Assembly (NCBI RefSeq): GCF_036346855.1
Contig: NZ_CP107841.1
Span: 5,708,001-5,772,000 of the forward strand
Length of the DNA: 64,000 bases
Direction of reading: 5' to 3'
DNA from: Streptomyces europaeiscabiei
Lineage (GTDB): Bacteria; Actinomycetota; Actinomycetes; Streptomycetales; Streptomycetaceae
Part shown: positions 1-64,000 of the stretch, one piece after another
Position numbering within the stretch: the stretch's first letter is position 1
How the letters are laid out: each line of letters starts with the position of its first letter
Notes under the pieces: model-generated
What the model saw: the letters and a program-made list of their open reading frames with translations, nothing else
Told to the model about the DNA's origin: nothing
Database searches by the model: none
Position numbers and translations under genes: made by a program

Positions 1-185
1 GCGCCGGCCGCCGACGCGCTGCCGACGCTGGTGCCTGGCGCACCCACCGCGAGGTCGTGGTAGCCGTCGCCGTTGTAGTCGTCCGCGTACTTGGCGACCG
101 CCGCGCCGGCGGGTGCGGCCAGGGCGAGCGGGGCCAGACCGGAGGCGAGGAGGCCTGCGGCCAGGAGGAAGGAACGAGTGCGCAA
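1..185 (-). CDS. Secreted FG-GAP repeat protein, N-terminal part (cut by window edge)
   Basis: Only the first 61 codons lie in the window. Translation from the TTG at 185 gives MRTRSFLLAAG, a hydrophobic signal-peptide core, an Ala-rich cleavage region, and then the first FG-GAP calcium-binding loop (DYNGDGYHDLAVGAP). The N-terminus is nearly identical to that of the next gene downstream on the same strand, and the TTG start with GGAG about ten bases before it is shared. It is therefore the third member of a tandem family of secreted beta-propeller (integrin-alpha-like) proteins. The ligand is unknown. The 3' part lies outside the window. Confidence 0.8.
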   Translation of the reverse strand, partial: MRTRSFLLAAGLLASGLAPLALAAPAGAAVAKYADDYNGDGYHDLAVGAPGTSVGSASAAG

Positions 186-474
186 GGAGGACTCCAGGAG
201 AGAGGAGGGCGCGCGCCGAGCGGACCGGCCCCACTGCCGTCGTAAGGGTGTGCGAGCAGAAGACCCGTGAAAGGGCAGGAGGGTTGCACGGGAGGGCGGT
301 CAACTTTTCAGGGTCGTGGGTGCGGGGTGCGGGGTGCGGGGTGCGGGGTGCGGGGGCGGCGGGTGGCGGGTGGGGCGTGCGCCGTCGTACCCCGCCCCGC
401 CCCGCCCTGCCACCGCCCCCATCAGCCGCGTCAGGCGTTGCCTGTCCCCGTCCCCGTCCCTGTCCTCGTGCCCG
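186..474. other. Intergenic region with short G-rich repeats
   Basis: No supported gene. It holds the promoter at 261-287 and a run of 7-base units (GTGCGGG type) at about 316-352. Toward the end of the next gene are short C-rich hexamer-like repeats (about 441-475). Confidence 0.6.
261..287 (-). promoter_or_regulatory. Putative ECF-type promoter of first FG-GAP gene
   Basis: On the minus strand GCAACC is followed after 17 bases by GTCT, about 76 bases before the start codon. The same arrangement lies upstream of the two paralogues (2002-2027 and 3735-3761). A CAACC-type -35 with a GTC-type -10 fits ECF sigma factors. Which sigma factor reads it is inference. Confidence 0.45.
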
Positions 475-1905
475 TCAGCCCCCGAGCACCTCCCCGAAGT
501 ACGCGTCGCCCGAAGGCCCGCCCAGGGTCTTGCCGTTGAAGGACTTCGCGCCGGTGCCCGTGACGCCGGACGAGCCGGACTTCAGCAGCCAGACGGCACC
601 GTCGCTGGAGTTCTCGCCGTAGGCGCCCACGACCAGTTCCGCGAAACCGTCGAGGTTGCTGTCGGTGAGACGGACGGCCGCTCCGAAGAAGTCGTACGAC
701 TCCGCGGTGCCGGGGACTCCCGAGGTGTTCTGGGAGAAGGACTTGGCGCCGCTGCCGGTGAGGCCGGACTTCGAACCGCGCAGGACGACGACGGCACCGG
801 CGTTCTTCGCCGAGCCGACGCTCTTCTGGGGGACGCCGACCGAGATGTCGGTGTACCCGTCGCGGTTGACGTCTCCCGCGGACAGGCTCCAGCCGAACCT
901 GTCGTTCCTCGTCGCGGTGCCGGGCACGCCCGCGGTGTCCTGGTTGATACGGACCGGGGTGCGGGAGCTGAGGCCCGTGGCGCTGCCGTACGTGATCGTG
1001 ATCGCGCCGCCGAGGCCGCCGTTCGGCTCGTCGGTCGACTTCTCCATGAAGTTGCCGGTGACGATGTCGCCCCGGCCGTCCTTGTTCACGTCGGCGATGA
1101 CCGCGTCGTAACCGCCGGCGACCTTGGCGCCCGCCTTGAGGCCGGAGGCGGAGCCCTTGTAGAGGACGCTGCGGGTGCGGTAGCCGTTCTTGATCTCCTG
1201 CTGGCCCATGACCAGGAGGTCCGTCGTACCGTCGCCGGTGACGTCTCCCGCGACGATCCTGTCGGTGTTGATGCCGGTCTGCCCGTACGTGTCGACGCCG
1301 ACGAGCCCCGTGGCCTTGCCGGTGCGGGAGATCGGGCCCTTGAAGACGTTCAGCTCGGGGGACGCGAGGTTGGCGGCGGCCAGGTCGGTGTCGCCGTCGC
1401 CGTCGAAGTCGCCGGTGGCCACGGACCAGCCCAGCTCGTTGCGGTTCTCGGGGAGGGGCGAGGTGATGTCGGTCGCCGTCTTGAGACCGCTCGCGCCGCC
1501 CCACAGGACGGTGAGGGCGCCGGAGTCGCCGGACGAGCCGAGCGTCCGGCCGTGTGCTCCCACGATCAGGTCCGTGTAGCCGTCGTCGTCGAGGTCGCCC
1601 GTGGTCAGACGGTCGCCGAAATAGCCGGACGACTGCGGGGCGCCGGGCACGCCGGCCGTGGCCTGGCTGATGATCTGGCGCTTGGCCGTGTCGAGGCCCT
1701 TCGCGGTGCCGTAGACGACCGCGACGTAACCGGCCCCCGTCTTGCCGGAGACCTTGGCGATGGACGCGGCGATCGCGAGGTCGCGGTGGCCGTCGCCGTT
1801 GAAGTCGCCGGAGAGGCCGGAGGGGGCTGCCGAGGCGGTGCCCGGCAGCGCGGTGAGGAGGCCGGTGGTGAGGGTGGCGGCCAGGAGGAAGGAGCGAGTA
1901 CGCAA
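475..1905 (-). CDS. Secreted FG-GAP repeat (integrin-alpha-like) protein
   Basis: A 476-residue protein with a signal peptide (MRTRSFLLAATLTTGLLTAL, cleavage near an Ala-Ser-Ala-Ala run) followed by about seven FG-GAP repeats. Each repeat carries a Dx[ND]xDGxxD calcium-binding loop, for example DFNGDGHRDLAIAAS, DDDGYTDLIVGA, DFDGDGDTDLAAA, DVTGDGTTDLLV and DVNRDGYTDISVG. Seven such repeats normally close a beta-propeller. The start is a TTG with GGAG at a suitable distance, identical to the paralogue upstream. No catalytic domain is attached, so a binding or structural role at the cell surface or outside the cell is inferred. Confidence 0.85.
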   Translation of the reverse strand: MRTRSFLLAATLTTGLLTALPGTASAAPSGLSGDFNGDGHRDLAIAASIAKVSGKTGAGYVAVVYGTAKGLDTAKRQIISQATAGVPGAPQSSGYFGDRLTTGDLDDDGYTDLIVGAHGRTLGSSGDSGALTVLWGGASGLKTATDITSPLPENRNELGWSVATGDFDGDGDTDLAAANLASPELNVFKGPISRTGKATGLVGVDTYGQTGINTDRIVAGDVTGDGTTDLLVMGQQEIKNGYRTRSVLYKGSASGLKAGAKVAGGYDAVIADVNKDGRGDIVTGNFMEKSTDEPNGGLGGAITITYGSATGLSSRTPVRINQDTAGVPGTATRNDRFGWSLSAGDVNRDGYTDISVGVPQKSVGSAKNAGAVVVLRGSKSGLTGSGAKSFSQNTSGVPGTAESYDFFGAAVRLTDSNLDGFAELVVGAYGENSSDGAVWLLKSGSSGVTGTGAKSFNGKTLGGPSGDAYFGEVLGG

Positions 1906-2001
1906 GGGGACTCCAGGAGGGAGAAGGGCGCGCGCCGAGCGCGGCGGGCCCCACTGCCGTCGTAGGGGCGTGCGAAGCCGTCGTAAGGGTGTGCGGGCAG
2001 C

Positions 2002-2027
2002 AGACCGGTGGAGGGCGGGAGGGCTGC
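2002..2027 (-). promoter_or_regulatory. Putative ECF-type promoter of second FG-GAP gene
   Basis: Minus-strand GCAGCC, 16 bases, GTCT, within a block of about 60 bases conserved with the other two FG-GAP promoters. It lies about 97 bases before the TTG start. Confidence 0.4.
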
Positions 2028-2076
2028 CCGGGAGTTCGGTGAACTTCCGGGGTCGCGGACCGCCCTTGGTGTGTGA

Positions 2077-2107
2077 GGGGCCCGCACCCTTGTCGGATGC
2101 GGGCCCC
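2077..2107 (-). terminator. Hairpin terminator of third FG-GAP gene
   Basis: A ten-base-pair perfect stem (GGGGCCCGCA / TGCGGGCCCC) with an 11-base loop, about 30 bases past the stop of the minus-strand gene ending at 2137. There is no T tract, as is usual in Streptomyces. Confidence 0.65.
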
Positions 2108-2136
2108 CTTCACGGACCGTGTACGTCAGCCGGTGC

Positions 2137-3615
2137 TCAGTTGGCCGCGTTCGAGCCGAAGACCGGCTGGCCGGCGGTGGAGACGCCGACCGCGGACGGG
2201 GCGATGGAGCGGGCGCCGGTCGTGGTGATCTTCGTGCCGTTGGAGGGCAGGTAGAGCAGCGAGCCGTTGTAGTCGTTCTCGCCGTACGAGCCGACCGTCA
2301 GGTCCGCCCGGCCGTCACCGGTGACGTCGGTGAGCTTGACCTCGCCGCCGAGCAGGTCGTCCTTCTCGTCCGAGCCGGGGACGCCGGCCGTGGACTGGGC
2401 GAAGTACTGGAGGCCGGAGGTGGTGTTCACGCCGGAGGCCGAGCCGTACAGGACGGTCACCGCGCCGGTGTTGACGACACCGCCGAGGTTCTCGCCGGGC
2501 GAGCCGACGACCAGGTCGGCCTTCCCGTCACCGTTGATGTCGCCGAGCGACAGCTCGCTGCCGAAGAAGTCGCCGCGCTCGGACGAGCCGGGCACGTTGC
2601 CGCTGTTCTGCGTCACCGCGACCGTGGTGGTCGGGCCGTCGGCGGAGCCGTAGATGATGTGGACCTTGCCGCCGGTGGACGAGTCGGGCACGCTGGGCTC
2701 ACTGCCGTCCTTGGACGGGTCCCAGTCCTGACCGGTGACCACGTCGCCGTAGCCGTCGCCGTTGACGTCGCCGATGCCGGTGATGACACCGCGCCTCAGC
2801 TCCCGGTCACCGCCGTCCGCGCCCAGGCCGTCGGCCGCGCCCGGCACGTACCAGTTGGTGTTGTAGCCCCAGTCGCCGTCGGTCTCGTAGCCGTCGACCA
2901 CCAGGTCGGTCCGCTTGTCGCCGTTGGTGTCGCCGGCGGTCAGCATGACCGCGCCCGTGCCCTTGCCGGAGCGGATGTCCATCTTGACGCCGTACTGGTC
3001 GCCGAACGACCCGGACTTGGTGATGCCGTCGCCGACGATGTACACGAGGTTCGACGAGTTGCCGATCGCCAGGTCCTCGGTGCCGTCGCCGTCGAAGTCG
3101 CCCGAGGCGAGCGACTTGCCCCACTGGTCGTGGGACGAGGGCGCCAGGTCCTTGATGGTGGTGGCACCGGAGAGGCCCTTGGCCGAGCCCCACACGATGA
3201 GGACGGTGCCGCCGTCGGTGTCGCCGGACACGTCCTCGTCCGGGGCGGACACGGCGAGGTCGTCGAAACCGTCGCCGTTGTAGTCGCCGTACGCGGTGGA
3301 CCAGCCGAACCAGTCGTCGGCCTCGGCGCTGCCGGGCACGCCGGTCGTGTTCTGGCTGATGGTCGTGCGCTTGGTTGAGGTCACGCCGTTCGCGGAGCCG
3401 TACAGGGCGACGACCTGCCCGGCGGCCGTCTTGCCGCCGACGGAGGCCCCGCCCGCCGAGTACGCGACGTCGCCGAAGCCGTCGCCGTTGAAGTCGGCCA
3501 CGGGGTGGTGGACCGAGTCGGCCGCCGTCGCCGTCGCGGCCGAGAAGGTGAGCAGACCGCCGGTCAGCGCGACCGCGGAGGCCGTCGCGAGGGCGAGTCT
3601 CAGGTGCTTGCGCAT
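2137..3615 (-). CDS. Secreted FG-GAP repeat (integrin-alpha-like) protein
   Basis: A 492-residue paralogue of the preceding gene. The ATG at 3615 is preferred over upstream in-frame starts because GGAGA lies eight bases before it and it opens a clean signal peptide (MRKHLRLALATASAVALTGG, then an Ala-rich cleavage region). About seven FG-GAP loops follow: DFNGDGFGDVAYSAG, DYNGDGFDDLAVSAP, DFDGDGTEDLAIGN, DTNGDKRTDLVV, DVNGDGYGDVV, DINGDGKADLVVGSP and DVTGDGRADLTVGSYG. It is probably an exported seven-bladed propeller. The three tandem copies, each with its own similar promoter, suggest family expansion rather than one operon. Confidence 0.85.
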   Translation of the reverse strand: MRKHLRLALATASAVALTGGLLTFSAATATAADSVHHPVADFNGDGFGDVAYSAGGASVGGKTAAGQVVALYGSANGVTSTKRTTISQNTTGVPGSAEADDWFGWSTAYGDYNGDGFDDLAVSAPDEDVSGDTDGGTVLIVWGSAKGLSGATTIKDLAPSSHDQWGKSLASGDFDGDGTEDLAIGNSSNLVYIVGDGITKSGSFGDQYGVKMDIRSGKGTGAVMLTAGDTNGDKRTDLVVDGYETDGDWGYNTNWYVPGAADGLGADGGDRELRRGVITGIGDVNGDGYGDVVTGQDWDPSKDGSEPSVPDSSTGGKVHIIYGSADGPTTTVAVTQNSGNVPGSSERGDFFGSELSLGDINGDGKADLVVGSPGENLGGVVNTGAVTVLYGSASGVNTTSGLQYFAQSTAGVPGSDEKDDLLGGEVKLTDVTGDGRADLTVGSYGENDYNGSLLYLPSNGTKITTTGARSIAPSAVGVSTAGQPVFGSNAAN

Positions 3616-3940
3616 GCGGGAATCTCCTGCCGCATGCGGGACGCCTGGCAGGCGTCCCGCAGTCAAATGGGGTGCCCTTCTGTCCGCGTTCGCCCGGAGT
3701 TCGCCTGGGCTTCACAGGAAAGTTGGCGAACAAGAGACCGGTGGGGTGGCGGGAGGGTTGTACGGGAGTTCGAGAAATTTTTGGGGTCAGTGGGGCGAGG
3801 AGGCCCGGTGGGCCCGGTGGGCCCGCTGGGTCGCTGGGCCTGGGGCGCCGGGCCGGCCGGTCGTCCGAACGTTCCGCGGTGGTCGTGCGTCTGCGGTGCG
3901 AGGCAACGACAGACATGCCGTCGAACCGGTAGGAGACCTG
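3616..3940. other. Divergent intergenic region
   Basis: Carries the ECF-type promoter of the FG-GAP gene and a tract of imperfect 9-base GGTGGGCCC units (about 3800-3850). The upstream region of the lipoprotein gene follows, with AGGAG just before its start. I see no further gene. Confidence 0.5.
3735..3761 (-). promoter_or_regulatory. Putative ECF-type promoter of third FG-GAP gene
   Basis: Minus-strand ACAACC, 17 bases, GTCT, about 120 bases before the ATG at 3615. It matches the elements at 261-287 and 2002-2027. Confidence 0.4.
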
Positions 3941-4834
3941 ATGCTGAGCGGTACCCGTGCACGGATCGCCCTGGCCGCCCTGGCGATGACACCCCTGGCG
4001 GTCGGTTGCTCGGCACTGCAGCCGGGCGGGACGAGTTCGGCCTCGTGCGTGTTCGCCGTGGACCACGACGACCGGGTGTACGTCGAGGCGGGCAGGGTCG
4101 ACTACACCCTCGGCGCCGAGGTGGGCACCGCACGGTACTCGGTCTGTGACGACCAGGGCGGTGGCGAGGAGGACCAGGTACCGGTCGAGGACCTGACCGT
4201 CTACGCGGCGTACGCCCTCAAGGGCATCGACACCGAGGACGCGATCGCGGTCCGTGAGTCACCGGGGGGCGAGGTACGCGTCGTGATCCACGCGACCGGG
4301 GACGAAGGGGTGAACGAGGCGGCCGAGCGTCTCTTCGGGAAGGACGAGCGGGAGGGCGAGGACGCCGACACCAACGTGAACGAGCCGGGGGACGGCATCG
4401 GAGACGGCGCGGGGGACGCCGACGGTGGGGACGCCGACGGTGGGGGCGACGCCGTCGCCCTCGACGAGGAGCCCGAGGACGATGCCGGTGCGGGCGGTCC
4501 CGACAGTGGCGACAGCGGCAGTGGGGAGGCTCCGGCGAAGTGCGTGCTCGTCGTGGAGTACGGGGGCGACAGCTACAGCGACCGCGGTGACGCGGCGATC
4601 GAGCTGGGGGCCAAGGTGGGGAAGGCCCGTGCGGTGCCCTGCGGCGACACGCCCGGTGAGGTCGACGACACGGCCGAGCCGGCGGCGTTCCAGGCGTACA
4701 CGGTCAAGGGGCTGGACCCGGCCGACGCCATAGCGATCCGCTTCTCGGCGGACGAGGAGCCGTTCTTCATGGTGCGCATGGCCGACGACCTTCCGCCGGA
4801 GGTCGAGGAACTCCTTCCGGCCGAGGAGCGGTGA
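3941..4834 (+). CDS. Lipoprotein with internally duplicated domain
   Basis: A 297-residue protein. The ATG at 3941 has AGGAG six bases upstream and opens a lipoprotein signal peptide with lipobox LAVGC (acylated Cys about residue 23). The mature part holds two copies of one domain of about 75 residues. The first begins CVFAVDHDDRVYVEAG and contains YALKGIDTEDAIAVR. The second begins CVLVVEYGGDSYSDRG and contains YTVKGLDPADAIAIR. Between them is an acidic Gly/Asp-rich linker. Each copy keeps two Cys residues that could form disulfides. I do not recognise the domain. It is probably anchored on the outer face of the membrane. It converges on the Fe-S oxidoreductase gene. Confidence 0.75.
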   Translation: MLSGTRARIALAALAMTPLAVGCSALQPGGTSSASCVFAVDHDDRVYVEAGRVDYTLGAEVGTARYSVCDDQGGGEEDQVPVEDLTVYAAYALKGIDTEDAIAVRESPGGEVRVVIHATGDEGVNEAAERLFGKDEREGEDADTNVNEPGDGIGDGAGDADGGDADGGGDAVALDEEPEDDAGAGGPDSGDSGSGEAPAKCVLVVEYGGDSYSDRGDAAIELGAKVGKARAVPCGDTPGEVDDTAEPAAFQAYTVKGLDPADAIAIRFSADEEPFFMVRMADDLPPEVEELLPAEER

Positions 4835-4877
4835 GCCGGGTGCACCGCGGTGGGCTGATTGCGCGGTGACATGGCGA

Positions 4878-4910
4878 CGCCCCCGGTCCGAGCGGCGGAG
4901 ACCGGGGGCG
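4878..4910. terminator. Bidirectional hairpin terminator
   Basis: An 11-base-pair stem (CGCCCCCGGTC / GACCGGGGGCG) with an 11-base loop between two convergent genes. Confidence 0.7.
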
Positions 4911-4960
4911 ACGTACTGGTGGTACCGGCTGCCGTGGTACCGACTGCCGTTGTGGGAGGG

Positions 4961-7240
4961 CTACTTCACGGGCTGCGGTTCCGGCTCGGATTCCGTCTCC
5001 GCCGTGCCCGCCGGGGGCTCGTCGTCCGGGACGGGCGTCTTCACGGACTCCAGCAGGAGCTGGGCGACGTCGACGACCGTGATGGACTCCTTGGCCTTGC
5101 CCTCGTTCTTCTTGCCGTTGACCGAGTCGGTCAGCATGACGAGGCAGAACGGGCAGGCGGTGGAGACGATGTCGGGGTTGAGGGAGAGGGCCTCGTCGAC
5201 GCGCTCGTTGTTGATGCGCTTGCCGATCCGCTCCTCCATCCACATCCGCGCGCCACCGGCGCCACAGCAGAAGCCGCGCTCCTTGTGGCGGTGCATCTCC
5301 TGCTGGCGCAGGCCCGGGACGGCGGACATGATCTCGCGCGGGGGCGTGTAGATCTTGTTGTGCCGGCCCAGGTAGCAGGGGTCGTGGTAGGTGATCAGGC
5401 CCTCGACCGGGGTCACCGGGATCAGCTTGCCCTCGTCGATGAGGTGCTGGAGCAGCTGGGTGTGGTGGATGACCTCGTAGTCGCCGCCGAGCTGCGGGTA
5501 CTCGTTGCCGAGCGTGTTGAGGCAGTGCGGGCAGGTGGCGACGATCTTCTTGGCCGACTTGGGCTTCTTCGTCGACTCGTCCTCGTCGTCCTCGCCGAAG
5601 GCCATGTTCAGCGCGGCGACGTTCTCCATGCCGAGCTCCTGGAACAGGGGCTCGTTGCCGAGGCGGCGGGCGGAGTCACCGGTGCACTTCTCGTCGCCGC
5701 CCATGATGGCGAACTTCACGCCCGCCATGTGGAGCAGCTCCGCGAAGGCCTTGGTGGTCTTCTTGGCCCGGTCCTCCAGCGCGCCGGCGCAGCCGACCCA
5801 GTACAGGTACTCGACCTCGGAGAGGTCCTCGATGTCCTTGCCGACGACCGGGACCTCGAACTCGACCTCCTTGAGCCACTCCAGGCGCTGCTTCTTCGCC
5901 AGGCCCCAGGGGTTGCCCTTCTTCTCCAGGTTCTTGAGCATCGTGCCCGCCTCGGACGGGAACGCGGACTCGATCATCACCTGGTAGCGGCGCATGTCGA
6001 CGATGTGGTCGACGTGCTCGATGTCGACGGGGCACTGCTCGACGCAGGCGCCGCAGGTCGTGCAGGACCACAGGACGTCGGGGTCGATGACGCCGTTCTC
6101 CTCGACGGTCCCGATCAGCGGCCGCTCGGCCTCGGCGAGAGCGGCGGCGGGCACGTCCTTGAGCTGCTCCTCGGACGCCTTCTCCTCGCCCTCCATGGTC
6201 TTGCCGCCACCGGCGAGGAGGTAGGGGGCCTTGGCGTGCGCGTGGTCCCGCAGCGACATGATCAGCAGCTTGGGGGACAGCGGCTTGCCGGTGTTCCAGG
6301 CCGGGCACTGCGACTGACAGCGACCGCACTCGGTACAGGTCGAGAAGTCGAGGATGCCCTTCCAGGAGAACTGCTCCACCTGGGAGACACCGAAGACGTC
6401 GTCGTCACCGGGGTCGGTGAAGTCGATCGCCTTGCCGCCGGACGTCATGGGCTGAAGGCCGCCGAGGGCCGTGGCGCCGTCGGCGTTGCGCTTGAACCAG
6501 ATGTTCGGGAAGCCGAGGAAGCGGTGCCAGGCGACACCCATGTTGGTGTTCAGCGAGACCGTGATCATCCAGATCAGCGAGACGCCGATCTTGATCATCG
6601 CGGTGAAGTACACCAGGTTCTGCAGGGTGGAGGGGTCCAGGTCCTTGAAGGCGAGGACCAGCGGGTACGAGGCGAAGTACCCGGCCTCGTAGTGGTCCAC
6701 GTGGTGGATGGCGCCCTCAAGACCGCGCAGCGTGTAGATCGCGAGGCCGATGGTGAGGATGACGTACTCGACGAAGTACGCCTGCCAGGCCTTGGAGCCC
6801 GCGAAACGCGACTTGCGGCCGGCCCGGGAGGGCAGGTTGAGCAGCCGGATGGCGATCAGCACCAGGATGCCGACGATCGTCATCACACCGATGAACTCGA
6901 TGTACATCTCGAACGGCAGGAAGCCGCCGATCACCGGCAGCGTCCAGTCCGCCTGGAACAGCTGGCCGTACGCCTGGGCGAGGGTCGGCGGCAGCGTCAG
7001 GAAGCCGATCGCGACGAACCAGTGGGCGAAGCCGACGATCCCCCACCGGTTCATCCGGGTGTGGCCGAGAAACTCCTTGGCCAGGGTGATCGAGCGCGCC
7101 TTCGGGTCGTCCGTGCGGCTGCCCGCCGGTACCGGCTGACCGAGCTTCACGAACCGGTAGATCTGCGCCACGGCTCGGGCGATGAGCGCAACGCCGACCA
7201 CGGTCAGGACCAGCGACACGATGATCGCGGCGAGTTGCAT
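4961..7240 (-). CDS. Membrane (Fe-S)-binding oxidoreductase, HdrD/GlpC-like
   Basis: A 759-residue protein. The ATG at 7240 is chosen because AGGAG lies close upstream and the N-terminus MQLAAIIVSLVLTVVGVAL is a membrane helix; the frame is open for 40 more codons without a better site. Domains in order: about five membrane helices of a nitrate-reductase-gamma-like cytochrome region (about 1-250); a ferredoxin pair with CTECGRCQSQCP and CTTCGACVEQCPVDIEH; then two CCG-type cysteine domains (WVGCAG, GGDEKCTGD, CPHCLNTLGNEYP, YHDPCYLGRHN, FCCGAGGARMWMEE, ACPFCLVMLTD), as in heterodisulfide-reductase D and glycerol-3-phosphate dehydrogenase C. Membrane electron transfer to quinone or a disulfide is inferred; the electron donor is unknown. 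Confidence 0.85.
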   Translation of the reverse strand: MQLAAIIVSLVLTVVGVALIARAVAQIYRFVKLGQPVPAGSRTDDPKARSITLAKEFLGHTRMNRWGIVGFAHWFVAIGFLTLPPTLAQAYGQLFQADWTLPVIGGFLPFEMYIEFIGVMTIVGILVLIAIRLLNLPSRAGRKSRFAGSKAWQAYFVEYVILTIGLAIYTLRGLEGAIHHVDHYEAGYFASYPLVLAFKDLDPSTLQNLVYFTAMIKIGVSLIWMITVSLNTNMGVAWHRFLGFPNIWFKRNADGATALGGLQPMTSGGKAIDFTDPGDDDVFGVSQVEQFSWKGILDFSTCTECGRCQSQCPAWNTGKPLSPKLLIMSLRDHAHAKAPYLLAGGGKTMEGEEKASEEQLKDVPAAALAEAERPLIGTVEENGVIDPDVLWSCTTCGACVEQCPVDIEHVDHIVDMRRYQVMIESAFPSEAGTMLKNLEKKGNPWGLAKKQRLEWLKEVEFEVPVVGKDIEDLSEVEYLYWVGCAGALEDRAKKTTKAFAELLHMAGVKFAIMGGDEKCTGDSARRLGNEPLFQELGMENVAALNMAFGEDDEDESTKKPKSAKKIVATCPHCLNTLGNEYPQLGGDYEVIHHTQLLQHLIDEGKLIPVTPVEGLITYHDPCYLGRHNKIYTPPREIMSAVPGLRQQEMHRHKERGFCCGAGGARMWMEERIGKRINNERVDEALSLNPDIVSTACPFCLVMLTDSVNGKKNEGKAKESITVVDVAQLLLESVKTPVPDDEPPAGTAETESEPEPQPVK

Positions 7241-7507
7241 TGGGGGCTCCTCGGGCCTGCGAGGGTTTTCCTCCGGGTGCCTGCCGGGCTCCTCGGAGAG
7301 ATCATTACTAAGCGGTAACTTATGCAGTCCGTCTGAGACTACCCAGTTCTCCTGCCGCACTGTAGCCAGGGGGGCGGTGATCTGCGTCGCTGAGGGTTGC
7401 CTGAGTGCGGCCCTGTCGAACCGAGGTCGATGCCGGCGCGATCGTGCTGTTTCAAAACGATCGTGTTATTCATCAGAAATTGTGACATTCGCGCCTAACT
7501 TGGATCC
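7241..7507. other. Divergent promoter region
   Basis: Separates the divergently transcribed Fe-S oxidoreductase and the MraY-like gene. It contains unusually AT-rich stretches (about 7300-7325 and 7450-7500) and a direct repeat of CGATCGTG at about 7440-7466. It probably carries both promoters. Confidence 0.5.
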
Positions 7508-8710
7508 GTGCTGTACGGAATCCTTGCCGCTGCCTCCGCCCTGTTGCTGACCGCCCTGCTCTCGGCGGCCGTTCGCGTGCCCGCGCTGCGGCTGGGGATC
7601 GTGGAGCGGCGTCGGGGGCGGCGGGTGCCGTTGCTCGGTGGCGTCGCGGTGATGGCCGGGGTGGGGGTCGTGGCGTGGGTGGGGGAGAGGAGCGGGGTTG
7701 CTCCGTTGGGGGGCGAGGCGGGGTGGCTGATCGTCGTGGGGGCCGGGCTCGGGGTGCTCGGGCTGGTCGGTGATGTCTGGCGGCTTCCCGCGGTGGTGGG
7801 TGCGGCGGGGGTGGTCGTCGCCGCCGCGCTGGTCGTGCCGTACCGCGACCTGGGCGTGCTGGGCGGGGTGTCGGGGGTCCTCTGGATCGTCCTCGTGGTG
7901 CACGGGTTCAAGGGGATGACGCGTTCCGACGGGGCCCTCGGGGTGGTCGGGGCCGTCACCGCGTTCGCGTTGAGCGGGTGTGCGGCGGCCGAGGTCATGG
8001 ACGGTCTGGCGACACTGTTCAGTGTGCTGGCGGCCGCGCTCACCGGGTTCCTGATGCACAACTGGCCGCCCGCGCGGGTCGTGCTCGGCACGTGTGGGGC
8101 CCTCTTCGTCGGCTTCGTGCTCGCGGGGGGCGTGCTGCATGTGTACGCCGTCGGATACGGGGCCGGGTACGGGGTCGGCGTCGGGGCGCCCTTCGCCCTC
8201 ACGGCCGTGGCGACCGCCGATGTCCTTCTCGTCCTCGTGTCGCGGAAGCGGGCGGGGCGGGAGCTGTGGCGGGGTGGGCCCGACCATCTCGCGCACCGGT
8301 TGCGGCGGATCGGTCTCACGCCGCCGGGGGTGGTGGTCGTACTGGGGATCGCCGCGGCGGGCTCCGCCGGTGTCGGGTTCGCCATCCACATGCTGTGGAC
8401 GGAGCCGCGCTCCGCGCTGTGGGTCGCGGGGGCGGCCGGGGTGGTCGTGCTCGGGATGCTCTTCGTGCCGGTCGGCGGTGCCCGCCCCGCCCCTGCCTCC
8501 GCCCGGCCCGCCACCCGCTCGATTCCGGCTGCCACCACCCGCAGCCCCGCGCCCACCGCCGCCCGGGCCGTCCCGGCAGGCGTCCACCGGGCCCCCGACC
8601 CCCGGCCCCGCCCCATCCCGGGAGGCCGCGCTCCCGGCCCCACGTCCCGGCCGCAGCGCATTCGCCAACAGGAGACGGCGGAGCTGGGGCGGCGGGGATG
8701 GGTGGGGTAG
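7508..8710 (+). CDS. Degenerate MraY/WecA-like glycosyl-1-phosphate transferase
   Basis: A 400-residue polytopic membrane protein of about ten helices. It resembles the polyprenyl-phosphate N-acetylhexosamine-1-phosphate transferase family: RRVPLLGGVAV near the N-terminus, GLVGDVWRLP where the family has DD, FKGMTRSDGALG where it has NxxDGxDGL, and GGPDHLAHRLRRIGLTP matching the conserved DHLHHRLL segment. Two of the family's catalytic Asp positions look substituted, so the protein may be inactive or altered in substrate. The last 75 residues are a Pro/Arg/Ala-rich tail that the family lacks. The GTG at 7508 is the only plausible start. It may act on a lipid carrier in envelope assembly, but this is inference. 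Confidence 0.7.
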   Translation: MLYGILAAASALLLTALLSAAVRVPALRLGIVERRRGRRVPLLGGVAVMAGVGVVAWVGERSGVAPLGGEAGWLIVVGAGLGVLGLVGDVWRLPAVVGAAGVVVAAALVVPYRDLGVLGGVSGVLWIVLVVHGFKGMTRSDGALGVVGAVTAFALSGCAAAEVMDGLATLFSVLAAALTGFLMHNWPPARVVLGTCGALFVGFVLAGGVLHVYAVGYGAGYGVGVGAPFALTAVATADVLLVLVSRKRAGRELWRGGPDHLAHRLRRIGLTPPGVVVVLGIAAAGSAGVGFAIHMLWTEPRSALWVAGAAGVVVLGMLFVPVGGARPAPASARPATRSIPAATTRSPAPTAARAVPAGVHRAPDPRPRPIPGGRAPGPTSRPQRIRQQETAELGRRGWVG

Positions 8711-9111
8711 GGGCGCTGGGGTAGGGCCAGGGCGGCGGGGGGCCGGGGTCCGCGGCAGGGCGCTGGGGTGGCCGGGGTCCCCGGCGGGATGGCGATATGG
8801 CGGGTTGGCGGGACGGGGGTGGGGTCCGGGTGTGTGGGTACTGGCTGAGCGCGGTCGGATCGTCGCCGTCTCGGTCGTCAGCCCGATCGGATCGGTCGCC
8901 GTCTCAGGCGTCGACCTGATCGGATCGGTCACCGTCTCAGGCGTCGACCCGATCGGATCGGTCACCTTCCTGGTCGTCTGCGCGATCGCTTCGATCACCC
9001 GTCCTGGTCGCCCGCCAGTCGGAAGACGACCCCCCGCGCAGGGTTGGCGCCCGCCACTGTGCTCTTATATGCCCAGGTCAGGCCCTGGTTGCGTATAAGG
9101 AAAACATAAGA
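8711..9111. other. G-rich intergenic region upstream of dnaK operon
   Basis: No supported gene. The first 150 bases are G-rich low-complexity sequence. The 33-base repeats at 8852-8984 follow, and then the dnaK control region. Confidence 0.5.
8852..8984. repeat. 33-base tandem repeat, about four copies
   Basis: Copies start at about 8852 (degenerate), 8885, 8918 and 8951 (diverging at its end), each with the core GATCGGATCGGTC. The period is a multiple of three and stays open on the minus strand (TDPIGSTPETV-like peptide), but I see no credible gene there. Confidence 0.65.
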
Positions 9112-9132
9112 GTTGAGCCCCCTCGACTCAGC
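9112..9132 (+). promoter_or_regulatory. Secondary HAIR-like HspR operator
   Basis: GTTGAGC-N7-ACTCAGC has the same half-site spacing as the HAIR consensus, with one or two mismatches per half. It lies 32 bases upstream of the perfect HAIR. Confidence 0.5.
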
Positions 9133-9136
9133 TCTG

Positions 9137-9163
9137 TTGACCCATCGCTGGGCGTCATGCACA

Positions 9164-9165
<2 letters not shown>
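9137..9165 (+). promoter_or_regulatory. dnaK operon promoter (putative)
   Basis: TTGACC at 9137-9142 is a good vegetative -35. After 17 bases, CACACT at 9160-9165 is a weak -10 that touches the HAIR box, so HspR bound at 9164-9184 would block initiation. Confidence 0.45.
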
Positions 9166-11732
<2,567 letters not shown>

Positions 11733-11810
11733 CGCCGACGGCGTACACGGTGGCGTGCGCGGTGACGTGCACGCCGACGTGCGCGGTGAGTGGAAGGAGG
11801 GACGTCGCGG

Positions 11811-12989
11811 ATGAGTACCAAGGACTTCATCGAGAAGGACTACTACAAGGTCCTCGGCGTTCCCAAGGACGCCACCGAGGCCGAGATCAAGAAGGCGTAC
11901 CGCAAGCTCGCCCGCGAGTTCCACCCGGACGCCAACAAGGGGAACACCAAGGCCGAGGAGCGCTTCAAGGAGATCTCCGAGGCGAACGACATCCTCGGTG
12001 ACCCCAAGAAGCGCAAGGAGTACGACGAGGCCCGCGCCCTCTTCGGCAACGGCGGCTTCCGCCCCGGGCCCGGCGCCGGCGGCGGCTCGTTCAACTTCGA
12101 CCTGGGCGACCTCTTCGGAGGCGGCGCCCAGGGCGGGGGACAGGCGGGCGGCTTCGGCGGGGGCATCGGCGATGTCTTCGGGGGCCTGTTCAACCGCGGC
12201 AGCTCCGGCACCACGCGGGTGCAGCCCCGGCGCGGCCAGGACATCGAGTCCGAGGTCACCCTGAGCTTCACCGAGGCCATCGAGGGCGCGACCGTACCGC
12301 TGAGGATGTCCTCGCAGTCACCCTGCAAGCCCTGTTCGGGTACCGGCGACGCCAACGGCACACCCCGCGTGTGCCCGACGTGCGTCGGTACCGGCCAGGT
12401 CGCGCGGGGCTCCGGCGGCGGCTTCTCCCTGACCGACCCCTGCCCGGACTGCAAGGGCCGCGGCCTGATCGCCGAGGACCCCTGCGAGATCTGCAAGGGT
12501 TCGGGCCGCGCCAAGTCGTCCCGCACCATGCAGGTCAGGATCCCGGCGGGCGTCTCCGACGGCCAGCGGATCAGGCTGCGCGGCAAGGGCGCGCCCGGTG
12601 AACGGGGCGGACCGGCAGGCGACCTGTACGTCGCGGTGCACGTCGACCCGCACCCGGTGTTCGGCCGCAAGGAGGACAACCTTACGGTGACCGTGCCGGT
12701 GACGTTCTCCGAGGCGGCACTCGGCGGCGAGGTCCGGGTCCCGACCCTGGGCGGACCGCCGGTCACCCTGAAACTGCCTTCGGGCACCCCCAATGGCCGT
12801 ACGATGCGGGCCCGGGGCAAGGGCGCCTTCCGCAAGGACGGTACCCGCGGGGACCTGCTGATCACGGTCGAGGTGAGTGTTCCGCAGGACCTGTCGGGGA
12901 AGGCTCGTGACGCGCTGGAGGCGTATCGCGAGGCGACCGCGGGCGAGGACCCGCGAGCGGAGCTGTTCCAGGCCGCGAAGGGAGCTTGA
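11811..12989 (+). CDS. dnaJ: Co-chaperone DnaJ (Hsp40, type I)
   Basis: A 392-residue J-protein that stimulates DnaK ATPase and delivers substrates. The J domain (about 10-75) has YYKVLGV and the essential HPD in EFHPDANKG. A Gly/Phe-rich linker follows (about 85-140). Next is the zinc-binding domain with four CxxCxGxG units (CKPCSGTG, CPTCVGTG, CPDCKGRG, CEICKGSG), then the C-terminal substrate domains (VRIPAGVSDGQRIRLRGKG). The ATG at 11811 is preferred over 11790 because GGAGG lies ten bases upstream and MSTKDFIEKDYY matches the family N-terminus. The spacing after grpE is 78 bases, inside the operon. Confidence 0.97.
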   Translation: MSTKDFIEKDYYKVLGVPKDATEAEIKKAYRKLAREFHPDANKGNTKAEERFKEISEANDILGDPKKRKEYDEARALFGNGGFRPGPGAGGGSFNFDLGDLFGGGAQGGGQAGGFGGGIGDVFGGLFNRGSSGTTRVQPRRGQDIESEVTLSFTEAIEGATVPLRMSSQSPCKPCSGTGDANGTPRVCPTCVGTGQVARGSGGGFSLTDPCPDCKGRGLIAEDPCEICKGSGRAKSSRTMQVRIPAGVSDGQRIRLRGKGAPGERGGPAGDLYVAVHVDPHPVFGRKEDNLTVTVPVTFSEAALGGEVRVPTLGGPPVTLKLPSGTPNGRTMRARGKGAFRKDGTRGDLLITVEVSVPQDLSGKARDALEAYREATAGEDPRAELFQAAKGA

Positions 12990-12994
12990 ATGTG

Positions 12995-13441
12995 ATGGAC
13001 GGCCGCCGTCGAAACCCCTATGAGCTGACGGAAGAGACACCGGTGTACGTCATCTCGGTGGCCGCCCAGCTCTCCGGTCTGCACCCGCAGACCCTGCGAC
13101 AGTACGACCGTCTCGGCCTGGTCTCCCCGGACCGCACCGCCGGACGCGGCCGTCGCTACTCGGCCCGCGACATCGAACTGCTGCGCACCGTCCAGCAGTT
13201 GTCGCAGGACGAGGGCATCAACCTGGCCGGCATCAAGCGCATCATCGAGCTGGAGAACCAGGTCGCGGCCCTCCAGTCGAGGGTCGCCGAGATGGAGGCC
13301 GCCCTCGACGGCGCCGCCGCGACCATGCGCCAGCGCGAGGCCGCGGTCCACGCCTCGTACCGGCGCGACCTGGTGCCGTATCAGGAGATGCAGCAGAGCA
13401 GCGCGTTGGTGGTGTGGCGGCCGAAGAAGGCCAAGGACTAA
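12995..13441 (+). CDS. hspR: MerR-family heat-shock repressor HspR
   Basis: A 148-residue repressor of the dnaK operon and clpB. The MerR-type winged helix has YVISVAAQLSGLHPQTLRQYDRLGLVSPDRT, followed by the dimerisation helix (NLAGIKRIIELENQVAALQ). It ends in a hydrophobic tail (ALVVWRPKKAKD). In-frame TTG (12986), GTG (12992) and ATG (12995) starts all follow GGGAG. I use the ATG because family proteins begin MDGRRRNPYEL, but GTG 12992 has better spacing. The stop is TAA, whose last base belongs to an insertion sequence that entered here (see 13441-14779). Confidence 0.95.
   Translation: MDGRRRNPYELTEETPVYVISVAAQLSGLHPQTLRQYDRLGLVSPDRTAGRGRRYSARDIELLRTVQQLSQDEGINLAGIKRIIELENQVAALQSRVAEMEAALDGAAATMRQREAAVHASYRRDLVPYQEMQQSSALVVWRPKKAKD
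13439..13440. repeat. IS target-site duplication (TA), left copy
   Basis: TA immediately before the left terminal repeat, matched by TA at 14780-14781 after the right one. These are the first two bases of the hspR stop codon. Confidence 0.6.
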
Positions 13442-13506
13442 GGGCTGTCCCGTAAATGATCTTCGGGTCGCCTCGGGCGTGGTTGGCCGCCGTGCGACCC
13501 GCTTGC

Positions 13507-14277
13507 CTATCCGGCGAGGGCGAGGTTGTGCATCCGGGCGATGCCGAGCATGGCGTGGTGGACGCCGTCGCCCTTGAGACGGCAGTCGCGGAGGATTTTC
13601 CAGGTCTTCATGCGGGCAAAGACGTGCTCGACCCGGGCCCGGACCTGCTTGTGGGACTTGTTGTGCTCCTCTTTCCAGGCCGGGAGTTCGGTCTGGCCGC
13701 GCTTGCGGCGGTGCGGGATGACGAGTCCGGTGCCCGGGTAGCCACCGTCGGCGATCGTGACGGTGTTGCCCACGGCGGCCTTGGCACCGGACTCCTCCCA
13801 CGCCTTGCAGTCGTTGCGGTTCCCGGCGAGCGGCCGGCCGACCACGACGACCAGGCGGGTGTCGGCGTCGATGACGACCTGGTGGTTGGTGGAGTACCGG
13901 TAGTTCTTCGACCGCTCGGCGATGGTGTGATCCCGGGTGGGCACCAGGGTGCCGTCCACGATGAGCACAGCGTCCTTCGCGAACCGCTTACGGGGCTGGA
14001 GCGCGAGCATCGGCCCGAGATGGTCGATGATCCGGTCCGCCGCCGACTTCGACACCCCGAACAGCGGCGCGAGCTGCCGCATGGTCAGGTTCGTGCGCCA
14101 GTAGGCCGCGACCAGCAGGGCGCGGTCCTCCAGCGGAAGGCTCCACGGCCGGCCCCTGCGGACTGTGTCCGCGCCCTCGCGCCGCAGCACCGTCACCAGC
14201 TTCCCGAACTGCCGCGGGCTCAGCCCGGTGAACGGGGCTATCCAGGACGGCTCTGACGCCGTGATCACACCAGCCAC
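13507..14277 (-). CDS. IS5-family DDE transposase
   Basis: A 256-residue intact transposase. An N-terminal helix-turn-helix (MRQLAPLFGVSKSAADRIIDHLG) precedes a DDE_Tnp_4-like catalytic core: Asp in LIVDGTLVPTRDH, Asp in TIADGGYPGTG, and Glu in VRARVEHVFARMKTWKIL. It is transcribed toward hspR. No frameshift is seen, so the element may be active. Confidence 0.9.
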   Translation of the reverse strand: MAGVITASEPSWIAPFTGLSPRQFGKLVTVLRREGADTVRRGRPWSLPLEDRALLVAAYWRTNLTMRQLAPLFGVSKSAADRIIDHLGPMLALQPRKRFAKDAVLIVDGTLVPTRDHTIAERSKNYRYSTNHQVVIDADTRLVVVVGRPLAGNRNDCKAWEESGAKAAVGNTVTIADGGYPGTGLVIPHRRKRGQTELPAWKEEHNKSHKQVRARVEHVFARMKTWKILRDCRLKGDGVHHAMLGIARMHNLALAG

Positions 14278-14287
14278 AGCAAGATCA

Positions 14288-14722
14288 TCACATCAGGGTC
14301 AGACGGAGGTCCTCAGCCCAGCTCTCGCAGCGGACGCGACCTCTGGGGAATGAGAGCTCCAGAGCTACGCGTCCGGTGTTCGGTTCGTGCTCTTCCCGCA
14401 CCGCCAGAATGCTTTCCCCGATGTGATCTGCGAACGGTGTCTCGTTGCCGATCGCTCCCACGGTGACGCGTCCCGAGTCGCCCATGTCGTAGCCGGTGTG
14501 CGGCTCTGACTCCTCGACGATCAGACACCCGTCCGATCCAGTTGTGACGTGAACGGTTGCACCCCGGTCATCGATCAGCCACACGTCCAGCGGCCCCGCA
14601 GGGGCATCGCTGCCATACACATGCTGCGATCCGACGACCTCCGCGAGCAGGCGTCCCACGAGACTCTGTGCAGCCGCCCCACCGCCATGAAGCGGGCACC
14701 CGCTCGACTTCTCAGGCTCCAT
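14288..14722 (-). CDS. Passenger ORF inside IS, unknown function
   Basis: A 144-residue ORF beginning MEPEKSSGCPLHGGGAAAQ, in the same direction as the transposase and ending ten bases before it. The frame is open to 14803, beyond the IS end, so the ATG at 14722 is a choice. No signal peptide or recognised domain. The segment ESEPHTGYDMGDSGRVTVGA and the alternating hydrophobic pattern suggest a small beta-rich fold. It might be a cargo gene or the remains of a host gene picked up by the element. Confidence 0.45.
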   Translation of the reverse strand: MEPEKSSGCPLHGGGAAAQSLVGRLLAEVVGSQHVYGSDAPAGPLDVWLIDDRGATVHVTTGSDGCLIVEESEPHTGYDMGDSGRVTVGAIGNETPFADHIGESILAVREEHEPNTGRVALELSFPRGRVRCESWAEDLRLTLM

Positions 14723-14779
14723 CGGCCGACAGTACCGCCAGCCGACCTCCCAGCTCACAGCCTTATACGGGACAGCCCT

Positions 14780-14781
14780 TA
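14780..14781. repeat. IS target-site duplication (TA), right copy
   Basis: TA directly after the right terminal repeat. Joining the flanks without the element gives GAC-TAG-GCG, an intact hspR stop codon. Confidence 0.6.
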
Positions 14782-14827
14782 GGCGGCACCGCGTCAGGCT
14801 CACGTGGGCCGGCCGAGGGAAGCGTGT

Positions 14828-14869
14828 GAAGGGGCCCGGTCTCGGTGCGAACCGAAACCGGGCCCCTTC
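14828..14869 (+). terminator. Original hspR-operon terminator, displaced by IS
   Basis: A 13-base-pair perfect stem (GAAGGGGCCCGGT / ACCGGGCCCCTTC) with an inner CGGT/ACCG hairpin. Without the IS it lies about 45 bases past the hspR stop. It can also serve the minus-strand remnant that ends at 14907. Confidence 0.8.
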
Positions 14870-14906
14870 GGCGTTCAGCCAGGAGTCAGGAGTCAGGAGC
14901 CAGGAG

Positions 14907-15419
14907 TCAGGAGGCCGGTGGTACGGCCACGCTCACCAGTACCGGCAGTGAGGTGGTTCCGTCCTCGCGGACGCCGACGACCTGGTACCACAGGGAGGTA
15001 CCGGTCGGGACGTTCTCGTCGTAGAGCGGTTCGGAGTCCGGCAGCGCGTCGAACGTGGCGGTCCGCGCGTTCCAGCGGGAGGCCCGGAAGGACGCGTAGT
15101 CCTCGGTGCCGGCGGGCGACCAGCCGTGCACCTGCACATTGCCGATGGCGGAGAGCGACACGCCGGCCGCGTGCGTGGCCCCGGCCGGCGTTTCCACGGT
15201 GGGCCGCAGATCGTGCTCGGTGACCTGGACCGTGGTGCCCGCGCCGAGGTTCTCGGCGAAGTCGACCGGGCGGACGACGTAGCAGAGGTTCTCACCGTCC
15301 GCGACATCGACGTCCCGCCACGTCGTCTCGGTCACGCGGGTGTTGTCGAGCTGTTCGGTGTCCGTGCAGACGCCGTCGGCGATCGTGCCCCGCCACACCG
15401 TGTACTGGTCGACCCCAGG
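14907..15419 (-). pseudogene. 3' remnant of a fibronectin-III-like secreted protein
   Basis: About 170 codons of good coding sequence on the minus strand: VDQYTVWRGTIADGVCTDTEQ, TWRDVDVADGENLCYVVRPVDFAENLG, then a second repeat ending SLWYQVVGVREDGTTSLPVLVSVAVPP. The strand pattern and the WxDxxVxxGxxxxYxV-type spacing resemble tandem fibronectin type III domains of surface or exported proteins. No start codon, signal peptide or promoter precedes it. Upstream it runs abruptly into the GntR gene stop at 15442. The 5' part therefore seems lost, probably when the GntR segment arrived. Confidence 0.6.
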
Positions 15420-15441
15420 GAGTGACCCCGCCGCGCGTTCG

Positions 15442-15723
15442 CTACGCGGGGGATGCAGGCGTCTCAGGGGAGAGGGGCAGGGGATCGGTGACGAACCACC
15501 CCCGTTGGGGCACGGCATACACCCATCCTTCGTCGGCCAGCAGGCCAAGCCCTCTCCGTACGGTCGTCCGAGCGATCCCGTAGCGCTGCACGAGCTGGGC
15601 TTCACTCGGCAGCATGCGTCCGGGCTGCCAGTCACCGCGCCGAATCTGCGCGCGGAGGATCTCGGCCAGCTGCCGGTACGGGGTCAGAGGCGCGCCGTGG
15701 TCGATCTCAGCGTCAGGGTTCAT
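15442..15723 (-). CDS. GntR-family transcriptional regulator (winged helix only)
   Basis: A 93-residue protein (99 if the ATG at 15741 is used). It is essentially one GntR winged helix: LTPYRQLAEILRAQIRRGDWQPGRMLPSEAQLVQRYGIARTTVRRGLGLLADEGWVYAVPQRGWFV. The usual ligand-binding domain is missing, as in regulators of integrative elements and plasmids. A palindromic operator candidate lies just upstream (15765-15780), between this gene and small genes transcribed the other way. It probably represses itself and those genes. Confidence 0.8.
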   Translation of the reverse strand: MNPDAEIDHGAPLTPYRQLAEILRAQIRRGDWQPGRMLPSEAQLVQRYGIARTTVRRGLGLLADEGWVYAVPQRGWFVTDPLPLSPETPASPA

Positions 15724-15764
15724 GGAGTCGACGCTAGGCAAGTGGACTGGTTGGCGCTCTTTGG

Positions 15765-15780
15765 GATACGTATCGATACG
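15765..15780. promoter_or_regulatory. Palindromic operator candidate for GntR regulator
   Basis: Two overlapping perfect palindromes, GATACGTATC (15765-15774) and CGTATCGATACG (15769-15780), followed by a further GCGATAC half-site at 15783-15789. A TACAAT -10-like box for rightward transcription sits at 15787-15792. The position fits the operator of the divergent GntR gene. Confidence 0.55.
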
Positions 15781-15880
15781 AAGCGATACAATGCGCTACC
15801 ATGAGGCTCAAAGAAGCGCCCCGGCGGGAAGGGTGAGAGCTTCCGTGCCGGGGCTTAGCCGACTGAAAAGGAGTCGACCT

Positions 15881-15907
15881 GTGCGCACCTACTGGCCGCG
15901 ATCCTGA
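15881..15907 (+). CDS. Possible 8-residue leader peptide
   Basis: AAAAGGAG sits eight bases before a GTG that opens MRTYWPRS followed by TGA. It is preceded by a hairpin-like segment (GCCCCGGCGG ... CCGGGGC, about 15818-15852). The strong ribosome site with such a short frame suggests a leader peptide upstream of the small genes that follow, but it could be chance. Confidence 0.3.
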   Translation: MRTYWPRS

Positions 15908-15978
15908 GCCTTTTCCTGCCTGCCCGCGGAGCGCACCGCGCTGTCGTGTCGCCCCCCGCCGCCCCCTCCCGTCCGCCC

Positions 15979-16185
15979 ATGCCCACGTACCGGCCCGCAC
16001 CCCAGTGCCCGTTCCTGGGTGACGTCATCAGGGCCGATGGGCTGCCGCTGGTCCGGCCGTACGTCGTCGTATGGGAGCGCGAGCGGGACGAACTCGATCG
16101 CAGGCGCCTTCAGCGGGCGCGGCGCCGGGCGGCCGTCCTGGCGACGCCGGGCCAGGACCACTACCCGTGGGGGGCTGCCGTATGA
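15979..16185 (+). CDS. Small hypothetical protein, coupled to next gene
   Basis: A 68-residue protein (79 if GTG 15946 is used) starting MPTYRPAPQCPFLGDVIRADG. It has a basic helical part, WERERDELDRRRLQRARRRAAVLA, that could be a short coiled coil or nucleic-acid-binding helix. Its stop overlaps the next start in an ATGA. I recognise no family. The pair downstream of a minimal GntR regulator looks like cargo of a mobile or decayed element. Confidence 0.55.
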   Translation: MPTYRPAPQCPFLGDVIRADGLPLVRPYVVVWERERDELDRRRLQRARRRAAVLATPGQDHYPWGAAV

Positions 16186-16445
16186 GCGTGCCGCGTCTTC
16201 GTAGTCTCGGCGTGGACCCGGGGACGGGCCGGGAGTCCTTCGCCGACACGCGCCCCGGCGGTCTCCTCGACGCGCTGGCCGACACGCACGCGCTGAAGGC
16301 CGCCGCCGTGCTGGTGACGGTCGTGGGTGCCGTGCTGGAGGCGGGGAAGGCGTCGGACGCCGAACTCGCCGCCTTCGTACCGGCGTTGTGCGCGGCGCTC
16401 GAAGAATGCGTCCGCATCATGACCGCGGACGCGGACAGGAAGTGA
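16182..16445 (+). CDS. Small hypothetical protein
   Basis: An 87-residue protein, MSVPRLRSLGVDPGTGRESFAD, with a central hydrophobic helix pair (LKAAAVLVTVVGAVLEAG and DAELAAFVPALCAALEECVRIM). It is acidic overall, without a signal peptide. Its ATG overlaps the preceding stop by four bases, so the two proteins are likely made together. Function unknown. Confidence 0.55.
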   Translation: MSVPRLRSLGVDPGTGRESFADTRPGGLLDALADTHALKAAAVLVTVVGAVLEAGKASDAELAAFVPALCAALEECVRIMTADADRK

Positions 16446-16482
16446 CGGCGAAAGGGAGTCCGGCCGCAGGGCCGTGACGCCG

Positions 16483-16515
16483 GTGGGTGGTCAGGGCTCC
16501 TCCCTGGCCACCCAC
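16483..16515. terminator. Bidirectional hairpin terminator
   Basis: A 14-base-pair stem (GTGGGTGGTCAGGG / CCCTGGCCACCCAC, one G-T pair) with a 5-base loop, lying between convergent transcription units. Confidence 0.7.
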
Positions 16516-16554
16516 TGCTTGCTGGTGACGTATCTGTCGTGACGGACCGACAGC

Positions 16555-19491
16555 TCAACTCATCTCCGCCAGCCTCTCCTCGATGGGCCCGGCCGAACGC
16601 AGGCGAATGGCCTCTTCGTACAGCTTCCGTTCGTCCTTGTGGTCCAGCCACGGATAGCGGACACGCCAGCGGTCGACGACGTACTGCAGCAGGTCGAACC
16701 GGCCTGCGGCAGCGATCGTGGCTGCGGCGACCAGGCTCTGTCTCGTCGAGAGCTGCGTCTCAGCCGCGTCCTGGTAGTTGCGCTGTCGCACCGCCATCAT
16801 GGCCTGCAGGGCCAGCACCGGCTGCGGGAAGTCCCAGAAGTGCTCTCCGCGGGTCCACGCGGGCAACTCTCTTCCGGACTCGGGAGTCCAGTCCGCGAAG
16901 TCGGCGAGCAGATCCGGATGAATGGTCACGACGTCGTCGCGTGGCCCGAACGGTGTGCCTGAGAGCACCGCTCGCATGTGGGAGCGAAGAGCGGTGGACC
17001 CGTGGAACAGCTCGCGCACCAGTCGGGCGTTGAGCCATGGATCGTCCTGTGCGAGGAGTGCCGGAACCAGCGTTTCGTCCCGCAAGTGCCCCCATCCGAG
17101 GCGACCTTCGCTGCCCGTCAGGGGCCAGAAGAGCCGCCTCGGGTTGAGGAGGATGTCCCACAGCTGACGGTCGCCGTGCCTCACCAACGCCTGGAGTGTC
17201 TCGGCACTGTAGGTGGTCCGGGCAAGGAGGAGACGGACGGGAACGTCGAGCCGGGCCACCGCGGAATCGATGACGGCGCCCGGAGCGAGGCCGAGCAGTA
17301 CGGCGGCGGCATGGTGCTCCACGAGCATTGATGCAGCTTCCGCGGAGGGCGTTTGTTGTTCTTCCCGGGTGGCGGCGTCCAGGAGCGCGGCCAGCGGGCC
17401 CTCGAAGCCGTTGGCGAGCAGGCGCACCGCCTTGGCCCAGTGCGCTGGGAGGATGCTGAGGTGCTCACGCACCTTCTTTGCACTGGCGTCGTCAAGATCG
17501 GGGCCGACCAGGAAATCGGCGGCAGGCAGCACGTCGACTGTCTCCGCGCCGACGGCGAGTTCTACCGCGTGCCGCACAAGGCGCGGCAACGGTGCCATGG
17601 AGTACGGGGTGATGCGGGACAGGTGAGTCCACACGTCGGCCTCGTCCACTCCCGGCTGCGCCGCCCGCGTCTCGTCCAGGACCTGGGCCACGATCCGGCC
17701 GATGTGCTCGTTGCCGACGGCCCTGACGATGCTCCGCACAGGGCGGGCATGCCGCACCACGTCCTCGACGGTCACTCCAGGCACCCAGCCCGGCTGGGCG
17801 GAGGCCGCGTTCACGAGCGCTTGAGGCTCCATGCCTCCCGACGCGGGCGTCCACGGAACGATGCACCGGGAGGCGAGCGTGTCGATGGCGGTGTCTCGGT
17901 TGGCCAGGACATGCTGCAGGTCCAGCGGGGTGAGGTCGGCGTCGGCCAGGGACCGGGCGACATCCTCCGGGCAGTCGTCGTGAGCCAGCAGGATGCGGTA
18001 CCGCGCCAGAGTGAGGTCGCGGTGATCGCTTGCTCGGGGGGAGGAAAGGCGACTGCGCACCAAGTCCCAGTCCACCTGGTACCAGGGATCGCCGGTGATG
18101 GTCCGACCCGCCGCAGCGACCTCGCTCTGTGTGAGTTGGAGGAGGTCGTGCGGCTGCGGCGGGCATGACAGCCGCAGCCACCAGGTGCGCAGAGCCTCGT
18201 CCAGGTGTTCGTCGCGATGCCGGCGGCGCTCTTCGGCGGCGGCCTGGAGCGGACGGACGGATCGGATACGCAGCGACTCGGCACACACGTCGCGAACGTC
18301 CCGGTCCCGGATGCCCGTCGTGCTCTGCGATGTCAGCGCACGCAGGTCGTGGACATGGTCCGACTCCCACAGACGTATGCCGGCGACCAACTGTTGGTAC
18401 GGCGTCAGCACCTCTTCGTCGCCCTGCCAGGAGGCGTGCAGAGCGTGCGCCACGAGGCCCGGCTCGCGGGAGTCGTAGCACAGGCGCAACAGGTCGGTGT
18501 CCCACGGCTCGGACGCTGGGAAGCTGAGTCTGGCCTGTACCGCGTAGGTGCGCGGGAGAGAGGGCTCGGAGGTGGAGCCGAAGGGGCGGCCCTCCAGGAG
18601 TGCCAGACGCGTCGCGGGAGGCAGCCGGCGCTGCGCGTCGGTGGCGCCGATGAGCAGCCACTCGTTGATCCGGGGAACGTCGAGACGGAGGAAGGCGCGC
18701 TCGATGTCCGCGCCGCCGGACGATCCGTGGCTCATGGAGTCGTCACGACGTCCCAGGATGCTCTCCCACACGGCCGGGTTGCCCGACGCGATGAGCAGTG
18801 AAGCGAGCCGGGCACGTAGGTCGGAATCGGCCCCGGCCAGCATTCCCGGGCCGAGGCGAGCAAGAAGCCGCTCCGGTAGATCACCCGGTGCGATGAGACC
18901 CAGCCAGCTCACGTTCTTCGGGTCGACGTGCGTGCGTGACGCGGCCACGGAGGCATCGTGTCGTGCCGCGTGGTCGAGCAGGTCGGGGAGATCTCCGGGG
19001 AAGCCGCGAGCCAGCAGGACGAACGCGGTCTCCCAGGCCCGGACGTCCGAGCCGAGCCGGGCACGAACCCGCTCCTCCACCTCCGGCAGCGGTGAGGTGG
19101 ACCAGGGTTGGCCCGGCATTCGGAAGTGTCCGGCAGGGGTAGTACGCCACTGCTGCTCCACCAGTTTGGACGACACAGCGGAACCACCGTCGCCGAGCAC
19201 CTCGACGAAGTCGCTGTCCAAGCCGGCGATCAGGTCGGCCCGCGTGACGACGAGGGCCGCCTGTCGCGCGGTCAGCCCCCAGTTCTCGTACAGGGCCTCC
19301 ACCTCGTCCGCATCGCCATGTTTGGCGATCCAGTCACGCAATCCCTCCGGCGGCGGGTACCGCCGCTGGTTCAGAAGGTACAGACGGCCCTGTGCTTCCA
19401 TCCGGTCGGCGACCACTGCCGCCGCCGAGGGCGTGGCGTTCTGGAAGAGCCGGACGAACGTCTCGTCGAACTCCTCCTTGCCTTTCGTCAC
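16555..19491 (-). CDS. Large protein of unknown function (alpha-helical)
   Basis: A 978-residue cytosolic protein. The reading frame is open to 19584, but the GTG at 19491 overlaps the stop of the upstream gene in a GTGA and opens MTKGKEEFDETFVRLFQNA, so I take it as the start. The sequence is almost entirely short amphipathic helices with many LLxHAxR and ALLDxATR-type turns, as in HEAT- or TPR-like solenoids. I see no P-loop, no metal site and no membrane segment. It is the last gene of a three-gene minus-strand operon with a VirD4-like membrane protein and an M48 protease, so a scaffold or adaptor role is possible but unproven. Confidence 0.75.
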   Translation of the reverse strand: MTKGKEEFDETFVRLFQNATPSAAAVVADRMEAQGRLYLLNQRRYPPPEGLRDWIAKHGDADEVEALYENWGLTARQAALVVTRADLIAGLDSDFVEVLGDGGSAVSSKLVEQQWRTTPAGHFRMPGQPWSTSPLPEVEERVRARLGSDVRAWETAFVLLARGFPGDLPDLLDHAARHDASVAASRTHVDPKNVSWLGLIAPGDLPERLLARLGPGMLAGADSDLRARLASLLIASGNPAVWESILGRRDDSMSHGSSGGADIERAFLRLDVPRINEWLLIGATDAQRRLPPATRLALLEGRPFGSTSEPSLPRTYAVQARLSFPASEPWDTDLLRLCYDSREPGLVAHALHASWQGDEEVLTPYQQLVAGIRLWESDHVHDLRALTSQSTTGIRDRDVRDVCAESLRIRSVRPLQAAAEERRRHRDEHLDEALRTWWLRLSCPPQPHDLLQLTQSEVAAAGRTITGDPWYQVDWDLVRSRLSSPRASDHRDLTLARYRILLAHDDCPEDVARSLADADLTPLDLQHVLANRDTAIDTLASRCIVPWTPASGGMEPQALVNAASAQPGWVPGVTVEDVVRHARPVRSIVRAVGNEHIGRIVAQVLDETRAAQPGVDEADVWTHLSRITPYSMAPLPRLVRHAVELAVGAETVDVLPAADFLVGPDLDDASAKKVREHLSILPAHWAKAVRLLANGFEGPLAALLDAATREEQQTPSAEAASMLVEHHAAAVLLGLAPGAVIDSAVARLDVPVRLLLARTTYSAETLQALVRHGDRQLWDILLNPRRLFWPLTGSEGRLGWGHLRDETLVPALLAQDDPWLNARLVRELFHGSTALRSHMRAVLSGTPFGPRDDVVTIHPDLLADFADWTPESGRELPAWTRGEHFWDFPQPVLALQAMMAVRQRNYQDAAETQLSTRQSLVAAATIAAAGRFDLLQYVVDRWRVRYPWLDHKDERKLYEEAIRLRSAGPIEERLAEMS

Positions 19492-21623
19492 CGAGAGCCA
19501 CCCGACTGCTGACCGGGCCAGTTCGGCGGCGGCCCCGGGGCCCAGCTGCCCGGATGCTGGGGCGGCTGGACCGGGGGCATCCACTGGGCCTGTGGGGCAG
19601 CCGGAGCGTAAGGCTGCTGAGGCGCCCCCGTGTGAGGCTGTGGGGGCGTCGAGGGGTGTTGCACGGGGGCGTAAGGCTGCTGCGGAGCGACATACGCCTG
19701 ATCGGCGGTGATGGCGGGAGCGGGGATGTACTGCGGCGGTGTGTCGAAGCGGGGCAGCGGCTGCGTGCTCACCCGGTCCAGGAGGACGACGTTGGGGTTG
19801 CAGTCGCCGGCGTGCACCTGAACGGCACCACCGGGCTGCCGTTCCACCACCAGCAGGTTGAACTCGGCGAGCGACTGGAGCTGCGTGGGTTCGAGGGCGT
19901 ACTCGTAGACGCGCTGCCGCCCGGTCGCCAGGCTCGTGCTGTCGCTGTCTCCGGTCGTGTGGGTGGTGGACTCGTTCGTGGTGTGGGTGACGCTCATGGA
20001 GGTGCCGGTCGTCTCGCTGTAGCTGCCGCCGGAGTTGGTGGAGTCCGACGTCGAGAGCGGGTTGAACCAGCCCTGGTAGGTCGTGGAACTGCTGCTGCCC
20101 CAGTTCCGGCCGTACGTCTCCGAGTGGCTGGTGGTGGTGCCGCGGCTTACGGAGGAGCCGATCGTCTTGGCGACGGAGGTGTTGACGGTCCGGCCCTCGG
20201 TGTCCGTCAGCGAGTGCAGGACGAAGGAGTGGTGGCGGCCCAGGAAGTCGGCGGCGACCGTGGCTTCCTGGTGGTTGCCGAGCCGCATGAAGGCGACCGT
20301 TCCGCCGCCGATGAGCTCCTCGCCGGCATCCCGCAGATGCGAGTGCACGAAGGTGAGTTGGGCGCCCCGGCGCTCACACACCTGGGCCAGCTGTTCGAGG
20401 TGACGACGCTGGAGGCCCTGCTCGCCCAGCATCACCACGACGCACGGGGCCTCCTCCTGGAACGAGGAGAGCCGCCGCATCACGCTCTGCAGGGCGAGGT
20501 CGGCCAGCAGCTCCGCGCTCGCCGAACCCGCGCCGAAGTCCAGTGCGACGCAGGTCAGATAGCCGGGCCCACGCCCCTCACGGGCCGTTCCCAGCTGCTC
20601 CAGCGGGTGCACGAAGGACGCCAGCCGGATGAGGCTGTCCCGCATCTGGTCCTTGTTCTTGTCGCTGAACAGATCGTCCGCGATGCGGTTGCGCTCCTCC
20701 CTGCTCAGCGCCTTCGTGTCGTCGGCCTCGCCCACCAGGATCCGCAACCCGGCACCGAGCCGCGCCAGGGTCACGTCCTCGCCCAACGCGCCGCACAGTT
20801 GGGTGAGGATCCGGGTGTAGACGGCACGGTCGGCCCGGGCCGACTCGGGGCTGTCCCCGTGGATGGCCTCGACCAGGGCCTGCACGAGTTCGTGCGGCGC
20901 GAGCCCGCTCACGATGCCGCTCTCCGCCGTACGGCTGGGCAGCAGCTGCACGTCCACGGGCACGCCGCTCGCCTCGGCGAGAACGGACAGCTCACGGCAC
21001 ACCAGGGCCTGGGTCAGGTCCAGCACGATCAGCGGCCGCTGGCGCAGCGTCGAAGCGCCGAAAACCGTGAGGAAGCCCTCGCGACCGCGCTGGCTGCCGC
21101 CGAAGACGTCCAGCCGCCGGGTGCCCGCTCCGAAGGGCAGCGCGCCCCAGGCGTCCAGGCCGGCGATCCACTGCGTCTGCTGGGCCTCGTGGAGTGTCCA
21201 GCGTTGGTGCCACGACTGCCAGTCGTTCTGGAAACGTTCCTCCAGCGCCTTCGCCTGGGCGGTGCGGGCACGGGTGGCGGCGGTGTACCGCAACGAGGCG
21301 TAGAGAGCCCGCACCACCAGGATGCCGACGATGACACCGCCGATGGTGAGCATCACCGTGAAGACCAGGCTCAGCAGGTAGAACACCACGGCGACGACGA
21401 TGCCGATCCTCAGCGCGGAGCTGATGCGGTCCTTGCGGTCCAGCCTGGCGGCCTGCACACGGTTCTCGTAGCTGCCGTCCAGCTCCGTGCGCTGCGGCTC
21501 GGCTTCGACGAACGGCTGACGGAGCGACTCGGGGTCGCGGTAGGTCCAACCGACGCGCTGGCCGGCGTCGAACAGTCTTTGATACGGGCCGAGCTGCCCG
21601 GCCTCGGTGTTCTCGATCGTCAT
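19488..21623 (-). CDS. Membrane protein, VirD4/TraG-like fold without Walker A
   Basis: A 711-residue protein. Two membrane helices (about 68-110, ALRIGIVVAVVFYLLSLVF and TIGGVIVGILVVRALYA) are followed by a coiled-coil stretch. The soluble domain resembles the late half of VirD4/TraG/HerA ATPases: APCVVVMLGEQGLQRRHLEQLAQVCERRGAQLTFVHSHLRD resembles the Walker B-to-sensor segment, and AFMRLGNHQEATVAADFLG the conserved R-finger region. No GxxGxGK[ST] is present. A Ser/Thr/Gly-rich insertion (about 520-590) and a Pro/Gln-rich tail (about 640-711) follow. It may be an inactive partner of the HerA-type ATPase encoded divergently. Start ATG at 21623, 18 bases past the M48 stop. Confidence 0.65.
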   Translation of the reverse strand: MTIENTEAGQLGPYQRLFDAGQRVGWTYRDPESLRQPFVEAEPQRTELDGSYENRVQAARLDRKDRISSALRIGIVVAVVFYLLSLVFTVMLTIGGVIVGILVVRALYASLRYTAATRARTAQAKALEERFQNDWQSWHQRWTLHEAQQTQWIAGLDAWGALPFGAGTRRLDVFGGSQRGREGFLTVFGASTLRQRPLIVLDLTQALVCRELSVLAEASGVPVDVQLLPSRTAESGIVSGLAPHELVQALVEAIHGDSPESARADRAVYTRILTQLCGALGEDVTLARLGAGLRILVGEADDTKALSREERNRIADDLFSDKNKDQMRDSLIRLASFVHPLEQLGTAREGRGPGYLTCVALDFGAGSASAELLADLALQSVMRRLSSFQEEAPCVVVMLGEQGLQRRHLEQLAQVCERRGAQLTFVHSHLRDAGEELIGGGTVAFMRLGNHQEATVAADFLGRHHSFVLHSLTDTEGRTVNTSVAKTIGSSVSRGTTTSHSETYGRNWGSSSSTTYQGWFNPLSTSDSTNSGGSYSETTGTSMSVTHTTNESTTHTTGDSDSTSLATGRQRVYEYALEPTQLQSLAEFNLLVVERQPGGAVQVHAGDCNPNVVLLDRVSTQPLPRFDTPPQYIPAPAITADQAYVAPQQPYAPVQHPSTPPQPHTGAPQQPYAPAAPQAQWMPPVQPPQHPGSWAPGPPPNWPGQQSGGSR

Positions 21624-21641
21624 GGGAGGGCTCCAGGCCGG

Positions 21642-23063
21642 TCAGGCGACGAAGGTCTCGATCGCGCGTATGCGCTTGTGCAGCGGCGGATGTGTGGACA
21701 TGAGGCGCGCCATCGTTCGCTGCTTGCGGCGGTCGTCGTCGGCTCCCGCCGCGTGCCACGCGGTGAACACGGAGACCAGGAGCGGACCGTAGCCGATCAG
21801 GCCCGCGAACCGGTCGGCCCGCAGCTCACCCTGGCGCCCGGACCAGGCGAGCAGGAACGGTACGGCGTAGAGGGCCAGCGCGGCCGGGAAGGTGAAGAGC
21901 AGGGCGATGGCCAGTACGCCGAGGAACAGCACGAAGAGCCCCGCGAGCACCTCGGAGATCGCGGCGAGGACGCGGATCACGAGCCGCAGAGCGCTCATGA
22001 CGAGCCGGGCGGGCACGGCGTACCAGTGGCCGAGCAGACCGGCCCACGCGTGGCCGCCGACATGATGGCCCAGCTCGTGGGCGAGCACGGCGGCCAGTTG
22101 CTGGGGCGGGAGACTGCGCATGGCGCCGCGCGTGACCCCGACGATGTGGCCTGCGGCGGCGGAGGCGTTCAGCTCGTCGGTGTCCTCCATCCACAGGTCG
22201 TACTGGGAGCCGTCGACGCCGGCCCGTTGGGTGACCTCGTACCAGATCGGCTGGAGCACGGCGAGTTCGCTGCCCAGGGGCTCACGCATCTTGAAGTACA
22301 GCTTCGCCAGGCCGCGTTCGGTCGGCCGGTTGAACACCAGGGCACCCGATGCGAGCCACGCGACGACGAACGCCACGTCCACACCGCTCGGCATGGACAG
22401 CGAAATCAGGAACATCACCAGCAGGCTGCCCAGGAAGAGGGGGATGTTGAGCAGCAGGGTGGTCACGGAGGAGGAGTCGGCTCCGCGGCGAACCTCGGGG
22501 GTGCCCACCGGAGCGTGGGCAGCGGGGAACTCGTCACCGGGGGTGGTGGCGACGGGGGCGGGCACAGGTGGTGGGGGCGGTGCGTAGTACACGGGCTGGG
22601 GCGTCTGCGGAAGCGGTGCTTGCGGAGCCGCGTACAGCGGGTGGTGAGGTGCCTGGGGTGCCTGGGGTGACATCTGCGGGGTGCTGTACGGCTGTTGAGC
22701 CGCTTGAGGGGGCGCCGGATAGTGCTGCTGCGGGTGCTGCTGCGGGTGCGCGTGCGGGGGCGGATACGAAGGCTGATACGGCGGCGGCGCGAACTGCTGG
22801 GGTGGAACCGCCTGCTGGGGCGGAACCGCCTGGTAGGGCGGCTGCGCCGGAGGCGGGTGGGCAGGGCCCGGTGCGTACGTCTGCGAGGGCTGGGCCGGGG
22901 CACCGTACGGCGGCATGGCAGGCGGTGCGTCCGGAGCCTGGTACGCGGGCGGCACCTGGTGCGGCTGGCCGGGGGGAGGGTAGCCGTGGGGGAAGTCGCC
23001 CTGGGGAGGATGGCCGGGGCCGACCGGCCGGCCCGGTTGGTGCGGATCGACAGGATGGGTCAC
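21642..23063 (-). CDS. M48-family membrane metalloprotease with Pro-rich N-terminus
   Basis: A 473-residue protein. The first 170 residues are Pro/Gln/Tyr-rich and disordered. A hydrophobic pair follows (SVTTLLLNIPLFLGSLLVMFLISL, then VAFVVAWLASGALVF). The HtpX/M48 catalytic domain has the zinc site HELGHH (about 329-334) and the third ligand region GELRADRFA. Two more hydrophobic segments (LAGLFVLFLGVLAIALLFTFPAALALYAVPFLLAW) lie between them, as in HtpX. The GTG at 23063 (MTHPVDPHQPG) is chosen over the ATG at 23111; neither has a strong ribosome site. It is the first gene of the minus-strand operon. It probably cleaves membrane or exported substrates of the locus. Confidence 0.8.
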   Translation of the reverse strand: MTHPVDPHQPGRPVGPGHPPQGDFPHGYPPPGQPHQVPPAYQAPDAPPAMPPYGAPAQPSQTYAPGPAHPPPAQPPYQAVPPQQAVPPQQFAPPPYQPSYPPPHAHPQQHPQQHYPAPPQAAQQPYSTPQMSPQAPQAPHHPLYAAPQAPLPQTPQPVYYAPPPPPVPAPVATTPGDEFPAAHAPVGTPEVRRGADSSSVTTLLLNIPLFLGSLLVMFLISLSMPSGVDVAFVVAWLASGALVFNRPTERGLAKLYFKMREPLGSELAVLQPIWYEVTQRAGVDGSQYDLWMEDTDELNASAAAGHIVGVTRGAMRSLPPQQLAAVLAHELGHHVGGHAWAGLLGHWYAVPARLVMSALRLVIRVLAAISEVLAGLFVLFLGVLAIALLFTFPAALALYAVPFLLAWSGRQGELRADRFAGLIGYGPLLVSVFTAWHAAGADDDRRKQRTMARLMSTHPPLHKRIRAIETFVA

Positions 23064-23291
23064 GTAAGAGGTCCGCCCTGGGAAGGAAGTGGGCCGAAAA
23101 GGCAGCCACATGTGGACAGTTGAGAAATGACCGTCCCGAGGGCGGCAGCACGTACGCCTCTGGTGATGTGAACTCGCCCCCGTGACCGCCGAAGCGGCAG
23201 CCAGTCATTGATTCGCAGCCGAAACATGCTGCATGAATTCGCCCCCCGAGTCCAGTTGGAACCACCGGTAACGAAGTCACAGTTGCAAGGC

Positions 23292-23320
23292 TTGGCCTGG
23301 GACCCGACCGGCTCTAGGGT
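23292..23320 (+). promoter_or_regulatory. Promoter upstream of HerA-type ATPase operon
   Basis: TTGGCC (23292-23297), 17 bases, TAGGGT (23315-23320), a good vegetative match. It predicts a transcript start near 23327, more than 300 bases before the ATPase ATG, leaving room for the leader ORF at 23351. Confidence 0.5.
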
Positions 23321-23350
23321 GTAGGCGCAAGATCGACAACGGGGGAGACG

Positions 23351-23641
23351 TTGCGAACCGCACTGCTTGCGCACGATTCTGGTCAACTCGCTGATGACGC
23401 CCGTTTCTTCGCGCCGGCTGACAACTCCGGCAACTGGGGCGGTCCGCCCGTTTGCCGGAGTGAAGTCGACGAAGGGGCTGCTTCTTCTGCCGCCTTGGAG
23501 CGGCGCGGCAAAGGGCCTGACCGTCCGCATCATGTGAGCCCGGCCCGGTATCGCGGACGCGCGGGCCAGTCGTATCCGGTCGAGACACAGCGGCCGCGGC
23601 TGCGCGCCGATCAGCGAGCGAGAGCGGTCCGCACCCCATGA
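23351..23641 (+). CDS. Possible 96-residue leader protein of the ATPase operon
   Basis: GGGGGAG lies three bases before a TTG that opens LRTALLAHDSGQLADDARFF. The frame stays open to a TGA that overlaps the ATPase ATG in an ATGA, the same coupling used elsewhere in this operon. It starts about 24 bases after the predicted transcription start. Against it: codon third positions are less GC-rich than in neighbouring genes and no domain is visible. The alternative is a long untranslated leader. Confidence 0.4.
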   Translation: MRTALLAHDSGQLADDARFFAPADNSGNWGGPPVCRSEVDEGAASSAALERRGKGPDRPHHVSPARYRGRAGQSYPVETQRPRLRADQRARAVRTP

Positions 23642-26403
23642 ACACCACGCCGTACGGCGGCACATGGCAGCGTTTCCTCGACATGGACGCCTGCCTGCTG
23701 CGAGAGGTCCCTCGCCAACGCCTCACGGACGACCGGCCAGGCGGTCCCGGCGACGACCTGCACGCCCAGCGGCTCGCCGCCCTGGTCTCCGCGCATCACG
23801 CACGGCGCTCCGAAGACCACACGGGCGGTGCGGTGTTCGTCGGTTGGGCGCGCAGCGCGGCGGACCGGCCCATCGACGTGATGGTCGGAGGGAGCGCTCT
23901 GCTCGGCGGTCGTGCCGACGCCGACGGCGGCAGCACTCTGCTGCGACTGCCCGCAGGCGCACGCGGGCCGGCCCAGCCGAAGGGAACCGCGGCATCCCTG
24001 TTCGCCGGCTTCCCGCACTGGAGTGCCGTCGCGGGTGTCACCGACGGGCTGCTCGTCGACGCGGAGCCGAACGCCACCGGGAACGGCGCCGCACGGCAGC
24101 GGCCCAGCCTGGAGGACTGCCTCCTGGCGGTGTGGCAGGAGCCCTTCGCCTGGATGGTGTTCGCCGAACCGGTGCCCGCCGACGAACTCGACGACCTCAC
24201 CGGCGACATCGCCGACGAACAGCGCCGCGCCATGTCCAAGGCGGACGGCTCGCCCGAGTACGCCATCGCGGCGACCCGGTTGGAGCGACGCCACAAGGAC
24301 CTGGCCAAGGCGGCGGCCACCGGACTGTGGCGGATACGTCTGCTGGGCGGCGGACGTACGCCGGAGGAGGCAGCCCGTGTCGCCGCGCTCGTCTGCGCGT
24401 CGGCGGACCTGGAGGGGCTGCCCTACGCCCTCCGGCCGACCGGGCGGGTCGGGGACCTGCCCACGGTGCTCGGCGGAGCTCTCCCCGCCCCTGAGGAGTA
24501 CCCGTTCCATGCCGGATCCGATCTGCTGGCCGCTCTGGCCCGGCCGCCCGCCCAGGAGATACCGGGCGTACGGTTCGCGCTGCGCCCGGAGTTCGACGTC
24601 ACCCCCGAGACCACCGGTCGTCCGGCCACGGCCGACACCCCGTCTCCGGTCCGGCTCGGGTCGGTGCTCGACCGCAACCGCAGCCCCGTGGGTGACCTGG
24701 AACTGACCCGCTCCACCCTCAACCGCCACACCTTCGTGTGCGGGGCGACGGGCGGCGGCAAGTCGCAGACCGTGCGCGGACTGCTGGAGGCGGCCACCCA
24801 TGCGGGCATCCCGTGGCTGGTGGTGGAGCCGGCCAAGGCCGAGTACCGGTTCATGTCGGCACGGCTCGGCGACACGAGCGATGTCGTCGTCATCAAACCC
24901 GGCGACCCCGACACCCTCCCGGCCGGCCTGAATCCCCTGGAGCCCTCGGCGTTCGCGAACGGCGAGCGCTTCCCGCTCCAGACGCACCTCGACATGGTGC
25001 GCGCCCTGTTCCTGGCCTCCTTCGACCCGCAGGAGCCGTTCCCACAGGTCCTGAGTGCCGCGCTGACCCGCTGCTACGAGGACCTCGGCTGGGACCTCAC
25101 CCTCGGCGAACCGCTCGTGCCCGGCACCGAGCCGCGCTACCCCACCCTTGAGGACCTGGAGCACACGGCCCTCAAGGTCGTGACCGACATCGGCTACGGC
25201 AAGGAGGTCGCCGACAACGTCCAGGGTTTCATCAAGATCCGCCTGGCCAGCCTGCGGCTCGGCACGACCGGCCGCTTCCTGGAGGGCGGCCGCCCGCTCG
25301 ACTTCGGTGAACTCCTGCGCCGCAACGTCGTCTTCGAGATCGAGGACGTCGGCGACGACAAGGACAAGGCGTTCCTGATGGGCACGATCCTCATCCGGCT
25401 CGTCGAGTACCTGCGCATGGAACAGCGCGTGACCCGCCGACTGTCCTTCCCCTTGCGGCACTTGAGCGTCTTCGAGGAGGCGCACCGGCTGCTCCGCCGC
25501 TCGGAGGAGGGCGGCGCGAGCGCCCACGCGGTGGAGATGTTCGCCGGTCTGCTGGCCGAGATCCGGGCGTACGGCGAGGGCCTGATCATCGCCGACCAGA
25601 TCCCGAGCAAGCTGTTGCCCGACGTCATCAAGAACACGGCGGCGAAGGTCGTCCACCGTCTCCCGGCCCAGGACGACCGCGAGGCGGTCGGCGCGACCAT
25701 GAACATCACGGCGGCCCAGTCCGAGTATCTGGTCACCCTGCGGCCGGGCGAGGCGGCCGTCTTCACGGACGGCATGGACTATCCGCTGCTGGTCCGGATG
25801 AAGGACGGGACGGACCGCGAGGACGCGGGGGCGATCCGGCCGGCGTCGGCGGCCGCGCTGACGGGCGAGCGCAGTCGGGCGTGCGGCCCCTGCTGCACTC
25901 CGGAGCCGTGCACTCTGCGCGACCTGCGCAGGGCGCAGCGGCTGATGGAACAGCCCGAGCTCCGGATCGTGTTGTGGGCGGAGATGGCGGTCGCGGCGCA
26001 TCTGCTGGGGTGGACCACGCCGTTGCCGGGCGAGGCGATGCGGCGGGCCCTGGAGCCGCATCGGGGGCGCCTCCTGGACTGCGCGATCGGCCAGGCTGCG
26101 GACCGTGCGGTGCACAGCCGGGTCGGAGCCCCCACAGCCCCGGAGGTCCTCGCCGAGCACGTGGCCGCGATGATGCGCGCCCAACTCGACGGACAGGATC
26201 CGTGTCCGGTGGCGGAGCCGCGGTTCAAGGCGCGGAAGGGGACGAGTACGCGTTTCTACTACCACGGGGGTCGTACGACGCCGTCCGTGGTGGAGCGGAT
26301 CGTCGGGTGCGCGGATCCGTCCGAGGGGTGGGCCGAGCGGTTCGCCCGGGCGCTCGTGTGCTTCGCCCGGGTGCCTCGGCGGACGAGGGACGAGCGGGGA
26401 TGA
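23638..26403 (+). CDS. HerA/FtsK-superfamily ATP-binding protein
   Basis: A 921-residue protein. An N-terminal domain of about 350 residues is of unknown fold. The ATPase core follows, with Walker A GATGGGKS (369-376), TFVCGATGGGKSQTVRGLLEAA, the family segment VVEPAKAEYRFM, DVVVIKPGDPDTLPAGLNPLEP, Walker B LSVFEEAH (about 609-616) and the sensor region LIIADQIPSKLLPDVIKNTAAKVVHRLPAQDDREAV. This is the HerA/DUF87 ATPase fold used in DNA pumping, conjugation and several anti-phage systems. A CCTPEPC cysteine cluster (about 753-759) may bind metal. No membrane helix is present. It is encoded divergently from the M48/VirD4-like operon and overlaps a 16-codon ORF at its 3' end. Confidence 0.85.
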   Translation: MNTTPYGGTWQRFLDMDACLLREVPRQRLTDDRPGGPGDDLHAQRLAALVSAHHARRSEDHTGGAVFVGWARSAADRPIDVMVGGSALLGGRADADGGSTLLRLPAGARGPAQPKGTAASLFAGFPHWSAVAGVTDGLLVDAEPNATGNGAARQRPSLEDCLLAVWQEPFAWMVFAEPVPADELDDLTGDIADEQRRAMSKADGSPEYAIAATRLERRHKDLAKAAATGLWRIRLLGGGRTPEEAARVAALVCASADLEGLPYALRPTGRVGDLPTVLGGALPAPEEYPFHAGSDLLAALARPPAQEIPGVRFALRPEFDVTPETTGRPATADTPSPVRLGSVLDRNRSPVGDLELTRSTLNRHTFVCGATGGGKSQTVRGLLEAATHAGIPWLVVEPAKAEYRFMSARLGDTSDVVVIKPGDPDTLPAGLNPLEPSAFANGERFPLQTHLDMVRALFLASFDPQEPFPQVLSAALTRCYEDLGWDLTLGEPLVPGTEPRYPTLEDLEHTALKVVTDIGYGKEVADNVQGFIKIRLASLRLGTTGRFLEGGRPLDFGELLRRNVVFEIEDVGDDKDKAFLMGTILIRLVEYLRMEQRVTRRLSFPLRHLSVFEEAHRLLRRSEEGGASAHAVEMFAGLLAEIRAYGEGLIIADQIPSKLLPDVIKNTAAKVVHRLPAQDDREAVGATMNITAAQSEYLVTLRPGEAAVFTDGMDYPLLVRMKDGTDREDAGAIRPASAAALTGERSRACGPCCTPEPCTLRDLRRAQRLMEQPELRIVLWAEMAVAAHLLGWTTPLPGEAMRRALEPHRGRLLDCAIGQAADRAVHSRVGAPTAPEVLAEHVAAMMRAQLDGQDPCPVAEPRFKARKGTSTRFYYHGGRTTPSVVERIVGCADPSEGWAERFARALVCFARVPRRTRDERG

Positions 26404-26450
26404 ACAGGGGGAACAGAGCCGCTGTGATTATTGAGGAGGACGGTACGTGA
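26400..26450 (+). CDS. 16-residue coupling ORF between ATPase and protease genes
   Basis: The frame MNRGNRAAVIIEEDGT starts in an ATGA overlapping the ATPase stop and ends in a GTGA overlapping the start of the calpain-like gene. The GAGGAGG ribosome site of the protease gene lies within it. The exact double overlap suggests translational coupling from ATPase to protease. Whether the peptide has a role is unknown. Confidence 0.45.
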   Translation: MNRGNRAAVIIEEDGT

Positions 26451-28111
26451 GCGAGCTTCAGGAGGCCGATCGTCCACCTGTGCCGGAACTCGAAGCCCCC
26501 AGACCGTGGGAGGCGGGAGAGACCGGCGCCCCCGCGGAGCCGAGGGCCGCCGATTCCTCCACCGCGGTGAAGGACAGCAGGACCGGCGAGGGGTTTCTGG
26601 AGCCGACCGAGCCCGAGAAACCGACGGAATCCGCAGAGCCGCAGGAGCCCGCCGAGCCAGATGAGGTGCCACTGGAACCCGAGGAGCTGGAGAGGCCAGA
26701 GGGGTCGGTGGACTCGGCCGAGGCGTGGGGCGCGGGCGAACCCGAGGAGCCGTTGGAGTCGTCGTACTGGAGTGCCGAAAGCGACACGGACAGTCCTCAG
26801 ACGGCGGAGGAGCCCGAGGAGCCCGAGGGGGCGGAGGGGGCGGAGGGGGCGGAGGGGGCGGAGGGGGCGGAGGGGGCGGAGGGGGCGGAGGGGGCGCACG
26901 GTTCTTGGAGGTCAGCGGAGTCCGGCGAGCAGGATGGCGAAGGCGGCACGGACAGCCTTGAGTCGGAGGAGCCGGTCGAGCCGGAGGAATCTTCGGAGCC
27001 TGCGGAGTCCGAGGAGTCGGATGCCGAAGAGGGCGAGGCCAGTCCGCAACTGGAAGAACAGTCCGCGGACTCGGTCGAGGCCCCGGACTCCCCGCAGTCG
27101 GCGGAGGCCGCCGAGCCCACACAGCCCACTGAGGTTGCACAGCCCGTCGAGTCCGGGGAGCCGGACGAATCGGTCAAGCCCGGTGACTCCGGCGACAAGA
27201 TCCAGAAGACGGTCGATCGTCCTCCCATCGAGAACATGTACTTCGATGACGGGGAGGAAATCGAAGGACTGACTTACGGTGACCCGATCAACGAGCGCCC
27301 GGAGGGCAAGGTCCCGCTCTTCGACGGGCCGCCCACGCGGGAGCAGACCGCGCAGGGCAGTCTGAACGACTGCGGTGTCATCGCGTCGCTTGGAGCTGTT
27401 GCGGGGCACCGCCCCGAGGCCATCGAGAACGCCGTTCAGGAGAACCCCGACGGCACCTACACGGTGACCCTCCACGACACGGAGCGCGGAGCGGACGGCA
27501 TCTGCCGGGCCACCGACCAACGGATCGAACTCCTCGTCGAGCCGGACCTCCCCGTCGTCGAGGACGATCCCCATACGCCGGTCTTCGCACAGATGGAAGG
27601 GACGGCGTGGGCCGCAGTGCTGGAGAAGGCGATGGCCGCAGTCGACCAGACGTGGGACGACAAGCGCACGAACGACTGGGACGCGGAGTGGAAGGCGGAC
27701 ACGGATGTCCCCAACGGTCCCGCGCCGGTCGGCTACGAACGGCTCAACCAGGGCTCCAGTGTGTGGGAACAGACCGAAATACTCACCCAGCTCACGGGCA
27801 GGGACAGCATCGTCTATCCGTTCCCGCAGGGTGAGGGCGCCGGCCCCGCACTGGAGGGGCACCTGCAGCAGCAACTCGCGGACAACAAACCGATCTTGGC
27901 CGCATCGCGCATGCTCAACGAGGACGCCGACGAAGAAGAACTGCCCTACGAGCTGGTCCCGAACCACGCGTACGAGGTGGTCGGGGCGCAGGACGGCATG
28001 GTCCACTTGCGCAACCCTTGGGGTGTCGACGATCCGGAGGAGATGTCGACTGAGGAGTTCATCAGGAACTTCAGCGACCAAGGGTGGGGTCTCTACGGCA
28101 CGCTCACCTAG
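26447..28111 (+). CDS. Calpain-like (C2) cysteine protease with acidic repeat N-terminus
   Basis: A 554-residue protein. Residues 1-270 are extremely acidic, low-complexity Glu/Pro/Ser/Ala sequence including eight EGA repeats. The C-terminal domain has the calpain triad in order: Cys309 in QGSLNDCGVIASLGAV, His507 in LVPNHAYEVVGA and Asn523 in HLRNPWGVDD, followed by STEEFIRNFSDQGW as in C2 proteases. There is no signal peptide. The GTG at 26447 has GAGGAGG nine bases upstream. It is translationally linked to the HerA-type ATPase, so it may be an effector or a substrate of that machine. The acidic arm might be a transport signal or an inhibitory tail (inference). Confidence 0.8.
   Translation: MSELQEADRPPVPELEAPRPWEAGETGAPAEPRAADSSTAVKDSRTGEGFLEPTEPEKPTESAEPQEPAEPDEVPLEPEELERPEGSVDSAEAWGAGEPEEPLESSYWSAESDTDSPQTAEEPEEPEGAEGAEGAEGAEGAEGAEGAEGAHGSWRSAESGEQDGEGGTDSLESEEPVEPEESSEPAESEESDAEEGEASPQLEEQSADSVEAPDSPQSAEAAEPTQPTEVAQPVESGEPDESVKPGDSGDKIQKTVDRPPIENMYFDDGEEIEGLTYGDPINERPEGKVPLFDGPPTREQTAQGSLNDCGVIASLGAVAGHRPEAIENAVQENPDGTYTVTLHDTERGADGICRATDQRIELLVEPDLPVVEDDPHTPVFAQMEGTAWAAVLEKAMAAVDQTWDDKRTNDWDAEWKADTDVPNGPAPVGYERLNQGSSVWEQTEILTQLTGRDSIVYPFPQGEGAGPALEGHLQQQLADNKPILAASRMLNEDADEEELPYELVPNHAYEVVGAQDGMVHLRNPWGVDDPEEMSTEEFIRNFSDQGWGLYGTLT
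26825..26896 (+). repeat. 9-base minisatellite, eight perfect copies
   Basis: Eight identical GAGGGGGCG units inside the acidic arm of the calpain-like gene, each encoding Glu-Gly-Ala. Gain or loss of units keeps the reading frame, so length variation between strains is expected. Confidence 0.9.
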
Positions 28112-28169
28112 AGCATGCAAACAACCGAGGAAAGCACTCCCACTCGGGGTATTTGGAGAGGAGATTCGT

Positions 28170-28490
28170 ATGGCGCGGGACAAGTTGGTGATCCGCTCCG
28201 GGCAGCTCACGAGGACCGGAGAGGGAAAGGTCGGCGGTGTGAGCAGCACGTCGGCCACCGAGTCGAGACCGGCCCGCGTGAAGCTGGCCGTTGTCGACGC
28301 GGACGGCACGGAACGCAAGGAGCGCCTGGAGCTGAACGACACCTTCCCCGTGGGCTCGGAGACCTGGCGCTTGGTGGACATCACACACTTCACCGGCGGC
28401 CGGTGGGCGGCCGTGGCTGTTCCCGCAGACGCACCCTCCTCGGACACCGTGCGCGAGGATTCCACCTCTCCGGAGGCCCCCGACGCATGA
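28170..28490 (+). CDS. Small conserved-looking protein of the ATPase/protease operon
   Basis: A 106-residue protein, MARDKLVIRSGQLTRTGEGK, with a compact beta-rich pattern (ARVKLAVVDADG, KERLELNDTFPVGSETWRLVDITHF, WAAVAV) and an acidic tail. GGAGAGGAG precedes the ATG, and it follows the calpain-like gene by 58 bases in the same direction. It resembles small actinobacterial DUF6406-type proteins, but I could not verify that. It might be an inhibitor or chaperone of the protease; this is only a guess from position. Confidence 0.65.
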   Translation: MARDKLVIRSGQLTRTGEGKVGGVSSTSATESRPARVKLAVVDADGTERKERLELNDTFPVGSETWRLVDITHFTGGRWAAVAVPADAPSSDTVREDSTSPEAPDA

Positions 28491-28646
28491 CGTGGTCATG
28501 ATTGCTTTGGGTGAGCGGTGGTCGCGTGACAGCGCGCAGGGGCGCGCCGATCGGGGGAAAGCGCAAAGGGGCGCAGGCCAAGGGCTGATGGGTTCTCCTG
28601 CTGGGTTGTTTCCACACCCTCGATGCTGTCTACCGCGCTGAACCGC
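28491..28646. other. Intergenic segment before IS
   Basis: No supported gene or hairpin terminator. It is the left flank of the IS at 28650. Confidence 0.4.
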
Positions 28647-28649
28647 TAA
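28647..28649. repeat. IS target-site duplication (TAA), left copy
   Basis: TAA before the left terminal repeat, matched by TAA at 29551-29553. Confidence 0.7.
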
Positions 28650-29550
28650 GGAGTCCTTGCAGAAAGATCGTGTTGTGGCACGGTGGAGATGTACGTGATC
28701 CCGTCTTCTGTGGGGTGTGAGCATGGCGCGGCGGAAGCCGTGGGAGATCAGCGACGAGTTGTGGGCGGTGATCGAGCCGCTGTTGCCGAAGCATGAGCGG
28801 CGGTTCCGGTACCCGGGGCGCAAGCGGATCGATGACCGCAAGACGCTCCAGGGAGTCCTGTTCGTCCTGTACACCGGTGTCCAGTGGGAGTTCCTGCCGC
28901 AGGAGTTGGGGTTCGGTTCAGGTCCCACCTGCTGGCGGCGGCTGGCCGAGTGGCAGGAGGCCGGAGTGTGGGAGGAACTGCAGCGGGTGCTGCTGGACCG
29001 GTTGCGGGCTGCGGACCGCCTGGACTTCTCCCGCGCCACGATCGACGCCTCGCACGTGCAGGCCAAGCGGGGGCGTGGCAGCCCAAAAGTCGGTCCGAGT
29101 CCGGTTGACCGCGGGCGGCCGGGCTCGAAGCATCACGTGCTGACCGACGCGCATGGCACCCCGCTGCGGGTGTCACTGACCGGCGGTCACCGCCACGATG
29201 TCACCCAGCTTCTGCCGCTGGTCGACGGGATGCCGCCGGTGCGGGGCAAGCGGGGCCGGCCCCGGCGCAAGCCCCGGACCCTGTATGCCGACCGCGGCTA
29301 CGACTACGACGTCTACCGCCACCGGCTGCGTGAACGCGGCATCACACCGAAGATCGCCCGACGCGGACAGCCGCACGGTTCTGGCCTGGGCAGGGTCAGG
29401 TGGGTTGCCGAGTCCGCCATCGCCTGGCTCCACGGCCCCCGCCGCTTACGGACCCGCTGGGAAGCCCGAGACGACATGCACGACGCCTTCCTCCAACTCG
29501 CCCACTGCATGATCCTCGCCCGCAAGAACCCAGCATTCTGAAAGGACTCC
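28650..29550. mobile_element. IS5-family insertion sequence (901 bases)
   Basis: Terminal inverted repeats GGAGTCCTTGCAGAA (28650-28664) and, on the other strand at 29536-29550, GGAGTCCTTTCAGAA, differing at one position. A three-base TAA target duplication flanks them. One intact transposase fills the element. The TNA-type duplication fits the IS1031-like branch of IS5. Confidence 0.9.
28717..29541 (+). CDS. IS5-family transposase
   Basis: A 274-residue single-frame transposase. The N-terminal DUF4096-type region is EISDELWAVIEPLLPKHERR and GVLFVLYTGVQWEFLPQELG. The DDE core follows: Asp in ATIDASHVQAKRG, Asp in LYADRGYDYD and Glu in RWVAESAIAWLHGPRRLRTRWE. It is intact, reading across the whole element. 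GTG 28717 or ATG 28723 may be the true start. Confidence 0.92.
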   Translation: MSMARRKPWEISDELWAVIEPLLPKHERRFRYPGRKRIDDRKTLQGVLFVLYTGVQWEFLPQELGFGSGPTCWRRLAEWQEAGVWEELQRVLLDRLRAADRLDFSRATIDASHVQAKRGRGSPKVGPSPVDRGRPGSKHHVLTDAHGTPLRVSLTGGHRHDVTQLLPLVDGMPPVRGKRGRPRRKPRTLYADRGYDYDVYRHRLRERGITPKIARRGQPHGSGLGRVRWVAESAIAWLHGPRRLRTRWEARDDMHDAFLQLAHCMILARKNPAF

Positions 29551-29553
29551 TAA
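29551..29553. repeat. IS target-site duplication (TAA), right copy
   Basis: TAA directly after the right terminal repeat, matching 28647-28649. Confidence 0.7.
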
Positions 29554-29676
29554 GACGGTCACCCCGGTCACGGCGCGTGAAAGTCAAAGGCGGCTCGGCG
29601 TCCCTAATCCCCATCTCCTCCCCATCCCCTTCCCGCCCCCGCCGCATGGCATGACCATGGGGAGACGGTGGGCACG

Positions 29677-29841
29677 ATGATCACCGGGCTGGTCATCATG
29701 CCGCTGTTCTGCCTGGCGGCCGTCGCCCGTTTCGTCGTCTTGCTCTGCGAGTTGCTTCCCGCCTTCCTCTCTCCCCTGTGGGAGATACGGCGTCTGCGCG
29801 TCCGGCACGGGATGACCCTGCGAACGGCCCTGGGGCGCTGA
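29677..29841 (+). CDS. Small membrane protein (54 residues)
   Basis: MITGLVIMPLFCLAAVARFV opens a protein with one or two hydrophobic helices and a basic C-terminus (EIRRLRVRHGMTLRTALGR). It may instead start at the in-frame GTG 29668. GGGGAG lies upstream (12 bases from the ATG, 3 from the GTG). Codon use is typical of the genome. It is the first gene right of the IS. Function unknown. Confidence 0.45.
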   Translation: MITGLVIMPLFCLAAVARFVVLLCELLPAFLSPLWEIRRLRVRHGMTLRTALGR

Positions 29842-29905
29842 ACCGTCCGGTGCGGGATGACGTCTCATCAGGGGAAACGCGTACGCAGCTGTCGGGGAGG
29901 CACTC

Positions 29906-30412
29906 ATGGCCATGGTCGGACTGTTCTGGATCGCCGAGGACGGCGGGGTGTACGTCGGGGCACAGCCGGAGGGGTACGGGGACGGGGTACGGCTGACGCG
30001 GGACTGGGTGGAGGGGCTCGGGACCGGCCAGAGCGCGGTGTGGGGCTGGTCGGAGATCCGGTCGATCGCCGTGCGGTACGTGCGGATCCGGTCCGGCGCC
30101 CGGCTGCTCGCCACCACGGCCGTCGACCTCGTCGCCAGCGCCGTCGCGGGCGGCGGTGACGCCGCGGCCGCGTTCGAGGTGCACCTCGAGACCGTCGACA
30201 GAACCGTCGAACTGAACACACTGTCGGCCGCGGCCCTCGGCGGCTACGTCCAGTCCGAGTACGACCTCTCCGTCGCCCTGCTGGATCGCATCGTGGCCGG
30301 TACGGCGGACGTCGACACCCTCGCGAGCTGGGGCCGCGCCCACGCCACGGAGGGCACCCCACGCCGTGAGCAGCGGGAGGCCCTGCTGCGGAAGTGGGCG
30401 ACCGAGGGCTGA
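29906..30412 (+). CDS. Hypothetical protein, small soluble domain
   Basis: A 168-residue protein beginning MAMVGLFWIAEDGGVYVGAQPEGYG, preceded by GGGGAGG. The first half is beta-rich (VYVGAQPEGYGDGVRLTRDWVEGLG, SIAVRYVRIRSG), like small actinobacterial PH-like or bacterial Pleckstrin-type modules. The second half is helical. No membrane helix is seen. It stands just before the zeta-toxin pair. Function unknown. Confidence 0.65.
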   Translation: MAMVGLFWIAEDGGVYVGAQPEGYGDGVRLTRDWVEGLGTGQSAVWGWSEIRSIAVRYVRIRSGARLLATTAVDLVASAVAGGGDAAAAFEVHLETVDRTVELNTLSAAALGGYVQSEYDLSVALLDRIVAGTADVDTLASWGRAHATEGTPRREQREALLRKWATEG

Positions 30413-30534
30413 TGCGGCGGTGAACCGCGGCGGGTGCCCTTGCCGGCTCCGACCTCCGGGTTCCCGGGAACCCGGCTGCCCTCGTCCGCCGTCCCCCACA
30501 ATGACCACTGGAGACCGGGACACCGGAGGGACAC

Positions 30535-30882
30535 ATGACGGCACGGGACACTCCGCAGGGCGCTCCACGGGACACCGCACGCGGCAACGGCATCTCGGTG
30601 ACCCATGATCTGGAGCCGCACGACTGGTCGAACGAGGAGACCGCGGCGTACGAGGCGGCGATCGAGGCCGTCAACGGGGCGGTCGGCGCCTACAGCGCGC
30701 TGATCGCCGCGGAGGAGGACAAGGACGCCCCCGACCCCGCCGTCATCGAGGCCGCGCGCGCCGCGCAGGGGCGGCTGGCGAAGGAGCGTGAGCGGCTGCG
30801 CTCGGCCGACCGTGAGCAGATCGCCGAGGCCCGCTCACGCTACGCCCGGCTCGCCCGCGAGGTCCTGGCGAGCCTCACGTGA
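30535..30882 (+). CDS. Putative antidote/partner of zeta-type toxin
   Basis: A 115-residue acidic helical protein (EETAAYEAAIEAVNGAVGAYSALIAAEEDK, then a long helix AARAAQGRLAKERERLRSADREQIAEARSRYARLAREVLASL). GGAGGG precedes the ATG. Its stop overlaps the toxin GTG in a GTGA. Small helical proteins directly upstream of zeta kinases act as epsilon-like antitoxins in the known systems. The sequence is not obviously epsilon, so the antitoxin role is inferred from position and coupling. Confidence 0.6.
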   Translation: MTARDTPQGAPRDTARGNGISVTHDLEPHDWSNEETAAYEAAIEAVNGAVGAYSALIAAEEDKDAPDPAVIEAARAAQGRLAKERERLRSADREQIAEARSRYARLAREVLASLT

Positions 30883-32342
30883 CCGACCCGGCCGACCGCA
30901 GGCGCATGACCGATCCGGCCGAGCACCAGCGTGTGACGGATCCGGCCGAGCTCCAGCACATGGCCGCCCCGGCCGATCGCCTGCCCGATCCGCCCGCGCG
31001 TGTGATCGATCCCGCCGAGGTGGAGCGGCACCGGCTGTCCGACGCCGAGAACCGGCGGATCTTCCGTGAGCGGATCGTCCCCGACCTGCTGGCGGGGCGC
31101 ACCGGGCAGGAGACACCGACCGTGGTGTTCCTGGTCGGCCAGCCCGGTGCGGGCAAGAGCAGGGTCACCGAGATGGTGGCCGGCGTACTCGACCGGCACG
31201 GTGGCTTCGCGGACGTCGACAGCGACCTCTACAAGCCCTACCACCCCGCGTACGCCCGGCTGATGGCCCAGGACGACACCCTGATGGCCGCCTACACCCG
31301 CGCCGACGGGCGGGCCTGGATGGCCTTGGCCGAGGCGTACGTCCGTGAGCACGGGCTGCACGCGATCATCCAGGAGACCTCGCAGAACGCGCGGGCCGTG
31401 GAAGAGAAGATGCGGGCCTACCGGGACTCCGGCGCGCGCGTCGAGGCCCTGTTCATGGGGGTGCCGCAGGCGATGAGCAACCAGGGCATCGTCAACCGGT
31501 ACTACGAGCAGCTCGCGGACCGCGGCCAGGGGCGGCTGACCGTGCAGTCCAACGCCGACGAGTCCTACGCCGGCATCCTCGAACTCGCCGACCGTGTCGA
31601 CCGGGGCGCCCTCGCCGACCTCGCGAGTGTGTACCGCCGCGGTGAGAGCAAGCCCCGCTACAGCAACTCCCTCGACGGCACCGGCGACTGGACCGGTCCG
31701 CCGGAGCTGCGCCAGGCCCTCGCCGCGGAACGCGTACGCCCCTGGACGGCGGCCGAGAGCGACTCCTTCGTCACCACCCAGCTGCGCCTGCGCGAGACCG
31801 CTCGGGCGCTGGGCCCCGAGTGGCCGGGCCGGCTCACCCGCATCGAGGACCAGGCCCGCCCCCTGCTGACCCCGGCCTCAGCGGCACAGCTGACCCCGAC
31901 ACCAGCCCCGGCCTCAGCGGCACAGCTGACCCCGACACCAGCCCCGGCCCCAGCGGCACAGCAGGCTCCCAAGGCAACTCCGGCCTCAGCGGCACAGCAG
32001 GCTCCCGAGGAAGCCCCGGCCTCAGCGGCACAGCAGGCCCTCACGGGAACCCTGACCGCGCCGTCGGCGACCCCGGCTGTTCCGCCGGCAGCCCCGACAG
32101 CCCCCTCGGCTGCTCCGGCTACGCCTCCGACGGCCCCCGCCGCGTCGCCGCCTCCGACGGCCCCCGCCGCGTCGCCGTCGCCCTCGGCCGCCGCCGCGCG
32201 CTCCCGCAGCACCCCACGCCCCACCAGCCCCACCAGCCCCACCACCCCGCAGTCTCCGAGTCAGGGGGCGCGCCCCGGTCCCAGCCGCGCGACACCTCCG
32301 CAGGGACCGAGCGGCCCCGAACCCAACCGACACGGCCGATAA
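30879..32342 (+). CDS. Zeta-toxin-family kinase with long Ala/Pro tail
   Basis: A 487-residue protein. The N-terminus is repetitive (TDPAD, TDPAEHQ, TDPAELQ units). The zeta-toxin kinase domain follows (about 50-290), with Walker A GQPGAGKS (87-94), the acidic catalytic segment FADVDSDLYKPYHP, AIIQETSQNARAVEEKMRAYRDSGARVEALFMGVP and NRYYEQLADRGQGRL. Members of this family phosphorylate UDP-N-acetylhexosamines and block peptidoglycan synthesis. After about residue 330 comes an Ala/Pro/Gln-rich tail of about 150 residues, built partly from 36-base repeats, that zeta toxins lack. The GTG start overlaps the partner gene stop. Confidence 0.85.
   Translation: MTDPADRRRMTDPAEHQRVTDPAELQHMAAPADRLPDPPARVIDPAEVERHRLSDAENRRIFRERIVPDLLAGRTGQETPTVVFLVGQPGAGKSRVTEMVAGVLDRHGGFADVDSDLYKPYHPAYARLMAQDDTLMAAYTRADGRAWMALAEAYVREHGLHAIIQETSQNARAVEEKMRAYRDSGARVEALFMGVPQAMSNQGIVNRYYEQLADRGQGRLTVQSNADESYAGILELADRVDRGALADLASVYRRGESKPRYSNSLDGTGDWTGPPELRQALAAERVRPWTAAESDSFVTTQLRLRETARALGPEWPGRLTRIEDQARPLLTPASAAQLTPTPAPASAAQLTPTPAPAPAAQQAPKATPASAAQQAPEEAPASAAQQALTGTLTAPSATPAVPPAAPTAPSAAPATPPTAPAASPPPTAPAASPSPSAAAARSRSTPRPTSPTSPTTPQSPSQGARPGPSRATPPQGPSGPEPNRHGR
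31867..32040 (+). repeat. 36-base repeats in the zeta-toxin tail
   Basis: About five units with the core GCCTCAGCGGCACAG, encoding PASAAQ followed by LTPTPA or QAPxxA. The first two copies are nearly identical and later ones diverge. Confidence 0.7.
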
Positions 32343-32886
32343 CAGCCAGGCGCCCGACCCGACCGCTTGACCGCCTGGCCGCCCGCGACCGTCCGGTAGT
32401 AGCCGCACCCGAACCCCACCCCCCGCCTCCGAAGCCGCCCGCGTGAGGGTCGCGTGAGGTCCGCCACCCGCCGTTGCCCGGCCCGCGACCGGACAGGGGC
32501 GGCGGGCCTCCGGTTACGGGGGCCGTCCCGGCCGTCGGCGGCCAGGCACCACCCGTCCAGGGGCGGCAGGCGGTCACCGCGCTGACCTGCCACCCCGCGC
32601 AAGATGCCCTCGACCACCCCCGCCGCGACCCCCCTCATTCCCAACGCCCGGTCGCGCAGGGACCATTGATCGTCGGGGGTACCCGGCGGCAGCCGTTGGC
32701 TCGTGTCACGCACAGGCCGAGCGGCGACAGCGGGGGCCCTTTGCTCTACCCTCTTCACACCGAGACCACACAAGGCTGTTGTCATCTCGTTAAGTGATTA
32801 GTTCTTGACGCTGAGGTGATCACCACGTTGGCTTTCAGCCACATGGGTCGCAGTTGCGCTGCGCCCACGCCCGGAAGGCCCTTGAT
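32343..32886. other. Intergenic region, 544 bases
   Basis: No supported gene. The first 400 bases are GC-rich without coding signal. The last 120 bases hold an AT-richer control region for the solute-binding protein gene, with TTGACG at 32805-32810 and the weak dyad GAGGTGATCACCAC at 32813-32826. Confidence 0.5.
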
Positions 32887-34044
32887 GTGAACGCCCGTAC
32901 CACCAGCAACACCCCCAGCACTCGTATACGTCGTCGCACCACTGCTCTGCGCCGTACCGCCACCGCCCTCGCCGCCTCTGCCGCGGCCCTCTCCCTCGCC
33001 TCCTGCGGGGTCGTGGACGTCGGCGACACCGCGGAGGCGAGCCCCACGAAGGGCGACGACATCACGGTGGGCGTGCTGTTCCCCGACAAGGACACCAAGC
33101 GGTACGAGCAGTTCGACTACCCGAACATCAAGAAGAAGATCGCCGAGCTGACCGACAACAAGGGCGTCACCAAGTACGCCAACGCGGAGAAGGACCCGGA
33201 GACCCAGAACACCCAGCTCGAACAGATGGTGCAGGACAAGGTCGACATCATCATCGTCGACGCCGTGGACTCCAAGACCATCGCGTCCGCCGTGCAGAAG
33301 GCGGACGACGCGGGCATCCCCGTCATCGCCTACGACCGGCTGGCCGAGGGCCCGATCGACGGCTATGTCTCCTTCGACAACGAGCTCGTCGGGCAGGTGC
33401 AGGGCCGCTCGCTGGTGGAGGACCTCGGCGACAGCGCCGCCAACAAGATCGTCATGATGAACGGGTCCCCCACCGACCCGAACGCCGCCATGTTCAAGGA
33501 AGGCGCCCTCTCCGAGCTCCAGGACAAGGTGACGATCTCCGCGACGTTCGACACCAAGGACTGGGACCCGGTCGTCGCCAAGGCGAACATGGAGAAGACC
33601 GTCGCCAAGCTCGGCATCAACAACATCGACGCCGTCTACGCCGCGAACGACGGTATCGCCGGTGCCGTCATCGACGTGCTGAAGACCGCCGGTGTCTCCA
33701 AGGTGCCGCCGGTCACCGGGCAGGACGCCGACCTGGACGCCGTGCAGCGGATCCTCACGGGCGACCAGTACATGACGGTGTACAAGTCGTTCCCGACGCA
33801 GGCGAGCGCCGCCGCCGAGATGGCCGTCGCCAAGGTCCAGGGCCGCTCCATCGAGTTCGACGCCCTCGCCAAGGACAGCGTCGACTCCCCGACCACCAAG
33901 AAGATCCCGGCCCAGCTCGTGCCCCCGGTCGCGCTGACCAAGTCCAACATCGAGGACACGGTCATCGCCGACGGCATCTACACGGTCAAGCAGATCTGCA
34001 CCTCGGCCTTCAAGGCCGAGTGCGACGCGGCCAAGCTGGGCTAG
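32887..34044 (+). CDS. Sugar ABC transporter substrate-binding lipoprotein (xylose/ribose type)
   Basis: A 385-residue periplasmic-binding-protein-like lipoprotein. The signal peptide is long and basic, with lipobox LASC before GVVDVGDTAEAS. The type 1 binding fold shows ITVGVLFPDKDTKRYEQFDYPNIKKKI, VDIIIVDAVDSKTIASAVQKADDAGIPVIAYDRL and IDAVYAANDGIAGAVIDVLKTAG, as in XylF/ChvE proteins that bind aldoses. The GTG at 32887 has GGAAGG about nine bases upstream. No permease or ATPase gene is adjacent, so it either works with a distant transporter or acts as a sensor component. Confidence 0.88.
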   Translation: MNARTTSNTPSTRIRRRTTALRRTATALAASAAALSLASCGVVDVGDTAEASPTKGDDITVGVLFPDKDTKRYEQFDYPNIKKKIAELTDNKGVTKYANAEKDPETQNTQLEQMVQDKVDIIIVDAVDSKTIASAVQKADDAGIPVIAYDRLAEGPIDGYVSFDNELVGQVQGRSLVEDLGDSAANKIVMMNGSPTDPNAAMFKEGALSELQDKVTISATFDTKDWDPVVAKANMEKTVAKLGINNIDAVYAANDGIAGAVIDVLKTAGVSKVPPVTGQDADLDAVQRILTGDQYMTVYKSFPTQASAAAEMAVAKVQGRSIEFDALAKDSVDSPTTKKIPAQLVPPVALTKSNIEDTVIADGIYTVKQICTSAFKAECDAAKLG

Positions 34045-34087
34045 CCTCCGGCCGTCCTACAGCCGCGGCCGTCCCACAGCCCGACGG

Positions 34088-34113
34088 GGCCGCACCGCGA
34101 GAGCGGCACGGCC
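34088..34113 (+). terminator. Hairpin terminator after solute-binding protein gene
   Basis: Stem GGCCG-CA-CCGC / GCGG-CA-CGGCC with a GAGA loop, followed by a short pyrimidine run, between convergent genes. Confidence 0.65.
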
Positions 34114-34143
34114 TCGCCCTTTCTGGACCGTTTCGCCCCGCCC

Positions 34144-35040
34144 TCAAGCCACCCGCGTGAACTCGATCGTCACCTCCGGCGGCCCCCCGGCCACCCCCCG
34201 GTAGATGCCCTTGTGCGGGGTCACGTCGTCGTAGTCGCGGCCGCGGCCGACGACGACGTGGGACTCGTCGGCGGGGACGCGGTTGGTGGGGTCGTAGCCG
34301 GTCCAGTCGCCGGCCCAGTACTCGATCCAGGCGTGGCTCTGGCCGGCGACGGGGCGGTGCAGTTCGGCCTCGCGTTCGGGGTGGAGGTAGCCGGAGACGT
34401 AGCGGGCGGGCAGGCCGAGGCCGCGGAGCATGCCCAGGGTGAGGTGGGCGATGTCCTGGCAGACACCGGCCCCCTGCTCCCAGGCCTCGGCCGCGCTGGT
34501 GTGCACGCCGGTCGCGCCCGGCACGTACGAGACGTGGTCGGCGACCATGGACGCCACCGCGGTCGCCGTCCCGTGCACGTCGAGCCCGGCGGACGCCTCC
34601 CGGGCCCGGTCCAGCAGCCCGGCCGGGAGCGTCGTACGGCCGGTCGCGGTCAGGTACTCCAGGAGGGGCGAGTCGGCGGTCGCCCGGCGGACCTCCTCCC
34701 ACTCAGGCGCCTCCGGCAGTGGCTCGGGCGGGGCCGTCTCCACCAGGCTGGTCGCGGTGATCGTGAGGTCGGAGTGGGGCTCGATGAGGTCGAAGCCGGT
34801 GACCTGGGTTCCCCAGTAGTCCCAGTACGACCAGGTGGGCGTCGAGGGATTCACCAGTACCCGGGCGTCCAGGGTGGTCTGGCCCGGGAGCGTCAGCGGG
34901 GTCATGCGGACCTCGTTGTGGGAGGAGGCCGCGGGCTGGGCGTACGCGACGCGGGTGATGTGCCGGATGCGCAGGCGCCGGGTCGCCCGGGTGGCGGGGC
35001 GGGTGGGGCCGGTGGGCGTCACGGGGGGTGGAGGTGTCAT
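34144..35040 (-). CDS. Transglutaminase-like cysteine protease
   Basis: A 298-residue protein. The N-terminal beta domain (RLRIRHITRVAYAQPAASSHNEVRMTP) is the type found before bacterial transglutaminase domains. The catalytic triad is Cys in EQGAGVCQDIAHL, His in GQSHAWIEYWAGD and Asp in GYDPTNRVPADE. It is the last of three adjacent minus-strand genes (ATP-grasp, alpha-E, transglutaminase), a trio conserved in many bacteria. The trio is thought to form and process a peptide or amide bond of unknown nature. The gap to the upstream stop is nine bases. Confidence 0.88.
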   Translation of the reverse strand: MTPPPPVTPTGPTRPATRATRRLRIRHITRVAYAQPAASSHNEVRMTPLTLPGQTTLDARVLVNPSTPTWSYWDYWGTQVTGFDLIEPHSDLTITATSLVETAPPEPLPEAPEWEEVRRATADSPLLEYLTATGRTTLPAGLLDRAREASAGLDVHGTATAVASMVADHVSYVPGATGVHTSAAEAWEQGAGVCQDIAHLTLGMLRGLGLPARYVSGYLHPEREAELHRPVAGQSHAWIEYWAGDWTGYDPTNRVPADESHVVVGRGRDYDDVTPHKGIYRGVAGGPPEVTIEFTRVA

Positions 35041-35049
35041 CGGGATTGC

Positions 35050-35985
35050 TCACGCGCCTTCCTGGGCCCACTCGACGGGGCCTTGGTACGGGAAGAACTT
35101 CTCGGCCACCGCCTCCGCGGAGGCCATGCACGCCTGCTGCAGATCCCGCAGCAGCGTCGGCAGCCCGGCTTCCAGGGACTCGGAGTCGAGGTATTCGAGG
35201 TGGGTGCGCAGGGCGCCGATCGGGCGGCGGGCCGGGTCCTGGCGGGGGCGGCCGAGCGCCGCCAGGCACTCCTCCGCCGTGGTCAGCGCGTGCAGCGCCG
35301 AGCGCGGGAAGTCCCGGTCGAGCAGCAGGAACTCGGCGACCTTGGGGCTGTCGCCGAAACCGCCGTGCACGCGCGCGTACGCCTCGTCGGCGCCGCTCGC
35401 GCTCAGCAGGGTCGGCCAGTCGGGCGCGTGCGCCGCGTCCAGCACCCGCACCGACAGCAGCCGTACGGTCATGTCGACCCGCTCCAGGCTGCGGCCCAGC
35501 ACCACGAAACGCCAACTGTCGTCCCGGCTCATCGTGGAGTCGGCGAGCCCGAAGAAGAGGGCCGCACGTCGTCGTACCAGCTCCAGATACGCGTACGGGC
35601 CGCCCGTCCGGCGCGCGGCCGTCCGCTGGTCGGCGAGAGCGTGCCAGGTGGAGTTGAGGCACTCCCACATCTCGGAGGAGACGGCCTCGCGGGCACTGCG
35701 GGCGTTGAGCCGCGCGGCCCCGAGCGCGCCCTCGATGGAGCCCGTCGAGCGGGCGTCGAAGGCCAGCCGGTCCAGTACCTGCTGCATGTCGCAGTGCAGG
35801 TCGGGCGCGTCCACGCCGAGGATCGCGTACAGCGAGCGGCAGGCCACGTCCTCGTCGCGCCAAGGGTCTTCCAGCAGGCGGTGGAGGTAGGCGTCGAGGA
35901 TGCGGCCCGTCGCGTCGGCCCGCTCCACGTACCGTCCCGTCCAGGTCAGGGCCTCGGCTATCCGGGAGAGGATCACGTCGTTCAC
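35050..35985 (-). CDS. Alpha-E domain-containing protein
   Basis: A 311-residue all-helical protein, VILSRIAEALTWTGRYVERADATGRILDAYLH, typical of the alpha-E (DUF403) family. The GTG at 35985 overlaps the ATP-grasp stop in a GTGA and removes about 70 low-quality upstream residues of the open frame. Alpha-E proteins are always found with circularly permuted ATP-grasp enzymes and transglutaminases, as here. The biochemical role is unknown. Confidence 0.88.
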   Translation of the reverse strand: MNDVILSRIAEALTWTGRYVERADATGRILDAYLHRLLEDPWRDEDVACRSLYAILGVDAPDLHCDMQQVLDRLAFDARSTGSIEGALGAARLNARSAREAVSSEMWECLNSTWHALADQRTAARRTGGPYAYLELVRRRAALFFGLADSTMSRDDSWRFVVLGRSLERVDMTVRLLSVRVLDAAHAPDWPTLLSASGADEAYARVHGGFGDSPKVAEFLLLDRDFPRSALHALTTAEECLAALGRPRQDPARRPIGALRTHLEYLDSESLEAGLPTLLRDLQQACMASAEAVAEKFFPYQGPVEWAQEGA

Positions 35986-37523
35986 TGCTGGGCCCCTTCC
36001 TGCACGACCGTGCGGGTGCCGTCGGGTCCGAGCTGGCGCGGCGCCTTCTCCAGCAGCGGTCCGCCGGTCTCCTCGCCCCGCTGCTCGGCGGGGCCCTCGG
36101 CGAGCACCCAGGTGTCCTTGGAGCCGCCGCCCTGGCTGGAGTTGACGATGAGGTTGCCCTCCTGGAGGGCGACCCGGGTCAGCCCGCCGGGCAGGACCCA
36201 CACGTCGCTCCCGTCGTTCACGGCGAAGGGCCGCAGGTCGATGTGGCGCGGGGCCATGCGTTCGCCGGCGAGGGTGGGGGAGGTGGACAGCGCCACCGGC
36301 CGTTGCGCGATCCAGCCGCGCGGGTCGGCCTGCACGGCCGCCCGGGTGCGCTCCAGCGTCTCCCGGTCCGCCTTCGGTCCGATGACGATGCCCTGCCCGC
36401 CGGCCCCGTCGACCGGCTTGATCACCAGCTGGTCGATCTGGTCGAGAACGGCCTCCAACTGCCCGGGCTCGTCCGGCCGGAAGGACTCCACGTTCGGGAG
36501 AATCGGTTCCTCACGGAGGTAGTAGCGGATGAGATCCGGGACGTAGGTGTACAGCAGCTTGTCGTCCGCGACGCCGTTCCCGACCGCGTTGGCGAGCGTC
36601 ACGTTCCCCGCCATCGCGGCGCCCATGATCCCCGGGCAACCGATCACCGAGTCGGGCCGGAAGTGGAGGGGATCGAGGAAGTCGTCGTCGAGGCGCCGGT
36701 ATACGACATGGACGGGCATCTCCCCGCGGGTCGTCCGCATCCACACCCGGTTCCCCCGGCAGACGAGATCGTGCCCCTCCACCAGCTGCACGCCCATCAG
36801 CCGCGCCAGCAGGGCGTGTTCGAAGTAGGCGGCGTTGCTGGGGCCGGGGGTGAGGACGACGACGCGCGGGTCACCGATGCCGCCGGGCGCGGCGGCCCGC
36901 AGCGCGGCGAGCAGCCGCTGCGCGTAGCCGTCGACGGGCACGACGTGCTGCTCGGCGAAGAGGGACGGGAAGACACGGGTCATCGCACGCCGGTTCTCGA
37001 TGACGTACGACACCCCGGACGGCACCCGGACGTTGTCCTCCAGCACCCGGAAGTCGCCCGCCTCGTCCCGGACCAGGTCGATGCCGGCGACATGGATACG
37101 GACCCCGCCCGGAGGCTCCACACCGTGCGCGGCCCGGTGGAAGTGGGCGGAGTTGAGGAGCAGCCGCCAGGGCACGACCCCGTCCTCGAACGCCCGGCAC
37201 GGCCCGTACGCGTCCGCGAGGTACGCCTCCAGCGCTCTTACGCGCTGGGCCACTCCGCGCTGGATGAGATCCCACTCCAGGGCGTCCAGGATTCTCGGCA
37301 CCAGGTCCAGCGGCCAGGGTCTCTCCTCGCCCGCGAAGGCGTACGTCACACCCCGGTCGGTGAACGCGCGGGCCATCTGGTCCGCCCTGAACCGCAGTTC
37401 GGCCGGCTCGATGGGCTGCAGCGCCGCCAGCACCGGCTCGTAGGCGGCCCTGACCTCACCCGGCCGCTCAAACATCTCGTCCCACGCGTCGGCCAACGCG
37501 TACGAGTCAAATATGTCCGCCAT
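35982..37523 (-). CDS. Circularly permuted ATP-grasp protein (type 2)
   Basis: A 513-residue protein with the family features: FRADQMARAFTDRGVTYAFAGEERPWPLDLVPR, GGVRIHVAGIDLVRDEAGDFRVLEDNVRVPSGVSYV, VVVLTPGPSNAAYFEHALLAR and KPVDGAGGQGIVIGPKA (ATP-binding Lys and Gly-rich loop). ATP-grasp enzymes join carboxylates to amines through an acyl phosphate. The substrates of this branch are unknown, but the alpha-E and transglutaminase partners suggest peptide ligation and trimming. It is the first gene of the three-gene operon. The ribosome site before the ATG at 37523 is weak. Confidence 0.88.
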   Translation of the reverse strand: MADIFDSYALADAWDEMFERPGEVRAAYEPVLAALQPIEPAELRFRADQMARAFTDRGVTYAFAGEERPWPLDLVPRILDALEWDLIQRGVAQRVRALEAYLADAYGPCRAFEDGVVPWRLLLNSAHFHRAAHGVEPPGGVRIHVAGIDLVRDEAGDFRVLEDNVRVPSGVSYVIENRRAMTRVFPSLFAEQHVVPVDGYAQRLLAALRAAAPGGIGDPRVVVLTPGPSNAAYFEHALLARLMGVQLVEGHDLVCRGNRVWMRTTRGEMPVHVVYRRLDDDFLDPLHFRPDSVIGCPGIMGAAMAGNVTLANAVGNGVADDKLLYTYVPDLIRYYLREEPILPNVESFRPDEPGQLEAVLDQIDQLVIKPVDGAGGQGIVIGPKADRETLERTRAAVQADPRGWIAQRPVALSTSPTLAGERMAPRHIDLRPFAVNDGSDVWVLPGGLTRVALQEGNLIVNSSQGGGSKDTWVLAEGPAEQRGEETGGPLLEKAPRQLGPDGTRTVVQEGAQQ

Positions 37524-37815
37524 GGCCCGACGGTAGGCGCGCTCCGTAACACCCGGATCACCGGAACATTTCCGGCAGCTTGCGGGGGCGATCGCGACCT
37601 GCGGAAACGGAGGGGTTGAAGCACGGCCGGGCGGGGGAGCGGCGGCACGCTGCCCACCCCCCGATCAGGGGTGGGACCCCCCGCTGGGTGGATTCTCGTG
37701 GAGATCGCCGCCGGGCAGAGTGATGTTCGCAGGGACCGCACGGAACGCGCTGTGCGGACAGCCCTGTTCCGTCCACCGCGGGGACGGCTGAAGCATCCGG
37801 AGAGAGGAACACTCT

Positions 37816-38202
37816 GTGAAGGTCGCAATCGCAAGACGTCTGGGCGTCGGCGTCATCGCCGCCCTGGCGCTTGGAACCGCCGCGCCGGCCATGGCCTACG
37901 AGATCGGTCCGCACACGTACCCCGGCGAGCTGAGGTTCTGGACCGAGGGCACCCCTGACCGCGGGATCATGAACATCAAGGACACGGGAGAGGACCACTG
38001 GGTCAAGGCGGAGTACTACCGCGTCGCCAACCCGGACGACAAGCTGACCCTCTGGAACAAGGACGGCCCCAACGGCCCGGCCGACAACGACGGCAACAGG
38101 GGCACCGTGGAGAGCGGCGAGCACTCCGAGATCTTCAAGGCGCGCGGCACGGTGTCGCTCAACAACTCGCCCGACTGGCACACCGAGTGGTACGCGGACT
38201 GA
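37816..38202 (+). CDS. Small secreted hypothetical protein
   Basis: A 128-residue protein with a clear signal peptide (MKVAIARRLGVGVIAALALG, cleavage at AMA-YE). The mature part of about 100 residues is rich in Asp/Asn/Trp/Thr (ELRFWTEGTPDRG, WVKAEYYRVANPDDKLTLWNKDG, WHTEWYAD). It lacks Cys. GAGAGGAA precedes the GTG. A strong hairpin follows. It may be a beta-sandwich secreted protein; no family is recognised. Confidence 0.75.
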   Translation: MKVAIARRLGVGVIAALALGTAAPAMAYEIGPHTYPGELRFWTEGTPDRGIMNIKDTGEDHWVKAEYYRVANPDDKLTLWNKDGPNGPADNDGNRGTVESGEHSEIFKARGTVSLNNSPDWHTEWYAD

Positions 38203-38259
38203 CCTCCTTGCACCGGCCTGACGGATCGTTAGCCAGATCCTGAGTTCCGGCAGCCCGAC

Positions 38260-38293
38260 CTGACCGAGAGGCCGAACTGTGCCTCTCGGTCAG
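38260..38293 (+). terminator. Strong hairpin terminator
   Basis: A perfect 13-base-pair stem CTGACCGAGAGGC / GCCTCTCGGTCAG with an 8-base loop after the secreted protein gene. It lies 60 bases before the ABC transporter start. Confidence 0.8.
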
Positions 38294-38352
38294 ACGTGTT
38301 CGCCGTCCCCGCCGCCTTTCCCCTTCCGCCCCTCCGACCCAGGGAGCCCCGT

Positions 38353-39039
38353 GTGACCCCACCCCCCACCCAGCCCGTCCTGCGTCTGAGCGACGTCGTC
38401 TACGGGGTAGCCGAACGACGGCTGCTCGCGGGCGCCGATCTCATCGTGCCGGCCGGCCGCTCCGTGTCCGTGATGGGGCCGTCGGGCAGCGGGAAGTCCA
38501 CGCTGTTGATGTGCCTCATGGGACTGATACGCCCGGAGTCGGGCCGGGTCGAGGTCATGGGCGAGGATCTCGCCCGGCTGTCGTCCCGCGCCCTCGCCGC
38601 ACACCGGCGCCGGCACATCGGCATGGTGTTCCAGTTCGGCGAGCTGCTGCCCGAACTCACGCCGGTGGAGAACGTGATGATCGCGAGCCTGCTGGCCGGC
38701 GACCCCGCCGACTCCGCCCGGTCGCGCGCCGAGAAGCTCCTCGACGACCTCGGGGTGCCCCACCGTACGGCCACCCAGGACCTGTCCGGTGGTGAACGCC
38801 AGCGCGTCGCCGTCGCCCGGGCCCTGGTGAACACCCCCGAACTGCTGCTGGCGGACGAGCCGACCGGCTCCCTCGACGGGGAACACCGGGAGGCCGTCGC
38901 GGACCTGATGTTCAGCACGCCCCGTGACCACGGATGCGCCCTGGTCGTCGTCACGCACGACCCCGCGGTGGCGGGCCGCGCGGACGTGCGACTGCATCTG
39001 CACGAGGGTCGGCTGGTCCAGGTCGAGGAGGCGCGGTGA
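38353..39039 (+). CDS. ABC transporter ATP-binding protein (LolD/MacB type)
   Basis: A 228-residue ATPase. Walker A GPSGSGKST, Q-loop MVFQFGELLPELTPVENV, signature LSGGERQRVAVARAL, Walker B LLLADEPTG and H-loop VVVTHDP are all present. The family partners FtsX-type permeases in lipoprotein, peptide or drug export. AGGGAG lies six bases before the GTG. The stop overlaps the permease GTG in a GTGA. Confidence 0.93.
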   Translation: MTPPPTQPVLRLSDVVYGVAERRLLAGADLIVPAGRSVSVMGPSGSGKSTLLMCLMGLIRPESGRVEVMGEDLARLSSRALAAHRRRHIGMVFQFGELLPELTPVENVMIASLLAGDPADSARSRAEKLLDDLGVPHRTATQDLSGGERQRVAVARALVNTPELLLADEPTGSLDGEHREAVADLMFSTPRDHGCALVVVTHDPAVAGRADVRLHLHEGRLVQVEEAR

Positions 39040-41201
39040 ACGGGGACGGGCTGCGCCGACAACTGCTGCGGATGGGCCGGGCCGCCTCCTGGACCGCCGA
39101 GGCGGGCCGGATCCGCTTCTTCGCGCTGTTCGCGGCGACGACGGTCGCGGTCCTCGCCGTGTGCGGATACCTCCTCGCCTCCGCCACGTTCGACGGCCGG
39201 GCCGAGCGCAGCGGGGCCCGCTGGCCGCAGGTCACCGAGAAAGAAACGGGCGAGCTGCTGTGGAAGGCGACGGTCGCGACCGTCGCCGACCGGCAGTACG
39301 ACGTGGTGTACATCGAACCCCGTACGCCCGACGCCCCGTTGCCGCCCGGTCTGAGCCGCTGGCCCGGACCGGGCGAGGCCGTCCTCTCTCCGGCGCTCAC
39401 GGCCGCGCATCCCGAAGTGCGCCATGAATACGGCAAGCCCGTGGGGACGATCGGCGTGGCCGGGCTGGAGTCCCAGAGCGAGTACTTCGTCTACGCCCGG
39501 CCGTCGGCAGAGCGCCTCGATGTCACCTCGATGGCCGAGGTGACGGGCTTCGGCGTCCCCTGGTCACCACCCCTCGGCGAGCATCTGTACAACTTCGGCC
39601 CCGAGCATTTCCATTGGGCCTATCTGGCACTGTTCGGACTGCCCGCCGGGCTGTTCGTCGTGATCGCGGCCCGTGTCGGTGCCGCGGCCCGTGACCGGCG
39701 CACCGCGGTCCTGACGGCCCTGGGGGCTTCGACGGGGGCGCGTGCCTGGTTCACGGTGGGGGAGGCCGTCGTACCCGTGACCCTCGGCGGCCTGTCGGGC
39801 GTCCTGGCCGTCATCCCTGCTCTCGCCTTCGATATTCCCCTGCCCTTGGTCGACTTCGCGCTGTACCGGCCCGACGCTCGTGCCGCCGTCGGCGCCCTGG
39901 CAGTTGCCGCGCTTGCGGTCCCGGCGGCTGTCCTCGCGGCCGTGGTGCTGCTCCAGCCGCCGTACCGGCCCGGCCGTTCGACCCGGCCGGCCTCCACGCG
40001 GCGGCGCCGGGAGTGGACGCTGTGGCTGTTCCCCGTCGCCTTGTTCGGCACGGTCCAGGGCACCGGCCTGGCACCGTACGATCTGCGGCTGCCCGTGCTG
40101 GCGACCGGGTCCGTCGTCACCATGGCGCTGCTCCCCGGAGTGGTCGGGGCGGTGGTGGCGGCGGCCGGTCCGACGATGGCGCGGGCCGGGGTGGCGCGCG
40201 GCCGGATCGGCATGCTGATCTCCGGGCGACGGCTCGCGGCCGGGGCACGCCCGGTGGCGAGGCTGGTCGCCGCGGTGGTCGTCGCGATCGGGCTGGCCGC
40301 TCAGGGCCAGATCGCCATCAGCCTCTTCACGGAGATGAGCGACCGCGTCGACGTGGTGGAGAAACACCTGGGCACCAGCGTGCTGCGGGTCTCGACCACG
40401 ATGGACACGACGTCGGCCGATGCGGCGGCCTTCGAGCGGGCGTTGGGCTCGGGGATCGGGGTTTTCGCCGTACGGCAGGACCCGCGCAAGGGCCGGATGG
40501 ACCTCGTGGCCCCCTGCGCGGTGTGGCGCGGGCTCGATCTCCCCTGTCCGAAGACGGCCACCGAACTGCGTACCACCCGGCATCCCGGTCTCGCACAGGC
40601 CGTGGAGCTGGAGCGGTCGGTGGGAGTGAGGCTGTATGCCGCTACCGGGGACGTCTCCGAGGCGGTGCGGACGACCGAGGACCCGATCCTGATGGTGCTC
40701 GCCGACGACGGACGGGAGCTGTCGACGGCAGGGGTGCACCGCGCCGCCAACGAGCATCTGGCGATGGCGACGACGGTGACCGTCTTCGCCATGACCGGCA
40801 CGCTCGGTGGAAGCGGTGAGGGCATCGCGGCACAACAGTGGCTCGAACTGCTCTCCGTCGCCGGGGTGCTGGTCATCGTGGTGGTGGCCGGTATCGGGTC
40901 CGTCGCCCAGTTCGTGCGCGCCGGGCGCGAGTTGGGGCCGGTGTCCGTACTGACGGGCGATGTCCGGGTGTACTACTCCGTCTCCGTGTGGTCCCTGCTG
41001 GTGCCTGTCGTCTTCGCGGTGTGCGCAGCGGTCGCCGTGACCTGGTTCGTGACCACCCCGCTCATGGCCAGCTCGGCGAGCCGACTGTCCGCGCTGTCGG
41101 CGGTGGGCGGCGCGGGACTGCTCTGTGCAGCGGTGATGGCGTGGTGGGGTGCCCGCACGGCGGCGGCGACGGGCTCCGTGTGGCGCCCGCGCAACGACTG
41201 A
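39036..41201 (+). CDS. FtsX-like ABC transporter permease
   Basis: A 721-residue membrane protein: one N-terminal helix (FFALFAATTVAVLAVCGYLL), a large outer domain of about 170 residues, then groups of three helices twice, with a second outer domain of about 190 residues (starting DRVDVVEKHLGTS). This is the MacB/FtsX core duplicated, as in actinobacterial eight-to-ten-helix permeases. Translation is coupled to the ATPase gene. It probably moves a hydrophobic compound or peptide or transmits a signal across the membrane; the substrate is unknown. Confidence 0.85.
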   Translation: MNGDGLRRQLLRMGRAASWTAEAGRIRFFALFAATTVAVLAVCGYLLASATFDGRAERSGARWPQVTEKETGELLWKATVATVADRQYDVVYIEPRTPDAPLPPGLSRWPGPGEAVLSPALTAAHPEVRHEYGKPVGTIGVAGLESQSEYFVYARPSAERLDVTSMAEVTGFGVPWSPPLGEHLYNFGPEHFHWAYLALFGLPAGLFVVIAARVGAAARDRRTAVLTALGASTGARAWFTVGEAVVPVTLGGLSGVLAVIPALAFDIPLPLVDFALYRPDARAAVGALAVAALAVPAAVLAAVVLLQPPYRPGRSTRPASTRRRREWTLWLFPVALFGTVQGTGLAPYDLRLPVLATGSVVTMALLPGVVGAVVAAAGPTMARAGVARGRIGMLISGRRLAAGARPVARLVAAVVVAIGLAAQGQIAISLFTEMSDRVDVVEKHLGTSVLRVSTTMDTTSADAAAFERALGSGIGVFAVRQDPRKGRMDLVAPCAVWRGLDLPCPKTATELRTTRHPGLAQAVELERSVGVRLYAATGDVSEAVRTTEDPILMVLADDGRELSTAGVHRAANEHLAMATTVTVFAMTGTLGGSGEGIAAQQWLELLSVAGVLVIVVVAGIGSVAQFVRAGRELGPVSVLTGDVRVYYSVSVWSLLVPVVFAVCAAVAVTWFVTTPLMASSASRLSALSAVGGAGLLCAAVMAWWGARTAAATGSVWRPRND

Positions 41202-41259
41202 AGCCGCCCATCGGGGGCTCGGGGCGCGCCCCGAGCCCCCGATGTCGGTGCGGGTGACG

Positions 41260-42003
41260 TCAGCGTGGGTGGGGGATCAGTGCACCGCTCGGCCGGAAGC
41301 CGATCCCCGTACCCCTGACCGTGACCGCGCCAGTGACCGTGCCGATATGCCCGGCCCCGGTGGACCTGCCGCCGTCCGCCTGCCAAGCGATCCGCGCGGC
41401 CTGCACACGGTTGTCGACTCCGAGTTTGGCGTAGACGGCACGGACATGATCCTTGACGGTGTGTCCGCTGATGGTCAGCGCATCGGCCATGTGCGAATTC
41501 GAAAGGCCTTTCTCCAGGAATCGCAGAATTTCCTGCTCGCGCGGACTGAGTGCGTTCACCAATTTCCGCGCGGCGACTGTTTCCTCCGTCAGACGGTCGG
41601 GTCGCGCAAATTGTTCCGTCACAAATGCGGCAGCGGTGGGCGAGAGGGCGAGGCCGCCGGCCGCGGCGGCCCGTACGGCCCAGCGGAGATGGTCGAGGGA
41701 GTCGTCGCGGAGCAGGATTCCGTTGGCGCCGTGGCGCAGCAGCACCCGGGCCGCCCGCTCCGACAGACGGCTCACCAGCACGATTCTCGGCAGGCTCGGG
41801 GCGGTCGGGCCCAGGTCGCCGAGCGCGTCGTCCGGGCCGTCGTGGAGAGTGACGAGCAGGTCCGGCCGGACCGTCCGCACGAGGCGCGACGACTGACCCG
41901 CACTGCCCTCACCCACGACCCGGATCCACGCGTCCTCCTCCAGGACGCGCCGAACTCCGGCCCGTTCCAGCGGTACGCACCCGAGTATTCCCACACGTAA
42001 CAT
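41260..42003 (-). CDS. NarL/LuxR-family regulator with degenerate receiver
   Basis: A 247-residue protein. The C-terminal LuxR-type helix-turn-helix is intact: LSPREQEILRFLEKGLSNSHMADALTISGHTVKDHVRAVYAKLGVDNRVQAARIA. The N-terminal receiver fold is recognisable (VGILGCVPLERAGVRRVLEED, RPDLLVTLHDGPDD, GANGILLRDDSLDHL), but the acidic pocket reads GCV instead of a double Asp, and the phosphorylated Asp position holds Leu. Phosphorylation is thus unlikely. Ligand control or constitutive activity is inferred. No sensor kinase gene is adjacent. Confidence 0.85.
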   Translation of the reverse strand: MLRVGILGCVPLERAGVRRVLEEDAWIRVVGEGSAGQSSRLVRTVRPDLLVTLHDGPDDALGDLGPTAPSLPRIVLVSRLSERAARVLLRHGANGILLRDDSLDHLRWAVRAAAAGGLALSPTAAAFVTEQFARPDRLTEETVAARKLVNALSPREQEILRFLEKGLSNSHMADALTISGHTVKDHVRAVYAKLGVDNRVQAARIAWQADGGRSTGAGHIGTVTGAVTVRGTGIGFRPSGALIPHPR

Positions 42004-42359
42004 TGTTGCCTCCCCGTTTCCGTGGCGAGCCGAGAGGAACTCGCCGAACGAGGAAAAGGAATTCGCTCGGCAGGCTGTTCGGCAGTGCCGTGTGTGGCGC
42101 GCGACCCCTCACGTACGGGTATGCGTGCGCGTACTCACTGAATTGAGCAATCAATCTCAACGAGTTCACTCACTCTGCACGGAACGTACACCCCGTCGCT
42201 ATCTTCAGCTTGTTGCAGAGCGCACTGCCTGAGGGGTGGAGATATCGGGGTGTAATGGCATGTAGAAGGGCAGAACGATGGTGATGGCGTGTTGCGGAGC
42301 CGCTGTGGGCCGCGCATAGTTGCGCTGCGAACAGGCTGGAACCGGGGGTGAATTGGGTG
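42004..42359. other. Divergent regulatory region between two LuxR-type genes
   Basis: An AT-richer stretch around 42130-42260 carries a TTGAG-N8-CTCAA dyad at 42143-42160 and the purine-rich leader of the rightward gene. No gene seen. Confidence 0.5.
42143..42160. promoter_or_regulatory. Inverted repeat, possible regulator-binding site
   Basis: TTGAG, 8 bases, CTCAA between the divergent regulators. The spacing is one base short of the HspR box, so I do not assign it to HspR. Confidence 0.35.
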
Positions 42360-43421
42360 ATGGCCGGGCACGCGAACGAGGAGCATCCGCACGGCGCCGA
42401 TCGGCTCTGCGCCGCCGGGGACCGCGTGTACTCCAGAGCCGTACGGCGGGGCCGCGTCCCGCGCGCGGACGCCGACCCCGTGCCCTGCCTGCTCGACCTC
42501 GCCCTGCTGCACCCCGACCCCGACGACATGGGCTGGCTGGTGCCCACCTCCCCGCAGGAGGTCATGACCCGGCTGCTGCGCGGTGTCCACGCGGAGGTCA
42601 GCGCCAGCCAGGCCCGGATGGGCGCGGCGGTCGACGCCGTCGAGTGGTACGCGGGCCTCGGCAGCTCCCGGGGCAGGCAGTCGTCGGAGAGCAACGCGAT
42701 CCGGGTGCTCGACGGGCTGGCCCGGATCCGGGCGGCGATCGACGAGGCCACCGACCGCTGCACCTCGGAGGTGCTGACCGTGCAGCCGGGCGGCATCCGG
42801 CGCGAGGACGAGCTGCGCGAGGGGCTGCACCGGGCGCTGGCGATGTGCCGCCGGGGTGTGCGCATGCGGGACCTGTACACGCATGTGGCCCGGCACGGGC
42901 AGGGCCTGCACAACTACATGGAGCTGATGGGGGAGTCGGCGGAGGCCCGCACCCTGGACGAGGTCGTGGAACGCCTCATCGTCTTCGACCGCACTGTGGC
43001 CTTCATCCCCGCCAACGCCGACCGGACCATGGCCCTGGAGATCCGCCACCCGGCGCTGGTGGAGTACCTGGTCACCGTCTTCGAACGGCTGTGGCGTCTC
43101 GGCGTCCCGCTGGCCGCGTCCCTCCCGTCGACCGGTGTCGCGGGCATCACCCACCGGGAGCGTTCCATCGCGGCGCTGCTGGCGGAGGGCCACCAGGACG
43201 CGGTGGTCGCCGAGCGGCTCGGCATCAGCGTGCGCACCTGCCGGGCCCACATCGCCCGCCTCTCCGAACGGCTCGGCGCGGCCAGCCGTACCCAGCTCGG
43301 CGTCCGCATCGCCGAGGCCGGCCTCGACGGCCCACCCCGCTCCACCCCACCGGACGACCTCCCCGCCCTGCCCTCCCCTACGGCCCCTCTGCCTGCTCCA
43401 GAATCCCCGACCGCCCGATGA
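42360..43421 (+). CDS. LuxR-HTH regulator with PLD/TrmB-like sensor region (copy 1)
   Basis: A 353-residue protein. The N-terminus (LCAAGDRVYSRAVRRGRVPRADADPVPCLLDLALLHPDPDD) is a winged-helix-like block shared by all four copies here. A middle domain follows (SEVLTVQPGG ... RRGVRMRDLYTHVARHGQGL ... ARTLDEVVERLIVFDRTVAFIPANADRTMALEIRHPALVEYL) that resembles the phospholipase-D-like sensor of TrmB regulators. It ends in a LuxR helix-turn-helix (LAEGHQDAVVAERLGISVRTCRAHIARLSERLG). The start is ambiguous among GTG 42348, GTG 42357 and ATG 42360. This copy is transcribed toward the other three. The effector is unknown. Confidence 0.8.
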   Translation: MAGHANEEHPHGADRLCAAGDRVYSRAVRRGRVPRADADPVPCLLDLALLHPDPDDMGWLVPTSPQEVMTRLLRGVHAEVSASQARMGAAVDAVEWYAGLGSSRGRQSSESNAIRVLDGLARIRAAIDEATDRCTSEVLTVQPGGIRREDELREGLHRALAMCRRGVRMRDLYTHVARHGQGLHNYMELMGESAEARTLDEVVERLIVFDRTVAFIPANADRTMALEIRHPALVEYLVTVFERLWRLGVPLAASLPSTGVAGITHRERSIAALLAEGHQDAVVAERLGISVRTCRAHIARLSERLGAASRTQLGVRIAEAGLDGPPRSTPPDDLPALPSPTAPLPAPESPTAR

Positions 43422-44379
43422 GATAGCCGAGCTGAGCCCGGCTCTCACTGCCCAGGTGGGCGGCGAGCTTGGCGATGTGGAGGCGGGCAGTGCGGACATT
43501 GAGGCCGAGACGGTCGGCGATGGCGGTGTCGGTGTGGCCCTCGACGAGGAGGCGGGCGATGGCGCGCTGGCGGGGGGTGACTCCGTCGACGACGGGGAGC
43601 TGGACGGCCTTGGGGTACATGGGCGTCGCCAGGCGCCAGAGACGGTCGAAGGTGGTGGCGAAGAAGGAGATCAGCGTCGGATGGCGGATCTCCAGGGCCA
43701 TGCTTCGGTCGGCGTCGACAGGGATGAAGCCCACTCTGCGGTCGACGAGGATGAGGCGGTTGGTGACCTCGTCCAGGGTGCGGGCCTCGGCGTCTCCGCG
43801 CAGTTGTTCGTAGCGGTCGACGACGAGGGGATAGTGCCGGAGGGTGTGCGGGTAGAGGGTGCGGATGCGGGCGCCCCGGGCCAGCAGGGCCTGATCGCGG
43901 TCGAGGGCGATGACGTGCCCTTTCTGGCCGCGCCTGCCGTGGTAGTGAGTGTTCGGCTGGATGCAGAGCAGTTCCTCGGAGGCCCCGGCCATGGCCTCGG
44001 TGATGGCGGCGTTGATCTGCTCGGTGCCGCTGAGGAGAGTGATCGCCGGAGGGCCGGTGTCGGCCGGTGTCGTACGCCGCTCCGCGATCCGCAGCAGCGG
44101 CTCGAAGGCCGTCGCGAGCTTTTCCCCTCGCCGCCTCTCCTCGGCGACCCGGTCCTCGATGCCGCGCAACAGCCGGTGCAGGGCGGTCGCCGGGGCCGCC
44201 GGTTCCAACCAGGACGGTTCCCCGATCACTGGGTGCAGCAGTCCGGCATCGATCAGGCAGGGCACGGCCTCGGCTTCCTCGCCGCGTATCCGTCCCTCCC
44301 GCAGGGCGCGCGCGTACACCTCGGTGCCTGCTTCGCACGGGTCGTCCATCGTGTGGACCCAGTGTCCTCCAGTGCTCAC
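43378..44379 (-). CDS. LuxR-HTH regulator with PLD/TrmB-like sensor region (copy 2)
   Basis: A 333-residue paralogue: CEAGTEVYARALREGRIRGEEAEAVPCLIDAGLLHP, a sensor block (LLCIQPNTHYHG ... ARIRTLYPHTLRHYPLVVDRYEQLRG ... LVDRRVGFIPVDADRSMALEIRHP) and a C-terminal helix-turn-helix (VEGHTDTAIADRLGLNVRTARLHIAKLAAHLG). The GTG at 44379 overlaps the stop of copy 3 in a GTGA; the ATG at 44350 is the alternative. The 3' end overlaps that of copy 1 by 44 bases, tail to tail. It is the last gene of the three-regulator operon. Confidence 0.82.
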   Translation of the reverse strand: MSTGGHWVHTMDDPCEAGTEVYARALREGRIRGEEAEAVPCLIDAGLLHPVIGEPSWLEPAAPATALHRLLRGIEDRVAEERRRGEKLATAFEPLLRIAERRTTPADTGPPAITLLSGTEQINAAITEAMAGASEELLCIQPNTHYHGRRGQKGHVIALDRDQALLARGARIRTLYPHTLRHYPLVVDRYEQLRGDAEARTLDEVTNRLILVDRRVGFIPVDADRSMALEIRHPTLISFFATTFDRLWRLATPMYPKAVQLPVVDGVTPRQRAIARLLVEGHTDTAIADRLGLNVRTARLHIAKLAAHLGSESRAQLGYLIGRSGILEQAEGP

Positions 44380-45380
44380 TGGTCCGTGTCCTCCTGCTTG
44401 AGAATGCCGGACTCGGCGATGAGATAGCCGAGTTGGGCGCGGCTCTCGCTGCCGAGTTTGGCGGCGAGTCTGGCGATGTGGAGGCGGGCGGTCCGGATGT
44501 TGAGTCCGAGACGTGCCGCGATGACGGTGTCGGTGTGGCCTTCCACGAGCAGATGGGCGATGGCGCGCTGGCGTGGGGTGACGCCGTCGGTCGAGGGGAC
44601 CCGCACGGCTTCGGGATACATGGGGGCGGCCAGCCTCCACAGGCGGTCGAAGACCGTGGCGAGGAAGGAGACCAGGGCGGGCAGCCGGATCTCCAGGGCG
44701 TGTGTGCGGTCCTCGCTTGCGGGGAGGAAGGCCACCGACCGGTCCACGATCAGGAGGCGCTTCGTGACCTCGTCGAGGGTGCGGACCTGGACGTCAACCG
44801 TCAGTCGCTCGAAGTGGGCGATGACCCCGAGGTCATGTCGCGTGGTGTCCTGGTAGAGCGTGCGTATGCGGCAGCCCCGGGACAGCATCCGCTGTTCTCG
44901 GTCGAGGCCCACATCACGCAGAAGCGCGGCGGAGCGTTTGCCCCCGGGCTGGATGGTGAGCAACTCGTCGCGGGCCTCGTCCATGGCCAGGCCTATGGCC
45001 TCGTTGATCCGGTCGAATCCGGCCAGCAGACCGATACCCGGAACCTCTGTGACCGACTGGGGAAGCCCGTCGAGGGCCAGCAGTGGTTCGAACGCCTCCG
45101 CCAGCCGGGCCTCGTCGTGCCGCCGCCGGGCGATGTCCCGGGCGCTCTCGTGCAGCAGTCGCGGCAGGGCCAGGGCCGGCGCCAGTGGGCGCAACCACCG
45201 TGGGTCTTTGGCGTCCGCGTGCAGGAGCCCGAAGCCGAGCAGACAGGGCACGTGATCGGAGTCCCCTGCCGGGATCCCGCCCTCGCGCAGCGCCTGCCCG
45301 TACAGGTCCAGCCCGGCCTCGCACAACTCCGCCGGTCCGTGCTCGTGCCCCTCGGCGACCCCGTATAACCCGTCTCCCAC
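44376..45380 (-). CDS. LuxR-HTH regulator with PLD/TrmB-like sensor region (copy 3)
   Basis: A 334-residue paralogue: CEAGLDLYGQALREGGIPAGDSDHVPCLLGFGLLHADAKD, sensor block (LLTIQPGGKRSAALL ... CRIRTLYQDTTRHDLGVIAHFERL ... IVDRSVAFLPASEDRTHALEIRLP), helix-turn-helix (VEGHTDTVIAARLGLNIRTARLHIARLAAKLG). The GTG at 45380 lies five bases after the copy 4 stop, with AGGAGAG placed across that stop, so translation is coupled. The long upstream extension of the open frame is not used. Confidence 0.82.
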   Translation of the reverse strand: MGDGLYGVAEGHEHGPAELCEAGLDLYGQALREGGIPAGDSDHVPCLLGFGLLHADAKDPRWLRPLAPALALPRLLHESARDIARRRHDEARLAEAFEPLLALDGLPQSVTEVPGIGLLAGFDRINEAIGLAMDEARDELLTIQPGGKRSAALLRDVGLDREQRMLSRGCRIRTLYQDTTRHDLGVIAHFERLTVDVQVRTLDEVTKRLLIVDRSVAFLPASEDRTHALEIRLPALVSFLATVFDRLWRLAAPMYPEAVRVPSTDGVTPRQRAIAHLLVEGHTDTVIAARLGLNIRTARLHIARLAAKLGSESRAQLGYLIAESGILKQEDTDQ

Positions 45381-45385
45381 GTCGG

Positions 45386-46366
45386 TCAGCTCTCCTGCTC
45401 CAGCATCCCTGACTGGGCTATGAGATAGCCGAGCTGAGCCCTGCTGCCGCTGCCCAGCGCCGTCGCCAGCTTGGCTATGTGGGCGCGGCAGGTGCGGACG
45501 TTCATGCCGAGGCGGCGGGCGATGGCCTCGTCGACATGGCCCTCGATGAGCAGCTTGGCTATGGAGTGCTGGATCTCGCTGATTCCGTCGGACGCGGTCT
45601 CGTAGGGGGCGCCGGCGGTCAGTGGGACCGCTCGGCCCCACATGAACTCGAAGACCTTGACCAGGTAACGCACGAGGCCCGGATGCCTGAGTTCGAGGGC
45701 GACCTGCTGGTCGTCGCGGGTGGGGATGAAGGCGACGGTGTCGTCGCAGATGATGAGGCGCTCGACCAGCTCGTCGATGGTGCGGTACTCCACCTTGCCG
45801 TCGGACAGTCGTGCCACGTAGGCCAGCTTCTCCGGGCTGTGCCGGGCCGTGTGTTGATACAGGGTACGGATCCGCACACCACGTTCGATCAACGGTCTGT
45901 CACGTTCCAGGCCTTGGAGCAGGTTGCGCTCTGATATGCGGTTGCTCGGCTGGACCGTGAGCACCTCATTCTGGCACTCGGCGGTGGCCAGGTTCAGTGC
46001 CATCTGGATCCGCTCGCCGCCTTCCAGCACGCTGATCGCGTGCGTCGGGGCCGACACCTGTGCGCTGAGGGCCATGAAGGGTTCGAAGGCGTCGGTGAGC
46101 TCGATCGATCGCCGCCGCTGCTCGGTGATGTCGCGCTCTATCGGGTTGAGTCGCTGGGCCAGCACGACCGAAGGGGGAACGGGACGGAGCCAGTTCGCGT
46201 CATCGGGGTCGGGATGCAGGAGGGCGAACTCCATGAGACATGGGGCGGGCTCCACGTCCTCACGTGTGATGCGTCCCGTCCGCAGTGCGTGTGCGTAGAG
46301 ACGTGCTCCGTCGTCACACAGATCAGCCACCGTGTGGGGATGTGTCCCTTTGGATCGATTTTCCAT
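45386..46366 (-). CDS. LuxR-HTH regulator with PLD/TrmB-like sensor region (copy 4)
   Basis: A 326-residue paralogue beginning MENRSKGTHPHTVADLCDDG at an ATG with GGAG six bases upstream. The shared block is YAHALRTGRITREDVEPAPCLMEFALLHPDPDDANWL, the sensor LTVQPSNRISERNLLQGLERDRPLIERGVRIRTLYQHTARHSPEKLAYV, and the helix-turn-helix IEGHVDEAIARRLGMNVRTCRAHIAKLATALG. It is the first gene of the minus-strand regulator operon, divergent from the DTSWP peptide gene whose start lies about 120 bases away. Confidence 0.82.
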   Translation of the reverse strand: MENRSKGTHPHTVADLCDDGARLYAHALRTGRITREDVEPAPCLMEFALLHPDPDDANWLRPVPPSVVLAQRLNPIERDITEQRRRSIELTDAFEPFMALSAQVSAPTHAISVLEGGERIQMALNLATAECQNEVLTVQPSNRISERNLLQGLERDRPLIERGVRIRTLYQHTARHSPEKLAYVARLSDGKVEYRTIDELVERLIICDDTVAFIPTRDDQQVALELRHPGLVRYLVKVFEFMWGRAVPLTAGAPYETASDGISEIQHSIAKLLIEGHVDEAIARRLGMNVRTCRAHIAKLATALGSGSRAQLGYLIAQSGMLEQES

Positions 46367-46483
46367 CAAATCTCCACCCCCCAGGGTCCTGAACATGCAG
46401 GAACATGATGCATTGATTATGTGGCCATGACGTGCCCGAATGAGCCATCGTCGTACTCGACGGGGGAAAGAGGGGACCTTCAA
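46367..46483. promoter_or_regulatory. Divergent promoter region, regulator operon and peptide gene
   Basis: About 117 bases shared by copy 4 (leftward) and the small peptide gene (rightward). AT-rich sequence around 46380-46420 (TGATGCATTGATTATG) is a likely promoter core. I see no clear operator. Confidence 0.4.
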
Positions 46484-46705
46484 GTGAGGACGAAGCCGAC
46501 TATGCGCAAGAGAATGCTTCGCTCGGTGCTTGTCGCCGCCTTTTCCACCGTTTTCATCTTCGGAGCGCTGGGTGGTCTCTCCGATGCGAAGGGTGATATT
46601 CGCGCGGACACCAGTTGGCCGGCGGTGGCGAAGTCGACGGCACTGGCGCAAGCCTTGGACACCAGCTGGCCGGTACCTCCGGCTGATGATGGTGCGGGGG
46701 GCTGA
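46484..46705 (+). CDS. Short secreted or membrane-anchored peptide with two DTSWP repeats
   Basis: A 73-residue protein. The GTG at 46484 has AGGGGA ten bases upstream; ATG 46502 is an alternative. A basic N-terminus (TKPTMRKRMLRS) and a hydrophobic helix (VLVAAFSTVFIFGALGG) make a signal peptide or anchor. The remaining 43 residues contain DTSWP twice, at RADTSWPAVAK and ALDTSWPVPPAD, and a Gly-rich end. The repeats look like a processed peptide. Its position, divergent from an operon of three LuxR-type regulators, suggests a signalling role (inference). Confidence 0.65.
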   Translation: MRTKPTMRKRMLRSVLVAAFSTVFIFGALGGLSDAKGDIRADTSWPAVAKSTALAQALDTSWPVPPADDGAGG

Positions 46706-46706
46706 T

Positions 46707-47042
46707 GTGACCACTCCGCCTGACGACCGTTCCTTCCGCCGGGAAATGGCCACCGCCTACCGCTCCGGTTGGCACTTCATCGACCTGGCCACCGCCATCC
46801 CCCACAGCGGTGACTCGTTGATGGTGACCGTGTTCGGCGAACCGGTGGTGGTGACCCGGGACGAGGACGAGGACATCCGGGCGTACCGGTGTCTGCGGCG
46901 ACCGCGCGGCGCGCCGCAGCCAGTGCGGTGTGCCGTCCGGTACGGGATGGTCTTCGTCAATCTCGACCAGCGCGACCACCGGCTCGCCGAGCCGGAGACC
47001 CCGGCCTCCACGGCCGTATCAGCCACCCCCCGCAGTGCCTGA
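46707..47042 (+). CDS. Rieske-domain remnant protein
   Basis: A 111-residue protein starting at a GTG two bases after the peptide gene stop. YRSGWHFIDLATAIPHSGDSLMVTVFGEPVVVTRDEDEDIRAYRC resembles the beginning of Rieske oxygenase alpha subunits. The cluster motif CxH is replaced by CLRRPRGAP, and the second CxxH is missing. The text resumes with CAVRYGMVFVNLDQ, the segment after the cluster domain. It therefore looks like a Rieske protein deleted for its cluster, kept as a short ORF in an operon with the DTSWP peptide. Confidence 0.6.
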   Translation: MTTPPDDRSFRREMATAYRSGWHFIDLATAIPHSGDSLMVTVFGEPVVVTRDEDEDIRAYRCLRRPRGAPQPVRCAVRYGMVFVNLDQRDHRLAEPETPASTAVSATPRSA

Positions 47043-47085
47043 AGCGATCCCCCGTCGTTTCAAATCGCTCAGGCGCTTCCCCCCA

Positions 47086-47126
47086 GCAGCGGCGTCACCG
47101 TGACCTGAACACGGTGACGCCGCTGC
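47086..47126 (+). terminator. Strong hairpin terminator
   Basis: A perfect 16-base-pair stem (GCAGCGGCGTCACCGT / ACGGTGACGCCGCTGC) with a 9-base loop, after the Rieske remnant and facing the convergent PPOX gene. Confidence 0.85.
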
Positions 47127-47227
47127 AGGCTTGCGGGGACATTTCGGGATGTCCACCGGTATCGGGACGGTCCCGCCTGCCCGTTCATCTGTCCGAAAAA
47201 AGGTCAACCGGAAGCCGGCGGTGACCG

Positions 47228-47641
47228 TCAGCCGCGCCCCAGTGCCCCCGTCAGTTCGATCTCGATCACGACGCGGAGCGGGTTGGGCCGCGGCTCCCTG
47301 CCGTAGCGCTCCGCGTACCGCCGCTCCGCCTCCGCGACCCGCTCCCGGTCCTCGTGGACCCGGGCGAGCCCCTCCAGCGTGGCCCAGCGCGCGCCCTCCA
47401 TCTGGCACACCGCGACCCGCGCACCCTCCGCCCCCGCGGCGCGCACGTGGCGTGCCTTCGCGCTCCCCGTGCGGGTGATCACCCGGGCGAGTCGGGCCCC
47501 TGGCTCGTAGGTGACCCCTACGGGCACCACGTGCGGGCTGCCGTCGGCGCGCAGCGTGGTCAGGGTGCAGAGATGGCGTTCCTGCCAGAAGGCGAGGTAC
47601 GCGGCGTCCGGGTCACCGGGGTCCACTCGATATGTGCTCAC
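47228..47641 (-). CDS. PPOX-family (pyridoxamine oxidase-like) FMN/F420-binding protein
   Basis: A 137-residue split-barrel protein: AAYLAFWQERHLCTLTTLRADGSPHVVPVGVTYEPGARLARVITRTGSAKARHVRA, with VAVCQMEGARWATLEGLARVHED. This matches the F420/FMN-dependent PPOX-class enzymes of actinobacteria, which reduce quinone- or enone-like substrates. The start is the GTG at 47641. It is divergent from clpB. The precise cofactor and substrate cannot be told from sequence. Confidence 0.82.
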   Translation of the reverse strand: MSTYRVDPGDPDAAYLAFWQERHLCTLTTLRADGSPHVVPVGVTYEPGARLARVITRTGSAKARHVRAAGAEGARVAVCQMEGARWATLEGLARVHEDRERVAEAERRYAERYGREPRPNPLRVVIEIELTGALGRG

Positions 47642-47710
47642 GGTCCTGGAATCTAGCGGGGAATCGGGTTACCCGGTCCTCGGGTCTTCCGGGAACCCTC
47701 CCCGCTCCAC

Positions 47711-47731
47711 CTTGAGTGGAATAGACTCAAC
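47711..47731 (+). promoter_or_regulatory. HAIR operator (HspR box) of clpB
   Basis: CTTGAGT-N7-ACTCAAC, one mismatch from the HspR consensus, about 130 bases before the clpB start. It places clpB in the HspR regulon with the dnaK operon. Confidence 0.88.
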
Positions 47732-47860
47732 TTTGTGCACGTTGCCCAAGTCAGTATGGCCGGGACCGACCGACACCGCCGCCCGTCGGCCACCGACCAC
47801 CGACCGGCGTAACGGGCTGATGACCGACGCAACGGCTGACGCAAGGAGGGAAACGCGAAC

Positions 47861-50566
<2,706 letters not shown>

Positions 50567-50715
50567 TCCGGGGTACCCGAAAGGTTCCCGCCCACGCTCG
50601 TAGCTGAATCCCCCGGCGGATCCGGCCAAGGGCGACGAACCGCGCGGGGCAGGGGTTGCCACCCCCCGCCCCGCATGGGGGAGGATGGCGGAATCCGTAC
50701 GAAGGGAAAATCACG

Positions 50716-51264
50716 GTGAGCATCGACCCGTCCTCGATTCCGAACTTCGGGGGCCAGCCCGAGCCGCAGCCCCAAGGGCCGGCGGGCCCCGTCGTTCCGG
50801 ATCAGGACCTTGTGAAGCAGCTCCTGGACCAGATGGAGCTGAAGTACGTCATCGACGACGAGGGTGACCTCGCGGCGCCGTGGGAGGAATTCCGCACGTA
50901 CTTCATGTTCCGTGGCGAGGGTGATCAGCAGGTCTTCTCGGTGCGCACGTTCTACGACCGCCCGCACCAGATCGACGAGAAGCCGGGTCTGCTGGAGACG
51001 ATCGACGACTGGAACCGCCGCACCCTGTGGCCCAAGGTCTACAGCCACACTCACGACGACGGCACGGTCCGTCTCATCGGCGAGGCCCAGCTGCTGATCG
51101 GCACCGGCGTCAGCCTGGAGCACTTCGTCTCGTCGACGGTCAGCTGGGTGCGGGCCGCCATCGAGTTCGACAAGTGGATCGTCGAGCAGCTCGGCCTGTC
51201 CGAGGACGTCGACGAGGCCGACAAGCCCAAGGACGGCGACGACGGCGACGACGGCGAAGCGTAG
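50716..51264 (+). CDS. YbjN-domain protein (type III secretion chaperone-like fold)
   Basis: A 182-residue protein. After a Pro/Gln-rich start, the YbjN domain runs LVKQLLDQMELKYVIDDEGDLAAPWEEFRTYFMFRGEGDQQVFSVRTFYDR ... LLETIDDWNRRTLWPKVYSHTHDDGTVRLIGEAQLLIGTGVSLEHF. The tail is acidic. The GTG at 50716 has AAGGGA upstream. YbjN proteins have a chaperone-like fold of unclear function. It follows clpB by 149 bases in the same direction; a link to protein quality control is speculative. Confidence 0.85.
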   Translation: MSIDPSSIPNFGGQPEPQPQGPAGPVVPDQDLVKQLLDQMELKYVIDDEGDLAAPWEEFRTYFMFRGEGDQQVFSVRTFYDRPHQIDEKPGLLETIDDWNRRTLWPKVYSHTHDDGTVRLIGEAQLLIGTGVSLEHFVSSTVSWVRAAIEFDKWIVEQLGLSEDVDEADKPKDGDDGDDGEA

Positions 51265-51290
51265 TCGGCGGCGCACGCCCCGCAGACGTA

Positions 51291-51345
51291 CGAGAGCCCG
51301 GCCAGGGCCCCCGCCACCTCGGCGGGTGCCACGGCCGGGCTCTCG
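51291..51345. terminator. Bidirectional hairpin terminator
   Basis: A 13-base-pair stem CGAGAGCCCGGCC / GGCCGGGCTCTCG enclosing a second hairpin (CCCGCC / GGCGGG), between convergent genes. Confidence 0.8.
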
Positions 51346-51402
51346 CCTTTCCCGTGCGGGGAAGGAAGGCCCGGCTTCACCCCGAACGGGGCCGGAGTGG
51401 CG

Positions 51403-52623
51403 TCAGAACGCCGACTTCAGCCGCTTCGCCGCCGCCTCCAGCACCTCCGTACGCTTGCAGAACGCGAACCGTACGAAGGGCGCGCCGGCCTCGCGGTGGT
51501 CGTAGAACACGGCGTTCGGGATGGCCACCACGCCCGCCCGCTCCGGCAGCGCACGGCAGAAGGCGAAGCCGTCGGTCTCGCCGAGGGGGCGGATGTCGGT
51601 GGTGATGAAGTACGTGCCGGCCGTCCGGAACACCTTGAAACCGGCGTCCGAGAGCCCCGTCGCCAGGAGGTCCCGCTTGGCCAGCATGTCCGCGCGGAAC
51701 GCCTCGAAGTAGCTGTCCGGCAGCGCGAGCGCCTCGGCGACGGCGTACTGGAACGGCCCGGACGCCACATACGTGAGGTACTGCTTCGCCGAGCGCACCG
51801 CCGTGACCAGCGCGGGCGCGGCCGTCACCCAGCCCACCTTCCACCCCGTGAAGGAGAAGGTCTTGCCCGCGGACCCGATGGTGACGGTCCGCTCCCGCAT
51901 ACCGGGGAAGGTCGCCAGTGGAATGTGCTCGGCGTCGTCGAACACCAGGTGTTCGTACACCTCGTCCGTCACCACCAGCAGATCCCGCTCCACGGCCAGC
52001 TCAGCGATCGCCGTCAGTTCCTCACGGGTGAGGACGGTGCCGGTCGGGTTGTGCGGCGTGTTGATCAGCAGCAGCCGCGTCCGGTCGGTGACGGCGGCCC
52101 GCAGCTCGTCGAGGTCCAGCCGGAAGCGTCGATCCGCGTCGCCGCCCCCCGGCCCCTCGGACGGCCGTAGCGTCACCGGTACGCGGGTCCCGCCCGCCAT
52201 CGCGATGCAGGCCGCGTACGAGTCGTAGTACGGCTCCAGGGCGACCACCTCGTCGCCGGGCTCCAGCAGCCCCAGCAGCGCGGCCGCGATGGCCTCCGTG
52301 GCGCCCGCCGTGACCAGCACCTCCGTGTCCGGGTCGAACGCCAGCCCATACCGCCGCCGCTGGTGGTCGACGATCGCGCTGCGCAGCTCGGGAACGCCCG
52401 GCCCCGGCGGGTACTGGTTGCCCCGGCCGTCGCGCAACGCCCGTACGGCGGCCTCGCGGATCTCCTCCGGGCCATCGGTGTCCGGGAAACCCTGGCCCAG
52501 GTTGATGGACCCGGTCTGCAGGGCGAGCGCCGACATCTCGGCGAAGATCGTCGTCCCGAACTCGGCGAGCCGCCGGTTGAGCGGCGGACGAGGGGTGCGG
52601 GCGGGGCTTGCGCTGGAGGTCAT
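51403..52623 (-). CDS. Class I/II PLP-dependent aminotransferase
   Basis: A 406-residue fold-type I aminotransferase: INLGQGFPDTDGPEEIREAAVRALRDGRGNQYPPGPGVPELR, VTAGATEAIAAALLGLLEPGDEVVALEPYYDSY, NTPHNPTGTVLTREEL, the PLP Lys in GSAGKTFSFTGWKVGW, and the substrate-carboxylate Arg in APFVRFAFCKR. The pattern is that of the kynurenine/glutamine-transaminase and DapC-like branch. The start is the ATG at 52623, with AGGA eight bases upstream; ATG 52632 is also in frame. The exact amino donor is undetermined. Confidence 0.9.
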   Translation of the reverse strand: MTSSASPARTPRPPLNRRLAEFGTTIFAEMSALALQTGSINLGQGFPDTDGPEEIREAAVRALRDGRGNQYPPGPGVPELRSAIVDHQRRRYGLAFDPDTEVLVTAGATEAIAAALLGLLEPGDEVVALEPYYDSYAACIAMAGGTRVPVTLRPSEGPGGGDADRRFRLDLDELRAAVTDRTRLLLINTPHNPTGTVLTREELTAIAELAVERDLLVVTDEVYEHLVFDDAEHIPLATFPGMRERTVTIGSAGKTFSFTGWKVGWVTAAPALVTAVRSAKQYLTYVASGPFQYAVAEALALPDSYFEAFRADMLAKRDLLATGLSDAGFKVFRTAGTYFITTDIRPLGETDGFAFCRALPERAGVVAIPNAVFYDHREAGAPFVRFAFCKRTEVLEAAAKRLKSAF

Positions 52624-52644
52624 GGCCGTCATCCTGCGCCCAAC

Positions 52645-52676
52645 CTCTGGACTTCCTCAACTCGGCTTTGAGCGGT
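52645..52676 (+). repeat. Duplicated leader element, copy 1 (diverged)
   Basis: CTCTGGACTT, then CTCAACTCGGCTTTGAG with CTCAA/TTGAG arms, about 76 bases before the first small Gly/Ser/Cys-rich gene. It matches copies at 52994 and 53707 with a few changes and overlaps the upstream region of the aminotransferase gene. Confidence 0.6.
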
Positions 52677-52751
52677 GAGACCCGAGGGCATCCCCACGTC
52701 ACGCACGGCCCACGGGGGGTCTGCAAGGGGGAACGAAAGGCAGGTGCCGAG

Positions 52752-52973
52752 ATGGAGGTCTTCTTCTTCCTCTTCATGGGCGCGGTCGTTCTGGTCAGCA
52801 TCGTCTCGAAGGCCGGTCGCGGTTCGCAGCGGGGCCGTCGGCGCTCGCACAGCTGGTGGGCGGACGGCGGGTCGTCCCGCCACGGGAGCGGTGGCGGCTC
52901 GTCCTGCGGCGGAGGGTCGTCCTGTGGCGGCGGTTCTTCCTCCTGCGGCGGTGGCTGCGGCGGCGGAAGCTGA
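52752..52973 (+). CDS. Small membrane-anchored Gly/Ser/Cys-rich protein (copy 1)
   Basis: A 73-residue protein: N-terminal membrane helix MEVFFFLFMGAVVLVSIVS, a basic stretch (KAGRGSQRGRRRSHSWW), then GSS/CGGG units ending SSCGGGCGGGS. Four such genes lie in a row, each with helix, Arg-rich linker, Ser-Trp-Trp and a Cys-Gly-Gly-Gly tail. The topology suggests a cytosolic or surface-exposed flexible cysteine tail. No function is known to me. Confidence 0.65.
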   Translation: MEVFFFLFMGAVVLVSIVSKAGRGSQRGRRRSHSWWADGGSSRHGSGGGSSCGGGSSCGGGSSSCGGGCGGGS

Positions 52974-52988
52974 TCGCCACATTGCCGA

Positions 52989-53123
52989 CAAAGCTCTGGA
53001 CTTGCTCAACTCGGCTTTGAGCGGTCCGCGGCGGGGGCATCTCCGCGACACGCAAGTGCGCGAGGCGCCCACGGGGGGTCGCTTCGGGGGACACAGGAAA
53101 AGAAGAGGGGAGGGTGAGTCATC
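52989..53123 (+). repeat. Duplicated leader, copy 2
   Basis: A leader of about 135 bases upstream of copy 2 of the small protein family, nearly identical to 53699-53832. The first 32 bases (52994-53025) carry the CTCAA/TTGAG arms; a conserved purine-rich ribosome-site region ends it. The similarity extends through bases with no need to be conserved, so a recent duplication or a structured RNA is likely. Confidence 0.7.
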
Positions 53124-53369
53124 GTGGAGAACGACCTCATCCTTGTGCTCGTCGCCATGGGAGTGGTGGTCCTCATCGGCTTGGCGGTCGCCGTCCGAGC
53201 CGGCAGGACTGCCAGGCGCCGAGGGCGGCGCGGCAGCTGGTGGGCGAATGGCGGCTCGTCCGGCGGCTCGTCCAGTGGATCGTCGTGCGGAGGTGGCTCG
53301 TCCTGCGGGGGCGGTTCCTCCTGCGGCGGTGGCGGTGGCGGTGGCGGCGGCTGCGGCGGCGGAAGCTGA
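53124..53369 (+). CDS. Small membrane-anchored Gly/Ser/Cys-rich protein (copy 2)
   Basis: An 81-residue protein: MENDLILVLVAMGVVVLIGL membrane helix, Arg-rich linker (RAGRTARRRGRRGSWW), and a tail of GGSS/SCGGG units ending in a long Gly run with GCGGGS. The GTG start has GGGGAGG upstream. The next family member starts three bases after the stop. Confidence 0.65.
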   Translation: MENDLILVLVAMGVVVLIGLAVAVRAGRTARRRGRRGSWWANGGSSGGSSSGSSCGGGSSCGGGSSCGGGGGGGGGCGGGS

Positions 53370-53372
53370 CCG

Positions 53373-53693
53373 ATGGTCGTGACACTCCTGCCGCTCGGCG
53401 TCCTGCTGTTCGCCGCCCTCGTGGTGGTGACGTCGCTGGTGGTGCCGATCGTCATGGTGATCGCGCGAAGCGGTGTCGGCGACGCGCCCGGCCTGGGCCC
53501 GCCCCGACCGCTCCGGCGGCACGACAGCTGGTGGGACGATGCCGCACGGTCGCCGTGGCCCGGCAGTGACGGCGACGGTGTCGGCGCCGACAACAGCCAC
53601 GGTCCCGGTCACGGCGATTCGTCGTCGTGCGGCAGCGGTGGCGGCTCGTCCCGCGGGGGCGGCTCGTCCTCCTCCTGCGGCAGCGGCGGCTGA
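53373..53693 (+). CDS. Small membrane-anchored Gly/Ser/Cys-rich protein (copy 3)
   Basis: A 106-residue protein: MVVTLLPLGVLLFAALVVVT membrane helix, a linker RPLRRHDSWWDDAARSPW, and a His/Asp/Ser/Gly-rich tail with CGSGG twice. It is more divergent than the other copies and has no leader of its own, because it is directly downstream of copy 2 (three-base gap). Confidence 0.6.
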   Translation: MVVTLLPLGVLLFAALVVVTSLVVPIVMVIARSGVGDAPGLGPPRPLRRHDSWWDDAARSPWPGSDGDGVGADNSHGPGHGDSSSCGSGGGSSRGGGSSSSCGSGG

Positions 53694-53698
53694 CCGCA

Positions 53699-53832
53699 CG
53701 AACAAGCTCTGGACTTGCTCAACTCGGCTTTGAGCGGTCAACAGCGGGGGCATCTCCGCGACACGCAAGTGAGCGAGGCACCCACGGGGGGTCGCTTCGG
53801 GGGACTCAGAAGAAAGAGGGGAGGGTGACGCC
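53699..53832 (+). repeat. Duplicated leader, copy 3
   Basis: The second near-identical leader, before copy 4 of the family. It includes the CTCAA/TTGAG element at 53707-53738 and GGGGAGGG before the ATG. Confidence 0.7.
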
Positions 53833-54243
53833 ATGAACGCGATCGCGGTGATCGGCTTCATCCTGGTGACGGTGATCGGTCTCACGACGGTGATCGGTGT
53901 CGTCAGCAACCGCAGGACGCGCGCGGCACGAGCGGCCGCACGGCGCCGTTCGTCGAACGGACGCGGCGGCGGCAGCGCCCACCGCAGTGCCCACCGCAGC
54001 GGCAGCAGCTCGAGCAGCAGCTCCAGCAACAGTGACAACAGCTGGTGGGTGCTGGGCGCCGCGGGCGTCGGCGACAGCGGGTCGTCCCACTCCTCGTCGG
54101 GCGACGACCGCGGTTCGTCGTCCGGGGGTGGTGGGTCGTCCTGCGGCAGCGGCAGCTCGTCGTCGTGCGGTAGCAGCAGCGGCTCGTCCTGCGGTGGCGG
54201 TTCCTCCTGCGGTGGCGGGGGCGGATGCGGTGGAGGCAGCTGA
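53833..54243 (+). CDS. Small membrane-anchored Gly/Ser/Cys-rich protein (copy 4)
   Basis: A 136-residue protein, the longest member: MNAIAVIGFILVTVIGLTTVIGVV membrane helix, basic linker (RRTRAARAAARRRSS), a Ser/Asn run ending in NSWWVLGAAG, and a tail with five Cys in GGSSCGSG, SSSCGSS, SSCGGGSSCGGGGGCGGGS. A strong terminator follows, closing the cluster. Confidence 0.65.
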   Translation: MNAIAVIGFILVTVIGLTTVIGVVSNRRTRAARAAARRRSSNGRGGGSAHRSAHRSGSSSSSSSSNSDNSWWVLGAAGVGDSGSSHSSSGDDRGSSSGGGGSSCGSGSSSSCGSSSGSSCGGGSSCGGGGGCGGGS

Positions 54244-54268
54244 CACGGGGCAGCCGAGCTCCACGACA

Positions 54269-54306
54269 CGAGCGCCCGCCGGGACGGACTTCCCGGCGGG
54301 CGCTCG
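54269..54306 (+). terminator. Strong hairpin terminator closing the small-protein cluster
   Basis: A perfect 16-base-pair stem CGAGCGCCCGCCGGGA / TCCCGGCGGGCGCTCG with a 6-base loop, 26 bases after the copy 4 stop. Confidence 0.88.
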
Positions 54307-54575
54307 CGTGTGTGATGCCGACCGGACGGGGCAGGCGCCCGAGTAGCCGTGCTCGCGTGCCCGCTGCACGTTCGGGCGGCGCACGGGTGTGACTCCTGTT
54401 CACGCCTGAGTACGCCGGGTGGGCCCGGTTGTCCGGTGGGCGCTTCCCGGGGTTCGCGCGCCCGGCCCGGCGGGCGCGCGGGGAGCGCGTTGACCGACGG
54501 AGCGTACGCCTGGTTGAACAGTTGAGCTGGGCAGCCCTCGGGGGGATGGAAACCGCGTCAAGTTGGGTAAAAACG

Positions 54576-54592
54576 CTGTGGCGGCGCCACAG
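54576..54592. promoter_or_regulatory. Perfect palindrome, candidate operator
   Basis: CTGTGGC-GGC-GCCACAG between an A-rich run (GGGTAAAAACG) and CCTATAAATCG, a promoter-like setting about 190 bases before the DUF2617-like gene. Confidence 0.4.
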
Positions 54593-54779
54593 TTCATGAT
54601 TCCCTATAAATCGCCAACGCAGCCCCCGGACGTCCCTCCCGGCAGGCCTGACGCGGCTGACCGGACCGACTGGGACGTCGTCCTCACCCGACCTGGCTGA
54701 CCGGGCCACGATTCCCGGTGCCGACCGGGGTGCGCCGGACCCACACCTCTTCTCTTTTGCGTCGCTGCGGAGCCGACCC

Positions 54780-55301
54780 ATGCTCACGACCCTGAACACC
54801 GCCTACACCGACACGCGCGCGGCAGACCTCGCCTGGGCCCTGGGGCGGGAACCGCTGCCCGCGCTCGCCACGCTCGATCTCGAACTCGCCGGTGCGAAGC
54901 TGCAGTTGCGACTGCTCGGCGCGTCCCACCAGGTACTCCTTGAGGAGGAGCAGGGCAGCCACTGTTCGGAGACGGTCGCCTGCATCCCGGGGTCCAGCAC
55001 GCCCCTCCCGCTCGGTGTGGCCAAACGTGTGGGCGACTGGGAGTACGAGTTCGCCGCCCGCGTCGAGGTGCTGTCACCGGGTTCCTTCGCCGGCCGCGCC
55101 CAGGAGCTTCTGGCCCTCGTCTCCGACCATCCCCACGGCCTGGCAGGCGTCTTCCCCGGCAGCCCGCACGCCTTCACGGCGATGCTCGCGCAGAGACACG
55201 AGGGTCAGGTCCACTGGCGTACGTGGCACGCGTATCCCCAGGACGGGCAACTGGTCGCGACGAGAACGAGGGTTGGGGTCAGGGTGTCGGTGACGCTGTG
55301 A
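54780..55301 (+). CDS. DUF2617-like protein
   Basis: A 173-residue soluble protein, MLTTLNTAYTDTRAADLAWALG, with LDLELAGAKLQLRLLGASHQVLLEE, SETVACIPGSSTPLPLGVAKRVGDWEYEFAARVEVLSPGSFAGRAQELLALVSDHPHGLAGVFPGSPHAFTAMLAQ and WRTWHAYPQDGQLVATRTRV. This is typical of the actinobacterial DUF2617 family. The ATG at 54780 has GGAG ten bases upstream. Function unknown. It is often found next to a spermidine synthase-like gene, as here. Confidence 0.78.
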   Translation: MLTTLNTAYTDTRAADLAWALGREPLPALATLDLELAGAKLQLRLLGASHQVLLEEEQGSHCSETVACIPGSSTPLPLGVAKRVGDWEYEFAARVEVLSPGSFAGRAQELLALVSDHPHGLAGVFPGSPHAFTAMLAQRHEGQVHWRTWHAYPQDGQLVATRTRVGVRVSVTL

Positions 55302-55652
55302 GTGGGGGTGCGTCGGGGTGGGCGGGACGAGTGGTGGGGTGGCTGTGACGGGTGGTCGGGTGCGGGCCCGGTGGGGCTGGTCGCGCAGTTCCCCGCGGGC
55401 CTGAAAGACCAGGCCCCGCGGGCCTGAAAGACCAGGCCCTGCGTGCCTGAAAGGCCAAGCCCTGCGTGCCTGAAAGGCCAAGCCCTGCGAGCCTGGCAGA
55501 CGACGGCCCTACGGGCCTGAAAGCACGGGGCGCAGCCCCTGCCTTTCAGGGGCGCGGGGAACTGCGCGACCAGCCCCCACGCACCCGCACCCGCCAACGC
55601 ACCCGAACCCCCGAGCGATTAGGCACCCGGCGAAGCGTCGCAGACCACCCGT
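55302..55652. other. Intergenic region with REP-like element
   Basis: Holds the inverted element at 55373-55577 and a G-rich lead-in. No gene seen. Confidence 0.55.
55373..55577. repeat. Streptomyces-type intergenic inverted element with 23-base tandem core
   Basis: Perfect 25-base inverted arms at 55373-55397 and 55553-55577 (core TCGCGCAGTTCCCCGCG). Between them, 55395-55530 holds five to six imperfect 23-base units (GCGTGCCTGAAAGGCCAAGCC type). The same arm sequence recurs at 63792-63865, so it is a dispersed repeat of this genome. Confidence 0.85.
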
Positions 55653-57332
55653 GTGGGTGACCCAGCGGAGCGCGACCGTGACGGTAGCGTGCCAGGAGTG
55701 ATCGAGCCGCACGCCCCCGCACCCCCCGGCGCCCCTCCCCCCTGGCGCGGCCACGGAGGCCCCGGTGCCCAGGCTTGGTTACCGGTCCGCCCGGGAGTCG
55801 GCCGCTTCCTCGTTCTCGCCGGCGTCTTCGTCTGCGCCGCCTGCGGACTCGTGTACGAACTGGAACTCGTCGCCCTCGCCTCGTACTTGATCGGCGACTC
55901 CGTCACCCAGGCCTCCGTGGTCCTCTCGGTCATGGTCTTCGCCATGGGGATCGGCTCCCTCGCAGCCAAACGCCTGCGCCCCCGCGCGGCCCTCGGCTTC
56001 GGCGCCATCGAGGCCGCCCTCGCCCTCGTCGGTGGCTGCAGCGCCCTGGTGCTGTACGCGGCGTTCGCCTGGACCGGCGACTGGGGCGGCATGTGGGCGA
56101 GCGGCTCCCGCTACCTCCTCGTCGCGTTCTCCCTGGCCATCGGCCTGCTCATCGGCGCCGAGGTCCCGCTGCTGATGGAGCTGATCCAGCGCATCCGCCG
56201 CCAGGACGCGGTCGGCGCGGTCGCCGACCTGTTCGCGGCCGACTACGTGGGCGCGCTGGTCGGCGGCCTGGCCTTCCCCTTCCTCCTCCTGCCCTGGCTC
56301 GGCCAGCTCACCGGCGCCCTGCTCACCGGCACGGTCAACGTCCTGGTCGGTGGCGCCCTCGTCCTCGGCCTGTTCCGCCACGACATGACCCGCCGGGCCC
56401 GCCGGCTGCTCCTGGCCACCAACCTCGCCGTTCTCGGTCTCCTCGCCACCGCCGCCGTACACGTCGACGACTTCGAGCGCGCCGCCCGGCGGGCGGTGTA
56501 CGGCAAGGACGTACGGGTCGCGTTGCAGACCGGCGTCCAGGAGGTCGTCCTCACCGGCGGCAGGGACGGCCGCCCGCTCTCCCTCTTCCTCGACGGCCGC
56601 CTGCGCATCAGCGGCCGCGACGAACACCGCTACCACCGGGCCCTCGTCCACCCCGCCATGAACGCGGGCCCCCATGCCCGCGTCCTCGTCCTCGGCGGCG
56701 GTGACGGCCTCGCCGCCCGCGAAGTGCTCCGCCACGACGACGTACGCCGGGTGGACGTCGTCGAACTCGACGCGGGCGTGGTGCGTCTGGCCCGCACGGA
56801 CCCCGCCCTCTCCGCCCTCAACGACCACGCCTACGCCAACGACCGCGTCCGCGTCTTCACGGAGGACTCCTTCGCCTGGCTGCGCGGCGTCCGCCCGACG
56901 GAGCCGTACGACGTCGTGATCTCGGACCTTCCCGACCCCGGCATCACGGCGAGCACCAAGCTCTACTCGCAGGAGTTCTACGGCCTGGCCCGTGAGGTCC
57001 TGGCCCCCGACGGCCGCATGGTGGTGCACGCGGGCCCGGTGTCGTCCCGGCGGCAGGTCTTCTGGACGGTCGACGCCACCGTCCGCGCCACCGGGCTGCA
57101 CACCACGCCGTACCGGGTCACCGCCGTCGCCCCCGGCTTCGTCACCCGCCCCGACCGCACGGCCCACACCTCCCGCGCCCCCCACGACTGGGGCTTCGTC
57201 CTGGCGACCCGGCCCGACGTCGGCCGACGCCCACCACCGGACCTCGGTACCGGGGCCACGCGCCTCGACGCCGCCGACCGCGTGCGGGGCCTGCAGCCGT
57301 CGACGCTGGTGCACCCGAGGTACACCGGCTGA
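55653..57332 (+). CDS. Membrane-fused spermidine synthase-like protein
   Basis: A 559-residue protein. Seven or so membrane helices (about 50-270, for example [28 protein letters not shown] and [25 protein letters not shown]) are followed by a polyamine-aminopropyltransferase-like domain with [64 protein letters not shown] and [22 protein letters not shown]. This fusion is common in actinobacteria, and its true substrate is unsettled. The start could be GTG 55653, 55689 or 55698; none has a strong ribosome site. Confidence 0.85.
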
Positions 57333-57351
57333 GCCGTGCGGGGCGTGTGGG

Positions 57352-57387
57352 CCGCGTGGGGAGCATGGGCCGTGTGGGGAGCATGGG
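57352..57387. repeat. 18-base tandem repeat, two copies
   Basis: CCGCGTGGGGAGCATGGG and CCGTGTGGGGAGCATGGG in tandem in the short gap after the spermidine synthase-like gene. Confidence 0.6.
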
Positions 57388-57547
57388 CCGCATGGAGCGG
57401 CATGAGTCAGATGAATCCGCGAGGTGCGTGCGATGAGTGCGATGAGTGAGGGGTGTGCGGGCCGCTTGGGGCCGCGTGGGGCGGAATACGAGCAATAACG
57501 CGTATGTACGGGTGCGGTGCGGTGCCACCTGGGTAGGCTCGGTTTCC

Positions 57548-58510
57548 ATGGAGCATGAGGTGTTCGTTCCGGTTCCCGTCGGCCGCCTCCGGGAGGCGCT
57601 GTCCGATCCCGAGCGGGTGGCCCGAGCGGTCCCCGGGCTCCAGCAGGACGTGGGCACCCCGCCCGTCGCCGGCCGCGTGAAGGTACGCGTCGCCGGCCAC
57701 ACCATCACCTACCGCGGCACCCTCCGCGTCACCGCCCAGGACGACGGCTCCTACGCCGTGGAGGGCGACGCCACCGAGGCCCGCGGCAGCGGCGCCGTGA
57801 AACTCACCCTCACCCTCCGCCTCACCCCGGCCACCGAGGGCACCACCCTCATCTGCACCGGCACAGCCACCGCCGACGGCCGCATCACCGAACTCCCGGC
57901 CGACTCGGTGTCCTCGGCGGTGACGCGGCTGCTGGGGCGGTTCGCGGAGAACTTGGGGAAGGCGGCCGAGACCGAGCCGAAGCCCACGGTCGGATCCGAG
58001 GCTCCGGGATCCGAGGCTCCGGGATCCGACGCTCCCGGATCCGAGGCTCCGGGATCCGACGCCCTCGGATCCGAAGCCCCCGAAGCCGAGGGCGCCTCTG
58101 ACGTCGGCGTGGCCTCCGAAAGCGCTGAATCCCCCGAAGCCGCTGAGGAGCAAGGTGAAGCCGCTGACGAGCAAGGTCGGGATGAGGGAGAGCCCCCGGC
58201 CCCCGTCGAGGACGAGCCGCCCGCCTCCGTCTTCGAGGCCGAGGTCCCGCCGTCGGCGCTGGACCCCTTCGCCGAGGAGGACTTCGTCGCCGGGGGCGAG
58301 CCGCCGGCGGAGGCCGCGCACGCCCGCCGGACGATGATCGGCCGTAGCGCGGAGGAGGTCGACCACGCACCGCCGCGCGGCCGGTACGCCCCGGTCCCGG
58401 CGCCCGAACCCGTCTCCGCGAGCGCCACCCTCCGCTGGGCGGCCCCCGCAGCCGCCCTCGCCGTCGCCTCCGCCATCATCGTGACCCGCGCCCTCCGCAA
58501 ACGCCGCTGA
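57548..58510 (+). CDS. SRPBCC-family (CoxG-like) membrane-anchored protein
   Basis: A 320-residue protein. Residues 1-145 are a SRPBCC/CoxG lipid-binding-type domain: MEHEVFVPVPVGRLREALSDPERVARAVPGLQ, VKVRVAGHTITYRGTLRVTAQDDGSYAVEGDATEARGSGAVKLTLTLRL and TELPADSVSSAVTRLLGRFAENLG. A long acidic Glu/Pro/Ala linker with GSEAP repeats follows (about 150-280). A single C-terminal membrane helix (LRWAAPAAALAVASAIIVTRAL) with a basic end makes it a tail-anchored protein facing the cytosol. CoxG proteins recruit CO dehydrogenase to the membrane; no such enzyme genes are nearby, so the partner is unknown. Confidence 0.82.
   Translation: MEHEVFVPVPVGRLREALSDPERVARAVPGLQQDVGTPPVAGRVKVRVAGHTITYRGTLRVTAQDDGSYAVEGDATEARGSGAVKLTLTLRLTPATEGTTLICTGTATADGRITELPADSVSSAVTRLLGRFAENLGKAAETEPKPTVGSEAPGSEAPGSDAPGSEAPGSDALGSEAPEAEGASDVGVASESAESPEAAEEQGEAADEQGRDEGEPPAPVEDEPPASVFEAEVPPSALDPFAEEDFVAGGEPPAEAAHARRTMIGRSAEEVDHAPPRGRYAPVPAPEPVSASATLRWAAPAAALAVASAIIVTRALRKRR
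57992..58081 (+). repeat. 15-base in-frame repeats, six copies
   Basis: Units of the form GGATCCGAGGCTCCG encoding Gly-Ser-Glu-Ala-Pro, in the linker of the SRPBCC protein. The first two are identical and later ones diverge. Confidence 0.85.
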
Positions 58511-58724
58511 CGCACCGCCCGCGGGCGGTGCGCCGCCGTACGGACCAGGCAGGTCATCGAACTCGACGACGCCGCAGCATGGAGGAGAAGGACCCACACA
58601 GCCGTGCGGCCGGCACGCCCCGCCCCTGGCCCGCCTCCACCGACTTCGCTCTCCGCTGTGCCGTCCCCTCGCGGGAAGCGTGGTCCGGCAACTCCTCGGT
58701 GGGGTGGGCCAGTAGGGTCGAGGG

Positions 58725-59549
58725 GTGAGTAGCGAAGAGATCACGTTGGCCGCGGGTGACGCGGAGGTGGTGCTGGCACCGGGGAACGGTGGCCGGGTGG
58801 CGGGCCTGGCTGTCGGTGGGGTCCAACTGCTGCGGCAGGGCGAGCGGTTCGGCTGCTTCCCGATGGTGCCGTGGTGTGGACGGATCCGCGACGGACGGTT
58901 CCGCGACGGCGGCAGCGTGCAGCAGATGCCCCTCAACGCCCCGCCCCACGCCATCCACGGCACGACCCGCGAGGGAGCCTGGCGCGTCGCGAGCCACGGC
59001 GGCACCGAGGCCGTCCTCACCTACGACCTCGTCGAGCCCTGGCCCTACCCCGGCCGCGTCACCCAGGTGGTCACCCTCACCCCGGACGCCCTCACCCTCA
59101 CCATGTCCGTGGAGGCACACGACTCCTCCTTCCCGGCCCAGATCGGCTGGCACCCCTGGTTCAACCGGAGCCTGGCCGACGGCGGCGAGGACGTACGGAT
59201 CGACTTCACGCCCGCCTGGCAGGAGGAGCGCGGCGCGGACCACCTCCCCACCGGCAACCGCCTCGACCCCGCGCCCGGCCCCTGGGACGACTGCTTCGGC
59301 ATGCCCGGTGGCGTCGACGTCACCCTCACCTGGCCGGAACGGCTGGAGCTGAAGGTCGCCTCTCGCGAGGAGTGGGTGGTGCTCTACGACGAGCAGGCGG
59401 AGGCCGTCTGCGTCGAGCCGCAGACCGGCCCGCCGAACGGCCTCAACACCCACCCCCGCCTGGTCACCCCCATCGACCCCCTCGAAGCCACGACGACCTG
59501 GACCTGGCGGCGCCTGGAGAAGGACAGCTCTCAGGAGGACAGCCGGTAA
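58725..59549 (+). CDS. Aldose 1-epimerase family protein
   Basis: A 274-residue beta-sandwich epimerase. Catalytic-type residues appear in NAPPHAIHGTTRE (His), IGWHPWFNRS (His) and AVCVEPQTGPPNGLN (Glu base). It interconverts alpha and beta anomers of a hexose. The GTG at 58725 has GAGGG five bases upstream. It lies 32 bases before pyrE and may be co-transcribed with it. Confidence 0.88.
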   Translation: MSSEEITLAAGDAEVVLAPGNGGRVAGLAVGGVQLLRQGERFGCFPMVPWCGRIRDGRFRDGGSVQQMPLNAPPHAIHGTTREGAWRVASHGGTEAVLTYDLVEPWPYPGRVTQVVTLTPDALTLTMSVEAHDSSFPAQIGWHPWFNRSLADGGEDVRIDFTPAWQEERGADHLPTGNRLDPAPGPWDDCFGMPGGVDVTLTWPERLELKVASREEWVVLYDEQAEAVCVEPQTGPPNGLNTHPRLVTPIDPLEATTTWTWRRLEKDSSQEDSR

Positions 59550-59581
59550 GGGGACATTAGGGGCCCTTTAAGCTGGCTGCC

Positions 59582-60136
59582 ATGACTGACGTGGACGTAC
59601 GTGGATCTTTGCTGCAGCAGATCAAGGACAAGGCCGTGGTGCACGGCAAGGTGACCCTGTCGTCGGGTCTGGAGGCGGACTACTACGTCGACCTGCGCCG
59701 CGTCACCCTCGACGGCGAGGCCGCCCCGCTGGTCGGGCAGGTGCTGCTCGACCTGACCGCCGACCTCGACTTCGACGCGGTCGGCGGTCTCACGATGGGC
59801 GCCGACCCGGTCGCCGGCGCCATGCTGCACGCCGCCGCCGCGCGAGGCCGCAGGCTGGACGCCTTCGTCGTCCGCAAGGCGGCCAAGGCGCACGGACTTC
59901 AGCGGCAGGTCGAAGGTCCGGAGATCGCGGGCCGCCGCGTACTCGTCGTCGAGGACACCTCCACCACCGGCGGCTCCCCGCTGACCGCCGTCGAGGCCGT
60001 GCGCGCGGCAGGTGCCGAGGTCGTCGCCGTCGCCACCATCGTCGACCGGGCGACCGGCGCCGCCGAGAAGATCGAGCAGGGCGCCGGGGTCCCGTACCGC
60101 TTCGCGTTCTCCAAGGACGAACTGGGCCTCGACTGA
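59582..60136 (+). CDS. pyrE: Orotate phosphoribosyltransferase
   Basis: A 184-residue enzyme joining orotate and PRPP to make OMP in pyrimidine synthesis. It shows the PRPP-binding motif VLVVEDTSTTGGSPLTAVEAV, KVTLSSGLEADYYVDLRRVTL, GGLTMGADPVAGAML and FVVRKAAKAHGLQRQVEGP. The length is typical. The ribosome site before the ATG is weak, which fits coupling to the upstream epimerase gene. Confidence 0.95.
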   Translation: MTDVDVRGSLLQQIKDKAVVHGKVTLSSGLEADYYVDLRRVTLDGEAAPLVGQVLLDLTADLDFDAVGGLTMGADPVAGAMLHAAAARGRRLDAFVVRKAAKAHGLQRQVEGPEIAGRRVLVVEDTSTTGGSPLTAVEAVRAAGAEVVAVATIVDRATGAAEKIEQGAGVPYRFAFSKDELGLD

Positions 60137-60322
60137 GCGCGTCGTGCCTCGATTGAGGCCCATCCGCGGATAAGAACACCAAGGTCAGGGGTTACCGAAC
60201 AGTTCTGGACACCCTGGCCGGAGCATCGGGTCCCGTCTGGAAGGATGGGGCCGACGATGACGTCGCAACCCTAGGTCAGGGCTCGTAAGCACAACGCCAC
60301 CCGCACATACAAGGAGCGGACC

Positions 60323-61345
<1,023 letters not shown>

Positions 61346-61418
61346 CCGACCCGGGACGGCCCCGCCGCCCGGTCCGGTGCACCCCGCCGCCCGGTCCGGT
61401 GCGCCCCGGCGACATCAC

Positions 61419-61460
61419 CACGACTGCCCGCAGCCGCACATGCGACTGCGGGCAGTCGTG
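61419..61460 (+). terminator. Strong hairpin terminator of fba
   Basis: A perfect 15-base-pair stem CACGACTGCCCGCAG / CTGCGGGCAGTCGTG with an inner CGCA/TGCG pair in the loop, 73 bases after the fba stop. Confidence 0.88.
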
Positions 61461-62258
61461 TGGAGGGGTTGGAACTGTTTGCCAAGGAGTGCGCACAAGG
61501 TCGAGTTGGCTCGGTCGTGTGATCGTCCGTTTGCGGGCTTGCGGGCTTGCGGGCTTGCGGGCTTGCGGGCTTGCGGGCTTGCGGGCTTGCGGGCTTGCGG
61601 GCTTGCGGGCTTGCGGGCTTGCGGGCCGGGCGGGCGTGCGGGCTTGCGGTGCCCTGGGCCGTTCGGGCTAACGTGATCGTGCGACCTGGTACACCGGGTG
61701 CGGCGTCAGCGTGCGGGGCCCCTGCTCCACCAGAGGATGGTTCAGGGCCTCCCCGTCGCCTCTGGCCGTATCCACTTGGCCAGGTCGCGCAGGGAACTGG
61801 CCTCCCGGGCCCGGGCCACGCACAGGATGCGTGTCGCCGCCCCGGGGTCGAGTACGCCGGGGACCGGCTCGCCCAGGACCGTTCGGGGCGCGCGGGCGCG
61901 CGGCTGAACTGACTCACCCCCGCTCAGTCCAGAGGAACGGTAGTCCTGTCGGCCGTCCCGGCTGTGGGCGGTTGTGTCGCCGGGGATAGACCCGTCGACT
62001 GTCCCTGCTGCGGGCGGCAGTCGTGCCGCCAGGGGCGGCGCGCGTGGGCGCAACGGCACCCCGTCAGCGCCTGCCGGGTCGCGCGACGACCGCGCCCTCG
62101 CCCGCGCCCCCACTGTCCGCCCGCACCCTCACTGTCCGCGTGCGCCCCCACTGTCCGCCCACGCCCCACCGTCCGGCCTCACGGCCAGGGCAACGGGCCG
62201 CTCGACGGCTCACCCGCACACCTGGCCCATTCGCCCCCGTCGCGGGATGATTCCGACC
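61461..62258. other. Gene-poor region between fba and MFS gene
   Basis: Contains the minisatellite at 61531-61626. A minus-strand stretch at about 61742-61900 reads EPVPGVLDPGAATRILCVARAREASSLRDLAKWIRPEA and could be the end of a decayed gene; there is no convincing start. From about 62100 to 62170 are imperfect 20-base CCCACTGTCCGCC repeats. The MFS promoter should lie just before 62259. Confidence 0.5.
61531..61626. repeat. 9-base minisatellite (TTGCGGGCT), about 10.7 copies
   Basis: Perfect tandem TTGCGGGCT units, with a broken copy continuing to about 61650. It is intergenic. Frames across it (RACGLAGL-type on plus, RKPASPQA on minus) do not look like genes. Confidence 0.92.
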
Positions 62259-63731
62259 ATGGCCGACGTACGCCTGGCCTCGCCCCAGGGCAAGTGGATC
62301 CTGCTGACCACGGTGCTCGGCTCCAGCATGGCCATGCTGGACTCGACGGTCGTCAACGTCGCCCTGCCCCGTATCGGCCTCGACCTGGACGCCGACCTCG
62401 CGGCTCTCCAGTGGACCGTCAACGCGTACATGCTCACCCTGGCCGGCCTGATCCTCCTGGGTGGCGCGTTGGGCGACCGTTTCGGCCGCCGCAAGGTGTT
62501 CGTCGTGGGCGTGGTGTGGTTCGCCGCGGCCTCACTCCTCTGCGGCATCGCCCCGAACGGCGGCGTACTGATCGCCGCCCGAGCCCTCCAGGGTGTCGGC
62601 GGTGCCCTCCTCACCCCCGGTTCGCTGGCCCTCATCCAGGCGTCGTTCCACCCCGACGACCGCGCGAGGGCGGTCGGCCTGTGGTCCGGCTTCGGCGGCA
62701 TGGGCGCGGCCGTCGGCCCGTTCCTGGGCGGCTGGTTGGTCGACGGCCCCGGCTGGCGCTGGGTCTTCCTCCTGAACGTTCCCCTGGCCCTCCTCTGCGT
62801 CCCGATCGCCGCCCGCCACGTACCGGAATCCGCGGACGGCCGTAGCCACGACCGCGGCTTCGACGTCCTGGGTGCCGTACTCGGGGCCGCGTCCCTGGCC
62901 TTCATCACGTACGCGCTGATCGAGGCCAGAGCGGGCACGCTCGCGGTCGCGGTCACCGCACTCGCCGGCGTGGCGACGGCCGTGGCTTTCATCCACGTCG
63001 AACGCCACCGCCCCGACCCCATGATGCCGCCGGACATCTTCGCGTCCCGCCAGTTCACGGCGGTCAACATCGTCACCCTGTTCGTGTACGCGGCGTTCAG
63101 CGGCTTCTTCTTCCTCGCCGCGCTCCAGCTCCAGGTGGTCTCCGGCTACTCGGCCCTCGGCGCGGGCACGGCCCTCCTCCCCATCACCGTCCTGATGCTG
63201 CTCCTCTCCGCCCGCGCGGGCGCCCTCGGCGAACGCATCGGCCCCCGCATCCCCCTCACCGTCGGCCCGCTGCTGTGCGCGGCGGGTGTCCTGCTGATGC
63301 TCCGCGTGGGTCCCGACGCCGTGTACGTCACCGACGTCCTTCCCGCGCTCCTGGTCATGGGCCTCGGCATGGTCACCCTCGTGGCCCCCCTGACCGCCAC
63401 CGTCCTCGCCTCCGTCACCACGGACCACGCCGGCCTCGCCAGTGGCATCAACAACGCCGCCGCCCGAGCGGCAGGCCTCCTGGCCGTGGCCGCGCTCCCC
63501 CTGATCGCCGGCATGGGCCCGGAGGCGTACCGCTCACCCATCCAGTTCGACAGCGCCTTCGACACCGCCATGTCCGTTTGCGCCCTCGCCCTCCTCGTCG
63601 CCTCGGCCCTGGCCTTCGCCACGGTCCGCCGCCCCGCGCCCGACTGCCAGCACCCCGAATGCCGCACACACGGCTGCGTGACGGCTCCGCCGCTGGAGGG
63701 GGAGCAACGAGGCGAGGCGGCGAAGGACTAG
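62259..63731 (+). CDS. MFS exporter, DHA2 (EmrB/QacA) family
   Basis: A 490-residue drug:H+ antiporter with about 14 membrane helices. It has the DHA2 opening ILLTTVLGSSMAMLDSTVVNVALPRIG, motif A GGALGDRFGRRKVFVVG, motif C-like ALQGVGGALLTPGSLALIQASF and GLWSGFGGMGAAVGPFLGGWLVDGPGWRWVFLLNVPLAL. The tail (CQHPECRTHGC) has three Cys and two His, an unusual metal-like cluster. The ATG at 62259 is preferred over 62247 for ribosome-site spacing. The substrate is unknown. Confidence 0.92.
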   Translation: MADVRLASPQGKWILLTTVLGSSMAMLDSTVVNVALPRIGLDLDADLAALQWTVNAYMLTLAGLILLGGALGDRFGRRKVFVVGVVWFAAASLLCGIAPNGGVLIAARALQGVGGALLTPGSLALIQASFHPDDRARAVGLWSGFGGMGAAVGPFLGGWLVDGPGWRWVFLLNVPLALLCVPIAARHVPESADGRSHDRGFDVLGAVLGAASLAFITYALIEARAGTLAVAVTALAGVATAVAFIHVERHRPDPMMPPDIFASRQFTAVNIVTLFVYAAFSGFFFLAALQLQVVSGYSALGAGTALLPITVLMLLLSARAGALGERIGPRIPLTVGPLLCAAGVLLMLRVGPDAVYVTDVLPALLVMGLGMVTLVAPLTATVLASVTTDHAGLASGINNAAARAAGLLAVAALPLIAGMGPEAYRSPIQFDSAFDTAMSVCALALLVASALAFATVRRPAPDCQHPECRTHGCVTAPPLEGEQRGEAAKD

Positions 63732-63791
63732 CCGGCCCCGAGAGCGTGCCGGACCGGGGCCGGAATTCGGGTGCGGGTCGTGCGTGGCCGG

Positions 63792-63865
63792 TCGCGCAGT
63801 TCCCCGCGCCCCTTGACGGAATGGGGCGAGCTCCGCGCGTCCCAGAGGCGCGGGGAACTGCGCGA
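63792..63865. repeat. Dispersed inverted element, second copy
   Basis: 17-base arms TCGCGCAGTTCCCCGCG (63792-63808) and its complement (63849-63865), about 60 bases past the MFS stop. The same arms occur in the element at 55373-55577. It may also act as a terminator. Confidence 0.8.
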
Positions 63866-63869
63866 GCAC

Positions 63870-64000
63870 CCACGCACCACGCGTACCGGCCCGCTCATGG
63901 TCCGTACCGGCCTACGCACCACGCGTACCGGCCCGCTCATGGTCCGTACCGGCCTACGCACCACGCGTACCGGCCCGCCCACGGTCCGCACCGGCCTACG
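63870..64000. repeat. 42-base tandem repeat running off the window end
   Basis: At least three copies of a 42-base unit (core CACCACGCGTACCGGCCCG), the first two nearly identical. The array continues beyond 64000. The minus frame gives a 14-residue repeat (RPVRTMSGPVRVVR), probably meaningless. Confidence 0.85.

Follow-up and report, generated by a model that had tools for sequence, protein, structure and literature searches.

Organization of the locus

The window is a stretch of 64,000 nucleotides from Streptomyces europaeiscabiei, in a genome of 10.95 Mb. It contains two divergent operons, and all six open reading frames that a first-pass annotation had proposed for them were confirmed as real. 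A 526-base intergenic region (23112..23637) separates the first genes of the operons and agrees with the shared centre of 300 to 600 bases described before. DDE transposases lie on both sides of the locus (13507-14268 and 28717-29541), and hence the remark that it sits between two IS elements was right. To the left of the locus are genes that we take to be dnaK, grpE, dnaJ and hspR.

The plus-strand operon starts with HERA (23638..26403), a 921-aa ATPase of the HerA/DUF87 type that matches the Pfam models HerA_C and DUF87 above cut-off. Its Walker A motif, GATGGGKS, is found exactly where it had been placed (residues 369-376). HERA also has a Walker B-like motif (VFEEAH, 611-616) and a cysteine cluster (CGPCCTPEPC, at 749). 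The Walker A motif is kept in all 93 HERA-type proteins longer than 700 aa from the fetched loci. Judged by its HerA core and its intact Walker A motif, HERA is a member of the FtsK-HerA ATPase superfamily.

On the minus strand lies TRAG (19488..21623), a 711-aa membrane protein with a Ser/Thr-rich insert and a Pro-rich tail. Its counterparts in Streptomyces stelliscabiei and S. scabiei are 94% and 84% identical to it. As proposed earlier, it has no Walker A motif: residues 187-193, the expected site, read VFGASTL. The window protein hence lacks the feature by which an active VirD4 coupling ATPase would be recognised. Across 91 relatives, a Walker A-like pattern occurs once, at residue 91. The structural model of TRAG matches VirB4/TrwB, with a reasonable core and low overall confidence, and the fold is accordingly predicted to be VirB4/VirD4-like.

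The remaining minus-strand genes encode an M48 membrane metalloprotease (21642..23111) and a 978-aa protein (16555..19491). The protease was correctly recognised as such (HELGH at 345; PF01435, 4.7e-19); it has a Pro-rich N-terminus and its gene ends 18 bases before TRAG. The 978-aa gene does start with the GTGA that overlaps the TRAG stop, and its product is indeed predicted to be all-helical (mean pLDDT 81.2). A comparison of this model with the PDB gave no convincing fold match.

HERA and TRAG occur together

Genome contigs on which TRAG aligns were scanned and yielded 48 loci. Counts of genes and families rely on a simple gene caller of our own together with BLAST clusters and HMMs. HERA is present in 43 of these 48 stretches. 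Three of the five stretches without it (L009, L019 and L041) end at contig ends (13.0, 3.7 and 8.4 kb); the other two (L011 and L043) do not. Three further TRAG stretches (L134-L136), fetched to check the exceptions, contain no HERA (0/3).

The linkage also holds in the other direction. From 55 HERA-anchored stretches we set aside 12, namely 11 with E >1e-150 and L079, in which TRAG was called and HERA was not. TRAG is present in 41 of the 43 remaining stretches with a strong HERA match (E <1e-150), at a distance of at most 3 kb in 38 of them; the exceptions are L056 and L085. Thus the proposed combination of an intact ATPase with a VirD4-like membrane partner devoid of Walker A stands, the likeness to VirD4 being taken from a low-confidence model.

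The order of the two genes is variable. They are mostly divergent in Streptomyces and Actinomadura loci; in other loci they are arranged head-to-tail, with their ends overlapping or nearly touching. That the linkage persists despite these changes in orientation argues for a joint function.

The distribution is patchy. HERA was found in 5 of 396 genomes in a phylum sample (E 1e-60), HERA or closer paralogues in 33 of 296 genomes in a class sample (1e-40), and TRAG in 5 of 61 genomes of near relatives.

The other two minus-strand genes follow TRAG less faithfully. An M48-family gene is frequent, not universal, in TRAG stretches (28/48). In S. stelliscabiei (L003) and S. scabiei (L004), the nearest relatives, the 978-aa gene has no alignment next to TRAG, which makes the locus variable at that end too. 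In one genome (G020) it lies on a different contig from the TRAG-linked HERA. We take both proteins to be accessory. The first-pass annotation had treated the six genes as one system, a claim that these results do not support: the 978-aa gene does not align at this place in S. stelliscabiei or S. scabiei, M48 is missing from many TRAG stretches, and the calpain is exchangeable, as described below.

Variable cargo genes behind HERA

Directly behind HERA lies a 554-aa protein (26447..28111, plus strand), which we call the cargo and predict to be a toxin. The earlier reading as a calpain-like protease is borne out by Pfam (PF00648, 2.1e-11) and by Cys, His and Asn motifs that begin at 303, 506 and 521. 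These motifs are retained in all nine aligned calpains, as in calpain family C2. The calpain domain is C-terminal, and the N-terminal half is acidic and Pro-rich (44% D/E/P over 260 aa). A Pfam scan of the cargo for WXG or LXG domains was negative; it matches only Peptidase_C2 and, weakly, Collagen.

Many relatives share this architecture: a long acidic or poly-proline N-terminus is joined to a differing C-terminal domain, directly behind HERA, and the cargo start often overlaps the HERA stop by 4 bases. Calpain domains are found by Pfam in the window, L005, L007, L008 and L058, and by similarity to the window's calpain at L003, L006 and L051. Elsewhere the Pfam match is to an ADP-ribosyltransferase exoenzyme (L010, L062), a Scabin-like domain (L004), a tuberculosis-necrotizing-toxin domain (L061), an EndoU nuclease (L086), a WHH nuclease (L060), a YwqJ deaminase (L104, L108) or RHS repeats (L042, L049). 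Matches below cut-off suggest RelA/SpoT (L063) and ribonuclease (L096) domains. Counting only matches above cut-off, actinobacterial HERA genes are followed by eight domain types in total; LHH at L072 comes in addition.

We scanned 30 genes directly behind HerA with Pfam, those of the window and of the E. coli and Lactococcus loci included. A toxin-type domain is present in 19 of them, in 17 above the curated cut-off; the genes were chosen mostly for their N-termini, so that 19/30 is not a rate. The other 11 have no Pfam domain (L040, L046, L048, L055, L056, L059, L064, L077, L080, L097 and L107). One of them, L064, contains the lipase-like motif GHSLGA, and the gene behind it encodes ankyrin repeats. 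A separate set holds 19 distinct toxin-bearing loci; it differs from the Pfam set in that it counts L003, L006 and L051 by calpain similarity and does not include the window, L072 or L073. At many loci a small gene follows directly behind the putative toxin; it is Pfam-confirmed as SUKH at L072 only.

An acidic or Pro-rich reading frame (at least 150 aa, start -30 to +120 bases from the HERA stop, D/E/P of at least 30%, a threshold chosen after seeing the data) lies behind HERA in 32 of 99 loci, at least two of these being spurious (L029 and L109), compared to 55 of 1293 other genes (Fisher p 3.8e-17). The 99 loci are the 102 HERA loci minus three without sequence beyond HERA. The window is outside this count, and its cargo would pass (D/E/P 0.47). 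When near-identical loci are collapsed (102 HERA loci, 94 clusters at 95%), the frame is found in 30 of 91.

Sister species show the exchange directly. Between 19695 and 26354, four alignment blocks at 85-91% connect the window with S. scabiei (L004). The alignment ends 49 bases before the last base of HERA and resumes only at 29780. In the unaligned interval S. scabiei encodes a 219-aa Scabin-like protein (3.3e-37), whereas the window encodes the calpain and its small partner. S. stelliscabiei (L003) retains these two genes (26893-28495 aligned at 91%). Exchangeable C-termini of putative toxins at one position are what is expected of polymorphic toxins, and by sequence the locus has them.

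In many loci, including most of those in Actinomadura, no toxin gene adjoins HERA and TRAG. About 10 toxin-free loci have a Mur-ligase-like gene behind HERA, and about a dozen are of family f92. Neighbours in Actinomadura and other lineages are presumably a DUF1361-like membrane gene and the Mur-ligase-like gene, names that we assign by sequence recognition. With so many toxin-free loci, toxin handling may not be the sole or original role. In these lineages toxins, if any, would be encoded elsewhere, or the role of HERA and TRAG would differ.

Calpain and DUF6406 form a cassette

For the small partner gene noted earlier, the best reading is a DUF6406 protein of 106 aa (28170..28490, plus strand; PF19944, 2.2e-12). 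Across 119 genomes, DUF6406 was found in 10 (8 over cut-off), with 14 places in all. Twelve of these were inspected: those in the window, L058 and L051, a stop-containing copy near L059 and eight in seven fetched stretches (G081 and G083 were left out). At nine of the 12, calpain-coding sequence lies beside DUF6406: the window, L058, L051, one of two places in L127, and L129-L133. Only fragments of a calpain end are found at L128, none at L059, and none adjacent to the other place in L127.

The cassette is also found on other proteins. At L127 the calpain forms the end of a protein of 2240 aa, which has an N-terminus of the WXG100 type and also contains papain-fold deamidase domains and a deaminase match below cut-off. 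At L129 it ends a 1649-aa protein whose middle domains are the same as those of L127. Such reuse on other toxin scaffolds is as expected of a toxin-immunity unit, and the two genes are likely to be a toxin and its immunity partner. In the L131 stretch, in which HERA and TRAG were not called, a frame contains a Pro-rich leader resembling the one at L058 and looks like an orphan cargo.

HerA-toxin gene order beyond TRAG

The window's genome encodes another HerA, distant from HERA at 39% identity, which has a calpain and a DUF6406 gene of its own (L058). It belongs to an actinobacterial type of 37-39% identity (L057-L061, L078), in which the partner is a protein of 278-342 aa with two hydrophobic segments; at L058 this partner has a Pro-rich tail.

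On plasmids of other phyla, HerA is followed by an HNH-type nuclease gene in E. coli (L072), Lactococcus (L073), Treponema (L123) and Exiguobacterium (L122), the domain being Pfam-checked for L072 and L073. Behind the nuclease follows an SMI1/KNR4 gene in three of the four, the exception being Lactococcus. Two dynamin-family genes lie upstream of HerA in L072, L073 and L123. In Ruminococcus (L121) the gene behind HerA encodes 515 aa of unknown type. The pattern is not clear in Photobacterium (L074) or in the plasmid DUF87 loci L067-L070.

Discussion

In relatives, the calpain and its small partner are swapped for other toxin-type genes, which makes export of antibacterial toxins by an undescribed route likely. 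In the model that we favour, HERA and TRAG form a machine that probably pushes an exchangeable toxin (here the calpain, with DUF6406 as its likely immunity protein) across the membrane of the producer. A HERA hexamer would grip the long, probably disordered acidic and Pro-rich N-terminus of the cargo. Using ATP hydrolysis, it would then thread the cargo past, or through, a membrane-anchored TRAG ring, which would serve as a dock. We suggest threading and docking because the cargo leader, the missing Walker A motif and the gene linkage fit them. M48 might perhaps trim or maintain the membrane parts. The C-terminal domain of the cargo would be active once inside a neighbouring cell, and the producer would be protected by DUF6406. 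This analysis identified no part that spans the cell wall or allows entry into the target, which counts against export. The first-pass annotation had suggested a translocation machine with a protease effector; this comes close to the export model, except that the calpain is only one of many exchangeable cargos.

A broader version is more tentative, and we doubt it slightly more than we believe it. The locus would represent an undescribed protein-export core, in which a HerA motor on a membrane pseudo-ATPase ring recognises a disordered acidic or poly-proline leader and carries interchangeable toxins against bacteria out of the cell. On plasmids of other phyla there would be parallel versions, in which the partners are dynamins or other proteins.

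Alternatively, HERA and TRAG could sense invasion and free an intracellular toxin that is normally held by the small partner, as in abortive infection against phages. HerA ATPases belong to known defence systems, HERA matches the HerA models of PADLOC (best 2.8e-17) as well as mad8 (8.8e-15), and the surroundings of the locus are mobile. Variable effectors are common in defence, too. Yet PADLOC has no match for TRAG, M48, the calpain or DUF6406 and only a weak one for the 978-aa protein (0.024). Neither PADLOC nor Pfam finds a SIR2, DUF4297 or NurA-type partner among the proteins of the locus, and calpain with DUF6406 is also found on a WXG100-type scaffold. Furthermore, RHS, TNT, WHH/LHH, EndoU, YwqJ and ADP-ribosyltransferase domains followed by a small gene or SUKH are the repertoire of intercellular polymorphic toxins (available text of the 2012 catalogue, PMC3482391). 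No result here specifically indicates defence, and we consider this explanation unlikely.

Toxin-free contexts are conserved in Actinomadura and in other families, and they raise another question: do HERA and TRAG serve some Actinomycetota as a membrane machine with a housekeeping role, with toxin cassettes merely inserting at a tolerant site behind HERA? Against insertion of this kind stand a cargo start that keeps its position across diverse genera, often with a 4-base overlap with the HERA stop, and a HerA-toxin-small gene order that is seen again beside other partner proteins and, in other phyla, on plasmids. We regard it as quite improbable. A conjugation-like DNA transfer apparatus with the toxin as addiction or guard module, which the predicted VirB4/TrwB-like fold of TRAG and the plasmid-borne relatives might suggest, is very improbable, since the genome loci include conserved chromosomal contexts and, of the 19 plasmid records that match TRAG, 16 are classed as non-mobilizable (most of these from the one species S. 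clavuligerus).

A conserved motor and pseudo-motor with swappable cargo make it testable how toxins of Actinomycetota without a known signal are exported. The export model also gives TRAG and DUF6406, both unnamed families, a concrete testable role. HerA ATPases, which are familiar from DNA repair and from defence, would thereby be tied to the handling of toxins in several phyla.

Comparison with known systems

Streptomyces reportedly deploy umbrella toxins, antibacterial protein toxins against competitors that are secreted as lectin-bearing particles; to our knowledge these have no HerA partner. A literature search found no general description of a HERA/TRAG toxin system.

Polymorphic toxin systems share with the locus an exchangeable C-terminal toxin, an immunity gene behind it and several toxin families (available text of Zhang et al. 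2012, PMC3482391). In that part of the catalogue HerA/FtsK ATPases are named for type VII secretion (YueA-like) and FtsK-related ones for type IV secretion, and the word calpain was not found (PMC3482391). Type VII secretion likewise combines a HerA-superfamily motor (the FtsK-HerA ATPase YueA/EccC) with toxin cargo (available text of PMC3482391), its substrates being WXG/LXG proteins. Calpain and DUF6406 also lie behind a WXG100-type N-terminus at L127. In contrast, the leader of the window cargo is acidic and Pro-rich without WXG/LXG, and the partner of HERA is TRAG.

Type IV coupling proteins and VirB4 resemble TRAG in predicted fold and membrane anchor, and HERA belongs to the same ATPase superfamily; unlike them, TRAG has no Walker A motif (compared with the available part of PMC12857230). 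According to that part of this 2025 review, nearly all known functions of Gram-positive type IV secretion are DNA translocation, and dedicated effector translocation there is a long-standing question (PMC12857230).

One case may be related. In the available part of a study of exported alarmone synthetases, such an enzyme of Streptomyces albireticuli, without signal peptide, lies beside genes called TrwB, TrwK and TrwI and was read as a type IV secretion case (PMC12691689). Similarly, an S. antimycoticus plasmid (L063) carries TRAG, HERA and a cargo with the RelA/SpoT match below cut-off. As a guess, the S. albireticuli genes may be the HERA/TRAG system, seen once; that part of the study differs in describing no general machine with other cargos (PMC12691689).

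Finally, HerA-SIR2, HerA-DUF4297 and HerA-NurA complexes, which we compared by structure titles, share the HerA ATPase core. Their partners are different: here the HerA ATPase is found with a membrane pseudo-ATPase and a pair of toxin and small partner.

Genes adjoining HERA and TRAG

The TRAG side of the locus is also variable, because S. stelliscabiei (L003) and S. scabiei (L004) hold different genes (family f38) next to TRAG (the membrane protein without Walker A) at the place of the window's 978-aa helical gene. Small genes of family f35 adjoin HERA/TRAG loci in L018, L028 and L048, and in L046 two small genes follow the cargo, the gene directly behind the ATPase gene HERA. In some of these loci the small genes are arranged in tandem. 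The small genes at these four loci may be separate immunity genes.

A TRAG-HERA setting without a toxin is found in L065, L090-L094, L098, L099 and L101-L103. Here the conserved downstream gene is presumably Mur-ligase-like; L098 carries an extra gene in between.

Related genes in other settings

Calpain and DUF6406, the predicted immunity partner, are also found apart from the locus. DUF6406 lies behind a 2240-aa protein (L127:9062-15784) that joins a WXG100-type N-terminus to papain-fold deamidase and calpain domains. On its minus strand, at about 7556-8771, L131 encodes DUF6406 together with a calpain whose leader is Pro-rich; neither HERA nor TRAG occurs in the surrounding stretch, and HERA is present elsewhere in that genome. 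This calpain is possibly an orphan cargo.

To the right of the HERA/TRAG locus, the window encodes a 487-aa zeta-toxin family protein (30879-32342; PF06414, 4e-36). On a Streptomyces plasmid, a zeta-toxin family gene (L071:5518-7059) contains a match to the HERA C-terminus, and the gene behind it encodes a protein that begins acidic/Pro-rich.

Consecutive genes for a HerA ATPase and an HNH-type nuclease (domain Pfam-checked in the first two) occur on four plasmids of other phyla, from E. coli (L072:4342-8599), Lactococcus (L073:4429-8629), Treponema (L123:3810-8160) and Exiguobacterium (L122:4146-8072). An SMI1/KNR4 gene comes next in the row on three of the four, and two dynamin-family genes lie upstream on the E. 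coli, Lactococcus and Treponema plasmids.
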